Assembly (NCBI GenBank): GCA_026386805.1
Contig: JAPLMX010000206.1
Coordinates: 1 to 64,000 of the forward strand
Reading direction: 5' to 3'
Length of the DNA: 64,000 nt
Origin: Phycisphaerae bacterium
GTDB lineage: Bacteria; Planctomycetota; Phycisphaerae; Sedimentisphaerales; Anaerobacaceae
Below, piece after piece: positions 1 through 64,000 of the stretch. Made by a program: the position numbers and the translations under genes. A model generated the notes under the pieces. That model was not told the origin of the DNA. It did not search any database and saw nothing but the letters and a program-made list of their open reading frames with translations. Each line of letters begins with the position of its first letter. Position 1 is the first letter of the stretch.

Positions 1-132
1 GGCTGGATGAGCAAGTGTCGTGCGATTCTGATTCGTTACGCCAAGAAGTCATGCAATTACCTGGGCCTGATCCAACTGTGCTGCGGCCTGCTTTGGTATC
101 GCCGTCAGCACCGCCTGAGCCTTTTGAGATAG
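1..132 (+). pseudogene. IS5-like transposase, C-terminal fragment
   Basis: An open frame enters from the left edge and stops at a TAG at 130-132. The 43 residues resemble the C-terminal tail of IS5-family DDE transposases: a basic WMSKCRAILIRY stretch, then NYLGLIQL and LLWYRR. The catalytic residues would lie outside the window, so I cannot say whether the element is intact. No matching inverted repeat was found downstream. The family call rests on tail similarity alone. Confidence 0.5.
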
Positions 133-564
133 TTACTTAGCACCCCCCGGCCCGATCAACCGCGGCCTGGAGATCGAAAGCGGAGTCGCCGACGGCCGAA
201 ACAGCGTCATCCTCCAGCAGGTCGCCAACGGCTTAGCCGTCCGCATGGCGGTCCTGTTCTTAGTCAACCAAGCCGCCGCCGAAACCACCGCGTGACAAGC
301 CGCTGTCGGAAAGACGGCCGGGATTTAATAGCAATCAAATGACCCCATTTCCGCCAAATCCGGCCCCCCTCAGGCACATCCGTCCATCAATCCCTTCCCG
401 AAACCTCCCCGGCGATATCTAAGGTGCAACCCGACGTCTTCCCCGGAAGAAGCACCGCACCCCTTTAGTTCCCCCAAGGAAGGAACCCTATGGGCTTATC
501 AGCCATCTCAATCCCCGGCGCAGCAAGAACAACGTTCAAACGAGAGACTGATCCCTCTGATCCC
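133..564. other. Intergenic stretch, no supported gene
   Basis: Nothing firm is seen here. A stop-terminated frame (131-295, ending NQAAAETTA) could be the tail of a decayed gene but matches no family I recognise. A 32-codon frame at 490-588 has a purine-rich AAGGAAGG about 6 bases before its ATG, but it overlaps the 3' end of the minus-strand gene and has no recognisable product. Confidence 0.4.
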
Positions 565-2424
565 TTATATCAGGCCGGCAGCACGTAACTCCTTTTGTAA
601 GCATATCTTAGTTTCGCCCAAGTCCTCCTTAATTGGGATCAACCCGATGCCTTGAAGATCGCTGGGCAATTCCATGTCCGGACAGTTCTCGACTAGGAAA
701 GCGACCCGATTGCGCCGCCCCAGCGCGGCCCAGAAATACCCGATTTCAAGTATCACATTCTGTCTCGCGCGCTTGACCAGCCTGTTGTCAGCAGTGTAGA
801 TCAAGTTATCATCCGCAGTGAGCAGGAACACCGCAAATGCACACTGCTCCGCCATGTCCTCGAATTTCTCAGGCAATGTCCTGCCCTCGTTCGCGCCAGC
901 TTCCATCATCTTGATCGGCAAACCGAGATCGTTTGCGATGAAAAGAGCGATTGCATCACGAACCGTGTGGTTTCTTCCATGAACAATAAAGACCCCCTTC
1001 CCGTTCGTCGAATAATCTGTGGATGATATCGAATCTCCCCCACCGTCTATGCCGGTGTGGCCGTTATCTACTTTCCGTCCAAGAGATACAGATGTGTTTG
1101 CATGCCACGAACCAACAGCAAGATCAAATCCGATACGGTAACTTCTTGGCTTGAATCGCGGTGAAGCTTGGCTCGGACTCCCTGAAGGAACATCGCCGTA
1201 CAGACAGGTGCGGATATGATTCTCGTGCGTGCCGAAGGGTTCTTCGCCGGTGCCTGTGGGCTTAGTGAGCAGGAACTCGCTTTCTGTCGCTACGGGCCCT
1301 TCGACGCAGTAGTAACCTGGATGTGGAGATCTAACGAAGCCCAGCGAGTGCAACCTATCAAGGACATGGGCAAGGTTTTCACGGTTTCCTGGAGAAACCG
1401 CAGAGGATATTTGGTCTACAGTTTTGGCTTCAATCGCCCCATAGGCCCAATTCTTCAGGTAGTCGTAGACCGCCCGGGCAAACATGAGTGCGTCAGATTC
1501 CGGGAAAAGCCTCGCGCCGGTAAGCCAGGTGCGAACCGTTTTGCCGGGTAGGCCTTCGACGCGATATACCCCGGCGAACATACAGTCACCGTGTTGGCGT
1601 GTATTAAGGACGAGGAAGTCCTCGCTGGTAACCAAGCTGATGCGATGATCGTCAATCCGGGTGCTCGTTCCACTTCGGTGGAAGATGTTCAGGACGGCGT
1701 CCCTCGCGGCAGCCGCGCGAGATCGAGATGATGACAAGACCTGGGGCCCTTCGAACCGAGGCTCGCCGATCAAAGACCCAAGTATCACACTCGGGCCAAC
1801 CAGTTCGCACGGTAGGAGATCGAGAGAGTATTGAGGATTGCCCAAAGGGAACCGCTGCTGAGATATGACATACTGCTCGAGTCGCGTCCGGTATGCGAGC
1901 CTAAGCCAGTACGTGGTTTCTTCCTTCCGTTGTGGATCATATTGTTCGATCCTCGCCCCCGCAGCGAACTCTACGCGAGCCATCGTCACGCCGTCTTGGC
2001 GCATGTTAGCGCGCAGGTCCGCGGAGGAGATCTGATCGAGTTCACGCACGATAGGGCGGAGCGCCGTTGTGCGAAAGGTCGGAGACTCCTGACCGAATGT
2101 CGCGAGAGGGCGAATCACACTCGTTTGCGAACCATTCCCTTCGATCTTGATCTGTTCAAACAGCCAGTCAAACCGTTCCATATCGCAAGTCTGGAGCGGA
2201 ACGAAGGTGTCCTGGTCTTCGGCCCTTGAGTTGATAGCTCGGCGCGGGCTAAGGACATACAGGCATTTCAGTTCTTCTGTACCATAACTACGAAAAACGA
2301 CATCGTAGCATTCGGTGATGTGGACACTACCCTCCCCTATTTCTGGGCAGATTTGCTCATACAGGAGTAGGACATCAAGGTGGCCATCACTATGGATTTC
2401 TATACACATGATGCCAGTCCCCAC
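565..2424 (-). CDS. TIR-like (PF10137/CAP12-type) protein with winged-helix middle, candidate defence effector
   Basis: A 619-residue protein. Residues 477-619 look like the predicted nucleotide-binding TIR-like domain found at the C-terminus of CBASS and Pycsar effectors. They open with GVFIVHGRN, then EGRTLPEKFED (E513, E519), FLLTADD, and ARQNVILEIGYF. Known members cleave NAD+ after binding a signal. Residues about 318-376 resemble a winged helix (TVDQISSAV, then LHSLGFV), and residues 1-315 match nothing I know. No cyclase, protease or other defence gene is adjacent, so it would be a single-gene system if it is one. The start is uncertain: GTG at 2424, or ATG at 2409 with GGGG about 10 bases upstream. 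Function is inferred from the C-terminal domain only. Confidence 0.75.
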   Translation of the reverse strand: MGTGIMCIEIHSDGHLDVLLLYEQICPEIGEGSVHITECYDVVFRSYGTEELKCLYVLSPRRAINSRAEDQDTFVPLQTCDMERFDWLFEQIKIEGNGSQTSVIRPLATFGQESPTFRTTALRPIVRELDQISSADLRANMRQDGVTMARVEFAAGARIEQYDPQRKEETTYWLRLAYRTRLEQYVISQQRFPLGNPQYSLDLLPCELVGPSVILGSLIGEPRFEGPQVLSSSRSRAAAARDAVLNIFHRSGTSTRIDDHRISLVTSEDFLVLNTRQHGDCMFAGVYRVEGLPGKTVRTWLTGARLFPESDALMFARAVYDYLKNWAYGAIEAKTVDQISSAVSPGNRENLAHVLDRLHSLGFVRSPHPGYYCVEGPVATESEFLLTKPTGTGEEPFGTHENHIRTCLYGDVPSGSPSQASPRFKPRSYRIGFDLAVGSWHANTSVSLGRKVDNGHTGIDGGGDSISSTDYSTNGKGVFIVHGRNHTVRDAIALFIANDLGLPIKMMEAGANEGRTLPEKFEDMAEQCAFAVFLLTADDNLIYTADNRLVKRARQNVILEIGYFWAALGRRNRVAFLVENCPDMELPSDLQGIGLIPIKEDLGETKICLQKELRAAGLI

Positions 2425-3363
2425 TTCTCGCCATGGCCGTTTTGCGAAGGCAACTGGGTGGTCGCACGCCGGTCAGGCTTTCTTTCGATGGGCCCAAGAT
2501 CAACTGCAACTCTCACCAATCACAGGCTCGAATCATCATACACGATCATGGTACGGAACGCAAGTAGTTCGTGAAACTTGACGTGAGTCTGCGAACGCAC
2601 CCTATTCTTCATGGCGCACCTGATAAGCGGTGAAAAACGAATCATCGACCACGACTTATTCTCCATCTCTCAGAGCACAATGACCTCAGGCCTCATGGTT
2701 CTATTGTAGGGGGATGCCGCCCGAAAGGCAAAGGGGAAATGGGCAGACAGGCTATAGGCTTTAGGCTTTAGGCGATAGGCCGCAGGTCAGGCGTGGTCGG
2801 CTGCCGCCTGCCGCCTACTACCTACAGCCGCTCGCATGGTTCGCGTATTTCGCGGTTGATAGGCGGTGGTCGGTAGTCGGTTGCCACCCCGGATTGGAAT
2901 CCGGGGTGACAGTGTTGTCAGTTGTCGGCAAGAGCCCTGACCCTGCGACGCCGCATCTTCCTGCTATCATGCTATTGGTCCAAAGCGGAGAATCTCGGGG
3001 GTCTGGGGGCAGAGCCCCAAGACTCAGGCAGACAACGGGCAGGATTTGTTTTGGTGAATCTGCTAAATCTGGGTAATCTGCGGACGATCTCTTGATCTTC
3101 TCCAACTTTCGCATGGTTTGCGTGTTTCGTGGTCCGATGATCTTCCATTGTAAATCCTTGTCTGACAAGAGTTTACCATCGTCCGTTCGTGGCCAATAAT
3201 AGCCCCGTATCACCAAAATTTCATTTGACGACGAATCTATCAGTGTGTATGATAACCATGCAACTGAATAGCGAATCGTAGATAGTAAACGGTCAATTTG
3301 GAGGGCTGGTCGTGACCGGTGAAGCACAAGTCCCCGCCAACCGCTGGGGTGAGGAGAATCCAC

Positions 3364-3452
3364 CACGGAGGCACAGAGGTCACGGAGACAACCCTGAATT
3401 CGGCGACATACGTGGTTTTGATCTCATTCTCGGTGCTCTCTGTGTCTCTGTG
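3364..3452. repeat. CACGGAGGCACAGAG-type inverted repeat
   Basis: The left arm reads CACGGAGGCACAGAGGTCAC and the right arm (3436-3452) CTCTCTGTGTCTCTGTG, an imperfect inverted repeat about 50 bp apart. A diverged relative with GC-rich arms lies at 47705-47775. Confidence 0.6.
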
Positions 3453-3494
3453 ATGAAGAATTCACTGGAAGGGCGTGCCGAGTCTGACCCAATT

Positions 3495-3604
3495 ATGCAA
3501 AACAAAGCCAATTACCAGCGGGCCAGAATTGGTGTAACGGCTTTACAGGTAATTGGTTACGGGAGTCTTGATCGACTTTGTGGTCATGCAAAACAAAGCC
3601 AATT
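3495..3604 (+). repeat. Tandem pair of ATGCAAAACAAAGCCAATT repeats
   Basis: The identical 19-mer ATGCAAAACAAAGCCAATT occurs at 3495-3513 and 3586-3604, 91 bp apart. A diverged copy (TGCGAAACAAACCCAATT) is at 48871-48888. Frames through it read QNKAN or ETNPI, which recur in short hypothetical proteins of this group. Confidence 0.7.
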
Positions 3605-3641
3605 TTCCGGCTTGGTTCCGTCCGGTCCAATCGCGCCGCCG

Positions 3642-3698
3642 GTTTGTAGTGTGCCCGTAAGGGCATATGAAGAAACGCCCCACGGCGTCACTACGAAC
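3642..3698. repeat. GTTTGTAGTG...CACTACGAAC stem-loop element, 57-bp copy
   Basis: The shortest of three copies in the window (others at 55976-56055 and 60083-60191). The ends GTTTGTAGTG and CACTACGAAC are inverted repeats. Inside are the arms TGCCCGTAAGGGCA and a degenerate ACGCCCCACGGCGT. It has no coding capacity and resembles a MITE or a cruciform-forming element. Confidence 0.75.
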
Positions 3699-3778
3699 GT
3701 GCGGGCGGCTTGACGGAGCGACCTGGGGCTTGTATACTGGCGGGCGATTTTGGCAGGCACTTTCAAAGAGAGGCCATA

Positions 3779-5062
3779 ATGCAGCTTATATCAAGGAAGT
3801 CCAGGCTTAAGGGAACCGTTTCGATCCCGGCGTCGAAATCGCATACGATCCGGGCCGTCGCGATTGCCTCGCTGGCGCACGGGCAGAGTCTCATCCACAA
3901 TCCTCTGTCGTCCGCCGATGCGGCGTCCGCGGTGAGCACCTACCGTGCCCTGGGGGCGGCCATCGATACCTCCGATCCAATCCTGTGGAAGGTGACCGGG
4001 ACCGGCGGCGAGATTCAAGTCCCGGCGGGGCCGGTCGATGTCGGCAACTCGGGGACCACCCTGAATATCGCCCTGGGGTCAGCCTCGCTGGCCGGCAGAG
4101 GGCAGACCATCACCTTTGTCGGCGACCAGCAGACCCAGAGCCGGCCCGTCGGCCCGCTCCTGAACTCGCTCAGCGAACTCGGGGCCAAAAGCGTCAGCGT
4201 CAACAACAACGGCAAGGCCCCTGCCAAGGTGACGGGGCAACTGCTGGGCGGAAAGACCGCCATCGCCTGCTCCACGAGCCAGTACCTGTCCAGCCTGCTG
4301 TTGTGCACGCCGCTGGCCGCGAGGGACACGGAAATCGACGTCACGCTGTTGAACGAGCCAGGCTACGCACAAATCACCCTGGACTGGCTGGACAGCCAGG
4401 GAATCATGTACCGAAAGCAGCAGATGAAGAAATTCAGTGTCAAGGGCGGGCAAAGCTACAAGCCTTTCGACAGGCCCGTGCCTGCCGACTTTTCCAGTGC
4501 GACGTTCTTCCTGTGTGCCGCCGCCCTGGCCGGCGAGCAGGTGACCTTGCTCGGCCTGGATTTCAAGGACAGCCAGCCGGACAAGGCCGTGGTCGAGTAT
4601 CTCAAGGGCATGGGCGCCAAGATCACCGTCCAGGCCGATTCGGTGACGGTCCGTGCCGCCCCGCTCAAGGGCATCGAGATCGACATGAACAAGACACCAG
4701 ACGCCCTGCCGGCGATGTCGGTAACGGCCGCCTTCGCCGAGGGCGAGACGCGGCTGGTCAATGTCCCCCAGGCGCGCGGCAAAGAGACGGACCGCATCGC
4801 GTGTATGGCGAAGGAACTGCGGAAGCTGTCCGTGGAGGTCGAGGAACTGCCGGCTGGGCTCGTCATCCAAGGCGGCCAACCTAAACCGGCGAAGGTGCAC
4901 GGCTGGGGCGACCACAGGATCGTCATGGCGATGGCCCTGGCCGGCCTAGTCCTCGACGGCCCGTTGACCGTCGATACGGCCGAGGCCATGAGCGTCACGT
5001 TCCCCGATTACGTCAAGCTCATGCGGTCCATCAGGGCTGAAATGGAACTCCAATCTGATTGA
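3779..5062 (+). CDS. aroA: 3-phosphoshikimate 1-carboxyvinyltransferase (EPSP synthase)
   Basis: Transfers the enolpyruvyl group of PEP to shikimate-3-phosphate, the sixth step of the shikimate pathway, in the cytoplasm. The 427-residue protein shows the family's landmarks in order: ASKSHTIRA (K20, S21, R25), GNSGTTLNIA, STSQYLSSLL, DFSSATFFL, DALPAMSVTAA, RGKETDRI and WGDHRIVMA. Length is normal. The ATG at 3779 is chosen over an in-frame start at 3710 because AGAGAGG sits 5-6 bases before it and the family begins at the MQL residues. aroC follows on the same strand, and the gap between them is filled by an insertion sequence, so the two were probably adjacent before that insertion. Confidence 0.96.
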   Translation: MQLISRKSRLKGTVSIPASKSHTIRAVAIASLAHGQSLIHNPLSSADAASAVSTYRALGAAIDTSDPILWKVTGTGGEIQVPAGPVDVGNSGTTLNIALGSASLAGRGQTITFVGDQQTQSRPVGPLLNSLSELGAKSVSVNNNGKAPAKVTGQLLGGKTAIACSTSQYLSSLLLCTPLAARDTEIDVTLLNEPGYAQITLDWLDSQGIMYRKQQMKKFSVKGGQSYKPFDRPVPADFSSATFFLCAAALAGEQVTLLGLDFKDSQPDKAVVEYLKGMGAKITVQADSVTVRAAPLKGIEIDMNKTPDALPAMSVTAAFAEGETRLVNVPQARGKETDRIACMAKELRKLSVEVEELPAGLVIQGGQPKPAKVHGWGDHRIVMAMALAGLVLDGPLTVDTAEAMSVTFPDYVKLMRSIRAEMELQSD

Positions 5063-5082
5063 CGATAAATCGAAAATAGTAA

Positions 5083-5091
5083 ATCGTAAAT
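5083..5091. repeat. Left 9-bp target-site duplication
   Basis: ATCGTAAAT directly precedes the left inverted repeat of the IS4-type element and recurs exactly at 6420-6428 directly after its right end. Nine bases is within the range known for IS4-family elements. Confidence 0.85.
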
Positions 5092-6419
5092 CACTGCTGT
5101 CCGGGAAACGCCCTACTGCATTGATGTAACTTCTTACGAGATGTGATCTTGTGGCAAGAAATGGACGTAATCGATTTGAATTCTGAGTTAGGATTTGGCC
5201 ATAGATCTTTGGGTTGTTATCCGAAGGGAATGGCTTATGAATTCAGGAAGACCGCTCTTTGCCCAGGTCATGGAATACCTGCCCCATCACGAATTCCGCA
5301 AATGCCTCTCTCGGTATGGCGGGGACCGCAGGGTCAAGAAGTTCACTTGCATGGATCAATTCCTGGCCATGTCTTTTGCACAGTTGACCTACCGCGAGAG
5401 CTTGAGGGACATCGAGATCTGTCTGCAAGCCAATCGGTCACGCCTGTATCATATGGGTCTGCGTTGTGTTCCTCATCGGAGTACGTTGGCCGATGCCAAC
5501 GAAGATCGAGACTGGCGGATTTACGCCGACCTGGCCCAGGTGCTGATCCAGACGGCCAAGCGGTTGTATCGACCCACCGACATCGGCCTGACGTTGGAAG
5601 GCGAGATATACGCCTTGGATTCGACGACGATCGCCCTTTGCTGGTCCCTGTTTCCCTGGGCCGATGTTCGTCAAAACAAAGCGGCGGTCAAGGCCCACAC
5701 GCGACTGAACGTGCGAGGCGATCTCCCCGAGTTTATCCACGTTTCCGACGGGAAACTGCACGATGTGAATATTCTGGATATTCTGCCGATTCAGGCCGGA
5801 TCGTATTACGTCATGGATCGTGGCTAGGTCGATTTGGGCCGACGGTACGGAATCGACCAAGCCCATGCCACCTTCGTGACGCGTGGCAAAAGGAACCTGC
5901 AATTCCAGAGACGGTATTCACGCGACGTGGACAGATCCACTGGATTGCGATCCGATCAGACGGTCATTCTTACAGGGGTCCAGACGTCCAAGGAGTATCC
6001 CGACCCTCTGCGTCGCGTCCGTTACTGGGACCCAGAGACAGACAAGCGATTCGTCTTCATCACCAACAGCTTCAGCTTACCGGCCCTGGTGGTGACACAG
6101 CTTTACAAGCTGCGATGGAGGGTCGAGCTTTTCTTCAAATGGATCAAGCAGCACTTGCGAATCAAGGTTTTCTACGGCACCTCCGCCAATGCGGTCAAAA
6201 CCCAATTGTGGATAGCGATCTGTACGGATCTGCTCGTGGCCATTCTCAAGAAGGAACTGGACCTACCTCACAGCCTTTACCCCATTCTACAGTTTCTGAG
6301 TGTGTCGATCTTCAAGAAAACACCTATTTCGCAAGCGTTTTCAAGCGAGTTGTACATGAATGAAGCCAGTCGTGACTATAACCAATTGCTATTATTCAAC
6401 TTATAGCCGGACAGCAGTG
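5092..6419 (+). mobile_element. Complete IS4-type insertion sequence (1,328 bp)
   Basis: The ends are exact 13-bp inverted repeats, CACTGCTGTCCGG at 5092-5104 and CCGGACAGCAGTG at 6407-6419. The element is flanked by the 9-bp duplication ATCGTAAAT. It carries one transposase frame, interrupted by an in-frame amber codon. Removing it together with one duplication rejoins aroA and aroC across about 45 bp of AATCGTAAATAGTAAA-type spacer. The perfect ends and duplication suggest a recent insertion. Confidence 0.92.
5237..6406 (+). pseudogene. IS4-family transposase (DUF4372 + DDE) interrupted by an in-frame TAG
   Basis: The frame opens at ATG 5237, after an AAGGGA ribosome site, with a DUF4372-like N-terminus (FAQLTYRESLRDIE). 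It continues through DSTTIALCWSLFPWA (first catalytic Asp), VMDRG (second Asp) and YKLRWRVELFFKWIKQ (catalytic Glu), ending at TAG 6404-6406. At 5825-5827 a TAG stands directly after MDRG, where the family has tyrosine (MDRGY). The downstream frame is otherwise intact for 190 codons, so this is either a single-base nonsense change (TAC or TAT to TAG) or a codon read through at low level. Without suppression the protein lacks the catalytic Glu. Confidence 0.88.
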
Positions 6420-6428
6420 ATCGTAAAT
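6420..6428. repeat. Right 9-bp target-site duplication
   Basis: ATCGTAAAT, identical to 5083-5091, directly after the right inverted repeat. It continues into AGTAAATTC, so the target was a copy of the AATCGTAAATAGTAAA intergenic motif. Confidence 0.85.
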
Positions 6429-6451
6429 AGTAAATTCAAAGGGGTTTCCCG

Positions 6452-7780
6452 ATGCTCGGATGTCACATCGGACGCTGTTTTCAAGTGACGGTGGCCGGCG
6501 GCTCGTATCAGGAAGGACTCACCAGCGTCCTACAGGGCGTGCCACCGGGGGTCCCGCTCAGCGAGCAGGAGATCTACGGCGATCTGCTCCTGCGGAAGCC
6601 CGGGGCCGATGAGCTCTCCAGCCCGCGCAAGGAGCCCGACCTGCCCATCCTCTATACGGGTATCAACGCGGCCGACACGATCGAGAACGCGGGCAACAGG
6701 AACCACACCAACGGCACCCCGCTGACGATCCTGATCCCGAACCTGGACCGCCACTTCATCCACATCAAGCAATACCAGGACACCAACCGCACCCCCCGGC
6801 CCGGCCACGCCTCCTACGCGAGCTTCCTCAAATACGGCCCGGACGACGACGCCATCGGGGCGGGCTTTTTCAGCGGACGGTATACCTCTACGATTGTCGC
6901 CGCCGGCTCGGTGGCCAAGAAGGTCCTCAAGAAGTGCGGCATCGACGTGTTCGCCTACGCCAAGGAGATCGCAGGGGTTCGATGCCCGGACATGCCTCAC
7001 GATAAGGCGCTGGCCTCCACGAACGGCTACAAGACCATGCGGCACGACCTCGATCCGTTCTACCAGGAGCTCTACGTCAAGGGCCGGCTGCACATGGACA
7101 TGCGGTTCCTGGAAAAGGCCGCCGTGCTGGCGCAAGTGGAGAGGGAGATCGACGAGATCCGTGACAAGTCGCCCCGCATGGCGCCCGAAGAAATCCGCGA
7201 GAAGTACGGCGTTCACCCGGTCCTCAACTGCCCCGATCCGGAGGCGGCGCAAGCGATGGTCGAGGCGTGCACCCGGATCGCCCAGAGCGGCGACTCCGCC
7301 GGCGGCGTGGTCGAGGTCATCGTCACCGGCGCCCCCGTGGGACTGGGGGAGCCCACGTTCTATAAGCTCGATGCGGAGTTGGGAAGGATGCTGGGCATCG
7401 GCGCCGTCAAGGGCGTCGAGGTCGGCGCGGGCTTTGCCGTCAAGGACATGACGGGCTATCAGGACAACGACCAAATGCGAGCCGTGAACGGCAAGGTGGT
7501 CTTCGACTCGAACAACGCCGGCGGAATCACAGGCGGCCTGACGACCGGGCAGCCTATCGTGGTCCGCCTGGCAATCAAGCCCACGCCGACGATTGCCAAG
7601 CCCCAGCACACCATCGACAAGTACACGCTGGAGAACAAGGACCTGGCGGCGATCACCCGGCGCGACCCGACGATCGTGGCCCGGATCTGGCCGGTCGCCG
7701 AGGCGTACACCGCCCTGGTGATTCTCGACCACCTGATGATGCACTACGGCTACCAGGCCCTGCGGCGTAAGGTCGAATAG
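6452..7780 (+). CDS. aroC: Chorismate synthase
   Basis: Converts EPSP, the product of AroA, to chorismate with reduced FMN as cofactor. The 442-residue protein shows RNHTNGTP, RPGHASY, FSGRYTSTI, QSGDSAGGVVEV, SNNAGGITGG, KPTPTI and RRDPTIVAR in family order. It is 60-80 residues longer than most homologues. The extra length is central (about residues 170-265, between VRCPDMPHDK and GDSAGG) and rich in charged helix-forming residues. AAGGGG lies about 9 bases before the ATG. It probably once shared a transcript with aroA; the IS now lies between them, so expression may depend on a new or element-borne promoter. Confidence 0.95.
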   Translation: MLGCHIGRCFQVTVAGGSYQEGLTSVLQGVPPGVPLSEQEIYGDLLLRKPGADELSSPRKEPDLPILYTGINAADTIENAGNRNHTNGTPLTILIPNLDRHFIHIKQYQDTNRTPRPGHASYASFLKYGPDDDAIGAGFFSGRYTSTIVAAGSVAKKVLKKCGIDVFAYAKEIAGVRCPDMPHDKALASTNGYKTMRHDLDPFYQELYVKGRLHMDMRFLEKAAVLAQVEREIDEIRDKSPRMAPEEIREKYGVHPVLNCPDPEAAQAMVEACTRIAQSGDSAGGVVEVIVTGAPVGLGEPTFYKLDAELGRMLGIGAVKGVEVGAGFAVKDMTGYQDNDQMRAVNGKVVFDSNNAGGITGGLTTGQPIVVRLAIKPTPTIAKPQHTIDKYTLENKDLAAITRRDPTIVARIWPVAEAYTALVILDHLMMHYGYQALRRKVE

Positions 7781-7797
7781 GTCGCATCGGTCCCGTA

Positions 7798-7969
7798 ATA
7801 CGGATTTGGAAAAATCCGTGCGCGGTACGGATTTTGTCATCCTGAGGCGAAGCCGAAGGATCTGGCCACCGAATCGGAGGTTTCTCTCGTTCGCAGGCCA
7901 GATCCTTCACTCCGCTACGCTCCGTTCAGGATGACAGGCGGGGGCGCAAGAATTAACCAGAATCCGTAT
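7798..7969. repeat. ATACGGATT...AATCCGTAT shell element with nested insert (copy 1)
   Basis: Begins ATACGGATTTGG with a small hairpin (CGGATTT / AAATCCG) and ends GAATTAACCAGAATCCGTAT. The outermost 9 bases are an exact inverted repeat. Inside lies the 100-bp GTCATCCTGA palindromic element (7836-7935). A second shell with a different insert is at 50518-50639. Each starts within about 20 bases after a stop codon. Confidence 0.75.
7836..7935. repeat. 100-bp GTCATCCTGA...TCAGGATGAC palindromic element (copy 1)
   Basis: The ends GTCATCCTGA and TCAGGATGAC are exact 10-bp inverted repeats. Inner arms GAAGGATCTGG and CCAGATCCTTC also pair. A copy of the same length is at 61441-61540. Confidence 0.8.
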
Positions 7970-8002
7970 AAGTCTCGCTCCAACGAGCACGCCCAGCGCA
8001 AA

Positions 8003-8032
8003 ACTTAGCCCCGGACGAACCCGGGGCTAAGT
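8003..8032 (-). terminator. Likely intrinsic terminator of the giant-protein gene
   Basis: A perfect 12-bp stem, ACTTAGCCCCGG / CCGGGGCTAAGT, with a 6-base loop lies about 45 bp after the giant gene's stop. On the minus strand it is followed by a short T run (TTTT). The stem sequence may itself be a dispersed repeat. Confidence 0.6.
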
Positions 8033-8076
8033 CTACACTTCTATGTCCGGCCGCAGGATTCTGCGCTACGGGACGA

Positions 8077-11000
8077 CTACCCTCCACCAAGCCCGGTCGT
8101 GGCGCCGGTGGTGCCCGTGCCACCGGTGGTGCCCGTCGTGGTGCCAGTGCTGGTGGTCGTGGCGCCCGCCCTCTGAACGGCGGGTATGGCGTCCGACCAC
8201 CCGGTCTCATTGCCGAGGGCATCGCGGGCCTTGACGCGGAACACTACGGCCGCATTCTTCCGGCCGACGTTGACGCGCCAGGTCGGCGCGTTGATCCAGC
8301 CGCTGCTGAAGCCGCCGTTCGGATAGACCTTCGGGTAATCCACGGCCTCGAAGTAGTACTGGACACCGCCGCTGGCGTCGGTGGCCGTGACGGCAGTCAT
8401 GTCGGCGTAGAAGTCATAGGTGCCGCCGCCGCCATCAAGCTCACGCGGCAGGCCGTTCGGGTCCCACTGCATCGGGTTCGGTGTCGGAGGCGTTGTGTCC
8501 GCCGGGGTCTGCGTCGTGACGGTGACCCAATCCGACCAGGCGGTCTCGTTGAGCCGGGCCGACGTATCCCGGGCCTTGACACGATACTGGTACCTCGTGC
8601 TCGGGACCAGATTGGCATCCGTATAGGCCGGCGTATTGATCCAGCCGCTGTCATGGGCTCCCGGCGTGTTCGTGTCGAAGTAATACTGCACACCGTTGAG
8701 GTTGTCAACCGCGGGTCGAGCCGTCATCGCGACCGTTTGCGACGACGTCGCGGTGATCGTCAGGATGTACGGCGCCGGGGTCGGTGGCGTCGTGTCCACC
8801 ACGCCGGCGAACCGGATCGTGGACCACTTCGTCTCATTGCCGATCGCGTCGCGGGCCTTGACTCGATAGCCATATTCCAGACCAGACTGCAGACGCGTGT
8901 CGAGATAGACCCGGCTCTTCTGCCAGCCGCTGCTGTGACCACCGCCGTGCACGCACTCGAAGTAGTACTCGACCTCCGAGCCCCACCAGGCATCGATCGC
9001 CTCTCTGGCCATCATCTGCGCGGCGTTGCCGCCGGTTATCTCGGGCGCCGTTTCCCACTCGGCCGGGTTCGGCACCGGCGGCGTCGTGTCCTGCGCGAGC
9101 CAGCAATCCGCCAGGAGCGCCAGGTCGTTGAGGTTGACCTGGGAATCGAACGTGAAGTCGGCACCGCGGCACCAGCCGTTGGCCTCGGAGCAACCCGCAT
9201 TGAGCCAGTTCCTCGCGAACGCCACGAAATCGTTGAACTGGATCACGCCGTCGCGAGCCAGGTCGCAGAACCGGCACGGATCGAGGAACCGGTGGTGGTA
9301 TCCGAGGTCCACAACACCGGTATCGGGCACCCGGTCGGTCCGCGTCGTGTAGCGGGACATGCCCAGCGCACCGGCCTGATCGCTGCCGGCGTCGACGCAT
9401 GGACTGGTGGCCGCCTGACCGGCGCCCTGATTGCTCAGGGAGAAGCCGCCGAGCAGGCCGCTGACAAACAGCGGGTCCCTGTGGAGGATGCCCGCGCCAT
9501 ACACCAGCTGGCACCCGATGTCCACGGAGACATCGTTCGGCCCGGCCCAGATGTCGCTGTACGAGATGGAGAGCTTGCCGCACTGCGGATCGAGCTCGAA
9601 TCCGGTCCCGACCGCCAGCTCCGTGCCCAGGCGGGCGAAGTTCTGCCAGAAGATGCTATCGGTGATCGTGCAGTCGCTGTAATAGCCACAGAACACGCCA
9701 CCGCCAAAGCCGGTGTGGTTCGGATCGGTCACAACGCCGGGCGACGCATTACCGAAGAAGGTGCAATTGCGGATCGTCGGCGTGGCGTACCAGTTCGTCG
9801 AGAGGCCACCGCCGTCGCGAAGCGCCAGGTTGTCACGGATCAGGCAGTTGACGATCGCCGTGCTGTTCTCGCCCCGCAGGTAGAAGCCACCACCGGAGCC
9901 GCTGGACGTGTTGCCGGCGACGTTGCAGTCCTGGACAATGGCGGTGGTGGAGGACAGCAGAATGCCAGCACCCACCGGCAGAACGAGATCGTCGCTGGTG
10001 TCCGTGCCATCCAGGATCGCGAGGTTGTTCTTCACCTCGCAGCCGGAGATATTGACCGCCCCGCCGATGATGGTGAGGCCCGCGCCGCGAAGGGCAGTGT
10101 TGGCCCGGATGCGGCTGTCAATCACCATGGCGTTGGAGTCGGCCACGTAGAAGCCGCCGCCGGTATCGGCCACGTTGCCGACGAAGTTGCAGTCGACGAA
10201 CAGGACGCCGGCCGTGCGTTCGGCCGCCACGCCGCCGCCGTAGCCAACATACGGATCGATGCGGAAGTTCTGGGTCGGCGTGACCGACGACGTGTTGTTC
10301 TGGAACAGGCACTGCGTGAACGTCACGGTCGTGTCGGCCGCACAGTACACGCCGCCACCGTAGCTGGAGATCTCAAATGCGGTCTGAGGCTCGGCGCGGG
10401 CACCGGTCGAATTGGCGCCGCCCTGACCGCTGAGGCCGCCCTGGGAGCTGTTGCCGCGGATGATGCACTCGACGAACTCGGCCTTGCTGCGGCGGTCGAT
10501 GAAGACGCCGCCGCCGTAGCCGGAATACCAGCGGTAATCGCCAACATAGTGCCCGCCGCCGTGCGACGAGCTCGCCGCGGTGAACATCACGTTGCCGGAC
10601 GAGTACGCCAGGGCGTAGTCCCACTCCCAGAGGTTCCACAATTCGCTGTCGGCCATCTCCGTGCCGAGCTTGTCGGGATCGATGTTGACCCGCACGGACG
10701 GCGTATAGTTGCCGCCATAGTTGGCCAAGCCACCGCTGGCGACGCCGGCGCCGCCATTGCCACCGTTGCCGCCCTGGGCGGAGTTATTCTCGATGATGCA
10801 GTTGATGAACTTCGGGCTGGTGTCAGGGCCACAGTAAATCGCACCACCGCGCGCCCAGCCAGCCCAGCCGCCGCGACCCGCATTGTTCGTGGCATCCGCC
10901 GCGGCGCCGTTGCCGCCGTTGCCCGCGACCACAGAGTTGTTGTGGATCACGCAGTTTTTGATCGTGGGGCTGGCCCCGGCCAGCAGGACCATGGCGGCAC

Positions 11001-14000
11001 CGTTGACCGGTGCGCCGTCGTAGCCGTCCGGATGACCGGCGCCCCGGTTGCCGCCGGCGCCGCCGTTGATCACGGAGCCGCCGAAGTTCTCCAGCGTGAA
11101 CCCACTGAACACGGTCCGACGCGTGGTTTCCCCACGGAACAGGACGCCCTGATTGTTGATCTGGTTGCCGGCAACGGTGCCGGGGCCGCGGATAATCGTG
11201 GCCGCCACCACCGCCGGATCGTCCGGTTTCGCGGACGTGACCGTCACCGCTTTGTCCAGAACCAGGGCAAAACGCACACTGTTGACGTCTTCGACCGGGT
11301 GTCCGCTATAGTAGATGCCCGGATCGACGACGATGGTGTCGCCCTCCTCGGCCACGGTCACCGCATCCTGAATGGTCGTATAATCGCCCGGCACGGTGAC
11401 CACGCGCGAGGTGCGTTTTTCGAGAGTCACGACCACCGTGCGGTCCTCCGTCAGCGTGACGAAATTGACGGTGGCCGTCAGAAGGTCATTGTCCGTGCCC
11501 GTCCATTTCTTGATCTTCCAGCCGTCGTCGGGTCTGACCTCGAGCCGGACCACCTTGTCGGCGGAGCCTTCGTAGACCAGCGCGAAGCCGGGCATCACGG
11601 CGCCGTGGACCACGCCATCGGCCGGATCAGGCGCGACCGAGGCGATCAGCTTGAAGAGCGTCACGCCCTCGCCATAGTGGTAACCCAGGTCCACCGTGCC
11701 GGCATCGTGAACGCCGTCGGTCCGGGTCGTGCGCTCCGCGAGCGTGAGGTCGGGCGCACCGGCCGGACTGCTGCCGGCGTCGACCGCCGGGCTCTGGCGG
11801 CCTTGTCCCGCCGCCGTCTGGCTCAGATAATAGCCGGCGACGAACATCGGATCGGCGGCGAGGTTGCCCGTGTCCGCCTGCCAGACGCCTTCCAACGCGT
11901 TCCAGCCCGGCACCCGCGAGTCCTGCGACACATAGACCGGCGGTGTCGCTTGCGTGATCAGCCCGAGGGTGTTCAGCATGCTGGCAACGATCTGGTTGGG
12001 GTCCGTCACCTGCACAAAGGCGCCGCCCATAATGCCGGCGATGTCGCGGAAGTAGAGCGCCGTCGTCGGATCGTTGCCAATCTGGAGAGCGAAGACCCGC
12101 GTGCCGGGTGACTTCGCAGCTTCCTGGGCCACCGTGGCGAGAGTATAGCCGCTCGGCGCCTCCGGATCGTGCGGCGGAACATCGCCGACGAGCAGGATGA
12201 CCCGATCCACGCTGCCGCTACGCCAGGTCCCGAGGTTGTTGGCGTCAATCGTACGCGTCAGAGCGTAGTAGACCGAGTCGGGCGTGTCGCCGCCGGAGCC
12301 GGCGGGCGTCGCGATCGAGTTGATCCCGCCGATGACGCGATCCGCCACGTTCGTGAACGGCGTCACGACACGGTACGGATAATCCGTCGCCGCGCCATAG
12401 TTGGCCGCGACCGCGCTGTTAAAGTCCTTGAAGTCCACGACCGCCATGCGGTAATCGGAGACCTTGCCCGCGACACCCGCGACGATCTGCGCGGCCGCCG
12501 CTCGGATCTTGGTCATGTTGGCCGACATGCTGGTGCTCGAATCGAAGACAAAGACCAAGTCGAGCGGCTTGGCGCCCGCAGCGTCCCGGCTCGGCTCGAT
12601 ATCGCTGTGCAGGATGTGCAACGCCGAGGGCCTTTCGCCATACGGGTATCCATTGGTGACCGCGACCTGCGCGCCTTGGCCCGTGCTGCTGTTACCCCAG
12701 ACAATCGAGTCGATCAGGACCGCGTTGGAGTCGTAAGCGATGGACAGACCACCGCCGAAAGCGTCGCCCTGGCCGTTGGCCACGAAGTTGTCGGCGATCG
12801 TGCAATTGGAGATCGTCGGCTCGTTGTACCAGTTGACGGACGCACCGCCGCCATCGCGTCCGGCCCCGTTGCTGGTGATCAGACAGTTGTGCAGCAGCGG
12901 CGTCAGACTCACATCCTGATCGGACCCGCCGAAGTACACACCGCCACCGGATGTGATGGCCCGGTTGTTATTGAAGATGCTGTCGCGGATCTCCAGGGGC
13001 GAGTTGATGCCGCAGAAGCCGCCGCCCCAGCCGACGATGCCGGTGCTGGGGGCATTCGGATCCGTCAGAACGTTCGGATCGATGGTGGACTGGAAGGCCA
13101 GGTTACGCTGAATCATCGTGCCGGAAATCGTACCGGTCGCATTGACCGCGTAGAGGCCGCCGCCGTGGTACGCCACGTTGTTGGCGATATTGGAGTCGAC
13201 AATCATCGGCGCGGACTTGGACCAGTACAGACCACCACCGATCGTGGCGTTGCAGTCCTCGACGGTGCAGCGGAGGAACACTGGCCGCGAATCGTTCTCG
13301 ATGGCGATGGCCCCGCCGTAGGTCGTGTAGATGTCGTCTGGGTTGGTGACCGCATTCGTGTCTTCGGCCGTGTTGTTCTTGAAGACGCAGCCAGTGAACT
13401 CCGGATCGCTGGCCTGGCCGATGTAGACGGCGCCGCCGTAGCTGCCGATGTTCAGAATCCGGTCGGGAAGCGCGAAACCACCGGTAGCGGTCGTAGCAGC
13501 GCCACCCGCGCCGGCGCCCCCGGCGCCGCCCGCCGCGGCACCGCCGCTCGTGCCACCAATGCCGCACACCCCGCCAAAAGCGTGGTTATCGCTGAAGTTG
13601 CAGTCGATGAACTTCGGCGCACTATAGTACTCGATGTACACGGCGCCGCCGTAACCGCTGTACTTCCAGTAGTCGTCGTAGTAGCCCCGCGGATCGGACG
13701 TCGTGCTCTCCACCGAGCCGCGCAGCTTGCCGTCATGGTCGAACGGACCGTACTGCCATCCATCCCACCACGCTTGAATACTCGATTCAATCGAGGCGGA
13801 GAACATCCAGTTGCCGCCCCGGCCGCCATGGGCGTTGTTCGTGCCATTGCCGCCGTTGCCGCCGTTGCCGCCGTAGACCCGGCAGTTCTGGAATAGGCAG
13901 TTCTGGAAGGTCGGATTGCTTCCAAAAGCGATGTACAGGGCGCCGCCGTAGGCCCAGCCGGCGTAGCCGCCGTCGTAGCCGGCCGTGTGGGCGGTATTCC

Positions 14001-17000
14001 CATTGTCGCCTGCGCCGCCGTTGCCGCCGGTGATGCTGCAATCGGTGAACCGGCAGTTGCGGATCGTCGGCGAGGCCCCAAAGAGGCTCATGATGCCGCC
14101 CTGGAGGGGTGCCCCCTGGGCACCATCCGCCTGGGTGCCAGCCGCACCGTTGAGACCCGTCCAGGTAACGTTGCCGATCGTCAGGCCGTCAATGACCGTC
14201 TCCGGCCCAACGTTCAGGAGCTGGATCTGATATCGGCGCAGAATCGTATTGGCGACGACGTTCGGGTCGTCCGGATTGCTGCTGGTCAGGGTGATATTCT
14301 TGTTCTGGATCAGGATGTAGTTGACCGGGTACTCGACCTGCGTCACCTGGGCCGGGTAGTAGGTACCGGTGGGCACCAGGACAACGTCGCCGTCCTCGGC
14401 CGCGTCGATGGCATCCTGAATCGTCGGGTACAGGCCGGTGCTGCCGACCACGAGGGTCCGGGGCTGCTCGAACCGGACCGTGACGTTTCGGTTGAGCCAC
14501 ATGACGACGGTGTTGTCCTTCTGGCTCGATCCGTCGTCGGTCGTTCCAGACCACTCGGCGATCCGCCATCCGGATTCCGGCGCGGCCACGATCGGCACAG
14601 CCGTGCCGGCATAGAACGTGCCGCTCGTCGGATCGACTGAGCCGTGACCGCCGACCACCTGCGCCGTCAGCGTGTATTTCGGCAATTGAGTATGATCCGG
14701 GAAGTGATACCCGAGATCCACTGCGGCCGTGTCCTTGACGCCATCCACACGCGTCGTCAGATCGGCGAGCGCGGTGTCCGACACGGAAGCACTGCCGGCG
14801 TCGACCGCCGGACTCGTGGCCTCGTTGCCTGCCGCCGCCTGACTGAGATAGAACGCTCCCAGCGGTCCTGCGACGAACAGCGGGTCCGCCTGGAGATTCG
14901 TCGGACTCAACTCGGAGGCCGTCTTGGCGACCGTCTTCTGCGTCACGCCGTCATAGAGGCCATAGTCGGCCGGCGTGTTCGCGGAGAACAGGGAGTGCTC
15001 AATAACGGAACCGGCGAAATCCGCCTCCGCGACGGCATACTTGCTATTGCCCTGGAAGATCGAGTCACTCACGGTCCCATCCGAGCTCCAGTCGCAAGAG
15101 ATGGCACCGCCCAGTCGGTTGGCCGTGTTCTTGGCAAACGTGCTGTTGGTGACCACGGGCTTCGCGTACAGGCCGCACCAGATCGCGCCGCCGTCACGCT
15201 TGGCCGAGTTCTCCGTGAACAGGCAGTTTCTCACCAGGTGATCGACAAAGCCACCATACAGACCGAGGGCGCCACCGGCTCCCTTGACCCCTTGCGCCAC
15301 GTTGGAAGCAAAGGTACAGTTCTCGATTTGGGCATTGGCGCCCGCGCAAACGATGCCACCGCCGACATCGAGGCCGACGTCGGCGTCCTGACGGGAGAAA
15401 GTGCCACGAAGCAGATCCACCAGCGAACTGACCGCCGTGGAGGTCTGGAGGCTGATGCCGCTGCCGCCGATGGCGACGTTGTTGCTGACGTAACCGCCGT
15501 TGAGCCGCAGGGTGCCGCTTGTCTGGAACAGCGCGCCGCCGCTCTTGGCCTTGTTGCCCGTCAGATAGCAGTTGGTGAGCACGGCGTTGACATCTTCAAA
15601 GTGCAAGGCGCCACCCTGGCCGTAGAAGCCGTCCGTCGCCTCGTTGCCACCAAAGGTACACGAGTCGAGGTTCACGGCGAGCACCGACGGCGTGTTCGGG
15701 TCGATCCGGTAGAAGGCTTCGATCGCACCGCCGTTGCCGCTGACGGCTGCACCGGAATTCACGCCGGCACGGTTGCCTGAGAAGGCACAGCGGACCAAGT
15801 CGGCGTTGCTCTGCAGGAGGAGCGCGCCGCCGTTGCCGACCGTCATGTTGCTGTGGAAGCTGCAGTCGGACAGCGTGACCTTGGGGCATCCCGGTCCGAC
15901 GTACAAGGCGCCGCCCACGTCCGGGATGATGACGTTGTTCGGATCAAGCGAATTCGGATCGATCAGGTTGGGATCCAGTGCGACAATGCTCAGGAGAGAA
16001 TTGACCACCTGGTTCTTGCTGAAGACGCAGTCGTTGAAGTCCACAGTGCTGCTGCCTTGAACGTACACAGCGCTGTTCGCGTTCTCCGTGAACCGGCACG
16101 TCGTGAGGACCACTTCATTGCCCGTGGTGGAGTACAAGGCACCGCCGACCGTGTAGACGCGTGCTTCCGCACCGCCGGCCGGGTAAGACTCGTAGGACTC
16201 GTTCTGCGTGAACTGGCAGTCCGTGAACTTCGGATTGGCGCTACTCTGGTAGACGGCGCCGCCGGCGACCAGGCCGTTCGAAAGAACGATGCCGGGCGAG
16301 CCGGGACCGGCCGGGTTCGGATAGGGGGCGGCCAACGCACCGCCGGGACCGTTCAGGCCGACCAAGCCGGCTGCACCATTGAGAGCGCGGTTGTTCGCGA
16401 AAAGGCATCGCTCGAAGGTGGCATCACTGCCGGCTTCGCAATAAGCAGCGCCGGCGCGGCCGTAGCCATACCCGCCGCCCGCGTTGCCGCCCCAGCTTTC
16501 GCGGCCGCTGCCCTGGTTCGGCGTGCTGCCGTTGCCGCCGCTGCCGCCCATGCCGCCTCGGGCCAAGCAATTGCGAATCGTGCAATCGACCAACTTCGGT
16601 TTGCTGGCACCCAGACAGGCGACAGCGCCGCCGAAGCCATTTCCCGTTCCGGTGCCGCCGTGCCCGCCCCAGGAACCATCCGCAGCGCCGGTGGTGATCG
16701 CCGGGCCGCTGATGCCGTCGCCGCCCCAGGCACCGATCACCGTGCAATCCTCGATCACGCACTTGCTGAAGGTCGGCGAACTGGCGTTCTCGCACAGAAT
16801 GGCGCCGCCGTACCCTATACCCGTGGCATCCTGGCCACCGGCCATCCGGGTCGGCGGAGTCGTATCCTGACTGACAACCTCATCCGGGCTGATCGGGTGG
16901 GCCGGCGTTCCCCCGCCGTTGACGCCCACCGTGCCGATCCAGAGGGCATTCTTCATCGTGATGCCTTCAATTCGGCACTCCGCGGTCTCCCCGCGGTGGA

Positions 17001-20000
17001 AATAGAAGGCGCGATGCCGGTTGACGCGCGAGCCCTGGCAATCGATCACGGTGCTGGCCACCACCTTCGGGTCGTCCGGATTGGTCGACATGATCCGGAC
17101 GTTCTTACCCAGCAGATCGATGCCCCGCGGGCTCGTGACGTTATGCGTGCCCTGGTTGAGAATGATGTTCGTGTCGCCGGCACTGGCCGCCACCACCGCA
17201 TCCTCAATCGTCGCGTACTGCGTCGGCACGATCAGGTTGCGCGTGACGGCCGTTTCGAACTCGACGGTGACGAACTTGTTCTCGGTGTTCATCACCACCG
17301 CGTTGACGCTGCGATTCCAGGAGGGGTCGCTCTTGGTGCCGATCCACTGCTTGACGCGGTAGCCCGGGTCCGGATGCGCGAGCAGCGGCACTTCCTCGAA
17401 CTCGAAGTACTTGCCGGCCAGAGGCGTGACCGTGCCGTGGCCGCCGATGACGGAGACCGTAAGCTGGCACCGGTTCATGCTGGGATAATGGAAGCCCATA
17501 TCCACCTTGCCCTGGTCGCCAACGGTGTCGGTCCGGGTGCTGTAGCCCGCCAGGGCGAGTTTCTCGGCCGAGTCGCTGCCGGTATCAACCGCCGAGCTGG
17601 TTGTCGCCTGTCCGGCCGCCGTCTGACTCAGATGGTAGCCCGCCACGAACAGCGGGTCGTCGTCAATATCGTTCGGGAACCAGTTGAGCGTCGCCCCTTG
17701 TTCCACGTGGATGCCGGCCAAGCCGTTCTGAACGTCGCTGAATTTCACCGTCAGAAGCGCCGGCCGCGGCAGGTAGATCGGATCGCTCTGGCTGCCGAGC
17801 GCGATCTGGCTGCCCTGGTTGCCCGTGTTGTCCCAGAGAATGCTGTTCAGCAGCGTCGTGTTGCTCTCGTAGGAGCAGAATAGACCGCCGCCCAGGCCGC
17901 GATTCGCGTTGCTCGGATCGCTGGCGTCGTTGCCGACGATCGTGCAGTTGGCGATGGTCGGGGCCACGAACCAGTACGAGGCGATGCCGCCGCCGCCGAT
18001 CAGGGCCTTGTTGTCCTTGACCAGGCAGTTCTTCAGAGTCGGCAGGCCCGGATCGCCGCCGAAGTAGGCGCCGCCGCCGGAACCGTTGACGGTGTTCTCA
18101 CTGATGGAGCAGTCCACAATGGTCGCACTCGACGCCCAGCAGACGAAACCGCCGCCGCCGCCCAGGTCGGTGTCCTTCATCTGCGTCACGGGCGGAGGCG
18201 TGAACGGATTGTTCGGATCGAACATGGAGTTCGGATCGTTCGGGTCGGGCCAGGTGCTGGAAGGAGGCCACGTGTTCGGATCGGATTGGACCGGGGTCAC
18301 GGCCGGAACGAGCAAGGCGTACTGCGGTCCCATCGCCGTGTTGCCGCGAATGCTGCAGTTGGTGATCGACGGGGCGCCGCCGCTCCAGTACAGACCGCCG
18401 CCGTGCTGCGCGGTGTTGTTGCGGATGAGGCAGTCCGTCACGGCGATATCGGCTTCGTCGCCGTACCAGTACAGGCCGCCGCCGAAGGCCGCGGCGTTGT
18501 TCGTCACCTGGGTGGTCTTCAGGTAGATCTGACTGCCGTTGTACCAGGCGTTGCCCTTGTCGTTCCAGGTGCCGCCCGCGTAGATGCCGCCGCCGGCGCT
18601 GAGCGTGCCGGTAGCCTGGTTGCTGCCGAACGTCGAATCGTTCACGTCGATCCGGCAGTCATACCAGACGTAGAGCGCGCCGCCGTCCGAGGCCGCGGTG
18701 TTGCTCATGAACGTGCAGCCGGTGATCGTTGCCTGGCAGGATTCGTCGAACGCGAGCGCACCGCCGTTGAGGCCGGTGCGGTTGCTGCTCAGGCTGCACC
18801 CTGTGAGCTGCGTCGTGCAGCCCGTGCTGTAGAAGATGGCGCCGCCGCTCTGGTTCTCGATCCGGTTGGAGTTCAGCGTGCAATTCGTCAGCGTCACCTT
18901 GCAGTTTTCGCTGCAGAAGACAGCGCCGCCGAAGTTGGTGGTGATGCTGGTCGCCCCACGGCCCGCACTGCCGGCCGCGCCGGCCCCGCCCGCGTTGCCA
19001 CCGGCCCCGCCGGCCCCGGCCGTGCCGGAGGGATTGCCGTCGCCGCCCGTGCCGCCGGCCCCGCCGGACCCGCCATCGCTGCCGCCGGTGCCACCGGCGC
19101 CGCCGGTGCCGCCGGCATACGCCACCGTGGCCACCGTCGAGGCGGCCGAGTTGGAGCTGACGACGGTATCCGACATCACGACCTCGCAGCCCTTGCCGAA
19201 GAAGATGGCGCCGCCCAAGGAGGCGGTGCCGTTCCTGCTCATGTTGCCGCCGGTCCCGCCCTTGCCGCCGTTACCGGCCGTGCCGGCTGCACCCGCGGCG
19301 CCGTCCGTGCCGTTCGGATCGCCGGCCGCGCCCGCCGCGCCGCCCGTGCCGGCATTGCCGCCGCTACCGCCGGCGCCACCGGCGCCGCCCGCACTCCCCA
19401 AGCCTTGACGGATAGAGGAACTCGTAATCGTGCAGTACTTGATCGTCGGCTTGCAGTTGTCGCCGAAGTACAGAGCGCCGCCGAGGGCATTGCCGCCTTC
19501 GCCGCCGGTGCCGCCCTTGCCGCCGGCCCCACCGGCTCCACCGTTGCCGCCGGCTCCACCGGCCCCGCCGTTGCCGCCGGTGCCCGCCGTAGTGCCTGGG
19601 GTGGCCGCCGCCGGAGCGGGGGTCACGGCCGGCGTCGGGGTGACCGCCGGGGTCGTACCACCACGAGTCGCGGGAGGCGTCGTGGCCGCCGGAGTCGTGG
19701 TAGCCGCCGGGGTGGTAGCAGCAGGAGCATTCGCATCCGCCGCGGCAGGAGCGGGGCCGCCGTTCTGGCCCTGCTGGCCGTCCTGACCGTTCTGGCCGTC
19801 TCCACCGTTCTGGCCGTTCTGACCCGCGCCGCCGAAGCCGCCGTAGCCGCCGAGGGCTCGGCAGTTGGTAATCGTGCAATGGAGGATCAACGGAGTGCTG
19901 TTGGCATCGAAGTACAAAGCGCCGCCATAGCCGTGACCGCCCTTGCCGCCGTTGTAGCCATCCGCTCCCGCCGAGCCGTCGGCGCCGGCCGCACCGGCCG

Positions 20001-23000
20001 CACCATCGGCGCCGTTTTCGCCGTTCATGCCTTCCGCCGCGTCAGCCGCCTGGTCGGGGGCAGGCGCCGGGTCTGCCGGGGCCGCCGGGGCCGCGAACGC
20101 CGGGTAGACGGAGCTGCCGTCTTCGCCGTTGCGGCCGCGCGCCACGCAGTCCTGGATGACCAGGTTCGACAGGGTCGGACTGCTTCCGCCAAAGCAAGCC
20201 ACTGCGCCGCCGAAGCCGTCCTCGCCGACAGCGCCCGTGCCCCCCGTACTCGTCGGAGCGCACGGATCGGCCACCGCGTATCCATTCTTGATCGTGAAGC
20301 CATCCACTACAGAGTCCGGCCCTTCGCCCGACTGGAAGACGAAGGCCCGTCCGAGCTGCTGGCAATCGATGATGGTCCGCGCCACGCAGCACGGGTCGTC
20401 CGGGTGCTCGCTGGCCAGCGTGATCGCCTTGCCGCCGAAATCGAGCCCGCGCGTCTGGTAGGTGCCGGCGCCGACGATGACTTTGTCACCATGCGAACTG
20501 GCCGTCTTGAGCGCGTCCGCGATAGTCTTGTACTGGGCGGGGACATAGAAGCTCCGCGCCTGCTTGAACTTGACCGTGACGTCCGTATCCTTGTGGATCG
20601 TCACCGTGTTGGTGTTCGCCCACGAGGCATCGTTGTCCGTCCCTTGCCATTGCTCGACGATGTACGTCGCATCGGGCGAAGCCACAAGCTGGACAACGGT
20701 ACCGTCGAGATAGGATTCGCCTCGGCGATGATTGGGATTGATCGTTCCGTTAGCGCCGCTGACGGTCGTGCGGAGCAGGTACGACGGAATCTGCTCGAAC
20801 TCGATCCCGATCACGGCCGGCGCCGTCATCGTGAACGTGACAGTGGCGTCTTTCTTGGTGTCGTCCGGCGTGCCCACCCACCGCTTGATGCGATAGCCCG
20901 CCTTCGGAGTGGCCTTGATCGTGACCACTTCGAACTGGCGGAACGAGCCACTGTTCGGATCGACGCGGCCGCCGGCCTGGCTCGGATCGACCGGCTGGTT
21001 GGCGGCGTCCACCACACTGACGATCAAGGCGAACTTCTGCGCTGGCGCCGCACCGTAGTGCGCGCCCGGATCGATGGCGCCGGTATCGGTCACGCCATCG
21101 GTTCGCGTCGTCAACCTATACAGGTGATCGGTGAAAGACGGACTGGTGCTGGGATCGCCGGCATTGACGCACGGACTGTCGGTCAACTGCCCCGCCGCCT
21201 TCTGGCTGAGGTAGTAGGACCCGCGCGGTCCCTGCGTGAACTGCGGCTGGGCGTGGGTATTGCCGGCCCCGGCGTCGTTATCCTCGATGCAGGAGTAGGT
21301 GGCCGAGCAATCGAACAGATCGTCGCCGTTGCCCCAGAGGATGCAGTTCGTGATGAGCGGGTCGCAGTTTCCGAACGCCCAGATGCCGCCATCTTTGGCG
21401 GCGTTGGAATCGTCGCAGATAATCGTGCAGCTTGTGATCGTCGGGGAGGAATCCTCCAGGTCGATCTGGCCGCTGCCACTGACCGCCGCGTTGTTCGTGA
21501 GGAAGCAGTTGAAGACCTTCGGGGAGGCGTTGTAGCACGCGATGCCGCCGCCGGTACTCATGGAGAGATTATTGCGGATGATGCAGTCCGTGATGTCCGG
21601 CGCGGCGTCCTCGAGGTTGATCCCGGCGCCGATGGCCGAGGCCCCGAACGCCCAGTTGTTCGCGATGACGCAGTTCGTAATCAGGGGCGAACCGCCCAGG
21701 CAGTCGATGCCACCGCCGTAGTAGCGGGCCTGGTTGTCGGTGATGATGCAGAAACTGATCGTCGGCGAGGCGTCCTGGCAACGGATGCCCGCGCCGTATT
21801 CGGCCACGCCCCAACCGATGGTGAAGCCCTTCAAAACGGTGTCTCGCCCTTCCCCGTGGGCGAACGTCACGATCGAGCCTTCCTTTACCACCCCGAGGAT
21901 GAACGTCGTGTCCGGGTAGACGTTGGGGTCGGCGGGGTTTGTCACGCTGCCGCTGCGCAGCGTAATCGCCTTGCCCTGAAAGTCGATCTGCTCCAGGTAC
22001 ATCGTAATGCTGCCCGCCTTGCCCTCGGCGATCAGCGTGTCGCCGTCGGTGGCCGCCTCGATGGCCGCCTGGATCGACGTATGAAGGCTGGCAGGATTCG
22101 TCGGGTCATCGCGCAGGTTGAGTACCCGGCCCAGTTGTCCCGTGGGGACGGACTTCAAGGCGCTGGCCAGGTTGACGCGCCCCTGGGACAGGCACAGTCC
22201 CGGCACGACCTTGTCCGTCGTCTGCATCAGGGCATGCTTGATGTGGTAAACCGACAGGAACGGATACTTCGACCAAAGCAGAGCGGCCGCTCCCGAGACG
22301 TGCGGCGCGGCGACCGAGGTGCCGGTCAGCGCCCCGTATTCCTTCGTCACCCCGTCCTTCGTCATCGACGGCGTTTCCGTCATCGGCGTCGTGCTCCGGA
22401 CGTTGAGGCCGGGCTCCGCGATGTCCACCGTCTTGGGGCCGTAGTTCGACGGCCAGGCGATATGGTCGTTCGCGTCGGTGGCCATGACCGAGATGATGTT
22501 CTCCAAATCGTAGCTGGCGGGATAGACCGGGACCTTGTCGTTGTTCGTCGAGTCGTTGCCGGCGGCCGCGACGAAGAGAACGCCTTTCTTGCCGGCCGCC
22601 TCGATGGCGTCTTTGAGGCTTTTGCTGTAGTCGGGCCCGCCCCAGGAGGCATTGATAACCTTGGCGCCGGAGGCCGTGGCATACTGGACCGCCGCCACGG
22701 CGGCGTTCAGCTTCGCGCCGTCCTTGTCAGCGACCCGGCAGATCATCAGGCTCACGTTCCAGTTGATGCCGGCGATGCCGACCTGGTTGTTGGTCGCGGC
22801 GCCGATGATGCCCGCCACGTACGTTCCGTGGTAGACATCGTCGGCCGGGGTGGCAGAGTTGCCGATGAAGTCCCAGCCGTAGACATCGTCGATCTTGCCG
22901 TTGCCATCGTCATCGGTCTTGGCCTTGCCCTTGGTCTCCGCCACGTTCGACCAAAGGTTCGCGGCAAGGTCCGGATGGGTCGCGTCCACGCCGGTGTCGA

Positions 23001-23571
23001 GAATCGCGACGAGGAAGCTCTTGACCCCCGTGTGAAGGTCCCACGCCTCCGGCGCATCGATATCCGCGTCGGGGCGCCCCCCCGACTGGCCCGTGTTGTT
23101 CAGGGCCCACTGTTGCGGGAAGTTCGGGTCGTTCGGCACCCTATGGAGCTTGTACCGATAGTTCGGCTCGGCGTACAGAACGTCCTCGCAGGTCCCAAAC
23201 TGCTCCATCGCCTGCGTCAGGGATGCGCCTTTGGGCAGCCGGACCAGCGTCAGCCCGGGCACCACGCCGTCGTACTGCTCCCGCACGGAAGCCCCCGGCA
23301 CGATACGTCCGGAAATGGCCTCCCGCACGGCACGCGGTGTCTGCGGACCCACTACATCGGGACAGGTCACGGGCGGAGTATCCCGCTGAACGAAACGGAC
23401 GAGCAATTCGCCTGGCTCGCCCAGGGACGTTCCGCCACCGCCGACGGCGTCCGATAAAGAAGTTGAGAATCCGTTGGCTGCTCCCAGGCTCACCTGGGCG
23501 CATACGATTAGCATGGAGCTAATCATCAGCAGCCGCCAGGCGCCGGGTCGCTCCTGAATCTGCTCTTTCAT
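8077..23571 (-). CDS. Giant exported subtilisin / beta-helix / VWA / dockerin-like surface protein
   Basis: About 5,164 residues. The ATG at 23571 has AGG 6 bases upstream and is followed by a signal peptide (WRLLMISSMLIVCAQVSLGA); a TTG at 23589 is less likely. Numbering from that TTG, residues about 60-150 look like a propeptide. A subtilisin (S8) domain follows, with D198 (LDTGVD), H254 (HGTYVAG), N345 and S425 (GTSVAAPH). Then come five similar units, each a parallel beta-helix that opens with a TIQDA-type motif and ends LSQxAAGQ...DxGYHY. InlB-like repeats separate them. Glycine-rich PGRS-like stretches and GGAI/FxxN motifs are dense in unit 2. A VWA domain (DSSTS, about residues 3673-3876) sits inside unit 4. 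The C-terminus has a two-loop dockerin-like domain (about 4771-4835), three Fn3-like repeats and a Thr/Gly tail. Probably a cell-surface or secreted adhesin-protease. Its partner is likely the secretin encoded just upstream. Confidence 0.9.
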   Translation of the reverse strand: MKEQIQERPGAWRLLMISSMLIVCAQVSLGAANGFSTSLSDAVGGGGTSLGEPGELLVRFVQRDTPPVTCPDVVGPQTPRAVREAISGRIVPGASVREQYDGVVPGLTLVRLPKGASLTQAMEQFGTCEDVLYAEPNYRYKLHRVPNDPNFPQQWALNNTGQSGGRPDADIDAPEAWDLHTGVKSFLVAILDTGVDATHPDLAANLWSNVAETKGKAKTDDDGNGKIDDVYGWDFIGNSATPADDVYHGTYVAGIIGAATNNQVGIAGINWNVSLMICRVADKDGAKLNAAVAAVQYATASGAKVINASWGGPDYSKSLKDAIEAAGKKGVLFVAAAGNDSTNNDKVPVYPASYDLENIISVMATDANDHIAWPSNYGPKTVDIAEPGLNVRSTTPMTETPSMTKDGVTKEYGALTGTSVAAPHVSGAAALLWSKYPFLSVYHIKHALMQTTDKVVPGLCLSQGRVNLASALKSVPTGQLGRVLNLRDDPTNPASLHTSIQAAIEAATDGDTLIAEGKAGSITMYLEQIDFQGKAITLRSGSVTNPADPNVYPDTTFILGVVKEGSIVTFAHGEGRDTVLKGFTIGWGVAEYGAGIRCQDASPTISFCIITDNQARYYGGGIDCLGGSPLITNCVIANNWAFGASAIGAGINLEDAAPDITDCIIRNNLSMSTGGGIACYNASPKVFNCFLTNNAAVSGSGQIDLEDSSPTITSCTIICDDSNAAKDGGIWAFGNCDPLITNCILWGNGDDLFDCSATYSCIEDNDAGAGNTHAQPQFTQGPRGSYYLSQKAAGQLTDSPCVNAGDPSTSPSFTDHLYRLTTRTDGVTDTGAIDPGAHYGAAPAQKFALIVSVVDAANQPVDPSQAGGRVDPNSGSFRQFEVVTIKATPKAGYRIKRWVGTPDDTKKDATVTFTMTAPAVIGIEFEQIPSYLLRTTVSGANGTINPNHRRGESYLDGTVVQLVASPDATYIVEQWQGTDNDASWANTNTVTIHKDTDVTVKFKQARSFYVPAQYKTIADALKTASSHGDKVIVGAGTYQTRGLDFGGKAITLASEHPDDPCCVARTIIDCQQLGRAFVFQSGEGPDSVVDGFTIKNGYAVADPCAPTSTGGTGAVGEDGFGGAVACFGGSSPTLSNLVIQDCVARGRNGEDGSSVYPAFAAPAAPADPAPAPDQAADAAEGMNGENGADGAAGAAGADGSAGADGYNGGKGGHGYGGALYFDANSTPLILHCTITNCRALGGYGGFGGAGQNGQNGGDGQNGQDGQQGQNGGPAPAAADANAPAATTPAATTTPAATTPPATRGGTTPAVTPTPAVTPAPAAATPGTTAGTGGNGGAGGAGGNGGAGGAGGKGGTGGEGGNALGGALYFGDNCKPTIKYCTITSSSIRQGLGSAGGAGGAGGSGGNAGTGGAAGAAGDPNGTDGAAGAAGTAGNGGKGGTGGNMSRNGTASLGGAIFFGKGCEVVMSDTVVSSNSAASTVATVAYAGGTGGAGGTGGSDGGSGGAGGTGGDGNPSGTAGAGGAGGNAGGAGAAGSAGRGATSITTNFGGAVFCSENCKVTLTNCTLNSNRIENQSGGAIFYSTGCTTQLTGCSLSSNRTGLNGGALAFDESCQATITGCTFMSNTAASDGGALYVWYDCRIDVNDSTFGSNQATGTLSAGGGIYAGGTWNDKGNAWYNGSQIYLKTTQVTNNAAAFGGGLYWYGDEADIAVTDCLIRNNTAQHGGGLYWSGGAPSITNCSIRGNTAMGPQYALLVPAVTPVQSDPNTWPPSSTWPDPNDPNSMFDPNNPFTPPPVTQMKDTDLGGGGGFVCWASSATIVDCSISENTVNGSGGGAYFGGDPGLPTLKNCLVKDNKALIGGGGIASYWFVAPTIANCTIVGNDASDPSNANRGLGGGLFCSYESNTTLLNSILWDNTGNQGSQIALGSQSDPIYLPRPALLTVKFSDVQNGLAGIHVEQGATLNWFPNDIDDDPLFVAGYHLSQTAAGQATTSSAVDTGSDSAEKLALAGYSTRTDTVGDQGKVDMGFHYPSMNRCQLTVSVIGGHGTVTPLAGKYFEFEEVPLLAHPDPGYRVKQWIGTKSDPSWNRSVNAVVMNTENKFVTVEFETAVTRNLIVPTQYATIEDAVVAASAGDTNIILNQGTHNVTSPRGIDLLGKNVRIMSTNPDDPKVVASTVIDCQGSRVNRHRAFYFHRGETAECRIEGITMKNALWIGTVGVNGGGTPAHPISPDEVVSQDTTPPTRMAGGQDATGIGYGGAILCENASSPTFSKCVIEDCTVIGAWGGDGISGPAITTGAADGSWGGHGGTGTGNGFGGAVACLGASKPKLVDCTIRNCLARGGMGGSGGNGSTPNQGSGRESWGGNAGGGYGYGRAGAAYCEAGSDATFERCLFANNRALNGAAGLVGLNGPGGALAAPYPNPAGPGSPGIVLSNGLVAGGAVYQSSANPKFTDCQFTQNESYESYPAGGAEARVYTVGGALYSTTGNEVVLTTCRFTENANSAVYVQGSSTVDFNDCVFSKNQVVNSLLSIVALDPNLIDPNSLDPNNVIIPDVGGALYVGPGCPKVTLSDCSFHSNMTVGNGGALLLQSNADLVRCAFSGNRAGVNSGAAVSGNGGAIEAFYRIDPNTPSVLAVNLDSCTFGGNEATDGFYGQGGALHFEDVNAVLTNCYLTGNKAKSGGALFQTSGTLRLNGGYVSNNVAIGGSGISLQTSTAVSSLVDLLRGTFSRQDADVGLDVGGGIVCAGANAQIENCTFASNVAQGVKGAGGALGLYGGFVDHLVRNCLFTENSAKRDGGAIWCGLYAKPVVTNSTFAKNTANRLGGAISCDWSSDGTVSDSIFQGNSKYAVAEADFAGSVIEHSLFSANTPADYGLYDGVTQKTVAKTASELSPTNLQADPLFVAGPLGAFYLSQAAAGNEATSPAVDAGSASVSDTALADLTTRVDGVKDTAAVDLGYHFPDHTQLPKYTLTAQVVGGHGSVDPTSGTFYAGTAVPIVAAPESGWRIAEWSGTTDDGSSQKDNTVVMWLNRNVTVRFEQPRTLVVGSTGLYPTIQDAIDAAEDGDVVLVPTGTYYPAQVTQVEYPVNYILIQNKNITLTSSNPDDPNVVANTILRRYQIQLLNVGPETVIDGLTIGNVTWTGLNGAAGTQADGAQGAPLQGGIMSLFGASPTIRNCRFTDCSITGGNGGAGDNGNTAHTAGYDGGYAGWAYGGALYIAFGSNPTFQNCLFQNCRVYGGNGGNGGNGTNNAHGGRGGNWMFSASIESSIQAWWDGWQYGPFDHDGKLRGSVESTTSDPRGYYDDYWKYSGYGGAVYIEYYSAPKFIDCNFSDNHAFGGVCGIGGTSGGAAAGGAGGAGAGGAATTATGGFALPDRILNIGSYGGAVYIGQASDPEFTGCVFKNNTAEDTNAVTNPDDIYTTYGGAIAIENDSRPVFLRCTVEDCNATIGGGLYWSKSAPMIVDSNIANNVAYHGGGLYAVNATGTISGTMIQRNLAFQSTIDPNVLTDPNAPSTGIVGWGGGFCGINSPLEIRDSIFNNNRAITSGGGVYFGGSDQDVSLTPLLHNCLITSNGAGRDGGGASVNWYNEPTISNCTIADNFVANGQGDAFGGGLSIAYDSNAVLIDSIVWGNSSTGQGAQVAVTNGYPYGERPSALHILHSDIEPSRDAAGAKPLDLVFVFDSSTSMSANMTKIRAAAAQIVAGVAGKVSDYRMAVVDFKDFNSAVAANYGAATDYPYRVVTPFTNVADRVIGGINSIATPAGSGGDTPDSVYYALTRTIDANNLGTWRSGSVDRVILLVGDVPPHDPEAPSGYTLATVAQEAAKSPGTRVFALQIGNDPTTALYFRDIAGIMGGAFVQVTDPNQIVASMLNTLGLITQATPPVYVSQDSRVPGWNALEGVWQADTGNLAADPMFVAGYYLSQTAAGQGRQSPAVDAGSSPAGAPDLTLAERTTRTDGVHDAGTVDLGYHYGEGVTLFKLIASVAPDPADGVVHGAVMPGFALVYEGSADKVVRLEVRPDDGWKIKKWTGTDNDLLTATVNFVTLTEDRTVVVTLEKRTSRVVTVPGDYTTIQDAVTVAEEGDTIVVDPGIYYSGHPVEDVNSVRFALVLDKAVTVTSAKPDDPAVVAATIIRGPGTVAGNQINNQGVLFRGETTRRTVFSGFTLENFGGSVINGGAGGNRGAGHPDGYDGAPVNGAAMVLLAGASPTIKNCVIHNNSVVAGNGGNGAAADATNNAGRGGWAGWARGGAIYCGPDTSPKFINCIIENNSAQGGNGGNGGAGVASGGLANYGGNYTPSVRVNIDPDKLGTEMADSELWNLWEWDYALAYSSGNVMFTAASSSHGGGHYVGDYRWYSGYGGGVFIDRRSKAEFVECIIRGNSSQGGLSGQGGANSTGARAEPQTAFEISSYGGGVYCAADTTVTFTQCLFQNNTSSVTPTQNFRIDPYVGYGGGVAAERTAGVLFVDCNFVGNVADTGGGFYVADSNAMVIDSRIRANTALRGAGLTIIGGAVNISGCEVKNNLAILDGTDTSDDLVLPVGAGILLSSTTAIVQDCNVAGNTSSGSGGGFYLRGENSTAIVNCLIRDNLALRDGGGLSTNWYATPTIRNCTFFGNASPGVVTDPNHTGFGGGVFCGYYSDCTITDSIFWQNFARLGTELAVGTGFELDPQCGKLSISYSDIWAGPNDVSVDIGCQLVYGAGILHRDPLFVSGLLGGFSLSNQGAGQAATSPCVDAGSDQAGALGMSRYTTRTDRVPDTGVVDLGYHHRFLDPCRFCDLARDGVIQFNDFVAFARNWLNAGCSEANGWCRGADFTFDSQVNLNDLALLADCWLAQDTTPPVPNPAEWETAPEITGGNAAQMMAREAIDAWWGSEVEYYFECVHGGGHSSGWQKSRVYLDTRLQSGLEYGYRVKARDAIGNETKWSTIRFAGVVDTTPPTPAPYILTITATSSQTVAMTARPAVDNLNGVQYYFDTNTPGAHDSGWINTPAYTDANLVPSTRYQYRVKARDTSARLNETAWSDWVTVTTQTPADTTPPTPNPMQWDPNGLPRELDGGGGTYDFYADMTAVTATDASGGVQYYFEAVDYPKVYPNGGFSSGWINAPTWRVNVGRKNAAVVFRVKARDALGNETGWSDAIPAVQRAGATTTSTGTTTGTTGGTGTTGATTGLGGG

Positions 23572-23668
23572 ATGCCTATTTCCGTTCAACTGTGCCTAAG
23601 CCCGTACACGATCCGTACCTGGGAATCCCTCTCCTCCCCACCATCGTCATTTGCGAGGCGAGACTCCA

Positions 23669-26600
23669 CTACCGCCGAGCCGCCGCGGCAATCTCCTCCA
23701 TCGAGGCGATTGCTTCGTGCTCGGTCTCTTCCTGCAAAATGATCGTCGGTTTGACCAGGATCAGCAGAATCTTCTCGTCCTGGATTGAGCTGCGATTGGA
23801 GAACAGCCGGCCCAGAAGCGGGATCTTGCTCAGGATCGGGACTCCCACTTCCTTGTCCACCTTGGCCGTGAGCTTGTGACCGCCCAGCAGCAGCGTGCCT
23901 CGGTCAGGGACGCTGACGCGGGTCGCGACGTTGGAGGTCTCCGTCTCGGGGACGGTCACGGGCTGCGTGATCGTCGCCGGCGCCCCCACCGTCACATTCG
24001 GGTTCGGGGATGTCACCTGGAGCGTCCTGAGCCGCAGCAAATCGATCTGCTGGCTCACGATATTCAACAGGACGTACTTCTTGTCCTTGGTGATCGTCGG
24101 GGTGATGCTCAGGGTGCTGCCCACCTGCATGGAGTAGACGTTACTGGTGGCGCCCGATGCCGTGACACCGGCGCCGACCCCGCCGACCGTCGTCGCGGTC
24201 GTGTTCGTGTTCGGCAAGGCGAACGCCACCTGGTCCGAGATGGTGAAGGACGCGCCTTCGCCGCTCATGACCGTCACCTTCGGAGCCGACAGGGCCTTCG
24301 TATCGGTGCGTCCCTGCGTGGCGTTGAGCAGCGCGCTGACCTGCAGCTCGTCGAGAGCCGTACCCCAACCGCCGGTGACGCCGATGGCGGGATTGTCAGC
24401 CAGTCCGCCCAGGCTCCCGGGGACTCTCGTCGAGGTATCCGGCGCCCCTGAGACGATGGAACCCTGGTTCACCGTGATCACTCCCCATTTGCCGCCCGGC
24501 CGGTAACTGAAGTCCAGATCCAGTCCGATGGCCTCCATGAAATTCTGGCTCACGACGAGGAATCTGGCCTCGATGGACACCTCGTGTCCCAACGACTTGC
24601 GGAGCTGGTCCAGCAAGTCGGAAATCTGCTGATGCGCCTCCGGCGTATTGTAAACGGCCATCTTCATCGGCGTAGTCTGCGGGTACAGGGTGATCTGTCC
24701 CATCGCGGTCGCGTCCGTGGAGATGTCGATCCAGCTATTGGGATTGATGCTCTCCTCGATGAGCTGCCGCAAGCCGTAGGCCATACTGCCGCCGCCGCCC
24801 ATCATGCCGCCGCCCATGCCACCATAGCCGCCGCCCATGCCACCGCCCATGCCGCCGCCGTAGCCGCCGCCCATGCCACCCATGCCGCCGCCCATGCCGC
24901 CCATCATTCCTCCCATGCCGCCCATGCCTCCCATGCCACCCATGCCACCCATCATTCCCATTCCACCCATGCCGCCCATCATGCCGCCGCCCATGCCGCC
25001 GCCCATCATGCCGCCGCCCATGCCGCCGCCCATGCCGCCGCCCATGCCGCCGCCCATGCCGCCGCCGTAGCTGGAGCCGCCGCCGGTGGTACCGTTGGTG
25101 CCGTTGCCGCCAATCATGTTGCTGTAGCTGGTGATGTTCGAACCACCGCCCATCATGCCCATGCCGCCCATCATGCCCATCATTTGGCCCATCATGGCAT
25201 AATTGGCCTGCTGGCCGATAAGATCGCTGATGTCGTAGACACGGGTTTCCATCTTCCTCTGGGGCAGACCTGTCGTCGTGGCAATTGTGACAACCCCCTT
25301 ATTGACCACATAGTCTACCGGGTTGGTCTGGTCCAGGGGGTCGGAAATCGCCTTGACGAGGTTGTCCAGGGCCGTGCCGAGCCTGATATTCGGCAGTCCG
25401 TCCATATTGACCGGACTGGTCGGCTCGATGTTGACGTTGTCCAGCAAATCCCGCCAGAGCACAACGATGTTCAGCGGCGGCACGACGGATTTCCGCAGCA
25501 TTTCAATGGCCGCGCTCAGCGGCGTCTGCGCCGTAAGCAGCGAAAGATCGACCTCCGTCTCAAGCTGCCGGTAGACCTGCACGTTCAACGGATCCAACTG
25601 GTAGGGTTCCTCCGGCTTGCGCGTCGGCCGCTGCATGACCGAGCGCCAGTCCTTGGGATACGTGATCTCGTCGGCGTAAGGGATGGTCGACTCGTCGGCC
25701 CCCTGGAGCATCTCCGTCCGCTGCCGGGAGCTGAGCTGGTCCAGATCGATCTGCTTACGCATATAGACCATGTCCTGGACCATCTGCCGGAGCGTCAACG
25801 CCTCATCATTGAGCGAATCGATGGCCAACAAGCTGTCCAACTGGCCGAGCGCCGCTTCGTACTGCTGCTGCTTCCAGTAGGCCTTGGCCCGTTCCATCAG
25901 CTCGTTGATTCGGTTCGTGCGATCCGTTTCCGCTTGCGTCCGCAGATCGCTTTGGGCCTGGGCGGCCTCTTTGCGCTTCTGCTCGCCCAACTGCTTCTCC
26001 CGCTCGACCCGGGCTTCACGGATTCGCTCCACCGTCTGGTTGAGCCGCAGCGTGTGCTGCTTGTACAGATCCTCCCCCAGGTAGAATTGGGCTTCAGTCA
26101 CGACGCGTTGGGCATCGGCGACACGATCCGTGGCCGCATCAAACTCCCCTTGCGCAATATCTCTCTGCGCTTGGGTGACGCTATCGTTGACAACCGCTTC
26201 CGTATGGCTGCGAATGATGTTCCTGCGGCGGCTGATCGCATCGATGGAGCCGCCCTGGTCCGGGACCGACGGCCCGTTGGCCAGGGCCGTGACACCCGGC
26301 TCGATGGGGGGCACCACGGTCGGTGGCGTCATCATCGGCGGGGCCTGGGGCACCGGCGTCATCGTCGCCGGTTCCACCGTCGCGGGCAACGTCGTTGCGG
26401 AAGGCGGGGGCGTCGGTTGCGCCGGCGGCTGGGCCGCCTGCAATCGGTCGATCGTGGCGATGTAATCCTCGGGGCGTCGGCCCTCGGCCGCCCGGAACAG
26501 ACCGCTCCTGGCTACTTCCACGAACCCCTGACGGGCCGCCGTCAATTCGCCCTGCGAATAGAGTTCCAGACTGCGCGCGTAGAGCTCCGCAATACGATCC

Positions 26601-27142
26601 ACTTCGCTCTGCGACGACCCGGCGGGAGCAGCCTGCGCATTGGGATCCGCCGGCGTGTTGGTCAGGGCCGTCACTCCCACGGCGGCCGGGACCTGACCTT
26701 GCGGCGGCTTTGACACAGGCGCAGTGGTTGAGCCGCCCATGGCGCCGGCGTTACCGACGGCACTACTGGCGGTGATCTTGCTCGCAGGAGGCGAGTCGGT
26801 CTTGCCGACCGCCAGCGCGCGCTTCTGCTCTGTAGCCGCCGCAGTGGCTTTGTCCAGGAGCGACTGGAGCTTGCGCTGCTCGACCAGGTCCAGGTAGGCC
26901 TTATGTTCCAGGGCCATCTGGAAAGACTTCTCCGCCTGGTCGTAGGAGCCGCGATCATACTGCTCCTGCCCCGTGCGCATTAAGTACTGACCCAGATGAC
27001 GCATCGTGGCGTCATCACTGCTTTGCGCCGCCTGCGACCATGTCACCGACAGGAGTGCCGTGGCACTCAGCAATACCGATGCGAGGACTGTGGAAACGAT
27101 CCCCTCACGTGCAGACTTAGCGTACACACTTGGCCTGTCCAA
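23669..27142 (-). CDS. Secretin (type II/III secretion outer-membrane pore family) with Gly/Met-rich insert
   Basis: A 1,157-residue outer-membrane channel protein. The start is TTG at 27142, backed by AGGAGG 7 bases upstream; a signal peptide follows (VLASVLLSATALLSVTWSQA). Residues about 50-450 hold TPR-like helices and coiled coil. About 525-640 resemble a secretin N-domain (PLSAAIEMLRKS). About 647-786 are almost only Gly and Met in GGM/GMM repeats. About 850-1150 are the secretin core, with VPDRGTLLLGG and VPILSKIPLLGRLF near the end. Typical GspD proteins are 650-750 residues, so both the N-terminal half and the insert are extra. No other secretion genes are nearby. The next gene on the strand, 97 bp on, is the giant protein, suggesting exporter and cargo in one transcript. 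Confidence 0.9.
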   Translation of the reverse strand: MDRPSVYAKSAREGIVSTVLASVLLSATALLSVTWSQAAQSSDDATMRHLGQYLMRTGQEQYDRGSYDQAEKSFQMALEHKAYLDLVEQRKLQSLLDKATAAATEQKRALAVGKTDSPPASKITASSAVGNAGAMGGSTTAPVSKPPQGQVPAAVGVTALTNTPADPNAQAAPAGSSQSEVDRIAELYARSLELYSQGELTAARQGFVEVARSGLFRAAEGRRPEDYIATIDRLQAAQPPAQPTPPPSATTLPATVEPATMTPVPQAPPMMTPPTVVPPIEPGVTALANGPSVPDQGGSIDAISRRRNIIRSHTEAVVNDSVTQAQRDIAQGEFDAATDRVADAQRVVTEAQFYLGEDLYKQHTLRLNQTVERIREARVEREKQLGEQKRKEAAQAQSDLRTQAETDRTNRINELMERAKAYWKQQQYEAALGQLDSLLAIDSLNDEALTLRQMVQDMVYMRKQIDLDQLSSRQRTEMLQGADESTIPYADEITYPKDWRSVMQRPTRKPEEPYQLDPLNVQVYRQLETEVDLSLLTAQTPLSAAIEMLRKSVVPPLNIVVLWRDLLDNVNIEPTSPVNMDGLPNIRLGTALDNLVKAISDPLDQTNPVDYVVNKGVVTIATTTGLPQRKMETRVYDISDLIGQQANYAMMGQMMGMMGGMGMMGGGSNITSYSNMIGGNGTNGTTGGGSSYGGGMGGGMGGGMGGGMGGGMMGGGMGGGMMGGMGGMGMMGGMGGMGGMGGMGGMMGGMGGGMGGMGGGYGGGMGGGMGGGYGGMGGGMMGGGGSMAYGLRQLIEESINPNSWIDISTDATAMGQITLYPQTTPMKMAVYNTPEAHQQISDLLDQLRKSLGHEVSIEARFLVVSQNFMEAIGLDLDFSYRPGGKWGVITVNQGSIVSGAPDTSTRVPGSLGGLADNPAIGVTGGWGTALDELQVSALLNATQGRTDTKALSAPKVTVMSGEGASFTISDQVAFALPNTNTTATTVGGVGAGVTASGATSNVYSMQVGSTLSITPTITKDKKYVLLNIVSQQIDLLRLRTLQVTSPNPNVTVGAPATITQPVTVPETETSNVATRVSVPDRGTLLLGGHKLTAKVDKEVGVPILSKIPLLGRLFSNRSSIQDEKILLILVKPTIILQEETEHEAIASMEEIAAAARR
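24785..25205 (-). repeat. In-frame Gly/Met microsatellite inside the secretin gene
   Basis: On the plus strand this reads as runs of CCCATGCCGC-like units in steps of 3, 9 and 12 bases. It encodes about 140 residues dominated by GGM and GMM. Slippage would mostly change length in frame. Confidence 0.85.
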
Positions 27143-27379
27143 ACCCTAACCTCCTGCCTATAATATGATCACCCTCTTGCGGTAAACCGTTAGTAGTTGC
27201 TGGCTATGTACGACCTCCAATAGAAGGACGAGGACAGAGTTATGAGTCTAATCTATTAAAATGGCGAATTTTTTGCAAGAGAAAAATTGTTGCCCAGCTT
27301 CGTTGGCCGATAATATCCCGCAGGCCTCCTGTGAAGGCTGGGATTCCTGCGAGAGACAAGGGAAATTGGTTGGGTAAAA

Positions 27380-28243
27380 ATGGACGACGTGAAAGACATG
27401 GTCAACAGGAGCAATCACACCGGCGAAGGACCTGCCACGGGGGTCGCGGACGCCCTCATCTTGGCGGTCGAGACCTCGAGCCGGGTCGGCTCAGCGGCAT
27501 TGGCCCTGGGACCGGGGCTAGTTGAGGAAGTCCGGTTTTCCGGTCCCATGCAGCACAGTGCGGAGCTTTTCCCTACCATCGACGGGCTTTTGAGGCGACA
27601 TCGGTACACTCCGGCCGATGTCGATCAGATCCACATCGCCCTCGGGCCGGGCAGCTTCACGGGTCTCCGCATCGCGGTGACGATGGCCAAGGCGATGAGC
27701 TTGGCGAGCGCCGTTCGAATCGTCACGGTGGACTCGCTCGACGTTGTCGCCGCCAACGTATCCGATGTTCCCGGCCGGCAGATCGATACTCCGGACGGGA
27801 AGATCTCCGTCCCTGACAGGATTGTCGCCTTGTTCGACGCCAAAAGGGGTCAGTTCTACGCAAGCGTCTACCGGCGGGTCACGCCAGGCCCCCAGGGGTC
27901 CCGGCGCGACAATGCGGAAGACCCCGGCTATCGTATCCCCGCCCCCCATAACGGGTTATGGCAGAAGAGCGCTCTGGACCGCCTGATGACGGTCCAGGAC
28001 ATCATCGAGGATTTCGCGGCACCTGGCCCGATCGCCCTGCTGGGCGACGGCCTCTTCTACCACCGGGACAAGTTCGCGGCGGATCGAACCCTGGTCCTGC
28101 CCGAGCGGTATTGGAGTCCCCACGCGGCCAACGTCCACCGGCTCGGCTATCAAAAAGCCCTTGCCGGCCGGTTCGACGATCCTTTGGCCCTGACCCCTTT
28201 CTACCTGCGCGGCCCGGAGGTCACCCTCAGGAAAAGACCCTGA
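27380..28243 (+). CDS. tsaB: tRNA threonylcarbamoyladenosine biosynthesis protein TsaB
   Basis: TsaB is the scaffold partner of TsaD in making t6A at position 37 of ANN-reading tRNAs. The 287-residue protein shows LILAVETSSRVGSAAL, QHSAELFPTIDGLL, IHIALGPGSFTGLRIAV and DAKRGQFYASVY, all diagnostic of TsaB. Family members usually start at the LILAVETS strand, so the first 26 or so residues may be an extension or a start set too far upstream; no better start with a clear ribosome site is seen. TsaD lies 27 kb away on the other strand. The 237-bp gap to the secretin gene separates divergent transcripts. Confidence 0.92.
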   Translation: MDDVKDMVNRSNHTGEGPATGVADALILAVETSSRVGSAALALGPGLVEEVRFSGPMQHSAELFPTIDGLLRRHRYTPADVDQIHIALGPGSFTGLRIAVTMAKAMSLASAVRIVTVDSLDVVAANVSDVPGRQIDTPDGKISVPDRIVALFDAKRGQFYASVYRRVTPGPQGSRRDNAEDPGYRIPAPHNGLWQKSALDRLMTVQDIIEDFAAPGPIALLGDGLFYHRDKFAADRTLVLPERYWSPHAANVHRLGYQKALAGRFDDPLALTPFYLRGPEVTLRKRP

Positions 28244-28442
28244 GAGATGCGTCGATCCCCTGATCGCGTAACCGCCGCGGCTAAAATATTTTGGGATATC
28301 TATTTCCATATCCGGCATCTTTTGATATACGATGGGATAGACGACGGTCATTCGGTAGAGAATCCGCCTACGCGGTACTGCCTCAGACCGGTGTAGCCGG
28401 TATGCCGTCTATAGCGTATCACCCCTAAGGAAAGGAAGGTAA
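28244..28442 (+). promoter_or_regulatory. Leader region of the RNA-binding protein gene
   Basis: About 200 bp without a gene lies between tsaB and the RRM gene. It is AT-rich at first (AAAATATTTTGGGATATC) and has imperfectly complementary stretches (ATAGACGACGG and CCGTCTAT). Small bacterial RRM proteins are often cold-regulated through long leaders; that this is such a leader is inference. Confidence 0.3.
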
Positions 28443-28865
28443 ATGAACATCTATGTAGGGAACCTCACCCCTGACACGACCGAAGATGAAGTGCGCGAGG
28501 CCTTCGCATCGTACGGAGAAATCACGACGATCAAGATCATTCGCGACGGCGCCACGGGCGAATCCAGAGGATTCGGCTTCGTAGAGATGGCGTCGGAGGA
28601 TCAGGCCAAGGCGGCAATCACCGAGATGAACGGCAAAGAGCTCAAGGGCAATCAACTCCACGTCGAGGCCGGCCGGGCCAAGGCGGCTCCCACGGGTTTC
28701 GGCGGCGGTGGCGGCGGCAGGCGGCCGGGCGGCTCGGATCGTCCTCGTAGCGGCGGCGGCGGTCGGCCCGGCGGGCGCTTCGGCGGGCGGCCCGGTGGCG
28801 GCGGCGGCCGGGGCGGAGATCGTGGTGGAGACCGAGGGCCGGACCGCGGCAGACCTCACTACTAA
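28443..28865 (+). CDS. Glycine-rich RRM RNA-binding protein
   Basis: A 140-residue protein with one RNA recognition motif at residues 1-80. RNP2 is IYVGNL and RNP1 is RGFGFVEM. A C-terminal RGG/GGR-rich tail (residues about 88-140) follows. The layout matches cold-inducible RNA-binding proteins of cyanobacteria and planctomycetes, thought to act as RNA chaperones. AAGGAAAGGAAGG lies just before the ATG. The gene has its own leader and a strong terminator, so it is probably monocistronic. Confidence 0.93.
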   Translation: MNIYVGNLTPDTTEDEVREAFASYGEITTIKIIRDGATGESRGFGFVEMASEDQAKAAITEMNGKELKGNQLHVEAGRAKAAPTGFGGGGGGRRPGGSDRPRSGGGGRPGGRFGGRPGGGGGRGGDRGGDRGPDRGRPHY

Positions 28866-28890
28866 CACGTATCGACTGACGAGCGAACGA

Positions 28891-28952
28891 AAGAAGGTTA
28901 GAAGGTAGGACAGTAAGAGGAAAGTTCCTACCTTCTTTCCTTCTTATTTTTT
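28891..28952 (+). terminator. Intrinsic terminator after the RRM gene
   Basis: A 20-base arm at 28891-28910 pairs with 28926-28945 with two mismatches (core GAAGGTAGGA / TCCTACCTTC). The sequence ATTTTTTC follows. It lies 26 bp after the RRM stop. Confidence 0.85.
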
Positions 28953-29015
28953 CAGATTGCCTGCCGTGTGACGTTCTCTTGCGACGCCGGAAGAGCCGCT
29001 CAGCGAGGGTCTTCT

Positions 29016-29483
29016 ATGGATAGGAAAAGTGCTGGGCTGGTGATGTATCGGACGTGTGAGGGACAGGTGGAAGTCTTCCTCATCCATCCGGGCGGGCCGT
29101 TCTGGGTCAGGAAGGAGCAGGGCGCTTGGTCCATCCCCAAGGGTGAATTTATGGACGAGGACCCACTTGAGGCAGCCCAACGTGAATTCCAGGAAGAGAC
29201 GGGCTTCGCCGCCTCCGGCGCTTTCAAGCCCCTGGACCCCATCCAGCAAGCCGGCGGCAAGATCGTCCACGCCTGGGCCGTCGAGGGCGATTGCGACGCC
29301 GAGGCGATCAAGAGCAACACCTTCACAATGGAATGGCCACCCCACTCCGGCCGACAGGGCACTTTCCCCGAAGCCGACCGCGCCGGCTGGTTCCCCTTGC
29401 CCCAAGCCAGAGACAAGATCCTCAAGAGCCAGCGGCCCCTGCTCGATCAGTTCGAGCGGACGCTCCGCCCGCAGACGACGTGA
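29016..29483 (+). CDS. NUDIX hydrolase
   Basis: A 155-residue hydrolase of nucleoside-diphosphate-linked compounds. It resembles the small diadenosine-polyphosphate-type NUDIX proteins (GAWSIPKGE). The NUDIX box is at residues 43-64, GEFMDEDPLEAAQREFQEET, with R56, E57, E60 and E61 in place. The first spacer is one residue shorter than the G-x5-E pattern. The ATG at 29016 has GAGG 8 bases upstream and fits the family start better than a GTG at 28968. The substrate cannot be read from the sequence. Confidence 0.9.
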   Translation: MDRKSAGLVMYRTCEGQVEVFLIHPGGPFWVRKEQGAWSIPKGEFMDEDPLEAAQREFQEETGFAASGAFKPLDPIQQAGGKIVHAWAVEGDCDAEAIKSNTFTMEWPPHSGRQGTFPEADRAGWFPLPQARDKILKSQRPLLDQFERTLRPQTT

Positions 29484-29488
29484 CCGCC

Positions 29489-31433
29489 CTACGGATGGCG
29501 GGGTCCCCGCAGCCACGCCTCGACGGCGGCCGGGTCGCTGATGGCCCCGGCGGGCCGGGGATGCTTGTCGTCAAACACGCACAGCACCTCGTAGGTCTCG
29601 GGGGTAATAAAGCTCTCGTCGATCCTCCCCTCTTCTCGCGGCACCGCATTGTCCTTGAGGCCCAGGTGCTTGACGAAGAAAGTGTAGGCCCCCTGCCGTT
29701 TGGATGGCCCGTAGTCGTGGCCCTCCTGGGCCAAGTGGAGGTTCTCCACCGCGTTTTCTGCCCCGTATGCGTGGTACACGCTCTTGATGTAGGGAAATTC
29801 GACCAGCGGCGTGTTCTCGGTCCAATCCTTGCCGTCGGAGATCACCAGCATCGGCTGGGGCGCATGCATGAGCGGCGATCTCAACGTTGCAGGTGTCGTG
29901 GCGGTCGCTGACGTGGATGGGCATGCCGCTCTCGCAGACGCAGCCGCCGAAGAAGTGCGCGGATACCTGCCCCACGGGGATAGAGACGGTCACCCGCTCA
30001 TCGGCCGCCGCCAATAGAAAGCTCTGCGTGCCGCCGCCGGAGGCGCCGGTGATGCCGATGCGTGTGGGATCCACCTGGGGCAGCGAGCAGAGGAAATCGA
30101 CCGCCCGCATGCTGTCCCACAGTTGTACGCTCATGGCCCTCGGCCCCGTGTGCGGGTACTGGCTGGCTTCATTGACTCCGGTCATGTCATACGCAAAAAC
30201 CACGGCCCCCATGCGAGCCAGCACGGCGCAGATCCTCTGGGTGTCGCCGCCGAACCGCCCGCCCGTCTTGTTGACGGCGAAGGGCGTGCTGGTGCCCGTG
30301 CAATGCCCATGCGTCACGAGGATGCCGGGAGATTGACCGGATGGCGGTGGCGAAGTCGGCTGGTAGAGGTTGCCCGTGACGAAGAAGCCCGGCAGACTCT
30401 CGAACGCCACGTTCTGGACCGTGTAGCCCTCGTGCCTGCGCGCGTCGCGAAGGATGGGATTGAGAGCGGTCCTGGGCGGCAAAGGCATCAGGCCGGTCCC
30501 GCGCAGGATTCCCTCGCGAATGGCCGCAGCCCGCTTCTCCCACGAGGCGCGGTCCGACCAGGTCTTCGCATATTCCGCCAGCCTCTTCTTCGCCGTCTCC
30601 TCGCTCCAGGCATTTCCCTGACGGAGCAAGGCATGATCCATGATGAACTTCACCACAGGAGCCGGATCGTCGAGTCCGTGCGGGTGGTGCCCGATGCCGG
30701 GCTTGTGGATGACCCGAATCTCGCCGCCCAGCTTCTTGTAGCGCGTCTCGACAACAGCGGTGTTCTCGGCCGCCGGCACCACGTCGTCGGCGTCGCCCAC
30801 CACGTGAATGAGGGCGACTTTGGCCTTCGCCAGCGGCCCCAGCACATCGATGGGATTGCCCCGATAAGCCAGTGCCTCGGCCTCATCTTGGAAGCCATAG
30901 TCCTTGAGCAGCTCCTTCCAGTCACCGGGACTGCCCGAGCCTTTGCCCCTGCCGCCCGGCCAGCTCTTGAAGTCGCACACCGGCGCGTCGCCGTAGATCA
31001 CCGCGACCTTGTCGGGGTTCTCCGATGCCCAACGGTACGCATACAATCCGCCGCGGCTAATCCCGATAAGTACCGCTTTCTTCGCCAACCCGCGGCTCTG
31101 AAGCACCTCGTAGAAGGCGTTGAAATGCTGGATGGCAGCGGGACTGCCAAACGTGTTGCCGACGACGAGGTGCACGTGGTGAAGCCCCTTCGCCAGTAGC
31201 GCGGGGGCCGCACATCGTTCGGTGAAGGCATCGGGGAACTCCATGCACCAGGACCAGGGCTTGCCGGGCAGCGCCTGCTTCGGCTCAACCACCCAAGCCG
31301 GGCAGCCGTCCACCGTGAAGGTACGCCGCGTGTAGCCGTGCCAGGTATCGACCTTCTCATCGGCGGCACGCACAAAGCAGGAAAGGGCAAGAACCAGAAA
31401 CAGTGAGGCCAAAGGACTGGTGAGTCTCATCAA
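29489..31433 (-). pseudogene. Two-domain alpha/beta hydrolase (acetyl-esterase-like), frameshifted
   Basis: A signal peptide (MMRLTSPLASLFLVLALSCFVRA) is followed by an N-terminal alpha/beta hydrolase domain (GISRGG nucleophile elbow, GIGHHPHG) and a second one (GASGGG elbow, EGHDYGPSKRQ near the end). Near 29865-29885, after TCNVEIAA, the frame shifts: the rest of domain 2 (LVISDGKDWT to AWLRGPRHP) is open in another frame down to 29489. One net base change would restore about 645 residues. It is either a fresh pseudogene or a sequence error. Its start overlaps the end of the GH106 gene by 4 bases, so the two were coupled. Such proteins are probably periplasmic esterases acting on glycan substituents. 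Confidence 0.8.
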
Positions 31434-33658
31434 TAGTTCCTTTGAGGTTGAGATGCGGCATTGGGCTTGATGTCCTTGCCGAGGATAAAGATCGATTTCG
31501 TGGGAGGCACGGTCAGTCTGACCTTGGTCACGTCGCAGCCGGCTTCCACCTCCGGGGTAGACTCCGCCGGCACGATCTGGCCCGTATGCGGGTCCCAGGC
31601 TTCCAGCTCCATCCGCCCGCGCAACTTGGCGTGCGTATCGATGGGTTTGCCGCCGATATTGGCGAACAAGTAGACATGCGTCCCATCATTGACCTTGTGG
31701 ATGTACCGCAGCACATCTTGGCTTTCGTACTCGACATCGTAGACGCCGGGAGCGATGTCCAGTGCCTCCCGCAATGTCGCGGCATTGAGGGCCTTCAGAC
31801 GACTGGCCATCCCGCCGTTGGCGTTCTTCGTGACACCAACTTGGGTCCCGAACATCGCTTCTATCGTCCGCGTGACATCCCGGTCATGCCCGAATTCCGC
31901 CGATTTGTTGGGCAGCCGGCCGGTGGCAATCACCTTGCCTCCCCCCTCGTAGAACTCCGCGATCTTTTTCAGACTGCTCCAGCGAATCGTCTTGTGACCG
32001 GGCAGGACCAAGACCTTGAATCGCTCGGCGTGAATCCGGTTCGGCAGGACGAGCTCGTCCCCTTGCACCTTGCAGGCCTCGTCCAGCACCTCGGGATGAA
32101 GGAAGGCATAGTCCCGCCCCGCTCCCGCGATGAGCACCTCGCCCACGTCCAGGTAGTCCGCCTCCGGCACGTCCACGCCGCCTTGGTAGAAGCCGAGCGG
32201 ACCATCCAAATGGTGACTGCCCTGGAGCGTCGCGATGGGATAGAGCACCGCGATATCGCACACGTGCCGGCCGTCGTTTTGGAGCAGGACGTTGAGCCGG
32301 GCAATGTACGTGTTGAATTCCGGGAGCCCCTTGGCATAAATCGGACTGCGATAGGAAAGCTCCGGCTTGAACGTCACGTGCGTGTCGTCGTACCAGACCG
32401 CGTGCGGGATCAGAATGTTGATGCCCTTGGTGTACTGCTCCATCGCCACGGCGTACATGCTGTCCCAGGACAGGTCGCCCATAGCCCCATACGTCTCGGA
32501 CATCACGAGCGTCTTGTCCCAGTTGTACGCCGAGGAGCTGATGATTTTGTAGACCCTCTCCGCAGGCCGGTCGCCGCCGATTTTGTCCACGCCGGGAATC
32601 GCCTGATACTGGAAGCACTTCATCAGGTCTCCCGAGACGCTGACGGGGTTGACGACCTCTTCCTGATCCTGGTGGCCCGTCGCGGCGATCCCATGCCTGC
32701 CGCACCAGTCCTGGATTCGCCGGGGGAAGCCCGACGCATACAGTTCCGCCCGAAAACCGAACAGATAGTTCCTCGCGGCTTCGGTCTGGGGCCCGATGTC
32801 GTACCACAGAGCGGGATAATAGGGCCTTGGATCGAAGCCGTGCCTCCGCTCGAATTTCTCGTTGAACTGGTCCGTCCAGGTCCGTCCCTCGCCCCGATAG
32901 AGCGTCGGCTCATCATAGAATGCGGAGTCGATGGTCGTGCCGAAGTAGTCTTTGAATCGGTCATAGTACGCTTGGTGGGTCATCCCGATGAACTTGTCCA
33001 CCGCCTCCGGGTCGAGATAATCGCAGCAGGGGTAGCCGTCTTTGACGCACGTGAAGAACATGATCTTCCACGTCCCCGATGGGACCTGCCACCCAATCCG
33101 GTGATCCCGCACCTGCCCCGTGATGTCCACCCGTTCCAGAGTCGCCGTGTTCATCGCCACAGCACTCATCAGAGTTCCCGCAGGGACCGCCTTCTCATAT
33201 ACCGCCGGTCCCGCCACGGCCTCCTCGTGCTTGTCCAACCGCTTGAGGGTCGCTTCGGGGTACTTGCGGGCGAACAGGCTGACCTCCCGCGAATTCGGCG
33301 CGCCAGCGGAGCCGCTGGGGAAGCCGTATTCATCGTAGAGCGACATGGTCATGCCCCGCTGACGGGCCTCTGCCAAGGCTTGACCGTAGAGAGCGAAGTA
33401 CTCCTCACCCAGATACTCCGGACGAAAGCCCTTTCCGAAGGGAAGAATCCCAAACCCCCCGTACTTGCTGAGGTCGCACGATTTCTCCATCTGCTCATGG
33501 ATGCCGACGGCCGTCACCTCCGTGTTGTTCCAGAACCAAAGAGACCGGGGCCGGTACTTTATCGGTGGGTCCGCAAAGTCACTCCGCATATCGGCACGCG
33601 CCGTGACACCAGACCACGGAATCGAGAACCACAGGAACCACAAGACACGTTTGTCCAT
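31430..33658 (-). CDS. GH106-type glycoside hydrolase (alpha-L-rhamnosidase-like)
   Basis: A 742-residue exported enzyme. MDKRVLWFLWFSIPWSGVTARA is a signal peptide, then RPRSLWFWNN, the usual opening of GH106-like proteins, and GMTMSLYDEYGFPSG, STIDSAFYDEPT-type and VMSETYGAM segments typical of the barrel. The C-terminal part has AEFYEGGGKVIATG, the glutamine-amidotransferase-like fold often seen here. GH106 enzymes release rhamnose from pectin or ulvan-like glycans. Start: the ATG at 33670 has AGAGG directly against it, so the second ATG (33658, 12 bases after AGAGG) is preferred. A truncated IS lies just upstream and may have removed its promoter. Confidence 0.82.
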   Translation of the reverse strand: MDKRVLWFLWFSIPWSGVTARADMRSDFADPPIKYRPRSLWFWNNTEVTAVGIHEQMEKSCDLSKYGGFGILPFGKGFRPEYLGEEYFALYGQALAEARQRGMTMSLYDEYGFPSGSAGAPNSREVSLFARKYPEATLKRLDKHEEAVAGPAVYEKAVPAGTLMSAVAMNTATLERVDITGQVRDHRIGWQVPSGTWKIMFFTCVKDGYPCCDYLDPEAVDKFIGMTHQAYYDRFKDYFGTTIDSAFYDEPTLYRGEGRTWTDQFNEKFERRHGFDPRPYYPALWYDIGPQTEAARNYLFGFRAELYASGFPRRIQDWCGRHGIAATGHQDQEEVVNPVSVSGDLMKCFQYQAIPGVDKIGGDRPAERVYKIISSSAYNWDKTLVMSETYGAMGDLSWDSMYAVAMEQYTKGINILIPHAVWYDDTHVTFKPELSYRSPIYAKGLPEFNTYIARLNVLLQNDGRHVCDIAVLYPIATLQGSHHLDGPLGFYQGGVDVPEADYLDVGEVLIAGAGRDYAFLHPEVLDEACKVQGDELVLPNRIHAERFKVLVLPGHKTIRWSSLKKIAEFYEGGGKVIATGRLPNKSAEFGHDRDVTRTIEAMFGTQVGVTKNANGGMASRLKALNAATLREALDIAPGVYDVEYESQDVLRYIHKVNDGTHVYLFANIGGKPIDTHAKLRGRMELEAWDPHTGQIVPAESTPEVEAGCDVTKVRLTVPPTKSIFILGKDIKPNAASQPQRNY

Positions 33659-33703
33659 CTGCTCACACATCCTCTAAGCTCGACTTCTGCCAATTTTGGA
33701 GGG

Positions 33704-34891
33704 TCAGGCGGCTTGACTGAGCCGGTCGAGCATCCAGGTCCTGATCTTGGGGGATAGTTTTTGAAACACCTTGTGATACGAAGGCTCTTGAAACAGGGTC
33801 TCTTGCCAGAAGAGGCGGCGAACCGTGGCCATCGCATCCGTGAAGGTAGGCTCCTCCTTGACGTACCAGGGGGTTTGGCGGAGGCAAATACGATGAGACT
33901 TGACGTGCTCCGCCTAGATCAGACAAATCACACGGAACAGGCCCAACAGACACGGTGCCGTACGGAGCACCGACGGGGCGACGTGTTGTCGGGTCGTCTC
34001 AAAGCCCAGGTGAGCCCGCACCTCCTGAAACGTCGTCTCGATCGGCCATCGGGCCGTGAACCAACCGACCATCTGCTGGCCCGTGAGCAAAGGATCAGTG
34101 GTGTAGAAGTATTCATCTCGATGGGTGCCCTGGAGGTCCCGAACGAAAACCCATCGAATCGGCACGACTCCCGCGCCCGCTTTGTACCAGAGGCCGGTCT
34201 CCGTGGCCAATTGCACGCGCCGATTCCCGCCTCCATACCAAGGGATCGTGGCGGGCGTCAGGACGCCACGGTCCACCCCCTGCTGGGGGGTGGGGAGTTT
34301 GCGGCCCTTGCTGGGCGGGCGTCCGTTTCGCCGGCGTCGCTTGGGGACCGGGGCATACAGACGGGCATCCCCATGAAACCGGCTCACCCGCGTGGCATGA
34401 CGACGATGGCGATGGCAGAACCGGGCCAACTCGTGCGAGGCATAGCCGCCATCACCCAGGAACACGAACTTTCGCTCGGGAAACCAGTGGATCAGCACCG
34501 CCATCAACTGGCGTGCCAAGTCTGGGGCGGTTTTATGCCGCCGGTTCTCCGCCTGATTCAACGCCTCCGGACGATACCGAGCGACCAGGACGGGCAAGGC
34601 CCAGCGCCGCCAGGTAAAGGGGGACGGGACCGAGATCGCCAGAACGATCCAGCGGTGCCCCCAGCGAAAGACCACGTGCTTATGAGCCGACCGCACCGCG
34701 TCCTGATGACAGCCCTTGCCGTAGACGCACTTGCCCCGATGCGGGGCGGTGGTGTCGTCCATCGGAACCAGCACGGGTTCCTCCAGCGGGATCGTGGAGA
34801 GAATGGCCTGGGTCAGGACTTTTCCCAAGGGCCACAACGACCACGACGCCCGCGAGAAAACCCGGTGATAGGTACTGGGATGAGCATCCGG
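33704..34891 (-). pseudogene. IS701-like DDE transposase, 5'-truncated and interrupted by TAG
   Basis: The readable frame starts mid-protein (HPSTYHRVFSRASWSLWPLG) and holds MDDTTAPHRGK (first Asp), FLGDGGYAS (second Asp) and RWPIETTFQEVRAHLGFET (catalytic Glu). At 33914-33916 a TAG interrupts it after FRVICLI. The same frame then continues (PWYVKEEPTFTDAMATVRR, LSQAA) to a TGA at 33704-33706, as in full-length relatives. About 60 N-terminal residues are missing: the sequence abuts a methyltransferase fragment near 34891. No terminal inverted repeats were found. The element is dead in place. Confidence 0.82.
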
Positions 34892-35200
34892 CCCGAGTGC
34901 AGTTGGCGAACGATGTGGCCAATGCCATCTCGCGGCAGGTGACGCTGAGCACGGATATGGATGTTCTGGACTTCGGTTGTGGCACGGGACTTCTGACCCT
35001 TCGGTTGACGCCGCTGGTCAAGTCCATCACTGGTGTGGACAGCTCACGCGGGATGCTGAATGTCCTTGACGCCAAGATCGCCAGGCAGAACCTGGCCAAC
35101 GTGCGGACGCTGCTCCTCGACTTGGAGGCGGGCGATGTTCTCGCCGATAAGTACGATCTGGTCGTGAGCAACATGACGCTGCACCATATTCCTGATGACG
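34892..35200 (+). pseudogene. SAM-dependent methyltransferase relic, truncated at both ends
   Basis: The frame RVQLANDVANAISRQ, then VLDFGCGTGLLTLRL (SAM motif I), VDSSRGMLNVL and LVVSNMTLHHIPD, is the first half of a class I methyltransferase fold. Its N-terminus is lost at the junction with the truncated transposase. After LHHIPD it runs into non-coding repeat sequence instead of the expected LKPGG segment. About 100 residues remain. The gene was probably broken by the IS and by later deletion. Confidence 0.78.
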
Positions 35201-35443
35201 GGCCGCCGGAGAAACGCAGGATGACGGTCTCATTGTCGAGAGGAAGCATCGGGGTTGCTTGGCTTTGGCTGTTCGTGTCGCGGGCATCTTGCCCTCGAAT
35301 CGCGGGCAGGATGCCCGCGACACGCAAGGGCGGGACGCCCTCGCTACGAAGGAGACCATCGCCAATCCTTCGGCAAGCTCAGGAGAGGCGCTGCGCTTGA
35401 CGCTGCCACCCGGAGAGTGTTCACCTTCTTGACGGTTTCTCAG
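35201..35443. repeat. Repeat mosaic with 49-bp GGCATCTTGCC hairpin
   Basis: The palindrome at 35275-35323 has 14-bp perfect arms (GTGTCGCGGGCATC / GATGCCCGCGACAC) around a TTGCCC...GGGCAG inner stem. GGCGGGACGCCC and a TTCGGCAAGCTCAGG piece follow, then CTTGACGCTGCCACCCGGAG, which recurs inverted near 57585-57603. Confidence 0.7.
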
Positions 35444-36004
35444 ATGATTACAGAAGCAATAAGGGAATACGTGTCGAATGAGTGCAATAGTAGCAAGAAT
35501 GCCTTTGGTCCGGCGTTCTTCGAGGAGCATTTGTCGGTTGTGGCGGAGTATGCCACGGAGTTGGGGAAGGCGTTCGGGGCGGATTTGGAGATCATTCAAT
35601 TGGCGGCCTGGCTGCATGACATTTCCGCCGTTCAGGATTTTGCGGCTCTGCCCAGACACCCTGCCTTGGGTGCGGAGATCACTCGAAAGCTACTGCAAGA
35701 GAAGGACTATCCATCTGAACGGATCGAGCGTGTGGCGAAGTGCATTGCTTCGCATTCGACGCCGGTGCAGATCGGCAACGGACCGCTTGAAGAAGTGTAC
35801 GTGTCGAACGCCGATGCGATGTCGCAGATCGTCAAGCCCGCCTACTGGTTCTACTATGTGTTCCAGGTCCGCCAGTTCAGCTTCGCAGAAGGCTGGGACT
35901 GGCTCCGCCAGCGAGTGGAGAGCAACTGGGCGGCGCTGATCCCGCCGGCCAAGGAGATCATTGAGAACGAATATCGCTTAGTGAGAGAGACTCTCGTGCT
36001 ATAG
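35444..36004 (+). CDS. HD-domain phosphohydrolase
   Basis: A 186-residue cytoplasmic protein with an HD domain spanning most of its length. Metal ligands are H29 (FFEEHL), H58-D59 (AAWLHDIS), H72 (RHPALGAE), H104 (IASHSTP) and D124 (NADAMSQI). This pattern is typical of HDIG-like metal-dependent phosphohydrolases of unknown substrate. The ATG at 35444 is used because the sequence before it belongs to the repeat mosaic, although no clear ribosome site is seen. It faces the M14 gene, with 7 bp between the stops. Confidence 0.85.
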   Translation: MITEAIREYVSNECNSSKNAFGPAFFEEHLSVVAEYATELGKAFGADLEIIQLAAWLHDISAVQDFAALPRHPALGAEITRKLLQEKDYPSERIERVAKCIASHSTPVQIGNGPLEEVYVSNADAMSQIVKPAYWFYYVFQVRQFSFAEGWDWLRQRVESNWAALIPPAKEIIENEYRLVRETLVL

Positions 36005-36011
36005 CCGATGG

Positions 36012-37166
36012 TCAGTGCTTTTTGCCGATCTCGTGCTGCAACATGGCTTCGTAAAGCGACAACTGGATGTCCAGGATCTGGTCGAGCGTGACTTCGCAGT
36101 TGCCCCGGATGCCGTGCGGGCATTCGAACGTGAAGCTGCCTGCCCCGCAGACGTGGTAGAGGGCACTGGTGAGATTGAAGGAATCCGGGTTCTTGCCGCC
36201 TTCGGGACGCACCTCGAAGAGTCCGCCGAAAGGCAGTTGCCGCTCGCTGAGAAGGGCGTAACACTCCTTGGCCAGGGATCGGATATCTTGCTGGATTTCG
36301 GTCGTGACGTAGGCCGGCCGCAGGGCGGCGGGCTTCGATTCGTGGCTATGGAGCGAGACGGCCAGGTCCGGGCCTTCTTCGCGGGCGACCTTGAGAAGGG
36401 CGGCGGACTCCGGCCCCATCGGAGCGAAGAACTCGTCGTGCATCGGATTGATGCCGCGATCGTTGAAATAGCAGCCGAGGAAACGGACGTTGTCGCCCAC
36501 CATCGGATGCTGCCGTTTGCACTGGGGCCAGTCGCAGAACGTGTCGTCCGTCCAGGTGCCCTGGCCCCAGAACCGCAGGTCGTCGTCGCCCATGCCGGTG
36601 AGGGACCGAGGCTCGAAGCGGGCCGTGCCGTCCGGGTTGCCCGCCGGGAGGATTAGGAGCCGGCACTGGCCGCCGAGTTGCCGCAGCTTCTCCTGGCTTT
36701 TGCCACGCAGGTCCTTGCCGGTCTCCATGATCTGGACCAGGTTGACCAGGCCGGTGAGACCTTCGACTTCATGGCCGTGTACGGGGCCGAGGAACAGAAT
36801 GACGGGCTTCTTCCTCGCGGCTTTGTCCATGTAGGCGGCGGGGTCCTGCCCGCCTATCGCTGAGTTGAAGTTCGCCTTGTGGGCGACGGTCTCCCTGTCG
36901 CCATAAGTGACCATGTAAATCGGTCTGCCGCCCGGCGTTGTGGCGAGGACGGTCAGCCTGCCTTGCTCCAGGTGCTCGAAGCGAGAGGCCAACCCTTTCA
37001 CGTCCCCGATCCAGAAGTCCGGCAACGGATGGTCGGGAATCCTGGCTTTCGCCTGCGCATAGGTCATGTGGTCCACACGATTCGTGGCTTTATCCGTCTG
37101 TGCGAAGCCTGTCGAAAGCACTATCGAAATGAGTATGATGACTATTTTGAGCGTCTGCTTGTCCAT
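36012..37166 (-). CDS. M14-family zinc carboxypeptidase-like protein
   Basis: A 384-residue exported peptidase. The signal peptide is MDKQTLKIVIILISIVLSTGFA. The zinc site is H130-x-x-E133 (GPVHGHEVEG) with H273 or H275 (SLHSHES), and E348 (TFECPHG) is the likely catalytic Glu. GNPDGTARF is also typical. It may trim peptides or peptidoglycan stems; substrate is unknown. The ATG at 37166 has GGAG 8 bases before it; a longer frame from 37208 would bury the signal peptide. It lies downstream of the sulfatase on the same strand with a 60-bp gap. Confidence 0.85.
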   Translation of the reverse strand: MDKQTLKIVIILISIVLSTGFAQTDKATNRVDHMTYAQAKARIPDHPLPDFWIGDVKGLASRFEHLEQGRLTVLATTPGGRPIYMVTYGDRETVAHKANFNSAIGGQDPAAYMDKAARKKPVILFLGPVHGHEVEGLTGLVNLVQIMETGKDLRGKSQEKLRQLGGQCRLLILPAGNPDGTARFEPRSLTGMGDDDLRFWGQGTWTDDTFCDWPQCKRQHPMVGDNVRFLGCYFNDRGINPMHDEFFAPMGPESAALLKVAREEGPDLAVSLHSHESKPAALRPAYVTTEIQQDIRSLAKECYALLSERQLPFGGLFEVRPEGGKNPDSFNLTSALYHVCGAGSFTFECPHGIRGNCEVTLDQILDIQLSLYEAMLQHEIGKKH

Positions 37167-37226
37167 CTTCGTCTCCTGAGCACGGTCAAACAAGTTTGGC
37201 CGTGCCACCCGGCGTCGCGAGAATTA

Positions 37227-38729
37227 TCAACCCAGCAGCTTCTTCTCCCACCACTTGAGGTATTCCTCATCGGACACATTCGGCGACAGGCCTCTCTGTT
37301 CCATTTGCTTTTTGTACGATTCGGTCATGTCGTTCTGCCAATAGGCGACCACCTTCGGGTCTTCGGGCTGCTCGCCCCGGTCGCCGGTTGTCTTGATCCA
37401 GTCGTCCAGTTTCCGGCTGTGCTCGCGAAGAACGCCTCGGAGCTTGCGATCATCGGCCAGATTGTGCAGCTCGTGGGGATCGTTTTGCAGGTCGTACAGC
37501 TCTTCTTTCGGCCGGGTCGGGGCCATGAACAGTGCTTGCTCCGGCGTGAGCTTGCCCTCTTTATGCAGGACCTGCATCAACGTCAGCATCGGGTATTGGA
37601 GCTTCTTGTAGGCGTTGAACTGCGTGTACGGCCGGTCGGGGTAGTAGTTGCGGATGTACTTGTACCGCTTCGACCGCACGCAGCGGATGCGGTCCACCGT
37701 CCCGTCACAGCGGTCCCGGGCTGCGAAGATGTAATCTTGCTTCCTTTTTCCGGTGCCGAGGAAGCTGTGCCCCTGCATGTGCTGGGGCGGCTCGGCACCG
37801 GCGGCTTGGAGGCAGGTCGGCGCCAAATCGATCGAACTGATGAAGTCGTCCACGACTGTGCCGGGCTGGATATGCCCCGGCCAGCGGACAATTACTGGAA
37901 TGCGAATTCCCTCGTCGTAGAGCCACTGCTTGCCGCGAACGTGCGGCCGGCCGTGGTCGCCGAAATAGACCACGATGGTGTTGTCGGCCGCGCCTTCCTT
38001 TTCGAGCCATTGCAGGGCGACGCCGATTTGCGTGTCGAGGAGCTGGATGGATTCGAGGTAGTCGGCCCAGTCCCGCCGGGCGATGGGGTGGTCGGGGTAG
38101 TAGGGTGGCAGCGTGACTTTGCCGGGATCGATGGGGTTCTTCTTGTCCCGCTGGAAGGCGCGGTGCGTATAGTTGAAGTTGATCTGGGCGAAAAAGGGTT
38201 GCCCCGGCTGCCGCTGCGACCAGTCGGTGCCGTCAAACGGTCGAGTCATGTACATGAAGTTCCAGTCGGTCTTGCCTTCCTGCTTGTAGTTGAGCCCGGC
38301 ACAGTTGCACCGGAAATAGCCCGCATGCCGGAAGTACTCGGTGACCAGCATGACGGGGTTCGGGAGCAGGTAGCCGTCGTCGCGATGGCTGCGGTGATTG
38401 TGGGCGCCGATGCTCGTCTGGTACATCCCCGTCATGATCGCCGAGCGGGACGCGGAACAGACCGGGCCGGTGACGAACGCGCTCGTGTACCTGGCCCCTT
38501 CGCCGGCGAGCTTGTCCAGGTTCGGGGTCTTGACGAGCGGATTGCCGTAACAGCCCAAGTCGGGCGACGTGTCCTCCGAGATTAGCCAGAGGATATTGGG
38601 ACGGCCCTGGGCCTGTAGCATCCGTGCGTGAGCGGCATTGGGTGAAGCTTGCTTGCGGTCTGTCGAGCATCCGGCCAGCAGTGCCGCTGTCCCACAGCCG
38701 ACCGTTTTCAGAAAGTCCCGGCGTTTCAT
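37227..38729 (-). CDS. Tat-exported lipoprotein sulfatase (S1 family)
   Basis: A 500-residue type I sulfatase. The N-terminus is both a twin-arginine signal (KRRDFLK) and a lipobox (LLAG-C21), so a folded, membrane-anchored periplasmic enzyme is expected. The active-site motif is C91-S-A-S-R95 (PVCSASRSAIMTG), where Cys is converted to formylglycine by an FGE-type enzyme not seen in this window. Metal ligands include D53 (SEDTSP) and D-H in YFGDHGRPH. Sulfatases are numerous in planctomycetes and act on sulfated polysaccharides. With the GH106 and esterase genes it suggests a glycan-use locus. Confidence 0.94.
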   Translation of the reverse strand: MKRRDFLKTVGCGTAALLAGCSTDRKQASPNAAHARMLQAQGRPNILWLISEDTSPDLGCYGNPLVKTPNLDKLAGEGARYTSAFVTGPVCSASRSAIMTGMYQTSIGAHNHRSHRDDGYLLPNPVMLVTEYFRHAGYFRCNCAGLNYKQEGKTDWNFMYMTRPFDGTDWSQRQPGQPFFAQINFNYTHRAFQRDKKNPIDPGKVTLPPYYPDHPIARRDWADYLESIQLLDTQIGVALQWLEKEGAADNTIVVYFGDHGRPHVRGKQWLYDEGIRIPVIVRWPGHIQPGTVVDDFISSIDLAPTCLQAAGAEPPQHMQGHSFLGTGKRKQDYIFAARDRCDGTVDRIRCVRSKRYKYIRNYYPDRPYTQFNAYKKLQYPMLTLMQVLHKEGKLTPEQALFMAPTRPKEELYDLQNDPHELHNLADDRKLRGVLREHSRKLDDWIKTTGDRGEQPEDPKVVAYWQNDMTESYKKQMEQRGLSPNVSDEEYLKWWEKKLLG

Positions 38730-38774
38730 CCGTGTGCCCCCTTGGGATTGACTATTTGCTATTTACGATTAACC

Positions 38775-38853
38775 ATAGCATGAGCATCTTGCCCATGAAC
38801 AACACGGCCAAAGCCTGCCCCGAGCGAAGCCGAGGGGATGGCCGTGCTACTAT
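38775..38853. repeat. Stem-loop repeat with GCATCTTGCCCATG core
   Basis: It starts ATAGCATGAGCATCTTGCCC and contains the pairing arms CACGGCCA (38803-38810) and TGGCCGTG (38839-38846) around CCCCGAGCGAAGCCGAGGGG. It ends TGCTACTAT. It lies between the sulfatase start and the pyrD stop. An AATCGTAAATAGCAAATAG motif (minus strand) adjoins it at 38748-38772. Confidence 0.65.
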
Positions 38854-39788
38854 GCGAGCGAGCCGACGAGATCGGCGAGCCGCGCCACATTGTGCCGGAC
38901 GCAGTACGCTTCGATGCCGTCGATGATCCGGACCGCAGAATCGGGCTGAATGAAACTGGCAGTGCCGACCGCCACGGCCGAGGCGCCCGCGATGAGGAAC
39001 TCGATGGCGTCCGAGGCCGTGCGAATCCCGCCGAGGCCGAGGATAGGAATGCCCGCTTTCTTCGCGACCTCGTTGTAGACCTTGTTCACGAGATAGACGG
39101 CGATGGGCTTGACCGCCGGCCCGGACAGGCCGCCCGTGCGATTGGCCAGCACGGGCCTGCGCGTCTCGATGTCGATGACCATCGCCGTGAAGGTGTTGAT
39201 AAGGCTCAGGGCGTTCGCCCCGGCCTCGACCGCCGCACGGGCGATGACGCTGATATCCGTCACCGCCGGTGCGAGCTTGACGCTGAGAATCCTGTCGCCG
39301 GCGGCCTTGCGGACGGCCGACGTGATCTCCTTGACTTGCTCGGGGTCGCGTCCAAAGCTGATGCCGCCTTTGGCCACGTTCGGGCAACTGATATTCAGCT
39401 CGAAGCCGGCAATCGCCTTTTCGGACGCCAGCCGCTCGACCACGGCCACGTAGTCATCGATCCGCTCGCCCGCGACATTCACAAACACCGGCACGGACAT
39501 CCGGGCAATGACGGGCAGCTTCTCGGCGACGAAGCGCTCCAGCCCTACGTTGGCCAAACCGATAGCGTTGAGCATCCCGGCGTCCGTCTCGACGATTCGC
39601 GGCGCGGGATTGCCTTTGCGCGGCTGGAGCGTGATGCTCTTGGTGATGAAACCGCCCAGCCGGTTGACGTCCATGAAGTCCGCCAGCTCATCGCCGTAGC
39701 CGCACGTCCCCGACGCCGTAAAGACCGGGTTCGCCAGCCGCCGCCCTGCAAAGTCCACCGAAATGTCAACTTCTCTCTTCTTCGCCAT
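38850..39788 (-). CDS. pyrD: Dihydroorotate dehydrogenase B, catalytic subunit
   Basis: Oxidises dihydroorotate to orotate in pyrimidine synthesis, with FMN. The 312-residue protein has ASGTCGYG, K50 (ITKSIT), NAIGLAN and the catalytic C135 in LNISCPNVAKGG. That cysteine marks the class 1 enzymes; class 2 uses serine. GLGGIRTASDAIEFL and AVAVGTAS form the phosphate site. Its start overlaps the end of pyrK by 23 bases, as expected for the PyrK-PyrD heterotetramer that passes electrons to NAD+. Confidence 0.96.
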   Translation of the reverse strand: MAKKREVDISVDFAGRRLANPVFTASGTCGYGDELADFMDVNRLGGFITKSITLQPRKGNPAPRIVETDAGMLNAIGLANVGLERFVAEKLPVIARMSVPVFVNVAGERIDDYVAVVERLASEKAIAGFELNISCPNVAKGGISFGRDPEQVKEITSAVRKAAGDRILSVKLAPAVTDISVIARAAVEAGANALSLINTFTAMVIDIETRRPVLANRTGGLSGPAVKPIAVYLVNKVYNEVAKKAGIPILGLGGIRTASDAIEFLIAGASAVAVGTASFIQPDSAVRIIDGIEAYCVRHNVARLADLVGSLA

Positions 39789-40830
39789 GCTCCAGTGCTT
39801 CGAGTATCCGGGCCTCGTCCACGGTCGGACTGGCTAGCCCCTCTTTGATAGCTCTGGCCAACCCTACTTCTTCAACGACCTGGATTGGTGGGTCAAAAAC
39901 CACGGTTCGCGAGTCGAAGACGGGGCCGTCCTGGCAGCAGAGCTTGTAGACTGTCTCGTTCGAGCCTTCGACCCGGCACTCGACGGCGCAGCTTTGGCAG
40001 ACGCCGATGCCGCAGGCCATCCGCCGCTCCATGCTGACTTGGCAGTCGATGTTCCGCTGCGCCGCGAGCTTCGCGGTGGCCGCCAGCATGGGCTCCGGGC
40101 CGCACGCGTAAATGACGGTTCCCTCCGCCGACCAGTTTCGCTGCTCATCCAGCCATTGAGCGAGCCGCTCGGTGACGAAACCCCTGTACCCTGCGGAGCC
40201 ATCGTCCGTGGCCACGGCCGAGGGAATCCCCAGTCGCGCCAACGCCGGCACAAAGGAATCGACACGCTCCGGCATCTCCTCGAATTGGCCTTCGAACGGC
40301 AGCGCTTGGGCGGTCTTGGCGCCGATGAAGGCAATGACGTTCGTGCCGGGATACTCGGCCTTGAGGAGCTTGGCGAGGCAGCGGATCGGCGGGGCGCCCA
40401 TGCCGCCCACGACCAGCAAGGCCAGGCGCTTGCCTGGCGGCACCGAGAATCCGTTGCCCAGCGGCCCGAGGAAGCTGAGCGAATCACCACGGCTGAGCGT
40501 AGTCAATCGCACCGACGCCGGTCCCAGCACGCAGTAGAGAAGCTCGGCGGTGGTTCTGTCCGGACCGGCCGTCACATCGGCAAAGCTGAAGGGCCGGCGC
40601 AGCAGGATATTTCGCCTGGAGGCGTCGCGCAGGTCCGGCGCGATCAAGTCCTCCGCGGGCAGGCCCAGGTGCGAGACATCCACCTGCACGAACTGCCCCG
40701 GCTGGAACTCCGCGAACGCCGCCGCACCGGCACCGGTGAACTCCAGGTCTATTGTCCAGAAGCACTCGCGGATGCGCCGATTGGACGTGACCGTCGCCGT
40801 GAACACGCCTTTGGACTTGTTATTCACCAT
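39766..40830 (-). CDS. pyrK: Dihydroorotate dehydrogenase B, electron-transfer subunit
   Basis: A 354-residue ferredoxin-reductase-like protein that links PyrD to NAD+ through FAD and a [2Fe-2S] cluster. FAD contacts are RRPFSFAD; the NAD side has VVGGMGAPP and YACGPEPML. The cluster cysteines are in CGIGVCQSCAVEC and CCQDGPVF. About 60 C-terminal residues after the last cysteine (VVEEVGLARAIK...) go beyond the usual 250-270-residue length. It is 43 bp downstream of the galactokinase-like gene, across an AT-rich AAATCGTAAAT spacer. Confidence 0.94.
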   Translation of the reverse strand: MVNNKSKGVFTATVTSNRRIRECFWTIDLEFTGAGAAAFAEFQPGQFVQVDVSHLGLPAEDLIAPDLRDASRRNILLRRPFSFADVTAGPDRTTAELLYCVLGPASVRLTTLSRGDSLSFLGPLGNGFSVPPGKRLALLVVGGMGAPPIRCLAKLLKAEYPGTNVIAFIGAKTAQALPFEGQFEEMPERVDSFVPALARLGIPSAVATDDGSAGYRGFVTERLAQWLDEQRNWSAEGTVIYACGPEPMLAATAKLAAQRNIDCQVSMERRMACGIGVCQSCAVECRVEGSNETVYKLCCQDGPVFDSRTVVFDPPIQVVEEVGLARAIKEGLASPTVDEARILEALEHGEEERS

Positions 40831-40872
40831 GCGTACGCTGAATCATAATTTGTAAATTGTAAATCGTAAATT

Positions 40873-42117
40873 TCAAAGCAGGTCCTCGTAGACCCAGACA
40901 CCGTCCACGACCTTGCAGACGTGTACGGCGGATTTGTCCTTGTAGGCGGGGCGGCTGCGCGGATAGGCGGCTTCTACCGCCTTCTTGACGGCATCGACGG
41001 CTTCGGCCCGGACCAGTGCGCCCGAGGCGCCTTTGTCGCCGCCTCCCAGCATTCGCTCGCCGAGCACGCCCGGCACGGTGCGAACGGCGTCGCACATTGT
41101 CTCCAGCTCCGGCCCGGAGATCTTATAGTCGTCGCGCAGGCCGAGGCCATCCTGCCGGAAGATCTCGCCGACGGTCTCGATCTTGCCGGCCCGCCAGGCT
41201 TCCATCATCTTGTAGAATCGTTGCTGCGCGTGGTAGATGTAGTTGAGCCGGTCGCAGTGGTTGGGGTGGCCGGAGCCGAACTGGTCCATGATCTTGTGGT
41301 AGAGGGCCTCGTCTTTGATGTCGGCCAGACAGGTGATCTTGAAGCCGGCCTTTTGGAGGATGCCGACCAGCTCTTCACACTCCCGCCGGCGCACCGCGTA
41401 GGTTGATTTCTCCAGGCCCGGCCGGTCCGTGCCCGTGTCGAGGACGACGATGCGAAAGTCCGTCGCCCCTTTGCCGATGGGCACGTACTCAATGGAGCGG
41501 TCCTTCGGGTTGTAATAGGTCCCCATGCCCTCTTTGGCGAACAGGACCATCGTTTGATCGAGCTTGCCGCAAGGCGAGCCGATGTAGTCGTTCTCGACCG
41601 CCTGGGCCAGATCGACGATCTGCACCTTCTTCTCGACCTCAATACCATTCACATCGAAGAGCGACAGGATGAGGTTGACGCACAGCGACGCCGAGCGGCT
41701 CATGCCGCCGCCGGGGATATTGCCGAACAGGACGCCGTCGATGCCCTGTTTGAGCCTGAACCCTTCACGCTTGAGGATGTAGTCGATCCCATAGGGGAAC
41801 CGGCCCCAGGTCTCGGCGACGGCCGCCGACTTGGGCGCCGGGACCTTGCCGATGGTATACTCAATCCGGCCGTCCTTCGGGAAGTTGCCGCTGAAGAGCC
41901 GGACCTTGTTCGTGCCGTTGGGCTTGTAGGCGAGCCAGATGAATCGATCCGTCCCCACGCCGAACAGCTCCGTGCCATTGTAATCGCCGTGCTCGACGCC
42001 CAGGCAGAACCGCGACGAGGTCCGCCGCATCTTGCCGCCGGCGATGCCGATCTTGTTTTCCTTCGCCAACTGCCGGAGCTTCTCCACCGCTGTTTGGTCT
42101 TCCCTTGCCAACTCCAT
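40873..42117 (-). CDS. GHMP kinase, galactokinase-like
   Basis: A 414-residue ATP-dependent sugar kinase. LGVEHGDYNGTELF matches the galactokinase signature (usually GEHTDYNGG, so partly diverged). The GHMP phosphate loop is NIPGGGMSRSASL. SPCGKLDQTMVLF and ERMLGGGDKGASGA are the equivalents of CGIMDQ and the C-terminal glycine loop. The altered signature means galactose may not be the substrate. The start is put at ATG 42117 because AGAGG lies 5 bases upstream; a TTG at 42201 would place a perfect palindrome inside the coding region. pyrK follows, an unusual partner. Confidence 0.82.
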   Translation of the reverse strand: MELAREDQTAVEKLRQLAKENKIGIAGGKMRRTSSRFCLGVEHGDYNGTELFGVGTDRFIWLAYKPNGTNKVRLFSGNFPKDGRIEYTIGKVPAPKSAAVAETWGRFPYGIDYILKREGFRLKQGIDGVLFGNIPGGGMSRSASLCVNLILSLFDVNGIEVEKKVQIVDLAQAVENDYIGSPCGKLDQTMVLFAKEGMGTYYNPKDRSIEYVPIGKGATDFRIVVLDTGTDRPGLEKSTYAVRRRECEELVGILQKAGFKITCLADIKDEALYHKIMDQFGSGHPNHCDRLNYIYHAQQRFYKMMEAWRAGKIETVGEIFRQDGLGLRDDYKISGPELETMCDAVRTVPGVLGERMLGGGDKGASGALVRAEAVDAVKKAVEAAYPRSRPAYKDKSAVHVCKVVDGVWVYEDLL

Positions 42118-42148
42118 CCCGACCTCTGCACAAAAGGGTTTCTCATTC

Positions 42149-42186
42149 GCATGCACTATGACGACGCTGCTGACTATAGTGCATGC
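42149..42186 (-). promoter_or_regulatory. 11-bp perfect palindrome upstream of the galactokinase-like gene (possible operator)
   Basis: GCATGCACTAT (42149-42159) and ATAGTGCATGC (42176-42186) are exact inverted repeats separated by 16 bp. They end 32 bp before the ATG. The arm length and position fit a repressor site or a leader hairpin. No regulator gene is adjacent. Confidence 0.5.
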
Positions 42187-42335
42187 GGGGCGAGCTATCA
42201 AGACTCAAATCGAGGTGCAGGGCCGTTCCTGCGCGAGCGTCTGGGCCGGTCACGAGATTCTTGGCACGGTTCAAGTCAGGGTGACAGCGGATGACCGGTC
42301 AGCCCCTTGGCGGGGCTCTTGCCGCACGGTTGCAG

Positions 42336-42454
42336 GAGGCGGTTCAGTGGGGTAGGCGGATGGGAGTTCTCGTACCGGCGGCGCTTTTGCGTCGTAACCT
42401 GTAGCGCCACCCGATCCTCATGCGGTTCATGGCCGGAAAGACCTTACACCGGCC
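42336..42454 (+). repeat. GGTTCAG...GGTTCATGG structured element, copy 1
   Basis: Starts GGCGGTTCAGTGGGG and reaches CGGTTCATGGCCGG. The stem GGCCGG (42431-42436) / CCGGCC (42449-42454) encloses a 12-base loop. The two other copies keep the loop length and the pairing. Confidence 0.65.
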
Positions 42455-42540
42455 ATCAGCGGAACGCTCCGCGGCTGATGAGGAGGGTGGCCGCCTCGCT
42501 GCGGATTCTTTGAGTGAGGCAGTCGGTCTCGTCCATCCAT

Positions 42541-42668
42541 GGCCGGTCCGTTGTGTTTCCGGCCATGAACCGCCCAACCGCTCGGCCGGGTTCGAAGGTT
42601 CGACGCCCAGAGCCCCCTGCGATCTGGAACCGGGACGATTCGCCCCCCTGAACCGCCATCTTCTCCGC
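42541..42668 (-). repeat. GGTTCAG...GGTTCATGG structured element, copy 2 (inverted)
   Basis: The same element on the minus strand, tail-to-tail with copy 1. GGCGGTTCAGGGGGG lies at its far end (42643-42657). The stem GGCCGG / CCGGCC (42541-42546 and 42559-42564) again has a 12-base loop. Confidence 0.65.
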
Positions 42669-42794
42669 AGGCATTCCGGTGACCCTTTCCCTCCGGTGTT
42701 ACCCTCGCTTGAACCAAGCCAGATTCTTCCGCGTTCCTATTGACCCTCCCGCAGGAAGGGGTTAGAATCCCGGTCACGTGTGAAGGAGAATTCG

Positions 42795-42900
42795 ATGCAG
42801 GCGGCAGTCAGCTTCCATAACATGCGCCACCCCGGCCGAGAGGGCCGAAGCCCAGATCAACGCCTTCCTGGCCCATCTGACCGTCAAGGAGAAGTGTCCT
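42795..42900 (+). pseudogene. Integron-type tyrosine integrase relic (N-terminal fragment)
   Basis: FHNMRHP followed, after a one-base shift, by PAERAEAQINAFLAHLTVKE matches the N-terminal SAM-like domain of integron integrases (usually FHxKRHPAEMGEAEVNAFLTHLAV). Only about 35 residues survive and no catalytic domain is seen. It points the same way as the cassette that follows, as in the inverse integrons described in some spirochaetes and planctomycetes. The match is from memory of the family. Confidence 0.6.
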
Positions 42901-43030
42901 CAACCGTGGACCTTCCGGGGTTCGCAGCCCGGTGGACGGGCTTTGACAGGGAGGTTCTTATGCCGATCCGCATAACATGCCCAAATAAATGCCTGAACGG
43001 TCGGCAAGTCATTGAATCGACAGGCCTTAT

Positions 43031-43060
43031 GGCACCTTCGGCAGCAGATCCGAAGGTGTC
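43031..43060 (+). other. 11-bp hairpin between integrase relic and cassette
   Basis: GGCACCTTCGG (43031-43041) pairs with CCGAAGGTGTC (43050-43060), with one G-T wobble. A small CCGCAT / ATGCGG hairpin follows at 43085-43099. Together they may be what is left of an attachment site or an upstream attC. Confidence 0.4.
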
Positions 43061-43114
43061 TTATACGGGCACAAAAACCCAATTCCGCATCTTATGCGGT
43101 TCAATCTAATTATT

Positions 43115-43121
43115 GTTAGAC
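43115..43121 (+). other. Integron core site GTTAGAC (cassette 5' boundary)
   Basis: GTTAGAC fits the R' core consensus (GTTRRRY). It lies 16 bp before the cassette ATG and is the exact reverse complement of GTCTAAC found 10 bp after the cassette stop, as expected of one cassette's two core halves. Confidence 0.6.
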
Positions 43122-43137
43122 CTTTCTTGGACCGCTT

Positions 43138-44328
43138 ATGCCATCGCCAAACAAAGAAAAGTCCGTCCCAGTTACTCCGCCAAATTACGAAACTCTGTCG
43201 GGTTGGTGGGATACGTGGTCTCAAGGGCGTCCGGAACTCCTCGACTTTTGGGCGCGGGGTAACTTCACTCGGCGGCTTCTTGATCGGAAAGCAAATCGAC
43301 GCGCTGGGTGCATTGTGCGAGTGCAGTACATCGATGAAATGGACCTTGCGCTGCGCCGTCTCGCACTTCTTGGAATAGAGGTTGATTTCGCATGGGCTGG
43401 CCCCGTCAGTCCGCCGGAGTTGGTAATGGCCCCGCAGCATATCGCCTATGAAGATGCTGGCGGGTGGGGATACTCAACTTGTAGCGGTGACGAAATTGAT
43501 GATGGAAGCGGTAAGTGGGAATGGTGTCCGACGTTTGGCTTTGCATCTCTACTGCCAGATACCGTAACAGATTGGATGGCTACAGATGCCGCTGATTTCT
43601 TTAAGGCGGGTCAAATGATGGTTTACCCGATGGAGAATATTGGGCTACGTGAAACTCCAGCCCAGGAATCCGATGAACATTTGGGAGCGCTTGGCAACAG
43701 TATTTCCATTTCGCGTACCGCATCGCTCGCGAAAGTCTTGTTTGAACTCGATCTTCCCGTCCTTGAGGGAATGCCATTACGCGACACCTATGCTTTTTGT
43801 GAAGACAACGGGGATTCGTTGGCGAGGTTGAGGGTTGCGCTTGCAAAGTTGGTCGGAGAAGGCTCATCGACAATCGATGATGAAAAACTTGGAACTGTCG
43901 TCGCAGAAATTCGGGACGCCGTTGCTGAATTTCGCTTATCCGACAGTTCCCTTTCTGCACGGAAGACCTTAACAGCACTTGGAGCTTCCATTTCCACGTT
44001 CGGAATTACCGTGGGATTACAACTGGGTTTGGCTGCTGGAACCGCAGCTATCGGGAGCGTTGCCGCAGCGATGGCTACTCTGGCCCTATGGCACCGAAAC
44101 ATTGAGGCCGAGGGTGGACTCAAGACAAAGCCCTATTACGCAATTTGGAAACTCCAAGGCAATGATCGCAGGAAGGCTCAGTGGCGAGCGAGAACGGGAC
44201 CATGGTCGGTAATCGACAAAATGAAGTCCCTTCATGCTACGCCACCGGTAGAGCGGCTGCCACCCTACCATTGGCTGACTAAGCCCACCCCTGGCTGGTT
44301 AATGCCTACCGCATTTGTTCCAACATGA
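43138..44328 (+). CDS. Hypothetical protein in an integron-like gene cassette
   Basis: A 396-residue protein that I do not recognise. The N-terminal 120 residues are rich in Trp and acidic residues (SGWWDTWSQGRPE, DGSGKWEWCP). Residues about 255-275 are a charged helix. Residues about 285-320 (a Gly/Ala-rich run, ALGASISTFGITVGLQLG onwards) could be one membrane segment or a glycine-zipper helix. Base composition is more AT-rich than the flanking genes. No ribosome site is obvious, which is common in cassettes. The flanking core sites suggest it was acquired through an integron; such cargo is often toxin, defence or stress related, but nothing here shows which. Confidence 0.75.
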   Translation: MPSPNKEKSVPVTPPNYETLSGWWDTWSQGRPELLDFWARGNFTRRLLDRKANRRAGCIVRVQYIDEMDLALRRLALLGIEVDFAWAGPVSPPELVMAPQHIAYEDAGGWGYSTCSGDEIDDGSGKWEWCPTFGFASLLPDTVTDWMATDAADFFKAGQMMVYPMENIGLRETPAQESDEHLGALGNSISISRTASLAKVLFELDLPVLEGMPLRDTYAFCEDNGDSLARLRVALAKLVGEGSSTIDDEKLGTVVAEIRDAVAEFRLSDSSLSARKTLTALGASISTFGITVGLQLGLAAGTAAIGSVAAAMATLALWHRNIEAEGGLKTKPYYAIWKLQGNDRRKAQWRARTGPWSVIDKMKSLHATPPVERLPPYHWLTKPTPGWLMPTAFVPT

Positions 44329-44338
44329 ACGAGCAAAG

Positions 44339-44405
44339 GTCTAACACTACGTTCGAGGCGACCTGCGCGAAAAGCCGCGCAGGTGCCTCAACTTCACGTC
44401 ATGAC
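44339..44405 (+). other. attC-like recombination site
   Basis: R'' core GTCTAAC (44339-44345) is followed by an imperfect hairpin. GAGGC (44355-44359) pairs with GCCTC (44385-44389), and ACCTGCGCG (44361-44369) pairs with CGCGCAGGT (44376-44384), with an unpaired G at 44360. ACGT (44349-44352) pairs with ACGT (44396-44399). The outer R' box, expected as GTTAGAC, is degenerate (GTCATGAC). Structure, extrahelical base and position just after a stop all fit attC. Confidence 0.6.
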
Positions 44406-44455
44406 ACTCATAGGCTGCCGCAACGCAGCCTGGCAAGACCGAGCGGAGGATCAGG

Positions 44456-45244
44456 ATGAGAGAGTACGAGGTTATCGATACTAATGCGGACAACATCGGC
44501 GGTTGTGGTATCTGCCGCTACAAGAGCGGCAAGAACGAAGGACGTCGTCGCAAGTTGGATTGGCTCAAGAATCGCTACGCGGAAGGCTTGAGGTTCAAGG
44601 TGCTCCGCTCACGCGAATTCGGTGATATCGGGATGATCGAGTATGCCCCTGGCAGTCAGGCCTGGAGACCCGTCGAGGTGGAGGGTTACCTTGTCATCCA
44701 TTGCTTGATGGTCAATAGCAAGCACAAAGGGAAAGGACTCGGCGCTCTCTTGCTGGATAGTTGTCTGAGGGACGCGAAGAAGAGCAAGTGCCGAGGGGTC
44801 GCAGTGGTCACCAGTTCAGATAGCTTCATGGCCGCAAGCGCTTTGTTCCTCAAGGCGGGTTTTGTCTCGGTGGAGAATCGTCCTCCCTACGAGCTGCTCG
44901 TCAAGAAGTTCAAGAAAGCAGCCCCTGATCCTCGTTTCATCGTCGACAGGGAGCGAGTATTGAAGAGGTACAAAAAAGGCCTCACGATCCTGGCTGCCGA
45001 TCAGTGCCCTATGGTTGCCAAGTGTGTGAAGGATATTGCGGAGGCGGCCCGAGCCCTGGGGCTGGAGCCGAAAGTGGTGCGCGTCAGGAGCGCCAAGGCA
45101 TCCAGGGAGCTTCCGACGCCCTATGGCGTGTTCAGCATTGTCTACGATGGAAGGCTGATTGTGGAGCGTCCGGTCAGCGGAACGAGATTCAGGAACATCA
45201 TGAGTGGGAATGCAGAACAACGGGATCGAACGCGACTCCGGTAA
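44456..45244 (+). CDS. GNAT acetyltransferase with YoaP-like C-terminal domain
   Basis: A 262-residue protein. Residues about 1-165 are a GNAT fold with the acetyl-CoA loop HKGKGLGALLL and the strand-helix FLKAGFVSVE. Residues about 170-250 resemble the YoaP C-terminal domain (PYGVFSIVYDGRLIVERPVSGTRF), a thioredoxin-like unit seen fused to GNATs. The N-terminus (YEVIDTNADNIGGCGICRY) also matches YoaP-like proteins. Substrate is unknown. GGAGG lies 8 bases before the ATG, and a perfect 7-bp hairpin (AGGCTGC / GCAGCCT, 44412-44431) precedes it. Confidence 0.82.
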   Translation: MREYEVIDTNADNIGGCGICRYKSGKNEGRRRKLDWLKNRYAEGLRFKVLRSREFGDIGMIEYAPGSQAWRPVEVEGYLVIHCLMVNSKHKGKGLGALLLDSCLRDAKKSKCRGVAVVTSSDSFMAASALFLKAGFVSVENRPPYELLVKKFKKAAPDPRFIVDRERVLKRYKKGLTILAADQCPMVAKCVKDIAEAARALGLEPKVVRVRSAKASRELPTPYGVFSIVYDGRLIVERPVSGTRFRNIMSGNAEQRDRTRLR

Positions 45245-45312
45245 GGCCACCGCGGCCGGCGTCCTCAGCGGAGCGGTTCATCCCTCACGTTCGGCAAAAG
45301 GGGACATTGGAC

Positions 45313-45888
45313 ATGAAAGACTGGAGACCGCTGGCGTTTGCCTTGTGCATCGTTGTCTGGACTATTTTGTCCGGTTGCCCGGCCAAGGTGGATGACGCGC
45401 AGTTGGCCGCAATAGATAAAGCTGCATGGGATGGAGATCTCATGAGAGTTCAGGCCCTCCTTTCGAAAGACCCGAGTTTAGTCAATCGGCAGAACAAGGA
45501 TGGCGAGACTCCGCTGCACCGCGCAGCCGCTATGAACCAGGCGGAATGCGCGCAATACTTGTTGAGTAAAGGCGCGACGGTGAATGCCAGAAGCCGCAAA
45601 GGCTTCACGCCGCTGCATTACGCGGCTAGTTGCGCTCGACCCCAGTCTGAAGGACACACTGCAATGGTAGGGCTCCTGCTGAAGCACGGCGCGGACGTGA
45701 ATGTGCAGGATGCCGATGGTGATACGCCATTACATCTCGCGATCATGTTCGATTTTCCAGGAATAGCGAGATTGCTCCTCGAAAGTGGAGCCAAGACGGA
45801 TGTTACGAACAAGGAAGGGAGGACACCTAAAGACGTTCTTTTTCCTTGGCAAACCGAATGCCGCAGTCTCTTCGATAGGTCCGAGTGA
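45313..45888 (+). CDS. Ankyrin-repeat lipoprotein
   Basis: A 191-residue protein. The signal peptide ends in the lipobox ILSG-C22. Four or so ankyrin repeats follow (TPLHRAAAMNQ, TPLHYAAS, TPLHLAIMFDF, with GADVNVQDADG-type loops) to residue about 180. The protein is thus a lipid-anchored envelope protein with a protein-binding solenoid. AAGGGG lies 9 bases before the ATG. Two more exported small proteins follow on the same strand, one also with ankyrin repeats. Partner is unknown. Confidence 0.85.
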   Translation: MKDWRPLAFALCIVVWTILSGCPAKVDDAQLAAIDKAAWDGDLMRVQALLSKDPSLVNRQNKDGETPLHRAAAMNQAECAQYLLSKGATVNARSRKGFTPLHYAASCARPQSEGHTAMVGLLLKHGADVNVQDADGDTPLHLAIMFDFPGIARLLLESGAKTDVTNKEGRTPKDVLFPWQTECRSLFDRSE

Positions 45889-45924
45889 GGGGCCACTTCA
45901 CGCGGTCGCGAAAGGAGCTATACC

Positions 45925-46563
45925 ATGCCAAAACAGAGCGCTGTCGCATTCGTGGTTCTGTTTCTTGCCATCTCGCTTGGCTTTGCCTCTTGCGCGCGGG
46001 GGCCATCCAAGTTCACGGCAAGGATGTCATTCCGGGAAGATGTCAACCAAAGTTGGATACAAGAGGGATGGATAGAGTGCCAGTTCTCCGACGGGAATGT
46101 CAGTCTCGACTTCACATTCAAACCGCTGCAGTATCTTACGGTTACGCCCAAGGAATACACTTCCATCGAACCAACTGACCAGAAGGTCCCCCCGCTGCAA
46201 AGGGGTGTGAGTCAGCGAGGGAGCAATAGAGAAGGCGCCACCTCAGCCGGCAAAAGGACTGTCATTGCGCCATTTGCTGGAGGATATGTCGCCTCAGAAT
46301 CAGCACCCCCACAGAAAATCCTGGTATCGGACATCCGGGGAATCATCCAGGTCGGTCAAGGTGTTGGAGATCAAGCTGGAGAGGATCGCGTCGCGCGACT
46401 AATGGCCCCCAAAGTGCATCGCGTTCTTCTAAGGAACGGAAGGGAACTGACAGGGGAAATAGCCCCTCACATTGTCTCGATCGTGGGAACGCGTCCTTCA
46501 GGAGACAAGCATGCAATGCAAATCACTTCTCTACTGTTCCAGTCGGTTGAAATCGACGAATAG
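45925..46563 (+). CDS. Hypothetical lipoprotein
   Basis: A 212-residue protein with a signal peptide and lipobox (LGFAS-C). It matches no family I know. It has a beta-rich start (FTARMSFREDV, GWIECQFSDGNVSLDF), a low-complexity middle, and a C-terminal part (VHRVLLRNGRELTGEIAP). AAAGGAG lies 8-9 bases before the ATG. The gene sits between two ankyrin-protein genes in a tight same-strand row, so they may act together. Confidence 0.7.
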   Translation: MPKQSAVAFVVLFLAISLGFASCARGPSKFTARMSFREDVNQSWIQEGWIECQFSDGNVSLDFTFKPLQYLTVTPKEYTSIEPTDQKVPPLQRGVSQRGSNREGATSAGKRTVIAPFAGGYVASESAPPQKILVSDIRGIIQVGQGVGDQAGEDRVARLMAPKVHRVLLRNGRELTGEIAPHIVSIVGTRPSGDKHAMQITSLLFQSVEIDE

Positions 46564-46650
46564 AGACCAAACTCAGCGACAAGCCAGAAGTGTGCGAGCG
46601 TATCGGCCGCGCGCTCGGCGGCTGGCAAATCAGCACGCGCGAGGTGGAAT

Positions 46651-47367
46651 ATGAAACGGTACCACTGCATTCTTCCGTTGCAGGTTCTGACGGTTGCGAC
46701 TTGTTTTGTGCTGGCCACGCAGTGCTTTGCGACAGACGAGAACCCACCGGATGCGACCCTTCTGCTCGACTCGATCCGCCAAGGGAGGACGAACGATGCT
46801 TTGAATATGCTCGCAGGCACGGTTGACCTGAACAGGCGATTCGAGGCCGATATGACTCTCCTCCATTTTGCCGCTGCAAAAGGCAACACGGCAGTAATGG
46901 AAGTCATCATAGAGCGACGAGCAGATGTGAATGTTATGGCCAAGAACGGCTTCACGCCACTTCACATGGCCGCCATGTACGGGCATCCCGACGCGGCAAG
47001 ATTGCTTATTGCTGCAGGCGCGATCGTGAATGCGCACGAGGGCAATGGAACGCCTCTGCATTGGTGTGCATGGAAAGGTCAGGAGGGCAACTTTGCTTGG
47101 CGTTTCCGGCCAGTGAAGGATGCTCCCGAGTGGAAGCGGCAAGTTGCGGTCGCGCAGCTTCTGTTGGATAACGGCGCAGACGTGAACATAAAATGCAAGG
47201 ACGGTAGCACGGCTCTTGACAACGCCTTCCACTATGACCGTGGTGACTTGATTGAGTTGCTGAGGGCTCATGGCGGTACGTACACGTCGCGGACGTGGAT
47301 TTACATGATTCTGATAGGGCTTGTTGTCTTCTTCGGCATCGGACGGTTCTTGGTCGGGCGAAGATGA
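46651..47367 (+). CDS. Exported ankyrin-repeat protein with C-terminal membrane anchor
   Basis: A 238-residue protein with an N-terminal signal peptide (LQVLTVATCFVLATQCFA). Ankyrin repeats follow at residues about 35-205 (MTLLHFAAAKGN, TPLHMAAMYGH, TPLHWCAWKGQ, TALDNAFHYDR). A C-terminal membrane helix (IYMILIGLVVFFGIGRFLV) and RR tail end it. The repeats would lie outside the cytoplasm. A 25-residue segment (EGNFAWRFRPVKDAPEWKR) interrupts one repeat. GAGG lies 6-7 bases before the ATG. It is the last gene of the 43-47 kb island. Confidence 0.85.
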   Translation: MKRYHCILPLQVLTVATCFVLATQCFATDENPPDATLLLDSIRQGRTNDALNMLAGTVDLNRRFEADMTLLHFAAAKGNTAVMEVIIERRADVNVMAKNGFTPLHMAAMYGHPDAARLLIAAGAIVNAHEGNGTPLHWCAWKGQEGNFAWRFRPVKDAPEWKRQVAVAQLLLDNGADVNIKCKDGSTALDNAFHYDRGDLIELLRAHGGTYTSRTWIYMILIGLVVFFGIGRFLVGRR

Positions 47368-47592
47368 CCCAGACCCGCCGGACCAGAGGGTCCAGACTAC
47401 GTCGCTTGGCGCCCAGCCTGACCCTCGTGTTAGGCGCGAGCGGATCAAGCGCAAACCAACACCGACGCCAGGAAACCAAATCCTGAGCCGAAACCGAGCG
47501 TGGTTGAGCCGCTTGTGGGGCTGTTTTCTCCGGCACTGTTGGCAGTCATTTCTTTCGCCCCTACGGGGCTCGCGAGGGATGGGCCTTCGGTA

Positions 47593-47612
47593 CCCACCGT
47601 TGAAACGGTGGG
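47593..47612. repeat. CCCACCGTTGAAACGGTGGG hairpin
   Basis: A perfect 8-bp stem with a TGAA loop, followed by CTATG. It sits within a larger block (about 47550-47660) of short GC-rich stems typical of dispersed repeats. Confidence 0.6.
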
Positions 47613-47704
47613 CTATGATCGGTCGTCCCTGCGGGACTTGGGGCAACGACCGGGTGGATGAGCCCAGACACGGGGAGCTGAAGACAAAAGGAAGTATGTC
47701 TCTC

Positions 47705-47775
47705 GCAGAGACGCAGGGACGCAGAGTCTGAAATTGGCTTGCTCCCGCTCTTCTCTGCGTCTCCGCGTCTCCGCG
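47705..47775. repeat. GCAGAGACGCAG-type inverted repeat
   Basis: The left arm at 47705-47726 starts GCAGAGACGCAGGGACGCAG and the right arm (47752-47775) starts TCTCTGCGTCTCCGCGTCTC. They pair over most of their length. It is related in pattern to 3364-3452. Confidence 0.65.
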
Positions 47776-48054
47776 CGGGGGAGGTTGTGGTTGCGGCCGA
47801 AGGGACTGACCCGTTGGGCTGCCATTTCGGCAGTGGTGGAGGGAAGTCAAGGAATCGCGTGGGGAAGATCGTCCCCGTCGGCGGATCACGTTCGCAAGGC
47901 CTTGTCACACAAGGATTTACTGCTACCCATCTGGGACTCAAAAATATCCCTCGGTGGCACGGGTTTTGCTCGATAGTTAACCTATTGGCGTGATACATAG
48001 ATATGGCTGCAACAAAGCTTCGAAACCGCAATGGTTGAATCCGGAGGGATCGTC

Positions 48055-49008
48055 ATGGCCAGTGCCGCACAAGTCCTTGCCAATCGTTTGAACGCCCAGA
48101 AGTCCACCGGACCCCGTACGCCGGAAGGGAAAGAGGCGGTGTCGCAGAATGCCGTCAAGCATGGGCTGCTGGCCCAGCAGGTGGTCATCAAGGGGGAAGA
48201 TCCGGGCGAGTTTGACTCCTTTCGGGACCGGATGCGGGAGGAATTGGCCCCGGAAGGGGCGGTGGAAGAGATGCTGGCGGAGCGGACCGTCAGTCTGGCC
48301 TGGCGGCTGCGGCGGGCGGAGCGGCTTCAGAGTGCCGTCTACGAGACCGTCTACCGCGAGAACGCCCAGGACGTGGTACTCTGGCCCAAGCATGGCCTGC
48401 CGATTGAGCCCCGGCCGGACGAGACGGAAGTGATCCTGGGGCAGGTAGTGATGACGGACTTTGCCCACGCCAGGGTGCTCGACCGGCTGCTGGTCTATGA
48501 GCGGCGGATCGAGAACAGCCTGTACCGGACGATGGCGGAACTGCGAAAGCACAAGAAGCTGCGGGAGACGGACACGCCGACGCGGGAACCGACGGCAGAC
48601 AAGGACGAGACTGTCAAGTGTGGGGGGAGTGTCAAGTGTAAAGTGTCAAGTTGCAAGAGCGAAGAACGTCATGGCGCGGAGCCCAGCGACAAAGCCATCT
48701 CCAACCATCAGGATGGAAGATTGCTTCGCTCCGCTCGCAATGACATGCTTCCCACTTCACACCTCAGACTCCAAACTTCCGAAGAAGCGACTGGCGACGC
48801 CCCTACGAACGCGACTTCCCAGGAGCCGCCTGAAGGCGGTACTCCGAACGTGTCGGCGGGAGACCTTTCGTGCGAAACAAACCCAATTCCTTGGAGCGAT
48901 GGATGTGCCGAGCGGTCGTCTCCTTCGCTGCCGGATGCCGACCAGGCCCTCCGGTCTTCTTCTACGCGGGCGGATTGCGCTCTTGCCTGTCAGGCCGGCT
49001 TCTGCTAA
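48055..49008 (+). CDS. Conserved planctomycete protein with STGPRTPEGK motif; C-terminus built from repeats
   Basis: A 317-residue protein of unknown function. The N-terminal motif ANRLNAQKSTGPRTPEGKEA, then NAVKHGLLA, defines a family common in planctomycetes and acidobacteria. Residues to about 180 form a charged helical region (EEMLAERTVSLAWRLRRAERL). After LRKHKKLRETD the frame runs through intergenic-type repeats: GTCAAGTGT triplets, a RLLRSARNDM segment (the TTCGCTCCGCTCGCAATGACA repeat) and CETNPIP (the AAACAAACCCAATT repeat). The last 130 residues are therefore probably not native. ATG 48055 has GGAGGG 7 bases upstream. Confidence 0.7.
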   Translation: MASAAQVLANRLNAQKSTGPRTPEGKEAVSQNAVKHGLLAQQVVIKGEDPGEFDSFRDRMREELAPEGAVEEMLAERTVSLAWRLRRAERLQSAVYETVYRENAQDVVLWPKHGLPIEPRPDETEVILGQVVMTDFAHARVLDRLLVYERRIENSLYRTMAELRKHKKLRETDTPTREPTADKDETVKCGGSVKCKVSSCKSEERHGAEPSDKAISNHQDGRLLRSARNDMLPTSHLRLQTSEEATGDAPTNATSQEPPEGGTPNVSAGDLSCETNPIPWSDGCAERSSPSLPDADQALRSSSTRADCALACQAGFC

Positions 49009-49075
49009 ACAGGTAGCCCAAGGCACAAACGGTGCGGCTTGGGCCAAAAGGCAATGGATTGTAGGAGGTCGCGTC

Positions 49076-50518
49076 ATGCTGTTCATGAAGAGGACTGCTC
49101 ACCGGCGTCGGACATTGGCGGTGGCCACGTGGTCGATTTTGACGATGGCGGTGCTCGCCGGGACTCAGAGCGTTGTGGACGCCGAAGTGGGTGTTTTCGA
49201 CATTCGCGCTTGCGGAGCCCTCGGTGATGGAAAGACCCTCGATACGGCCGCGATCAACCAGGCGGTGGAGACGTGTGCCCAGGCGGGGGGCGGGCAGGTG
49301 CGCTTCCCGCCCGGACGGTACGTGTCGGCGACGGTGCACCTCAAGAGCCATGTCACGCTGTACCTGGAGCCGGGCGCCAGGCTGATCGGCGCCAAAGACC
49401 CCAACCTCTACCAGCAGCCGACCGTGCCGAGCTTCATGCCGGAGGCCAAGTGGGGCAAATGGCACCGGGCGTTGATCGTGGCCGATGGGGTGGAGGACAT
49501 CGAAATCGCCGGGGCCGGCGTCATCGACGGCAACAAGGTCTTCGACCGCACGGGCGAGGAGAAAATGCGCGGGCCGCACACGTTCGTCTTCGTCAACTGC
49601 CGCAATGTGACCGTGCGCGATGTGTCATTCGTGGACTCGGCTAACTACGCCATCTTCTTCCAGGTCAGCGAGCACGTGGATATCCGCAACGTCAAGTTCA
49701 CCGGCGGCTGGGACGGCGTGCATTTTCGCGGCGCGCCGCAGCATCCGTGCAAGGACGTCAGCATCATCGGCTGTCGTTTCTACACGGGCGACGACTCGAT
49801 TGCCGGCCGCTATTGGGAGAACGTGGTCATCTCCGATTGCATCGTCAACTCGTCGTGCAACGGCATTCGCCTCATCGGTCCGGCCACGCACCTGATCGTC
49901 CGCGGCTGCCTGTTCTACGGCCCGGGCGTCCAGCCGCACCGCAGCTCAAAACGCAACAACATGCTCGCGGGCATCTGTCTCCAGCCGGGGGCCTGGGACA
50001 GAACGACCGGCGATCTCGACGACGTTCTGATCTCCGACATCACGATGCAGAACGTCACGACGCCGTTTCACTTCATGCTCAAGCCCGGCAATACCGCCAA
50101 CCGCATCACCGTGACCCGTGTGACCGCCACGGGCGTATACCGCGCCGCCTGCTCCGTCGAGAGCTGGACCGAAGCCCCGTTCCAGAACGTGACCTTCCGC
50201 AACGTGGACATCGAATTCGAGGGCGGCGGCACACCGGCAAAGGTCTCCGCTCAGATCAAGGCTCCCGGCGTCGATGCCCGGCCGCTGCCGGCGTGGGGCT
50301 TCTACGCCCGCAAGGTTGAGAACCTCACCTTCCAGGACTTTCGCATGACCTGCGTCAAGTCCGACCGGCGGCCCGTGATGATCTGCGACGATGTGAACCA
50401 GCTTACGCTCGACACGTTCAGGTTTACCCGGTGCAAGGATGTCAACGAGCCGGTGGAGTTGAATCGCGTCGCGAACGTTCGCCTCTCCAACACGGACATA
50501 CCGCCTATGAAGAAGTGA
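49076..50518 (+). CDS. GH28-like polygalacturonase-family protein
   Basis: A 480-residue exported right-handed beta-helix enzyme. The signal peptide covers residues about 5-35 (LAVATWSILTMAVLAG). FDIRACGALGDGKTLDTAA is the usual opening of pectate-lyase-3 / GH28 superfamily proteins, and GDDSIAG and SSCNGIRLIG fall where catalytic and groove residues lie. Members cut or trim galacturonate- or rhamnogalacturonate-type chains. The ATG at 49076 has AGGAGG 7 bases upstream. Its stop codon overlaps the first base of an ATACGGATT shell repeat. Confidence 0.85.
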   Translation: MLFMKRTAHRRRTLAVATWSILTMAVLAGTQSVVDAEVGVFDIRACGALGDGKTLDTAAINQAVETCAQAGGGQVRFPPGRYVSATVHLKSHVTLYLEPGARLIGAKDPNLYQQPTVPSFMPEAKWGKWHRALIVADGVEDIEIAGAGVIDGNKVFDRTGEEKMRGPHTFVFVNCRNVTVRDVSFVDSANYAIFFQVSEHVDIRNVKFTGGWDGVHFRGAPQHPCKDVSIIGCRFYTGDDSIAGRYWENVVISDCIVNSSCNGIRLIGPATHLIVRGCLFYGPGVQPHRSSKRNNMLAGICLQPGAWDRTTGDLDDVLISDITMQNVTTPFHFMLKPGNTANRITVTRVTATGVYRAACSVESWTEAPFQNVTFRNVDIEFEGGGTPAKVSAQIKAPGVDARPLPAWGFYARKVENLTFQDFRMTCVKSDRRPVMICDDVNQLTLDTFRFTRCKDVNEPVELNRVANVRLSNTDIPPMKK

Positions 50519-50639
50519 TACGGATTTGGAAAAGTCCGTGCGCATCCGACTTTGTGGCATCGGCATCCTGCCGATGATACATGGGCTGGAAGCCCATGCC
50601 ACGGTCGGGTCGAGCGCACGAATTAAACCGAATCCGTAT
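50518..50639. repeat. ATACGGATT...AATCCGTAT shell element with nested insert (copy 2)
   Basis: Same outer sequence as 7798-7969 (ATACGGATTTGGAAAAGTCC at the start, GAATTAAACCGAATCCGTAT at the end). The insert here is a CATCGGCATCCTGCCGATG hairpin (50558-50576) plus ATGGGCTGGAAGCCCAT (50581-50597). Confidence 0.75.
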
Positions 50640-50779
50640 GAGTGCGTCGAAGCGCACGTGCGGTCTCCAACCGCGCAAAAAACGGCCCCGATTCGATAGA
50701 GCAGGGGGACCGTTCGTGAAGTGGTTCCCTTCCTATCGGCTATCGAGCGATCGAAGCATTACGGGGACTGCGGCGGATT

Positions 50780-51001
50780 TCACTTTTCCTTCGGCTTCTT
50801 TGCGCTCGCGGCGATCTTGGCCGAGAGCAGCATCAGCAGCCCGAAGACCAGCAGGACGAGGCCCCAGACCAGGTTGACGTTCATGCCCAGGGACCGCTTG
50901 AGCATCTCGGTGTCCGAGCCGGTTGCGACGCCGTGAATCAGCAGAAGCGCCCCAATGATCGAGAACATCAGGCCGATTGGCCAGCGAATATCCAAACCCA
51001 T
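50780..51001 (-). CDS. Small two-helix membrane protein
   Basis: A 73-residue protein with two hydrophobic helices (PIGLMFSIIGALLLIHGVA and LVWGLVLLVFGLLMLLSAKI) and a basic tail. It follows the symporter gene on the same strand after 16 bp, so it is probably cotranscribed and could be an accessory subunit. No named family was recognised. Confidence 0.75.
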   Translation of the reverse strand: MGLDIRWPIGLMFSIIGALLLIHGVATGSDTEMLKRSLGMNVNLVWGLVLLVFGLLMLLSAKIAASAKKPKEK

Positions 51002-51017
51002 AGTTACGCTCCTTTGG

Positions 51018-52976
51018 TTACCAGAAGATGAAATTCAGGACCACGCAGGCCGCCAGCAGGATGACGCCGAGCACGGCGGGACGCAACAGCCACATCTCCC
51101 CCTCGTCCTTGATTTTCGGCGTCATCGAATAAACCAGACCTTTGAGCTCCTCGTTGGTCTTGGTCCGTCGCGTGGCCAACGAGATACCGGTGGTCAGTAC
51201 GAAGCAGGAGATGAACGCGAAGGTGGCCAGCCAGAAGTTCTGGGCCATCTCGCTGGGGAAGGTATGGGCCAGGGCGATATACCCGCCCTTGGCGCCCGGC
51301 AGGTTGCCGCTGGCAATTGTCAGAGCGTGGAAGATCCCTGATGTGGCCGTACCGCCGAGTAGGCCGAGGAAGGCCCCTGTGCCCGTCGTTCTTGCCCAGA
51401 ACATGCCCAATAGGAAGGTCGCGAACAGCGGAGCATTCACGAAACCGAACACCAGTTGGATGACATCCATTGCGTTGTCGTAGTTGCGCGCAAAGTAGGC
51501 ACAGGCAATGCTCAGCAGAATGCCCACAACCGTGATCGCCCGGCCCATCCAGAGGTAGTGGTCGTCGCTCTTGTTGCGGGCGAAGTAGGCCTGATACAGG
51601 TCGTAGGTCCAGACCGTGTTGAAGGCCGTAACGTTGCCGGCCATGCCGGACATGAACGAAGCCAGTAGCGCCGTAAGAGCCAGTCCTAACAGCCCGGAAG
51701 GACAATACTTCGTGACCAAGGACAGGATGACACCGTCATAATCGTTTCCGGCGACGGCATCCTGAAGACGGCTCCTTATCAATTCCTTTGACAAGGGCTG
51801 CGACGTACTCTCGGTGATGATTGCGGCGATCTTGTCCCGCTTAAGCTTCAGGTCACCACTGTCTTTTCGTCCGATAGCCTTGTTGACTTGCTGCAAAGCC
51901 TCGTCTGGACCGAGGCGCAGCAAGCTTGCCTCTTGAATGGCGGGAATGGCTTTGGCGTAGGTTTTTTCACTGATGATTTTCGGGGGCAGCCGGTAGCCGT
52001 CCTTGCCCCCTGAGGCCAGCGCCACGGCGAGCATGCCCGGCAGGATCACCAGAGCCGGGAACAGCATCTTGGGCAGCGCCGCGATCAGGGGCGTCCGGCG
52101 GGCGGCGGACATGTTCTTGGCCGCCATGGCCCGCTGCACCACCAAGAAGTTCGTGCACCAGTAGCCGAAGGAGAGCACGAAGCCCAGCCCGAATACCATC
52201 GCGAACACATCCACGCCCATCGGGTTGTTGGTGGGGCCGCCCAGCAGGGGCTTCCACGCACTCGTCCACGCGTCCGGGGCGAAAGACTTGCTGTTCAGGG
52301 CCAGGGCCGCCGGGTCGTGGGCGACTTGGCTGAGCTTGCCGGTCAGGGCGGTCCAGCCGCCCACGTCCTTGAAACCGAGGTAAACGACCGGGGCAAAGCC
52401 CAGGACGATCATGAAGAACTGCAACACCTCGGTGTAGATGGCCGAGGTCAGGCCTCCCTTGAGCACGTAGGCCAGCACGACCGCCGAGCAAATCCACAGG
52501 CTCAGGTTGTAGTCCCAGCCCAAGAGTTGATGAAGCAGCTTGGCCAGGGCGTTCATGGAGATGCCGGAGGCGAAGACCGTCATGATGGCAAAGGTGAGCG
52601 AGTTCAGGCAGCGGACGCGCTCGTCGAATCGCATCTTGAGGTATTCGGGCACCGAGCGGGCCTTGGAGCCGTAGTAGAACGGCATCATGAAGACCGCCAG
52701 GAAGATCATCGCGGGAATGGCGCCCACCCAATAGAAGTGACTGGTGGCGATGCCGTACTTGGCGCCGCTGGCCGCCATGCCCACCAGTTCGAGGGCGCCA
52801 AGATTGGCGGAAAGGAACGCCAGGCCCGTCACCCAGGCGGGAATGCTGCGGCCGGACGTGAGGAAATCGGACGATGTCTTCATGTACCGCCGCAGCGTCC
52901 ATCCGATGCCTATGACGAAGGCCACATAGATGAGCATGATGGCATAGTCAATGGTCCCCAACTGGATCGCTGTCAT
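51018..52976 (-). CDS. Sodium:solute symporter (SSS/SGLT family)
   Basis: A 652-residue inner-membrane carrier with 13-14 hydrophobic helices. DYAIMLIYVAFVIGIGWTLRR is the first helix; FLTSGRSIPAWVTGLAFLSANLGALE and GGLTSAIYTEVLQFFMIVLG are hallmark segments that contribute to the sodium and substrate sites. A hydrophilic loop of about 100 residues (after SGGKDGYRLPPKI, before LLGLALTALLASFMSGMAG) is larger than in most members. The solute is unknown; the GH28-like gene nearby suggests a sugar or uronate. The small membrane protein gene follows it directly. Confidence 0.9.
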   Translation of the reverse strand: MTAIQLGTIDYAIMLIYVAFVIGIGWTLRRYMKTSSDFLTSGRSIPAWVTGLAFLSANLGALELVGMAASGAKYGIATSHFYWVGAIPAMIFLAVFMMPFYYGSKARSVPEYLKMRFDERVRCLNSLTFAIMTVFASGISMNALAKLLHQLLGWDYNLSLWICSAVVLAYVLKGGLTSAIYTEVLQFFMIVLGFAPVVYLGFKDVGGWTALTGKLSQVAHDPAALALNSKSFAPDAWTSAWKPLLGGPTNNPMGVDVFAMVFGLGFVLSFGYWCTNFLVVQRAMAAKNMSAARRTPLIAALPKMLFPALVILPGMLAVALASGGKDGYRLPPKIISEKTYAKAIPAIQEASLLRLGPDEALQQVNKAIGRKDSGDLKLKRDKIAAIITESTSQPLSKELIRSRLQDAVAGNDYDGVILSLVTKYCPSGLLGLALTALLASFMSGMAGNVTAFNTVWTYDLYQAYFARNKSDDHYLWMGRAITVVGILLSIACAYFARNYDNAMDVIQLVFGFVNAPLFATFLLGMFWARTTGTGAFLGLLGGTATSGIFHALTIASGNLPGAKGGYIALAHTFPSEMAQNFWLATFAFISCFVLTTGISLATRRTKTNEELKGLVYSMTPKIKDEGEMWLLRPAVLGVILLAACVVLNFIFW

Positions 52977-53172
52977 ACTCTCTGTCTCCTAAACCAAGTG
53001 GATCGAGCAGACCTTTTCCTTGCGTGTCACTATGACTCTGCAGGACACGCAAGCGGGGCATTATAGTCACACGGTAAGCCGACCCGCAACAAAATCCTAC
53101 CCCTTCCCACCTCCGCGGGAATGACAAGAACGCAGAACCAGCCTTGGGCGTGCTTCACTGGGTTAGAAGCCC

Positions 53173-54042
53173 TCATGAGGATTGGCCGGTTCTCTTGAAC
53201 GCCTCGGGCAGGAAGTCGATGAGGTCTGTCGCGATGAGGCTGACTTGTCCCAGGCCAGCGGCGGCGAGGTCGCCGGCCAAACCGTGGATGTAGACGCCCA
53301 GGACGGTCGCGTCGAAACTGCTCAGACCCTGGCCCATCAGAGCCGCCGTGACGCCGGTCAGGACGTCGCCCGCACCGGCGGTGCCCATGCCCGGATTGCC
53401 GGTCGTGTTGACGTAGACCCGCTGGCCGTCCGTGACCACGGTGCCCGCACCCTTAAGGGCTACGGTGGCTTGGGTAATCTGGGATGCCTGCGTGGCCGTC
53501 TGTTGGCGATCTTGGGGCATCTCTTCGCGAGAGAGGCCCGACCACAGCCGTTTCATCTCGCCGGGGTGCGGCGTCAAGACCAAGTCTGCCCTACGCTTTT
53601 TGGGCCAGCCGGGGAGCCTGCAGAGGTTGTTGAGGCCGTCGCCGTCAATGAGCAGTCGCAGACCGTTCTGCTGCAACAGGGTCTCGATAACGGAGCGCAG
53701 GCCGGTACTTTGACCCATCCCCGGACCGATAGCCACGACGTCGTTGTCCTGGGCCGCGTTCAGGATGACATTGATGGCTTTCGAGGAGATCCGCCCGGCA
53801 TTGTCTTCGGGCAGAGGGAGTGTCGTGTAGGAGGGTTCCAGGGCGGCGACGATGGGCAGGGCGCTCTTGGCCGTCGCGACCCGCACCAGTCCCGCCCCGG
53901 CCCGCAACGCCGCCCGGCCGACCAGAGCGGCGGCTCCCGTCATCCCGATACTGCCGGCGACTACCAAGACCCGGCCGAACGTCCCTTTGTGCCCCTGGAC
54001 CGGCCTCGGCGGGAGCTTCGGCACCTCGCGCACGATCTCCAT
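53173..54042 (-). CDS. nnrD: ADP-dependent NAD(P)H-hydrate dehydratase
   Basis: Repairs damaged NAD(P)H hydrates using ADP. The 289-residue ribokinase-like protein has KGTFGRVLVVAGS, GAALVGRAALRAGAGLV, AIGPGMGQ, LIDGDGLN, LTPHPGEMKRL and GNPGMGTAGAGDVLTG. The NnrE epimerase domain often fused to it is absent here. It follows larB after 3 bp, in a larB-nnrD pair. Confidence 0.93.
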   Translation of the reverse strand: MEIVREVPKLPPRPVQGHKGTFGRVLVVAGSIGMTGAAALVGRAALRAGAGLVRVATAKSALPIVAALEPSYTTLPLPEDNAGRISSKAINVILNAAQDNDVVAIGPGMGQSTGLRSVIETLLQQNGLRLLIDGDGLNNLCRLPGWPKKRRADLVLTPHPGEMKRLWSGLSREEMPQDRQQTATQASQITQATVALKGAGTVVTDGQRVYVNTTGNPGMGTAGAGDVLTGVTAALMGQGLSSFDATVLGVYIHGLAGDLAAAGLGQVSLIATDLIDFLPEAFKRTGQSS

Positions 54043-54045
54043 ATC

Positions 54046-54798
54046 TCACCCCGTTCCATCGATCTTCCTGTTGATCATTGTGGCGGTGACGGCCGCGGAA
54101 AAGCCGTTGTCGATGTTGACCACCGTAATGCCGGAGGCGCAGCTATTGAGCATGGTCAGCAGGGCGGACATGCCCTGGAAACTGGTGCCATACCCGACGC
54201 TGGTCGGCACGCCGATCACCGGACAGCTCACCAGCCCGCCCAGCACGCTCGCCAGCGCGCCCTCCATGCCCGCCACGACAATGATGACGTTGGCCTGCTG
54301 CAGCTTGGGCAGACAGCCGAAGAGCCGGTGCAGCCCGGCCACGCCCACGTCGCACGTCAGTTCCGTCCGCTGGCCCATGATTTCGGCCGTGACCTTGGCC
54401 TCCATCGCCACGGGCATATCCGCGGTCCCGGCCGTCACGATGGGCAGAACGCTCTTCGAGGGCGGCAACTCTTGCTGCTCCAGGACGATCGCACGGGCCT
54501 GCTCTTCGTACTGGGCTTTCGGGAACTTGCCCGTCTTGGCCAAGGCTTCGAAGACCTCCGGCTGGGCCCGCGTCGCCAGGACGTTATTGCCCCTCGACGC
54601 CAGCGATTCGAAGATGCGGATGATCTGCTCGGTCGTCTTGCCGGGGCAGAAGATGACCTCGGGAAACCCCCGGCGCAGTTGACGATGGTGGTCCACCCGG
54701 GCGAATCCCAGGTCCTCAAACGGCAGATGGCGCAGCTTCTCCATCGCCTGGTCGATCTCGACTTGGCCGCTTTTGACCTGCTCCAACAACTGTTTCAA
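54046..54798 (-). CDS. larB: Nickel-pincer cofactor biosynthesis protein LarB
   Basis: LarB carboxylates and hydrolyses nicotinic acid adenine dinucleotide, the first step to the nickel-pincer cofactor of lactate racemase. The 250-residue protein has LARVDHHR-type FARVDHHRQLRRGFPEVIFC near the N-terminus and a PurE-like C-terminus (TAGTADMPVAMEA, VVAGMEGALASVLGGL, PTSVGYGTSFQGMSALLTML). larA, larC and larE are not in the window, so the cofactor user is unknown. Linkage to nnrD, another nicotinamide-nucleotide gene, is notable. Confidence 0.92.
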   Translation of the reverse strand: MKQLLEQVKSGQVEIDQAMEKLRHLPFEDLGFARVDHHRQLRRGFPEVIFCPGKTTEQIIRIFESLASRGNNVLATRAQPEVFEALAKTGKFPKAQYEEQARAIVLEQQELPPSKSVLPIVTAGTADMPVAMEAKVTAEIMGQRTELTCDVGVAGLHRLFGCLPKLQQANVIIVVAGMEGALASVLGGLVSCPVIGVPTSVGYGTSFQGMSALLTMLNSCASGITVVNIDNGFSAAVTATMINRKIDGTG

Positions 54799-54863
54799 TT
54801 GTTCCGGTTGAATATCCCGTCTCCTTCAACCAATCATGTGGCACCGGGTTTGGGGGTGTTCTT

Positions 54864-54883
54864 CCCAGCCGGGGGCGGCTGGG
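54864..54883. repeat. CCCAGCCG / CGGCTGGG hairpin
   Basis: An 8-bp perfect stem with a GGGG loop between tsaD and larB, followed by GCTACATG. It lacks a T run, so it is more likely a dispersed stem-loop than a terminator. Confidence 0.5.
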
Positions 54884-54892
54884 CTACATGAA

Positions 54893-55930
54893 TCAGCCAT
54901 TTGAGCTCGGCTCCAAAGTCAGCGGTGCGAACAACCCAGCCTTGTACTTATGATACGCCAGTGAAGCTACCATCACGGCATTGTCCGTGCAATAGTGTTT
55001 CGGTGCGACCAGGAGACGCCGCGGCGGCTTGCTCTTGTCGCACATCTTCTGCATCGCTTCGCGCAGGGTGCCGTTGGCGGCTACGCCGCCGCCCAGAAGC
55101 ACGGTCTTGGCGCCGATCTTGTCGGCCGCGCGCTTGGTCTTTTTGATCAGCACGTCGATCACCGCCGCCTGGAACGAGGCGGCGATATCGGCGATCTGTT
55201 GCTCGCTCATCGAGCCGACCCGGTCCTGGCCCTGCATGTCCTGCCCCCGGCAGTAGTAAAGCACGGCGGTCTTGAGGCCACTGAAGGAGAAATCCAGCGA
55301 GTCCCGGCCCAGCATCGAACGCGGGAAGCTGATTGCCTTCGGATTGCCCTGCTTGCCGAGCCGCTCGATATTCGGCCCGCCGGGGTAGGGGAGATTGAGG
55401 ATCGTGGCCACCTTGTCAAACGCCTCACCGGCGGCATCGTCAATCGTCGTACCCAGCAACCGCAACTCCAGCGGCGAATCCGCTTCATAGAGGCAGGTGT
55501 GCCCTCCCGAGACGATGAGCGCCACCGCCGGCAGTTCCAGTTTCTCCTCGCCCAGCAGTGCCGACTGCAAATGGGCGTGCAGGTGATTGACGGCAATCAG
55601 CGGCTTACCCCACATGAAGCTCAGCGTTTTGGCGGCGGTTACCCCCACGACTAAGGCAATGGTCAATCCCGGCTGATTCGCCACGGCCACGGCGTCGATC
55701 TGGTCTTGGCCGACGCCGGCCTGCTCCAGCGCCTCGGTAATGACGGGGTAGATCTTCTCGATATGCGCCCGCGAGGCGATCTCCGGCACGACGCCGCCGT
55801 ACTTCTCGTGCAGCTTGGTCTGCGAGGCCACGACGGACGACTTGACCGTGCGTCCATCGGCGACAATCGCCGCCGCCGTCTCGTCGCAACTCGTCTCAAT
55901 GCCCAGAATATTGACTTGTTTCTGCTCCAT
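54893..55930 (-). CDS. tsaD: tRNA N6-adenosine threonylcarbamoyltransferase TsaD
   Basis: Transfers threonylcarbamoyl to A37 of tRNA, with TsaB as partner (27380-28243). The 345-residue protein begins ILGIETSCDETAAAIV and has the metal ligands H116 and H120 (NHLHAH), VSGGHTCLY, DDAAGEAFDKVA, PGGPNIERL and GGGVAANGTLR. ATG 55930 is used because the family starts with the ILGIETS strand; an upstream TTG at 55966 adds 12 residues without support. Confidence 0.97.
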   Translation of the reverse strand: MEQKQVNILGIETSCDETAAAIVADGRTVKSSVVASQTKLHEKYGGVVPEIASRAHIEKIYPVITEALEQAGVGQDQIDAVAVANQPGLTIALVVGVTAAKTLSFMWGKPLIAVNHLHAHLQSALLGEEKLELPAVALIVSGGHTCLYEADSPLELRLLGTTIDDAAGEAFDKVATILNLPYPGGPNIERLGKQGNPKAISFPRSMLGRDSLDFSFSGLKTAVLYYCRGQDMQGQDRVGSMSEQQIADIAASFQAAVIDVLIKKTKRAADKIGAKTVLLGGGVAANGTLREAMQKMCDKSKPPRRLLVAPKHYCTDNAVMVASLAYHKYKAGLFAPLTLEPSSNG

Positions 55931-55975
55931 TATCGCGATTTTAGCCCCGTCCGGCGGTTCTGTCAAATCCGACCT

Positions 55976-56055
55976 GTTTGTAGTGACGCCGCAAGGCGTT
56001 CAGTAGCATGGGCAGGATGCCCATGCTACTATGCCCTTGCGGGCACACTACGAAC
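55976..56055. repeat. GTTTGTAGTG...CACTACGAAC element, 80-bp copy (inner arms swapped)
   Basis: The ends are as at 3642-3698, but the inner arms are in the opposite order. ACGCCGCAAGGCGT comes first and TGCCCTTGCGGGCA last, with the hairpin TAGCATGGGCAGGATGCCCA between them. It adjoins the radical SAM gene and gives that frame a spurious upstream extension. Confidence 0.78.
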
Positions 56056-56100
56056 GGGGTGGGCTTGAAGAACGACCTGCTGCCGGGTAGGATGTTGCTC

Positions 56101-57537
56101 ATGCTAACCCTGATCAATACGAACCGCATGGTGCCGGCCATCGGGCCGATTGGACTGGAGTATGTGGCGGAAGTGGCGGCCGGCGCCGGAATTGAAGTGA
56201 ACATCCTCGATCTCGCCTTGAGCAACGATCCCGATGAATCGCTCCGCCGGCATCTGGCCGGACACAGCCCGACGCTCATTGGGCTTTCCTTCCGGAACGT
56301 GGACGATTGCTTCTGGCCCAGTGCCCAGTGGTTTGTGCCGGGACTGGCCGAGTTGGTGCGGAAGATACACGGACTCAGCGAGGCGCCCATCGTCCTGGGC
56401 GGCGTCGGGTTTTCGGTCTTCGCGCAGCAGATCGTGGAGTATACGGGCGCCGATTTCGGCATTCGCGGCGACGGTGAGCAGGCCACGGTTTCTCTGCATC
56501 GGCAATTGCAGGGCGGCCGGCAATTCGACAAAGTGGAGGGCTTGGTCTGGCGCTGTGACGGGAAGGTCCGCAGCAACAAGCCCGCCTGGCCCGCCGAGAT
56601 TTCACTGCCGGCCCGCCGCGAGATGATCGACAATCGCCGCTATTTCGCCTTGGGTGGGCAGTGCGGCTTCGAGACCAAGCGGGGCTGTAACCGCCGCTGT
56701 TTATACTGCGCCGACCCGCTCTCGAAGGGGCCTGTGCCCCGGTCGCGCAAGCCCGCCGAGATCGCCGACGAGATCGAGTCACTGCTGGCCCAGGGGATCG
56801 ACGTGCTGCACACCTGCGACGCCGAGTTCAACGTGCCCCGGCACCACGCGATGGCCGTCTGCGCGGAGTTGATCCGCCGCTCGCTCGGCGAGAAGGTCCG
56901 CTGGTATGCGTATCTGGCGGTCATGCCGTTCGATGCCGAGTTGGCGGCGACAATGCGCAGGGCCGGCTGCGTCGGCATCAATTTCACGGGCGATTCCGCC
57001 AGCGAAAAGATGCTCGTCACCTATCGCCAGGCGCACTGTCGCGAGGATTTGGCCCGAGCGGTTCGCCTGTGCCGCCAGAACGATATGAAGGTGATGATCG
57101 ACCTGCTGCTGGGCGGTCCCGGCGAGACTCCGCAGACTGCCGCCGAGACGATCAGCTTCGTCAAGAGCATTGCGCCCGACTGCGCGGGGGCCTCGCTCGG
57201 CATCCGCGTCTATCCCGGCACCGGCATGGTGAACGCCCTGAACCGGGAAGGGCCGCTCGATGCCCATCCGGGCCTGCGTCGCAAGTACGCCGGGCCGATC
57301 GACCTGTTCCAGCCGACGTTCTACCTCTCGCCGGCCCTTGGTCCCGAGCCCGCCCGGCTCATCAAGGACCTCATCGCCGGTGACAGGCGGTTCTTCGAGC
57401 CGATGGCCGAGCAGCCCGATGCCGAGGCGACCGACCACAACTACAATGACAACACCGAACTCGTCGACGCCATCCGCCAGGGCGCCCGAGGCGCTTATTG
57501 GGACATCCTCCGCGGGCTTCGTAATACCGAACGCTGA
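56101..57537 (+). CDS. Cobalamin-binding-domain radical SAM protein
   Basis: A 478-residue enzyme. The N-terminal 150 residues look like a B12-binding Rossmann fold (PIGLEYVAEVAAGAGIEVNILDL, APIVLGGVGFSVF). The radical SAM domain has the cluster motif C196-x3-C200-x2-C203 (KRGCNRRCLYCAD) and a GGPGETPQTAAETI segment. Such B12-radical SAM enzymes perform methylations or rearrangements; the substrate is unknown. The ATG at 56101 is preferred. GGTAGG lies 9-10 bases upstream, and the longer frame from 56008 translates a repeat. No pathway genes adjoin it. Confidence 0.85.
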   Translation: MLTLINTNRMVPAIGPIGLEYVAEVAAGAGIEVNILDLALSNDPDESLRRHLAGHSPTLIGLSFRNVDDCFWPSAQWFVPGLAELVRKIHGLSEAPIVLGGVGFSVFAQQIVEYTGADFGIRGDGEQATVSLHRQLQGGRQFDKVEGLVWRCDGKVRSNKPAWPAEISLPARREMIDNRRYFALGGQCGFETKRGCNRRCLYCADPLSKGPVPRSRKPAEIADEIESLLAQGIDVLHTCDAEFNVPRHHAMAVCAELIRRSLGEKVRWYAYLAVMPFDAELAATMRRAGCVGINFTGDSASEKMLVTYRQAHCREDLARAVRLCRQNDMKVMIDLLLGGPGETPQTAAETISFVKSIAPDCAGASLGIRVYPGTGMVNALNREGPLDAHPGLRRKYAGPIDLFQPTFYLSPALGPEPARLIKDLIAGDRRFFEPMAEQPDAEATDHNYNDNTELVDAIRQGARGAYWDILRGLRNTER

Positions 57538-57973
57538 CGACTCGTACCTGTCCTGAAGGGTGGGTGAGAAGCCAACCTTCTCCGGGTGGCAGCGTCAAAG
57601 ACTTCCGACCGGCCCTAGGCGGAAGGCTTCGCCCCGGATTCGACGGCGGCCTCCGGCATCCTTCCCAAAGAGCTGGCTTCGTCCGCCGATGGGCGGTCTG
57701 AACTCTTTCCGCCCATGAACCGACGTAACCCCGCGCCCAGACGGATGGCCCGAGGCTACGGATCGCGCGGCGGGACCAGAGGCAGCGATTCCCCCCTGAA
57801 CCGCCTCTTCTCTTCGCCTGGGGCAGTACGCGAAAACCGGATGAGCCATAGAATTTCGGTTTGTCCGGCCGGGTGGCTCGGGTACAATAGTTGTGCATAG
57901 TCCGGCACAGGCCGGGGGACCGGACCCATTAGGACAATGCACCGAGGGCGTCAATTTCCGGGAGTGGGTAGCC
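57538..57973. other. Intergenic region with structured repeat, upstream of the pseudopilin gene
   Basis: No gene is supported in 436 bp. It holds a GACGCTGCCACCCGGAGA-type repeat (minus strand, about 57583-57603, also at about 35400), GC-rich stems, and the third copy of the GGTTCATGG element (57691-57812). A TACAATAGT box (about 57889) could serve as a -10 for the pseudopilin gene. Confidence 0.5.
57691..57812 (-). repeat. GGTTCAG...GGTTCATGG structured element, copy 3
   Basis: GGCGGTTCAGGGGGG at one end (57792-57806, minus strand) and GGTTCATGGGCGG at the other. The stem is GGGCGG (57691-57696) / CCGCCC (57709-57714) with a 12-base loop. The C-to-G change relative to copies 1 and 2 is matched on the other arm. 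Confidence 0.65.
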
Positions 57974-58771
57974 ATGCGAACCAAAAGAGCTTTCACGCTG
58001 ATCGAACTGCTGGTCGTCATTGCCGTCATTGCCTTGTTGCTGGCGATTCTGCTGCCCGCTTTGGGCCGGGCGCGAGATATGGGCCAGCGGATGGTCTGTA
58101 GCAACCACCTGCGGAACATGGGTATGGCCACCGTCCTTTACGCCGACGATTGCGACGGCTGGTACGTGCCGATCATCTATCGCCCAAAGGGCGCCGGTAG
58201 CCAGGAACAGGTCGGCTGGCCCAACAACCAACTCTTTCGAAAACTGTTGGGATACAAGGATAAGGAAGGCACGGGGGACAGCGGTTGGAACGCCCCCAAA
58301 GAGTTCCTCTGCCCGAGCGACCGGATCTCGAAAATGGAAATTGCGGATCGGCTCTACCCCAACTACATCAGCTACGCGGCCAATATCACGGATTGGTACT
58401 ACACGAATTGGTATGATTTCGGCTACGCCGGCCACAAGAACACGAGCGTGCCCCAGCCCGCCATGAGAGCCTTCTTCGGCGAGAGCAACGATTGGTGGAT
58501 GTGGTGGAAGGGGGCGAATTACGAGAAAGGCTGGGACGTTCTCAACCAAGACACCATCATGCCGTACAAGGATGTCGGCTGTGACGGCCCCACCCTGTAC
58601 CGCCATGGCGAGGGCGCCAATTTCGCCTTCTACGACGGCCACATGGAGCACATGAAGAAGGACAAAGTCTGGAACATCGATGACTGGGGCGGCGGTCGAC
58701 CCGGCATGTGGTCCACCTTCACCCACTGGCCGCCCACCGCCGACGAACAAAGACACCTGCCGCACCCGTGA
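57974..58771 (+). CDS. Type II secretion-like pseudopilin (H-X9-DG family)
   Basis: A 265-residue protein with a class III signal at residues 4-26: RAFTLIELLVVIAVIALLLA. The residue before the Phe is Ala, where prepilin peptidase sites normally have Gly. LLPALGRARDMGQRMVCSNHLRNMG is the usual continuation in planctomycetes. Near the C-terminus YRHGEGANFAFYDGH is the H-X9-DG signature. These proteins are very numerous in planctomycetes; role and partners are largely unknown. AGTGGGTAG lies upstream of the ATG. A longer frame from 57893 is not supported. Confidence 0.92.
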   Translation: MRTKRAFTLIELLVVIAVIALLLAILLPALGRARDMGQRMVCSNHLRNMGMATVLYADDCDGWYVPIIYRPKGAGSQEQVGWPNNQLFRKLLGYKDKEGTGDSGWNAPKEFLCPSDRISKMEIADRLYPNYISYAANITDWYYTNWYDFGYAGHKNTSVPQPAMRAFFGESNDWWMWWKGANYEKGWDVLNQDTIMPYKDVGCDGPTLYRHGEGANFAFYDGHMEHMKKDKVWNIDDWGGGRPGMWSTFTHWPPTADEQRHLPHP

Positions 58772-58853
58772 GCGGCCGCCGCCGGCCGGCTTTACGTTGA
58801 CGAAATCCGTGGGCTCAAACCGACGCGTTGATTTCGTTCTGCCTCGGATCGAC

Positions 58854-58884
58854 AAAGGGCCGTGAGTCAGGCTCACGGCCCTTT
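58854..58884. terminator. Bidirectional terminator hairpin
   Basis: AAAGGGCCGTGAG (58854-58866) and CTCACGGCCCTTT (58872-58884) form a perfect 13-bp stem with a 5-base loop. It lies between the convergent pseudopilin and minus-strand membrane-protein genes, with A and T at the stem base in either direction. Confidence 0.8.
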
Positions 58885-58928
58885 GCCGGGACCGGGGCAG
58901 CGGTACGACATCGGGTGTATCTCAGCAA

Positions 58929-59387
58929 TCATCTATCGCCCGCCCACGGTGTCCCGGTCCTGATTGGCTCCCCAACTGCAGCGGCAGCCTGCCGTTGTCT
59001 GCAATCGGTCTTTGACTCTCGATACCATCTCTTCCAGAATAGGCAAGCTGAGAGGGTGCCCAACGTATAGAACAAGATGTCCGCGTAGTCGGAGGTCGCG
59101 CGACCCTGGAAGAGGGGAGTGTACGGCAGCCAGTACTCAAATAGGAACGACCAGAGGATCAACGGGATCAGGATTTCGTAGGATTGGGGCGGAGCGTCAT
59201 TGGCCCGCAGGTGAAGGTGGCGCATGCCGTACAGCATGATCGGAACCCAGAACGGGATGCAGATCAGGTCGTTGAGATAGCATTGGCTGAACGCGTTGGG
59301 CAACCAAGGCTTGAACAGCCACCGATTCGCGAAGTACAAGGCGAGGCAGAAGACAAACAGCGGGTCTCGAAGGTACTTGTACATCAT
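58929..59387 (-). CDS. Small integral membrane protein of unknown function
   Basis: A 152-residue protein with four likely membrane helices (PLFVFCLALYFANRWLF, DLICIPFWVPIMLYGM, ILIPLILWSFLFEYWL, ILFYTLGTLSACLFW). NDLICIPFW is the most distinctive stretch. No named family was recognised. The ATG at 59387 lies 2 bases after the stop of the upstream gene (59390-60034), so translation is probably coupled; a longer frame to 59561 would overlap that gene deeply and is rejected. Confidence 0.75.
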   Translation of the reverse strand: MMYKYLRDPLFVFCLALYFANRWLFKPWLPNAFSQCYLNDLICIPFWVPIMLYGMRHLHLRANDAPPQSYEILIPLILWSFLFEYWLPYTPLFQGRATSDYADILFYTLGTLSACLFWKRWYRESKTDCRQRQAAAAVGEPIRTGTPWAGDR

Positions 59388-59389
59388 GA

Positions 59390-60034
59390 TTAGTGGTGGT
59401 TCGGAATGTGGAAGATGCTCAGGACTGCAGCGACAATCAGGGTTCCGAGGATCGTTAGGGCAAGCTTCACAACAAGAAGTAGGGCGGCTCGGCCGTGCAG
59501 AGCGGAGGGGTTGACTGTCATCATGCTCAGCCAGAAAGCGCCAATACCACAGGCAAGACAAGTCAGCAGAACACCCCGGGCCGATGGATGGAGAAGGAAT
59601 TGAACCAACGTTGGCCTGTTCTCTGTCGGTGTTGACTTGTCATCACTCGACAGGTCATGATCGACGCCGATACCGCCGGGCTTGCCGTCACGTCCACATG
59701 AGGTGATAACAGGGTGCCCTTCTTTGACCGAATAGAGGAGCGGATGTCCCCATCCGTCAAGCGGTACGCCATCTTTGTTGTGCGTGAAGGAGTAATGCTC
59801 TACGGTATGGTGGAGTTCCCCCCAGGATTGTGGCACGGTCTTTGTCTCGGCGCAGTAGGTCTCTATTAGCGGCTCCATTACTTCGAGAAGCTGGTGCGTT
59901 AAGGCTTGTTCCGGTTGAAAATTGGACATCCATCCAATGTTCCGCCATGCGACGACGACAGCGATGCTGGCAACGAGGACTCCAACGCTCGTCGAGATGG
60001 CTATACGCAGACCGATTCGCTGATACTTGGTCAT
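59390..60034 (-). CDS. Membrane protein with a GspG-like core domain
   Basis: A 214-residue protein with an N-terminal membrane helix (IAISTSVGVLVASIAVVVAW) and two C-terminal ones. Between them is a globular part whose residues about 90-135, LDGWGHPLLYSVKEGHPV then SCGRDGKPGGIGVDHD, resemble the C-terminal core of the major pseudopilin GspG (DPWGNPY...SYGADGKPGGEG). It has no FTLIE prepilin signal, so it is not a normal pseudopilin. The start is put at ATG 60034; the frame further upstream is repeat-derived (CPYGHTTN). It is coupled to the four-helix protein downstream. Confidence 0.75.
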   Translation of the reverse strand: MTKYQRIGLRIAISTSVGVLVASIAVVVAWRNIGWMSNFQPEQALTHQLLEVMEPLIETYCAETKTVPQSWGELHHTVEHYSFTHNKDGVPLDGWGHPLLYSVKEGHPVITSCGRDGKPGGIGVDHDLSSDDKSTPTENRPTLVQFLLHPSARGVLLTCLACGIGAFWLSMMTVNPSALHGRAALLLVVKLALTILGTLIVAAVLSIFHIPNHH

Positions 60035-60082
60035 GCGTCCATTATAGGGGTCCGGATCGTCGCGCCAATATAATCGTGTCCG

Positions 60083-60191
60083 GTTTGTAGTGTGCCCGTA
60101 AGGGCATCGTGGCATGGGTATCTTGCCCACGAGTCGGAATCCATGGGCAAGATGCCCATGCCACGGAGCGCCTTACGGCGTCACTACGAAC
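60083..60191. repeat. GTTTGTAGTG...CACTACGAAC element, 109-bp copy
   Basis: The longest copy. Arms are TGCCCGTAAGGGCA first and GCGCCTTACGGCGT last. In the middle is a TGGCATGGGTATCTTGCCCA / TGGGCAAGATGCCCATGCCA hairpin with one mismatch. It lies between divergent genes. Confidence 0.8.
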
Positions 60192-60264
60192 GGGCTTGCC
60201 ACAGCGGGTTACAGGCCACATAATGGCGGTTGTTCGACACGGAAATGCTCTGGGATGCAACGAC

Positions 60265-61389
60265 ATGAGAATCTCACGCAGGCAATTGTTGGGGACGGCG
60301 GTTGTGAGTGCGGCGGTGGGGCCGGGGGGTTGGGCGGCGGAGGAGCGTGGCGCCAAGGGGCCGACGCGGATGGACGTGAGCACGCGACGGTTGCTGCTGC
60401 GGCATACGTGGACCATCTCACGGAATTCGAGCGACTTCAAGGACAACGTGTTCGTTCGCGTCGAGCGGGACGGAGTTGTCGGCTGGGGTGAGGCGGCTCC
60501 CAATGTCCGCTATGGGCAAAGTGCCGAGCAGACGACCGCGGCTGTTGAGAAGGCGAGGCCCCTGATCGAAGCCGGCGACTGGCTGCACCATGTGGACCTC
60601 CGCGAGCAGTGGGAACGGGCCATCCCCGATCAAAGCTGTGCTTGTGCAGCGCTGGATATCGCGATCCTGGACTGGGTGGGCCGGAAGCTGAATGTCCCGC
60701 TCTACCGGCTGTTTGGGCTGGATGCGAGCAAGACCCCTGTGACGACGTTCTCGATTGGCATCGACACGCCGGAGGTGGTTCGGCAGAAGGTCAGAGAGGC
60801 GAAGGACTTTCCCGTCCTGAAGATCAAGGTGGGTACGGAGAACGACGCCCAGATCGTTGCCGCGGTGCGCGAGGCAACCGATCGACCGCTGCGGGTGGAT
60901 GCCAACGAGGGTTGGCATGACAAGGAGCAGGCCCTGGAGAAGATTCGGTGGCTCCAGCGAATGGGCGTGGAGCTGATCGAGCAGCCGCTGCCCGCGGCCA
61001 TGATCGAAGAGACCGCGTGGCTGCGGGAGCGTGTGGATATCCCGATCATCGCCGATGAGGCGGTCAAGCGGGCCGCCGACATCCCCAAGCTGGCTGGGGC
61101 CTATGACGGGATCAACATCAAGCTCATGAAGGCCGGCGGCTTCCAGGAGGCGATGCGGATGATCCATGTCGCCCGTGCGTTGGGGCTCAAGATCATGCTC
61201 GGGTGCATGATCGAAAGCTCGGTGGCTGTGTCCGCCGCCGCACAGATCAGTCCTTTGGTGGATTATGCGGATCTGGACGGGAACCTGCTGATCTCGAACG
61301 ATCCGTTCGTCGGGGTAAGCGTGAAGGAAGGCAAGTTGGTCCTCAGCGACCAACCCGGATTAGGCGTCAGCGAACGCCCCGCGAGCTGA
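60265..61389 (+). CDS. Tat-exported dipeptide epimerase (enolase superfamily)
   Basis: A 374-residue protein. Residues 1-25 form a twin-arginine signal (ISRRQLLG, then AVVSAAVGPGGWAA). The muconate-lactonizing-like barrel has K186/K188 (LKIKVG), metal ligands D212 (DANEGW), E239 (EQPL) and D264 (IADEAV), and K286/K289 (NIKLMKAGG) on the opposite face. This set fits L-Ala-D/L-Glu-type dipeptide epimerases; specificity beyond that is open. Export suggests a role in peptidoglycan peptide recycling outside the cytoplasm. The start at 60265 is used because the longer frame from 60109 is a translated repeat. Confidence 0.87.
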   Translation: MRISRRQLLGTAVVSAAVGPGGWAAEERGAKGPTRMDVSTRRLLLRHTWTISRNSSDFKDNVFVRVERDGVVGWGEAAPNVRYGQSAEQTTAAVEKARPLIEAGDWLHHVDLREQWERAIPDQSCACAALDIAILDWVGRKLNVPLYRLFGLDASKTPVTTFSIGIDTPEVVRQKVREAKDFPVLKIKVGTENDAQIVAAVREATDRPLRVDANEGWHDKEQALEKIRWLQRMGVELIEQPLPAAMIEETAWLRERVDIPIIADEAVKRAADIPKLAGAYDGINIKLMKAGGFQEAMRMIHVARALGLKIMLGCMIESSVAVSAAAQISPLVDYADLDGNLLISNDPFVGVSVKEGKLVLSDQPGLGVSERPAS

Positions 61390-61440
61390 TTGAAATCCTG
61401 GTCGGCACAAGGTCCAGGGACTGTTTCCTACGCACAGCGT

Positions 61441-61540
61441 GTCATCCTGAACGGAGCGTGGCGAAGTGAAGGATCTGGGCTGCAACAGTGGGCAACCGCT
61501 CATTCAGTAGGCAGATCCTTCGCTTTCGGCTCAGGATGAC
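61441..61540. repeat. 100-bp GTCATCCTGA...TCAGGATGAC palindromic element (copy 2)
   Basis: Same ends and length as 7836-7935, with inner arms GAAGGATCTGG and CAGATCCTTCG. The central 40 bp differ between copies. Here it is not enclosed in an ATACGGATT shell. Confidence 0.8.
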
Positions 61541-61614
61541 AAGACAACAGCGTCCGATCGTTTTCCCAATCAGTGTTGTCTGGTTTCGTGCTTCGGATTT
61601 GCCGTTCAGCGGGC

Positions 61615-62364
61615 CTAGGCCTTTTGATCGCCGTCGGGCTTGGGCTCGTGAGGATGGGTTTGGCTCTTGGTCATGCCGGGGGGCATGACAATGCCGGCGC
61701 GGCCTTGGGTCTCCTTGAATTCCACGAGGATTCGGACGGCCTCGTCAGGATCGTCCTGGACCGTGAAGACGTCGAGGTCTTCGGGCGTGATGAGATTCCC
61801 TGGAAGCATCTTCTGCTTCATCCAGTCGACCAGGCCATTCCAGTAGTCGCTGACCATCAGGATGACGGGGAAGTGGGCCTGCCGGAGGGTCTGGATTAGG
61901 ACGGCGGCTTCAAAGAACTCGTCCATCGTTCCGTAGCCGCCGGGGAACGCGATGAATCCGTTGGCGTACTTCAGGAACATCACCTTACGCACGAAGAAGT
62001 ATCGGAAGTGCAGGGAGAAGTTCTGATACGCGTTCGGGATTTGCTCCTGGGGAAGCTCGATGTTGAGGCCGAGGCTGGTGCCGCCCGCGGCCGCAGCGCC
62101 TTTGTTGGCGGCTTCCATGATTCCGCCGCCGCCGGTGATGATCGCGAATCCGGCCTGGACCAGCTTGCGTGCGGTTGCCTCCGCGAGACGGTAATGCGGG
62201 TGCTCGGGCTGCGTTCGGGCGGAGCCGAAGATCGATACGGCCGGACCGACCGAGGCCAGTTCCTCGAATCCCTCGGTGAACTCCGCCATGATGTGGAAGA
62301 TTCGCCAGAGGTCTCTTACGGGGTTCTCCACGCCTTCCAGCACGTTGTTTCTTCTGGGTCGCAT
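61615..62364 (-). CDS. LOG-family (TIGR00730-type) nucleotide-ribose phosphoribohydrolase-like protein
   Basis: A 249-residue cytoplasmic protein with SIFGSART, TGGGGIMEAANKG (residues 78-89) and PGGYGTMDE (141-149), the signature of LOG / 'lysine decarboxylase-like' proteins. The family cleaves nucleoside monophosphates to base and ribose-5-phosphate, the cytokinin-activating reaction in plants; bacterial roles vary. The C-terminal tail (THPHEPKPDGDQKA) is disordered. Its start lies directly after the stop of nth, so the two are probably cotranscribed. Confidence 0.9.
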   Translation of the reverse strand: MRPRRNNVLEGVENPVRDLWRIFHIMAEFTEGFEELASVGPAVSIFGSARTQPEHPHYRLAEATARKLVQAGFAIITGGGGIMEAANKGAAAAGGTSLGLNIELPQEQIPNAYQNFSLHFRYFFVRKVMFLKYANGFIAFPGGYGTMDEFFEAAVLIQTLRQAHFPVILMVSDYWNGLVDWMKQKMLPGNLITPEDLDVFTVQDDPDEAVRILVEFKETQGRAGIVMPPGMTKSQTHPHEPKPDGDQKA

Positions 62365-62365
62365 A

Positions 62366-63082
62366 TCACCACAAGTCGGGCCGATTGGCGGCCGGACAAT
62401 ACTGGGCGATCGGGCACTCGGGACAATGTGGCTTTCGTGCCGCGCAGATTCTTCGGCCGTGAAAGATCAGCAGATGGCTGAAGAGTGTCCAATCTCTTTT
62501 TGGGACTATATCGGCTAAATCGGACTCCAGCTTTACCGGATCGCTATTCTCGGACAGTTGGAGCCGGCGGGAGAGCCGGATCACGTGCGTATCACAGGCG
62601 ATGGCGGGGACGCCGAACGCGTTGCCCAGCACGACATTGGCGGTCTTTCGGCCCACGCCCGGCAGGGTGAGAAGCTCTTCCATCGTGCCGGGGACCTTGC
62701 CGCCAAAGTCATCGACGATCTTGCGGGCCGCCCCTTGGATACTGACGGCCTTGTTGTGGTAGAAGCCGCAGGTCCGGATATCCTCCTCGATCTGCTTGGG
62801 GTCCGCGTTGGCCCAGTCGGAGGCGGACGCGTACTTCTTGAACAGGTCTTTCGTGACCAGGTTGACCCGGACGTCTGTGCACTGGGCCGAGAGGATCGTT
62901 GCGATCAGAAGCTCCAGTGGGTTCGCGAAATGCAGGGCGATGGTGGCGTTGGGGTAGGTCTTCCTCAGGATCGGCGTGATTCTTCTGACCTGCTCCGCCG
63001 CGGCAGCCTTGTCGAAGGTCCCCGCCTTTTCGGTGTTCTTATCCGCTTTTGGGGTTGTGGTCGAGCTTTTCTTCCCCGCCAT
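62366..63082 (-). CDS. nth: Endonuclease III
   Basis: A DNA glycosylase / AP lyase removing oxidised pyrimidines. The 238-residue protein has the helix-hairpin-helix LPGVGRKTANVVL with catalytic K146, D164 (ACDTHV), and the [4Fe-4S] ligands C213-x6-C220-x2-C223-x5-C229. Residues 1-27 are a Lys/Thr-rich extension. ATG 63082 has GGAGG 9 bases before it and overlaps the end of the DsbD-like gene by 44 bases; an upstream frame to 63184 is unsupported. Confidence 0.96.
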   Translation of the reverse strand: MAGKKSSTTTPKADKNTEKAGTFDKAAAAEQVRRITPILRKTYPNATIALHFANPLELLIATILSAQCTDVRVNLVTKDLFKKYASASDWANADPKQIEEDIRTCGFYHNKAVSIQGAARKIVDDFGGKVPGTMEELLTLPGVGRKTANVVLGNAFGVPAIACDTHVIRLSRRLQLSENSDPVKLESDLADIVPKRDWTLFSHLLIFHGRRICAARKPHCPECPIAQYCPAANRPDLW

Positions 63083-64000
63083 GTGCTGTGGCCTCCGGTA
63101 GTCTGTTGAGAATTTGGACCAATTGTCCCTTATCGAAAATGCCGCGTAGCTTCTCTTGCGATCCGTCCGGCAAAAGGACGACATTCACCGGCACGTTGCC
63201 GGCCTCGCCATAGACCTGCTGGAGGTCCTTCGTCGCCGGATAGTCGATGACCGTCGTATCGGCCTTGATCGCCAGCACGCCTTTGGCCCGGATGAGTCTC
63301 GCGACATCCGGGTCGTGGTAGACCTTGCGATCCACGATCTTGCAGTTGGTGCACCAGTCGGCCATGAAGTCCAGCAGGACGGGCCGGTTCTGTGAGACGG
63401 CTTGCTGCACGAGTTTTGCGTCATACGGCTGCCAGTCGATGGCGGTCTCGGCGGACCGTCCCGGCATCGGCAGCAGCCACAGCCCGCCGCCCGCCGCGAT
63501 GAGCACCGCCGTCGTCCGAATCGTCCACCTGCGGGACGCCGGGGTGGAGAAGTCCACCCACTTGCCCCACATCCACGCGCAGAAGCTAAAGACGATGCCG
63601 TAGGTCAGGACGTTCAGGAGTCTGTCTTTGGGCAGAGCGGCCAGCGTCAGCTTGACCGCGATGAAGAACAGCAGAAAAGCCGTGGACTTCTTGAAGACCT
63701 CCATCCAGTGCCCCGGCTTGGGGATTCGGTCGATCAGAGACGGGACCAGGACGAGCACGGCGTAGGGCAGGGCCATGCCGACGCCCATGAGCACGATGGC
63801 CGTGCTGCTGACGAGCAGGGGCTGGGTCTGCGCCCACACGAGGACGAAGCCGAGCAGGGCTCCGCTGCAAGGCGTGCTGAGGACCCCGGCGAAAAAGCCC
63901 ATGCCCGCCGAGCCGGCGATGCCCGAGGTGACGCCTTGCCTGCTCGTGATGGCGGACGGTAGCGACAGCGTGACGACGTCCAGCATCACCAATCCGAAAA
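63039..64000 (-). CDS. DsbD-like thiol:disulfide interchange protein (5' end outside window)
   Basis: The frame is open to the right edge, so the N-terminus is missing. About 185 residues of CcdA/DsbD-like membrane domain come first, with the cysteine in STPCSGALLGF. A C-terminal thioredoxin domain with the active site ADWCTNCK follows. DsbD passes electrons from cytoplasmic thioredoxin to periplasmic proteins for disulfide repair or cytochrome maturation. Whether the N-terminal periplasmic DsbD domain exists cannot be seen. Confidence 0.9.
   Translation of the reverse strand, partial: FGLVMLDVVTLSLPSAITSRQGVTSGIAGSAGMGFFAGVLSTPCSGALLGFVLVWAQTQPLLVSSTAIVLMGVGMALPYAVLVLVPSLIDRIPKPGHWMEVFKKSTAFLLFFIAVKLTLAALPKDRLLNVLTYGIVFSFCAWMWGKWVDFSTPASRRWTIRTTAVLIAAGGGLWLLPMPGRSAETAIDWQPYDAKLVQQAVSQNRPVLLDFMADWCTNCKIVDRKVYHDPDVARLIRAKGVLAIKADTTVIDYPATKDLQQVYGEAGNVPVNVVLLPDGSQEKLRGIFDKGQLVQILNRLPEATAHGGEEKLDHNPKSG

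Follow-up and report, generated by a model that had tools for sequence, protein, structure and literature searches.

Does a secretin that is encoded directly ahead of a giant exported protein serve as the outer-membrane channel for this protein? The question is raised by a locus of a Phycisphaerae bacterium on contig JAPLMX010000206.1, of which positions 1 to 64,000 of the forward strand (64,000 nt, hereafter the window) were analyzed. A preliminary description had regarded the two genes as a possible dedicated export pair. The comparisons reported here favor another reading: the secretin is likely the PilQ-like gate of a class-wide machine, encoded at a displaced position, and the giant protein an order-specific neighbor and possible client.

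Gene and domain organization of the locus

Both reading frames were recovered on the reverse strand where the preliminary description had placed them, in the order secretin (27142-23669), 97 bp, giant gene (23571-8077). Counted from the ATG at position 23571, its figures of 97 bp for the spacing and 5,164 aa for the giant protein were correct. The search of the 97-bp gap for promoter- or terminator-like sites yielded none; a terminator with a separate promoter, together with uncorrelated expression, had been named as the arrangement that would speak against a link. The two genes are probably co-transcribed, judging from the sequence of the gap. No other secretion genes had been described as adjoining, and the contig contains neither a second secretin nor a GspE-type ATPase. 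aroA and aroC lie downstream of the giant gene in convergent orientation, and tsaB, used as the synteny control for the secretin neighborhood, is located upstream of the secretin gene and is divergently oriented (Table 1). Just past aroC, positions 7835-7945 contain an inverted repeat (CATCCTGAGGCGAAGCCGAAGGATCTGGCC / GGCCAGATCCTTCACTCCGCTACGCTCCGTTCAGGATG) that resembles an interspersed element.

Table 1. Positions of the genes and domains discussed. Coordinates refer to the window unless a locus is named.
Feature	Position	Strand	Evidence and remarks
aroA	3710..5062	+	Ancestral block member; adjoins relocated giant in f3, f7
aroC	6452..7780	+	Convergent neighbor; directly adjoins secretin in f2 and f7 genomes and in G019
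Giant exported protein	8077..23571	-	5,164 aa; signal-peptide-like N-terminal stretch
C-terminal module of giant	8080..9324	-	Dockerin-like EF-hand pair, then three Fn3 domains; conserved in alignment
Repeated right-handed beta-helix segments and InlB-type B-repeats	9733..21795	-	Pfam
VWA, PF00092	11989..12561	-	E 7.8e-9; DxSxS motif
Subtilase S8, PF00082	22198..23019	-	E 2.6e-57; motifs DTG, HGT, GTSVAAP (D, H, S)
Gap between secretin and giant	23572..23668	-	97 bp; terminator-like or promoter-like sites: none
Secretin gene	23669..27142	-	1,157 aa; TTG start
Secretin domain, PF00263	23738..24319	-	aa 943-1135; E 2e-27 and, in a second search, 3.5e-28
Gly/Met-rich linker	24785..25195	-	About aa 650-786; translation and alignment; very variable length in relatives
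N0-like domain	25196..25555	-	About aa 530-649; conserved alignment block; sub-type without Pfam confirmation
TPR-like repeat	25766..25888	-	aa 419-459; PF14853 E 4e-4
TPR-like repeat	26903..26977	-	aa 56-80; PF00515 E 4e-4
tsaB	27380..28243	+	TIGR03725 132.9 bits, cut-off 69.3; divergent housekeeping neighbor
Copies of TPR-half-like gene	L067:7042-8184, L074:13066-14187, L076:15882-17015		
Examples of ~800-aa tail paralogue	L122:7392-9821, L123:5674-8058		

From the N- to the C-terminus, the secretin consists of a signal-peptide-like start, a TPR-rich half, an N0-like domain, a Gly/Met linker and the secretin domain. The latter scored 96.2 bits against PF00263 (curated cut-off of 27.5), as expected of a member of the secretin superfamily, which would form a multimeric ring in the outer membrane. 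The TPR matches are weak, and stretches similar to the N0-like domain occur elsewhere in the genomes. Since the scores for MshL (99.6 of 250), GspD (97.3 of 351) and PilQ (67.5 of 284) stayed below the NCBIfam equivalog cut-offs, formal membership in any of these families is not claimed. The closest solved structures were a phage virion-export secretin and PilQ, followed by GspD, and the best-matching named records were from Phycisphaerae and Sedimentisphaerales MAGs. The Gly/Met insert noted earlier as a peculiarity is present in this secretin; it is a linker of variable length that is long in the window's genus and nearly absent from the aligned proteins of relatives such as L071 and L073, where the giant gene adjoins the secretin gene all the same. 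As relatives with an adjoining giant differ in the length of this linker, the insert was rejected as a marker of cargo. In several f1 genomes, a gene of 370-390 aa resembling the N-terminal TPR half of the secretin lies between tsaB and the secretin gene.

The giant protein starts with a signal-peptide-like stretch, and its S8, beta-helix and VWA content was confirmed by Pfam, with a beta-helix match to PF13229 (E 2e-53) and Flg_new_2 repeats in addition. The C-terminal module of dockerin-like and three Fn3 domains had been overlooked. Its structural model reached a mean pLDDT of 77 and matched Fn3 domains in Foldseek with E down to 2e-11. No match was obtained when the C-terminal 2,770 aa were searched against NCBIfam, and a T9SS-type CTD sorting tail was not found there. 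Among the giants, the C-terminal module is constant while the N-terminal parts differ (some with a subtilase, some with none; in one f4 member, a NIDO domain). The VWA motif was absent from all 18 relatives searched, i.e., confined to the window's protein, and several giants, those of L071 and L087 among them, lack S8; neither domain was accepted as a family trait.

Giants of still larger size were encountered. In G182, a single frame of ~10,557 aa is located 163 bp behind the secretin gene (L242, L243; G182:C19:48775-80448), and G150 carries a frame of 9,915 aa with the C-terminal module of the giants. Many f1 genomes also encode a paralogue of ~800 aa with the dockerin/Fn3 tail, away from any secretin gene.

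Conservation of the neighborhood within the order

The order was surveyed in 61 genomes (the window's own and 60 relatives), most of which possess an orthologue of the secretin. In families f1 and f4, at least 23 genomes have a giant gene immediately behind the secretin gene and in the same orientation, mostly after gaps of 40 to 350 bp, and the search with the C-terminal module yielded one full-length match per genome in most of these. The adjacency is real and old, recurs in two families and is not due to chance. In f2, f3 and most f7 genomes, the secretin gene still lies by tsaB, often next to aroC, and the giant gene is found elsewhere. Since the relocated giants of f3 and f7 adjoin aroA of the same block, the adjacency of secretin and giant is probably ancestral. 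The ancestral block is reconstructed as tsaB / secretin / giant / aroC aroA, and aroA beside the giant as its remnant. In G058, aroA sits between the secretin and giant genes, and in G160:C121 (L244, f7) the giant gene is near the secretin gene on the opposite strand, pointing away.

Secretin genes without a giant were also observed. G041 (f6, 95% complete) kept the secretin and contains no beta-helix frame over 772 aa, and in G019 (f1) the secretin gene is directly beside aroC, with no strong giant match. Taken over the order, these cases indicate that the pair was adjacent early and was broken several times, with the secretin being retained without the giant. The apparent interruption of the secretin gene in G019 was considered as co-decay with the loss of the giant. 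This was rejected: runs of 100 N occur at both broken ends and the two halves (L070, L119) overlap by about 50 aa, a scaffolding artefact that mimics gene decay.

The adjacency of tsaB and the aro genes to the secretin gene is about as conserved as that of the giant gene. Adjacency alone therefore carries little functional information. Pairwise distances of the secretin correlated less with those of the giant tail (0.56) than with those of TsaB (0.76). The partial correlation between secretin and giant tail was 0.28, a value reached in 103 of 2,000 permutations. The co-evolution that had been suggested as a check on the pair, compared here as mirror trees of secretin and giant tail, did not exceed the tsaB control.

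Class-wide distribution and the PilM/N cassette

Among 248 genomes drawn from the class, the secretin profile matched 242, whereas the profile of the giant C-terminal module (E up to 1e-40) matched 39, all inside the window's order. The obligate co-occurrence and linkage of a dedicated export pair were not observed. Outside the order, the TPR-fronted secretin gene is accompanied either by a PilM cassette or by unrelated genes, the outcome that the preliminary description had named as refuting its proposal. In a tree built from the last 420 residues, secretins from within and outside the order formed one clade (support 100/99), and the other secretins of the window's genome fell outside it. These scored at most 64 bits on the secretin profile; the operon-linked secretins of other orders scored about 490 to 690 bits. 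One secretin inside the Phycisphaerae clade came from a contig labelled Anaerolineaceae (Chloroflexota; L201), owing to a binning error or transfer.

In other orders, the secretin gene is often the last in an operon, behind the genes for PilM/N (~700 aa) and two single-TM proteins of ~490 aa and ~600 aa. The assignment of PilM is based on PF11104 (E 6e-37) and on matches to solved PilM structures, and the PilM profile scored 155 bits against PilM of M. xanthus. PilM and PilN look naturally fused, since the alignment with 5EOU (PilM with a PilN peptide) continues into the PilN docking motif NLLP behind PilM. For the two middle proteins, no Pfam or PDB match was found; the model of the ~600-aa protein had a mean pLDDT of 42, and its Foldseek matches were discarded as meaningless. 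The names PilO and PilP would therefore be positional guesses.

PilM/N was present in 235 of the 248 class genomes. Among the 90 genomes outside the order with both positions listed, it was located less than 10 kb from the secretin gene in 41, belonging to seven families; linkage was absent from the listed genomes of f13, f22 and f23 and from most of f9. Within the order, each of the 17 genomes tested had one PilM/N gene, and all 14 loci fetched (L228-L241) showed the three-gene cassette with no secretin gene behind it. In the window's genome, the cassette lies on contig C23 at 96441-102415 (G000:C23:96441-102415; L228:6442-12416). Because the secretin is operon-linked outside the order and the cassette lacks a secretin within it, the secretin is read as a displaced PilQ-like gate. 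By the simplest reading of this gene context, the window's secretin would be the fourth gene of the cassette, displaced early in the order.

Interpretation and comparison with known systems

In the mechanism proposed, the secretin and the giant protein, both with signal-peptide-like starts, would be exported to the periplasm by Sec. The secretin would form a PilQ-like gate in the outer membrane, and PilM/N and its partners would assemble with it and link it with the inner membrane. A fiber or piston would be driven by a PilB/GspE-type ATPase, and the machine would probably move folded substrates or build a pilus-like fiber through the secretin. The secretin gene would have separated from the PilM/N cassette within the window's order, and the giant gene would have arrived or arisen between the secretin and aro genes early in the order. 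With its beta-helices and Fn3/dockerin tail, the giant protein is expected to act on the surface or outside the cell, where it would perhaps bind or digest polymers. It may be one client of the machine but would not be the reason for its existence.

The view that secretin and giant form a stand-alone export pair, with the channel dedicated to this cargo, draws on the same-strand adjacency in at least 23 f1 and f4 genomes with their mostly short gaps (40-350 bp), on the usual presence of one giant per genome, on a gap without terminator and on the close spacing kept even by the ~10,557-aa giant of G182. However, outside the order the secretin occurs without the giant module throughout the class sample, G041 and G019 inside the order likewise lack a giant, and in f2, f3 and f7 the giant is encoded elsewhere; tsaB and the aro genes are equally faithful neighbors, and no special co-evolution was detected. 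This makes it the least probable of the explanations weighed here. That the secretin is instead a general type II gate working with another GspE/GspF set of the genome, not with the PilM/N cassette, is suggested by the 18 matches to PF00437 (GspE/PilB-type ATPases) in the genome and by a GspD profile score that nearly equals that of MshL and exceeds that of PilQ. Yet this secretin belongs to a clade that excludes the genome's remaining secretins, several of which are encoded on contigs that also carry GspE, no listed GspE match is near it in single-contig genomes, and its linkage outside the order is to the PilM cassette, which renders a type II assignment very unlikely.

A link at the level of the machine would be compatible with the displaced-gate reading and would add to it: the class-wide PilM/secretin machine would have recruited the giant as a client or surface partner in this order, and the adjacency would reflect this recruitment. 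Most families of the order keep the giant, including those in which it has been relocated, the adjacency is probably ancestral given the f3 and f7 giants by aroA, and the conserved tail module could serve in sorting or anchoring. Nevertheless, the same module occurs on the ~800-aa proteins away from any secretin, the other S8 proteins of the window's genome are encoded on contigs lacking secretins, the giant was lost in G041 and G019, and the partial distance correlation is low. Recruitment is accordingly possible but rather doubtful. A more specific version, in which a pilus-type machine became the exporter or anchor of giants of about 2,000 to 10,500 aa, with the secretin gene having moved to its client and the Fn3/dockerin tail acting as the signal, is unlikely. 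Under the preferred reading of a displaced PilQ-like gate, surface exposure of the giant would be expected, and the machine that exports it may be this one or another.

Solitary secretins of planctomycetes are hard to assign, and here class-wide comparison of gene order linked one of them to the PilM/N cassette. Through this comparison, a near-universal pilus- or T2SS-like machine of Phycisphaerae becomes testable. In the literature searched, neither this cassette nor a planctomycete pair of secretin and giant was described. The neighboring giant need not be the cargo of the secretin, and whether it uses the PilM/secretin machine is now a well-defined question.

Several known systems resemble parts of this arrangement. 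Large extracellular beta-helix proteins of the PVC group have been described, for example in Ca. Menyafoubacter (PMC12057145). They share with the giants the Sec signal, tandem beta-helix segments and very large size, but differ from them in that the giants have a dockerin/Fn3 tail, in many members a subtilase and, in two families, a neighboring secretin. Type II GspD shares the secretin domain (TIGR02517, 97 bits); this score is below the cut-off of 351, no GspE is adjacent, and the clade is apart from the genome's other secretins. In Akkermansia, Amuc_1098 and Amuc_1099 share a type IV pilus-associated operon with Amuc_1100, and a PilQ secretin is abundantly made (PMC9415379). The window's secretin matched the Amuc_1098 family NF042912 weakly (57 bits, cut-off 750), and the Amuc_1098-1100 operon may be a distant PVC analogue of the cassette and secretin. 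In comparison with PilMNOPQ of Myxococcus, Thermus and Pseudomonas, a PilM homologue was recognized by profile with the PilN docking motif behind it, the four-gene order with the secretin last is found outside the window's order, and PilQ is among the closest solved secretins. The differences are the fusion of PilM with PilN, the TPR-rich N-terminal half of the secretin, two middle proteins without recognizable PilO or PilP sequence and, in the window's order, the split-off secretin gene. By analogy, the secretin and cassette may function like PilMNOPQ or a T2SS gate.
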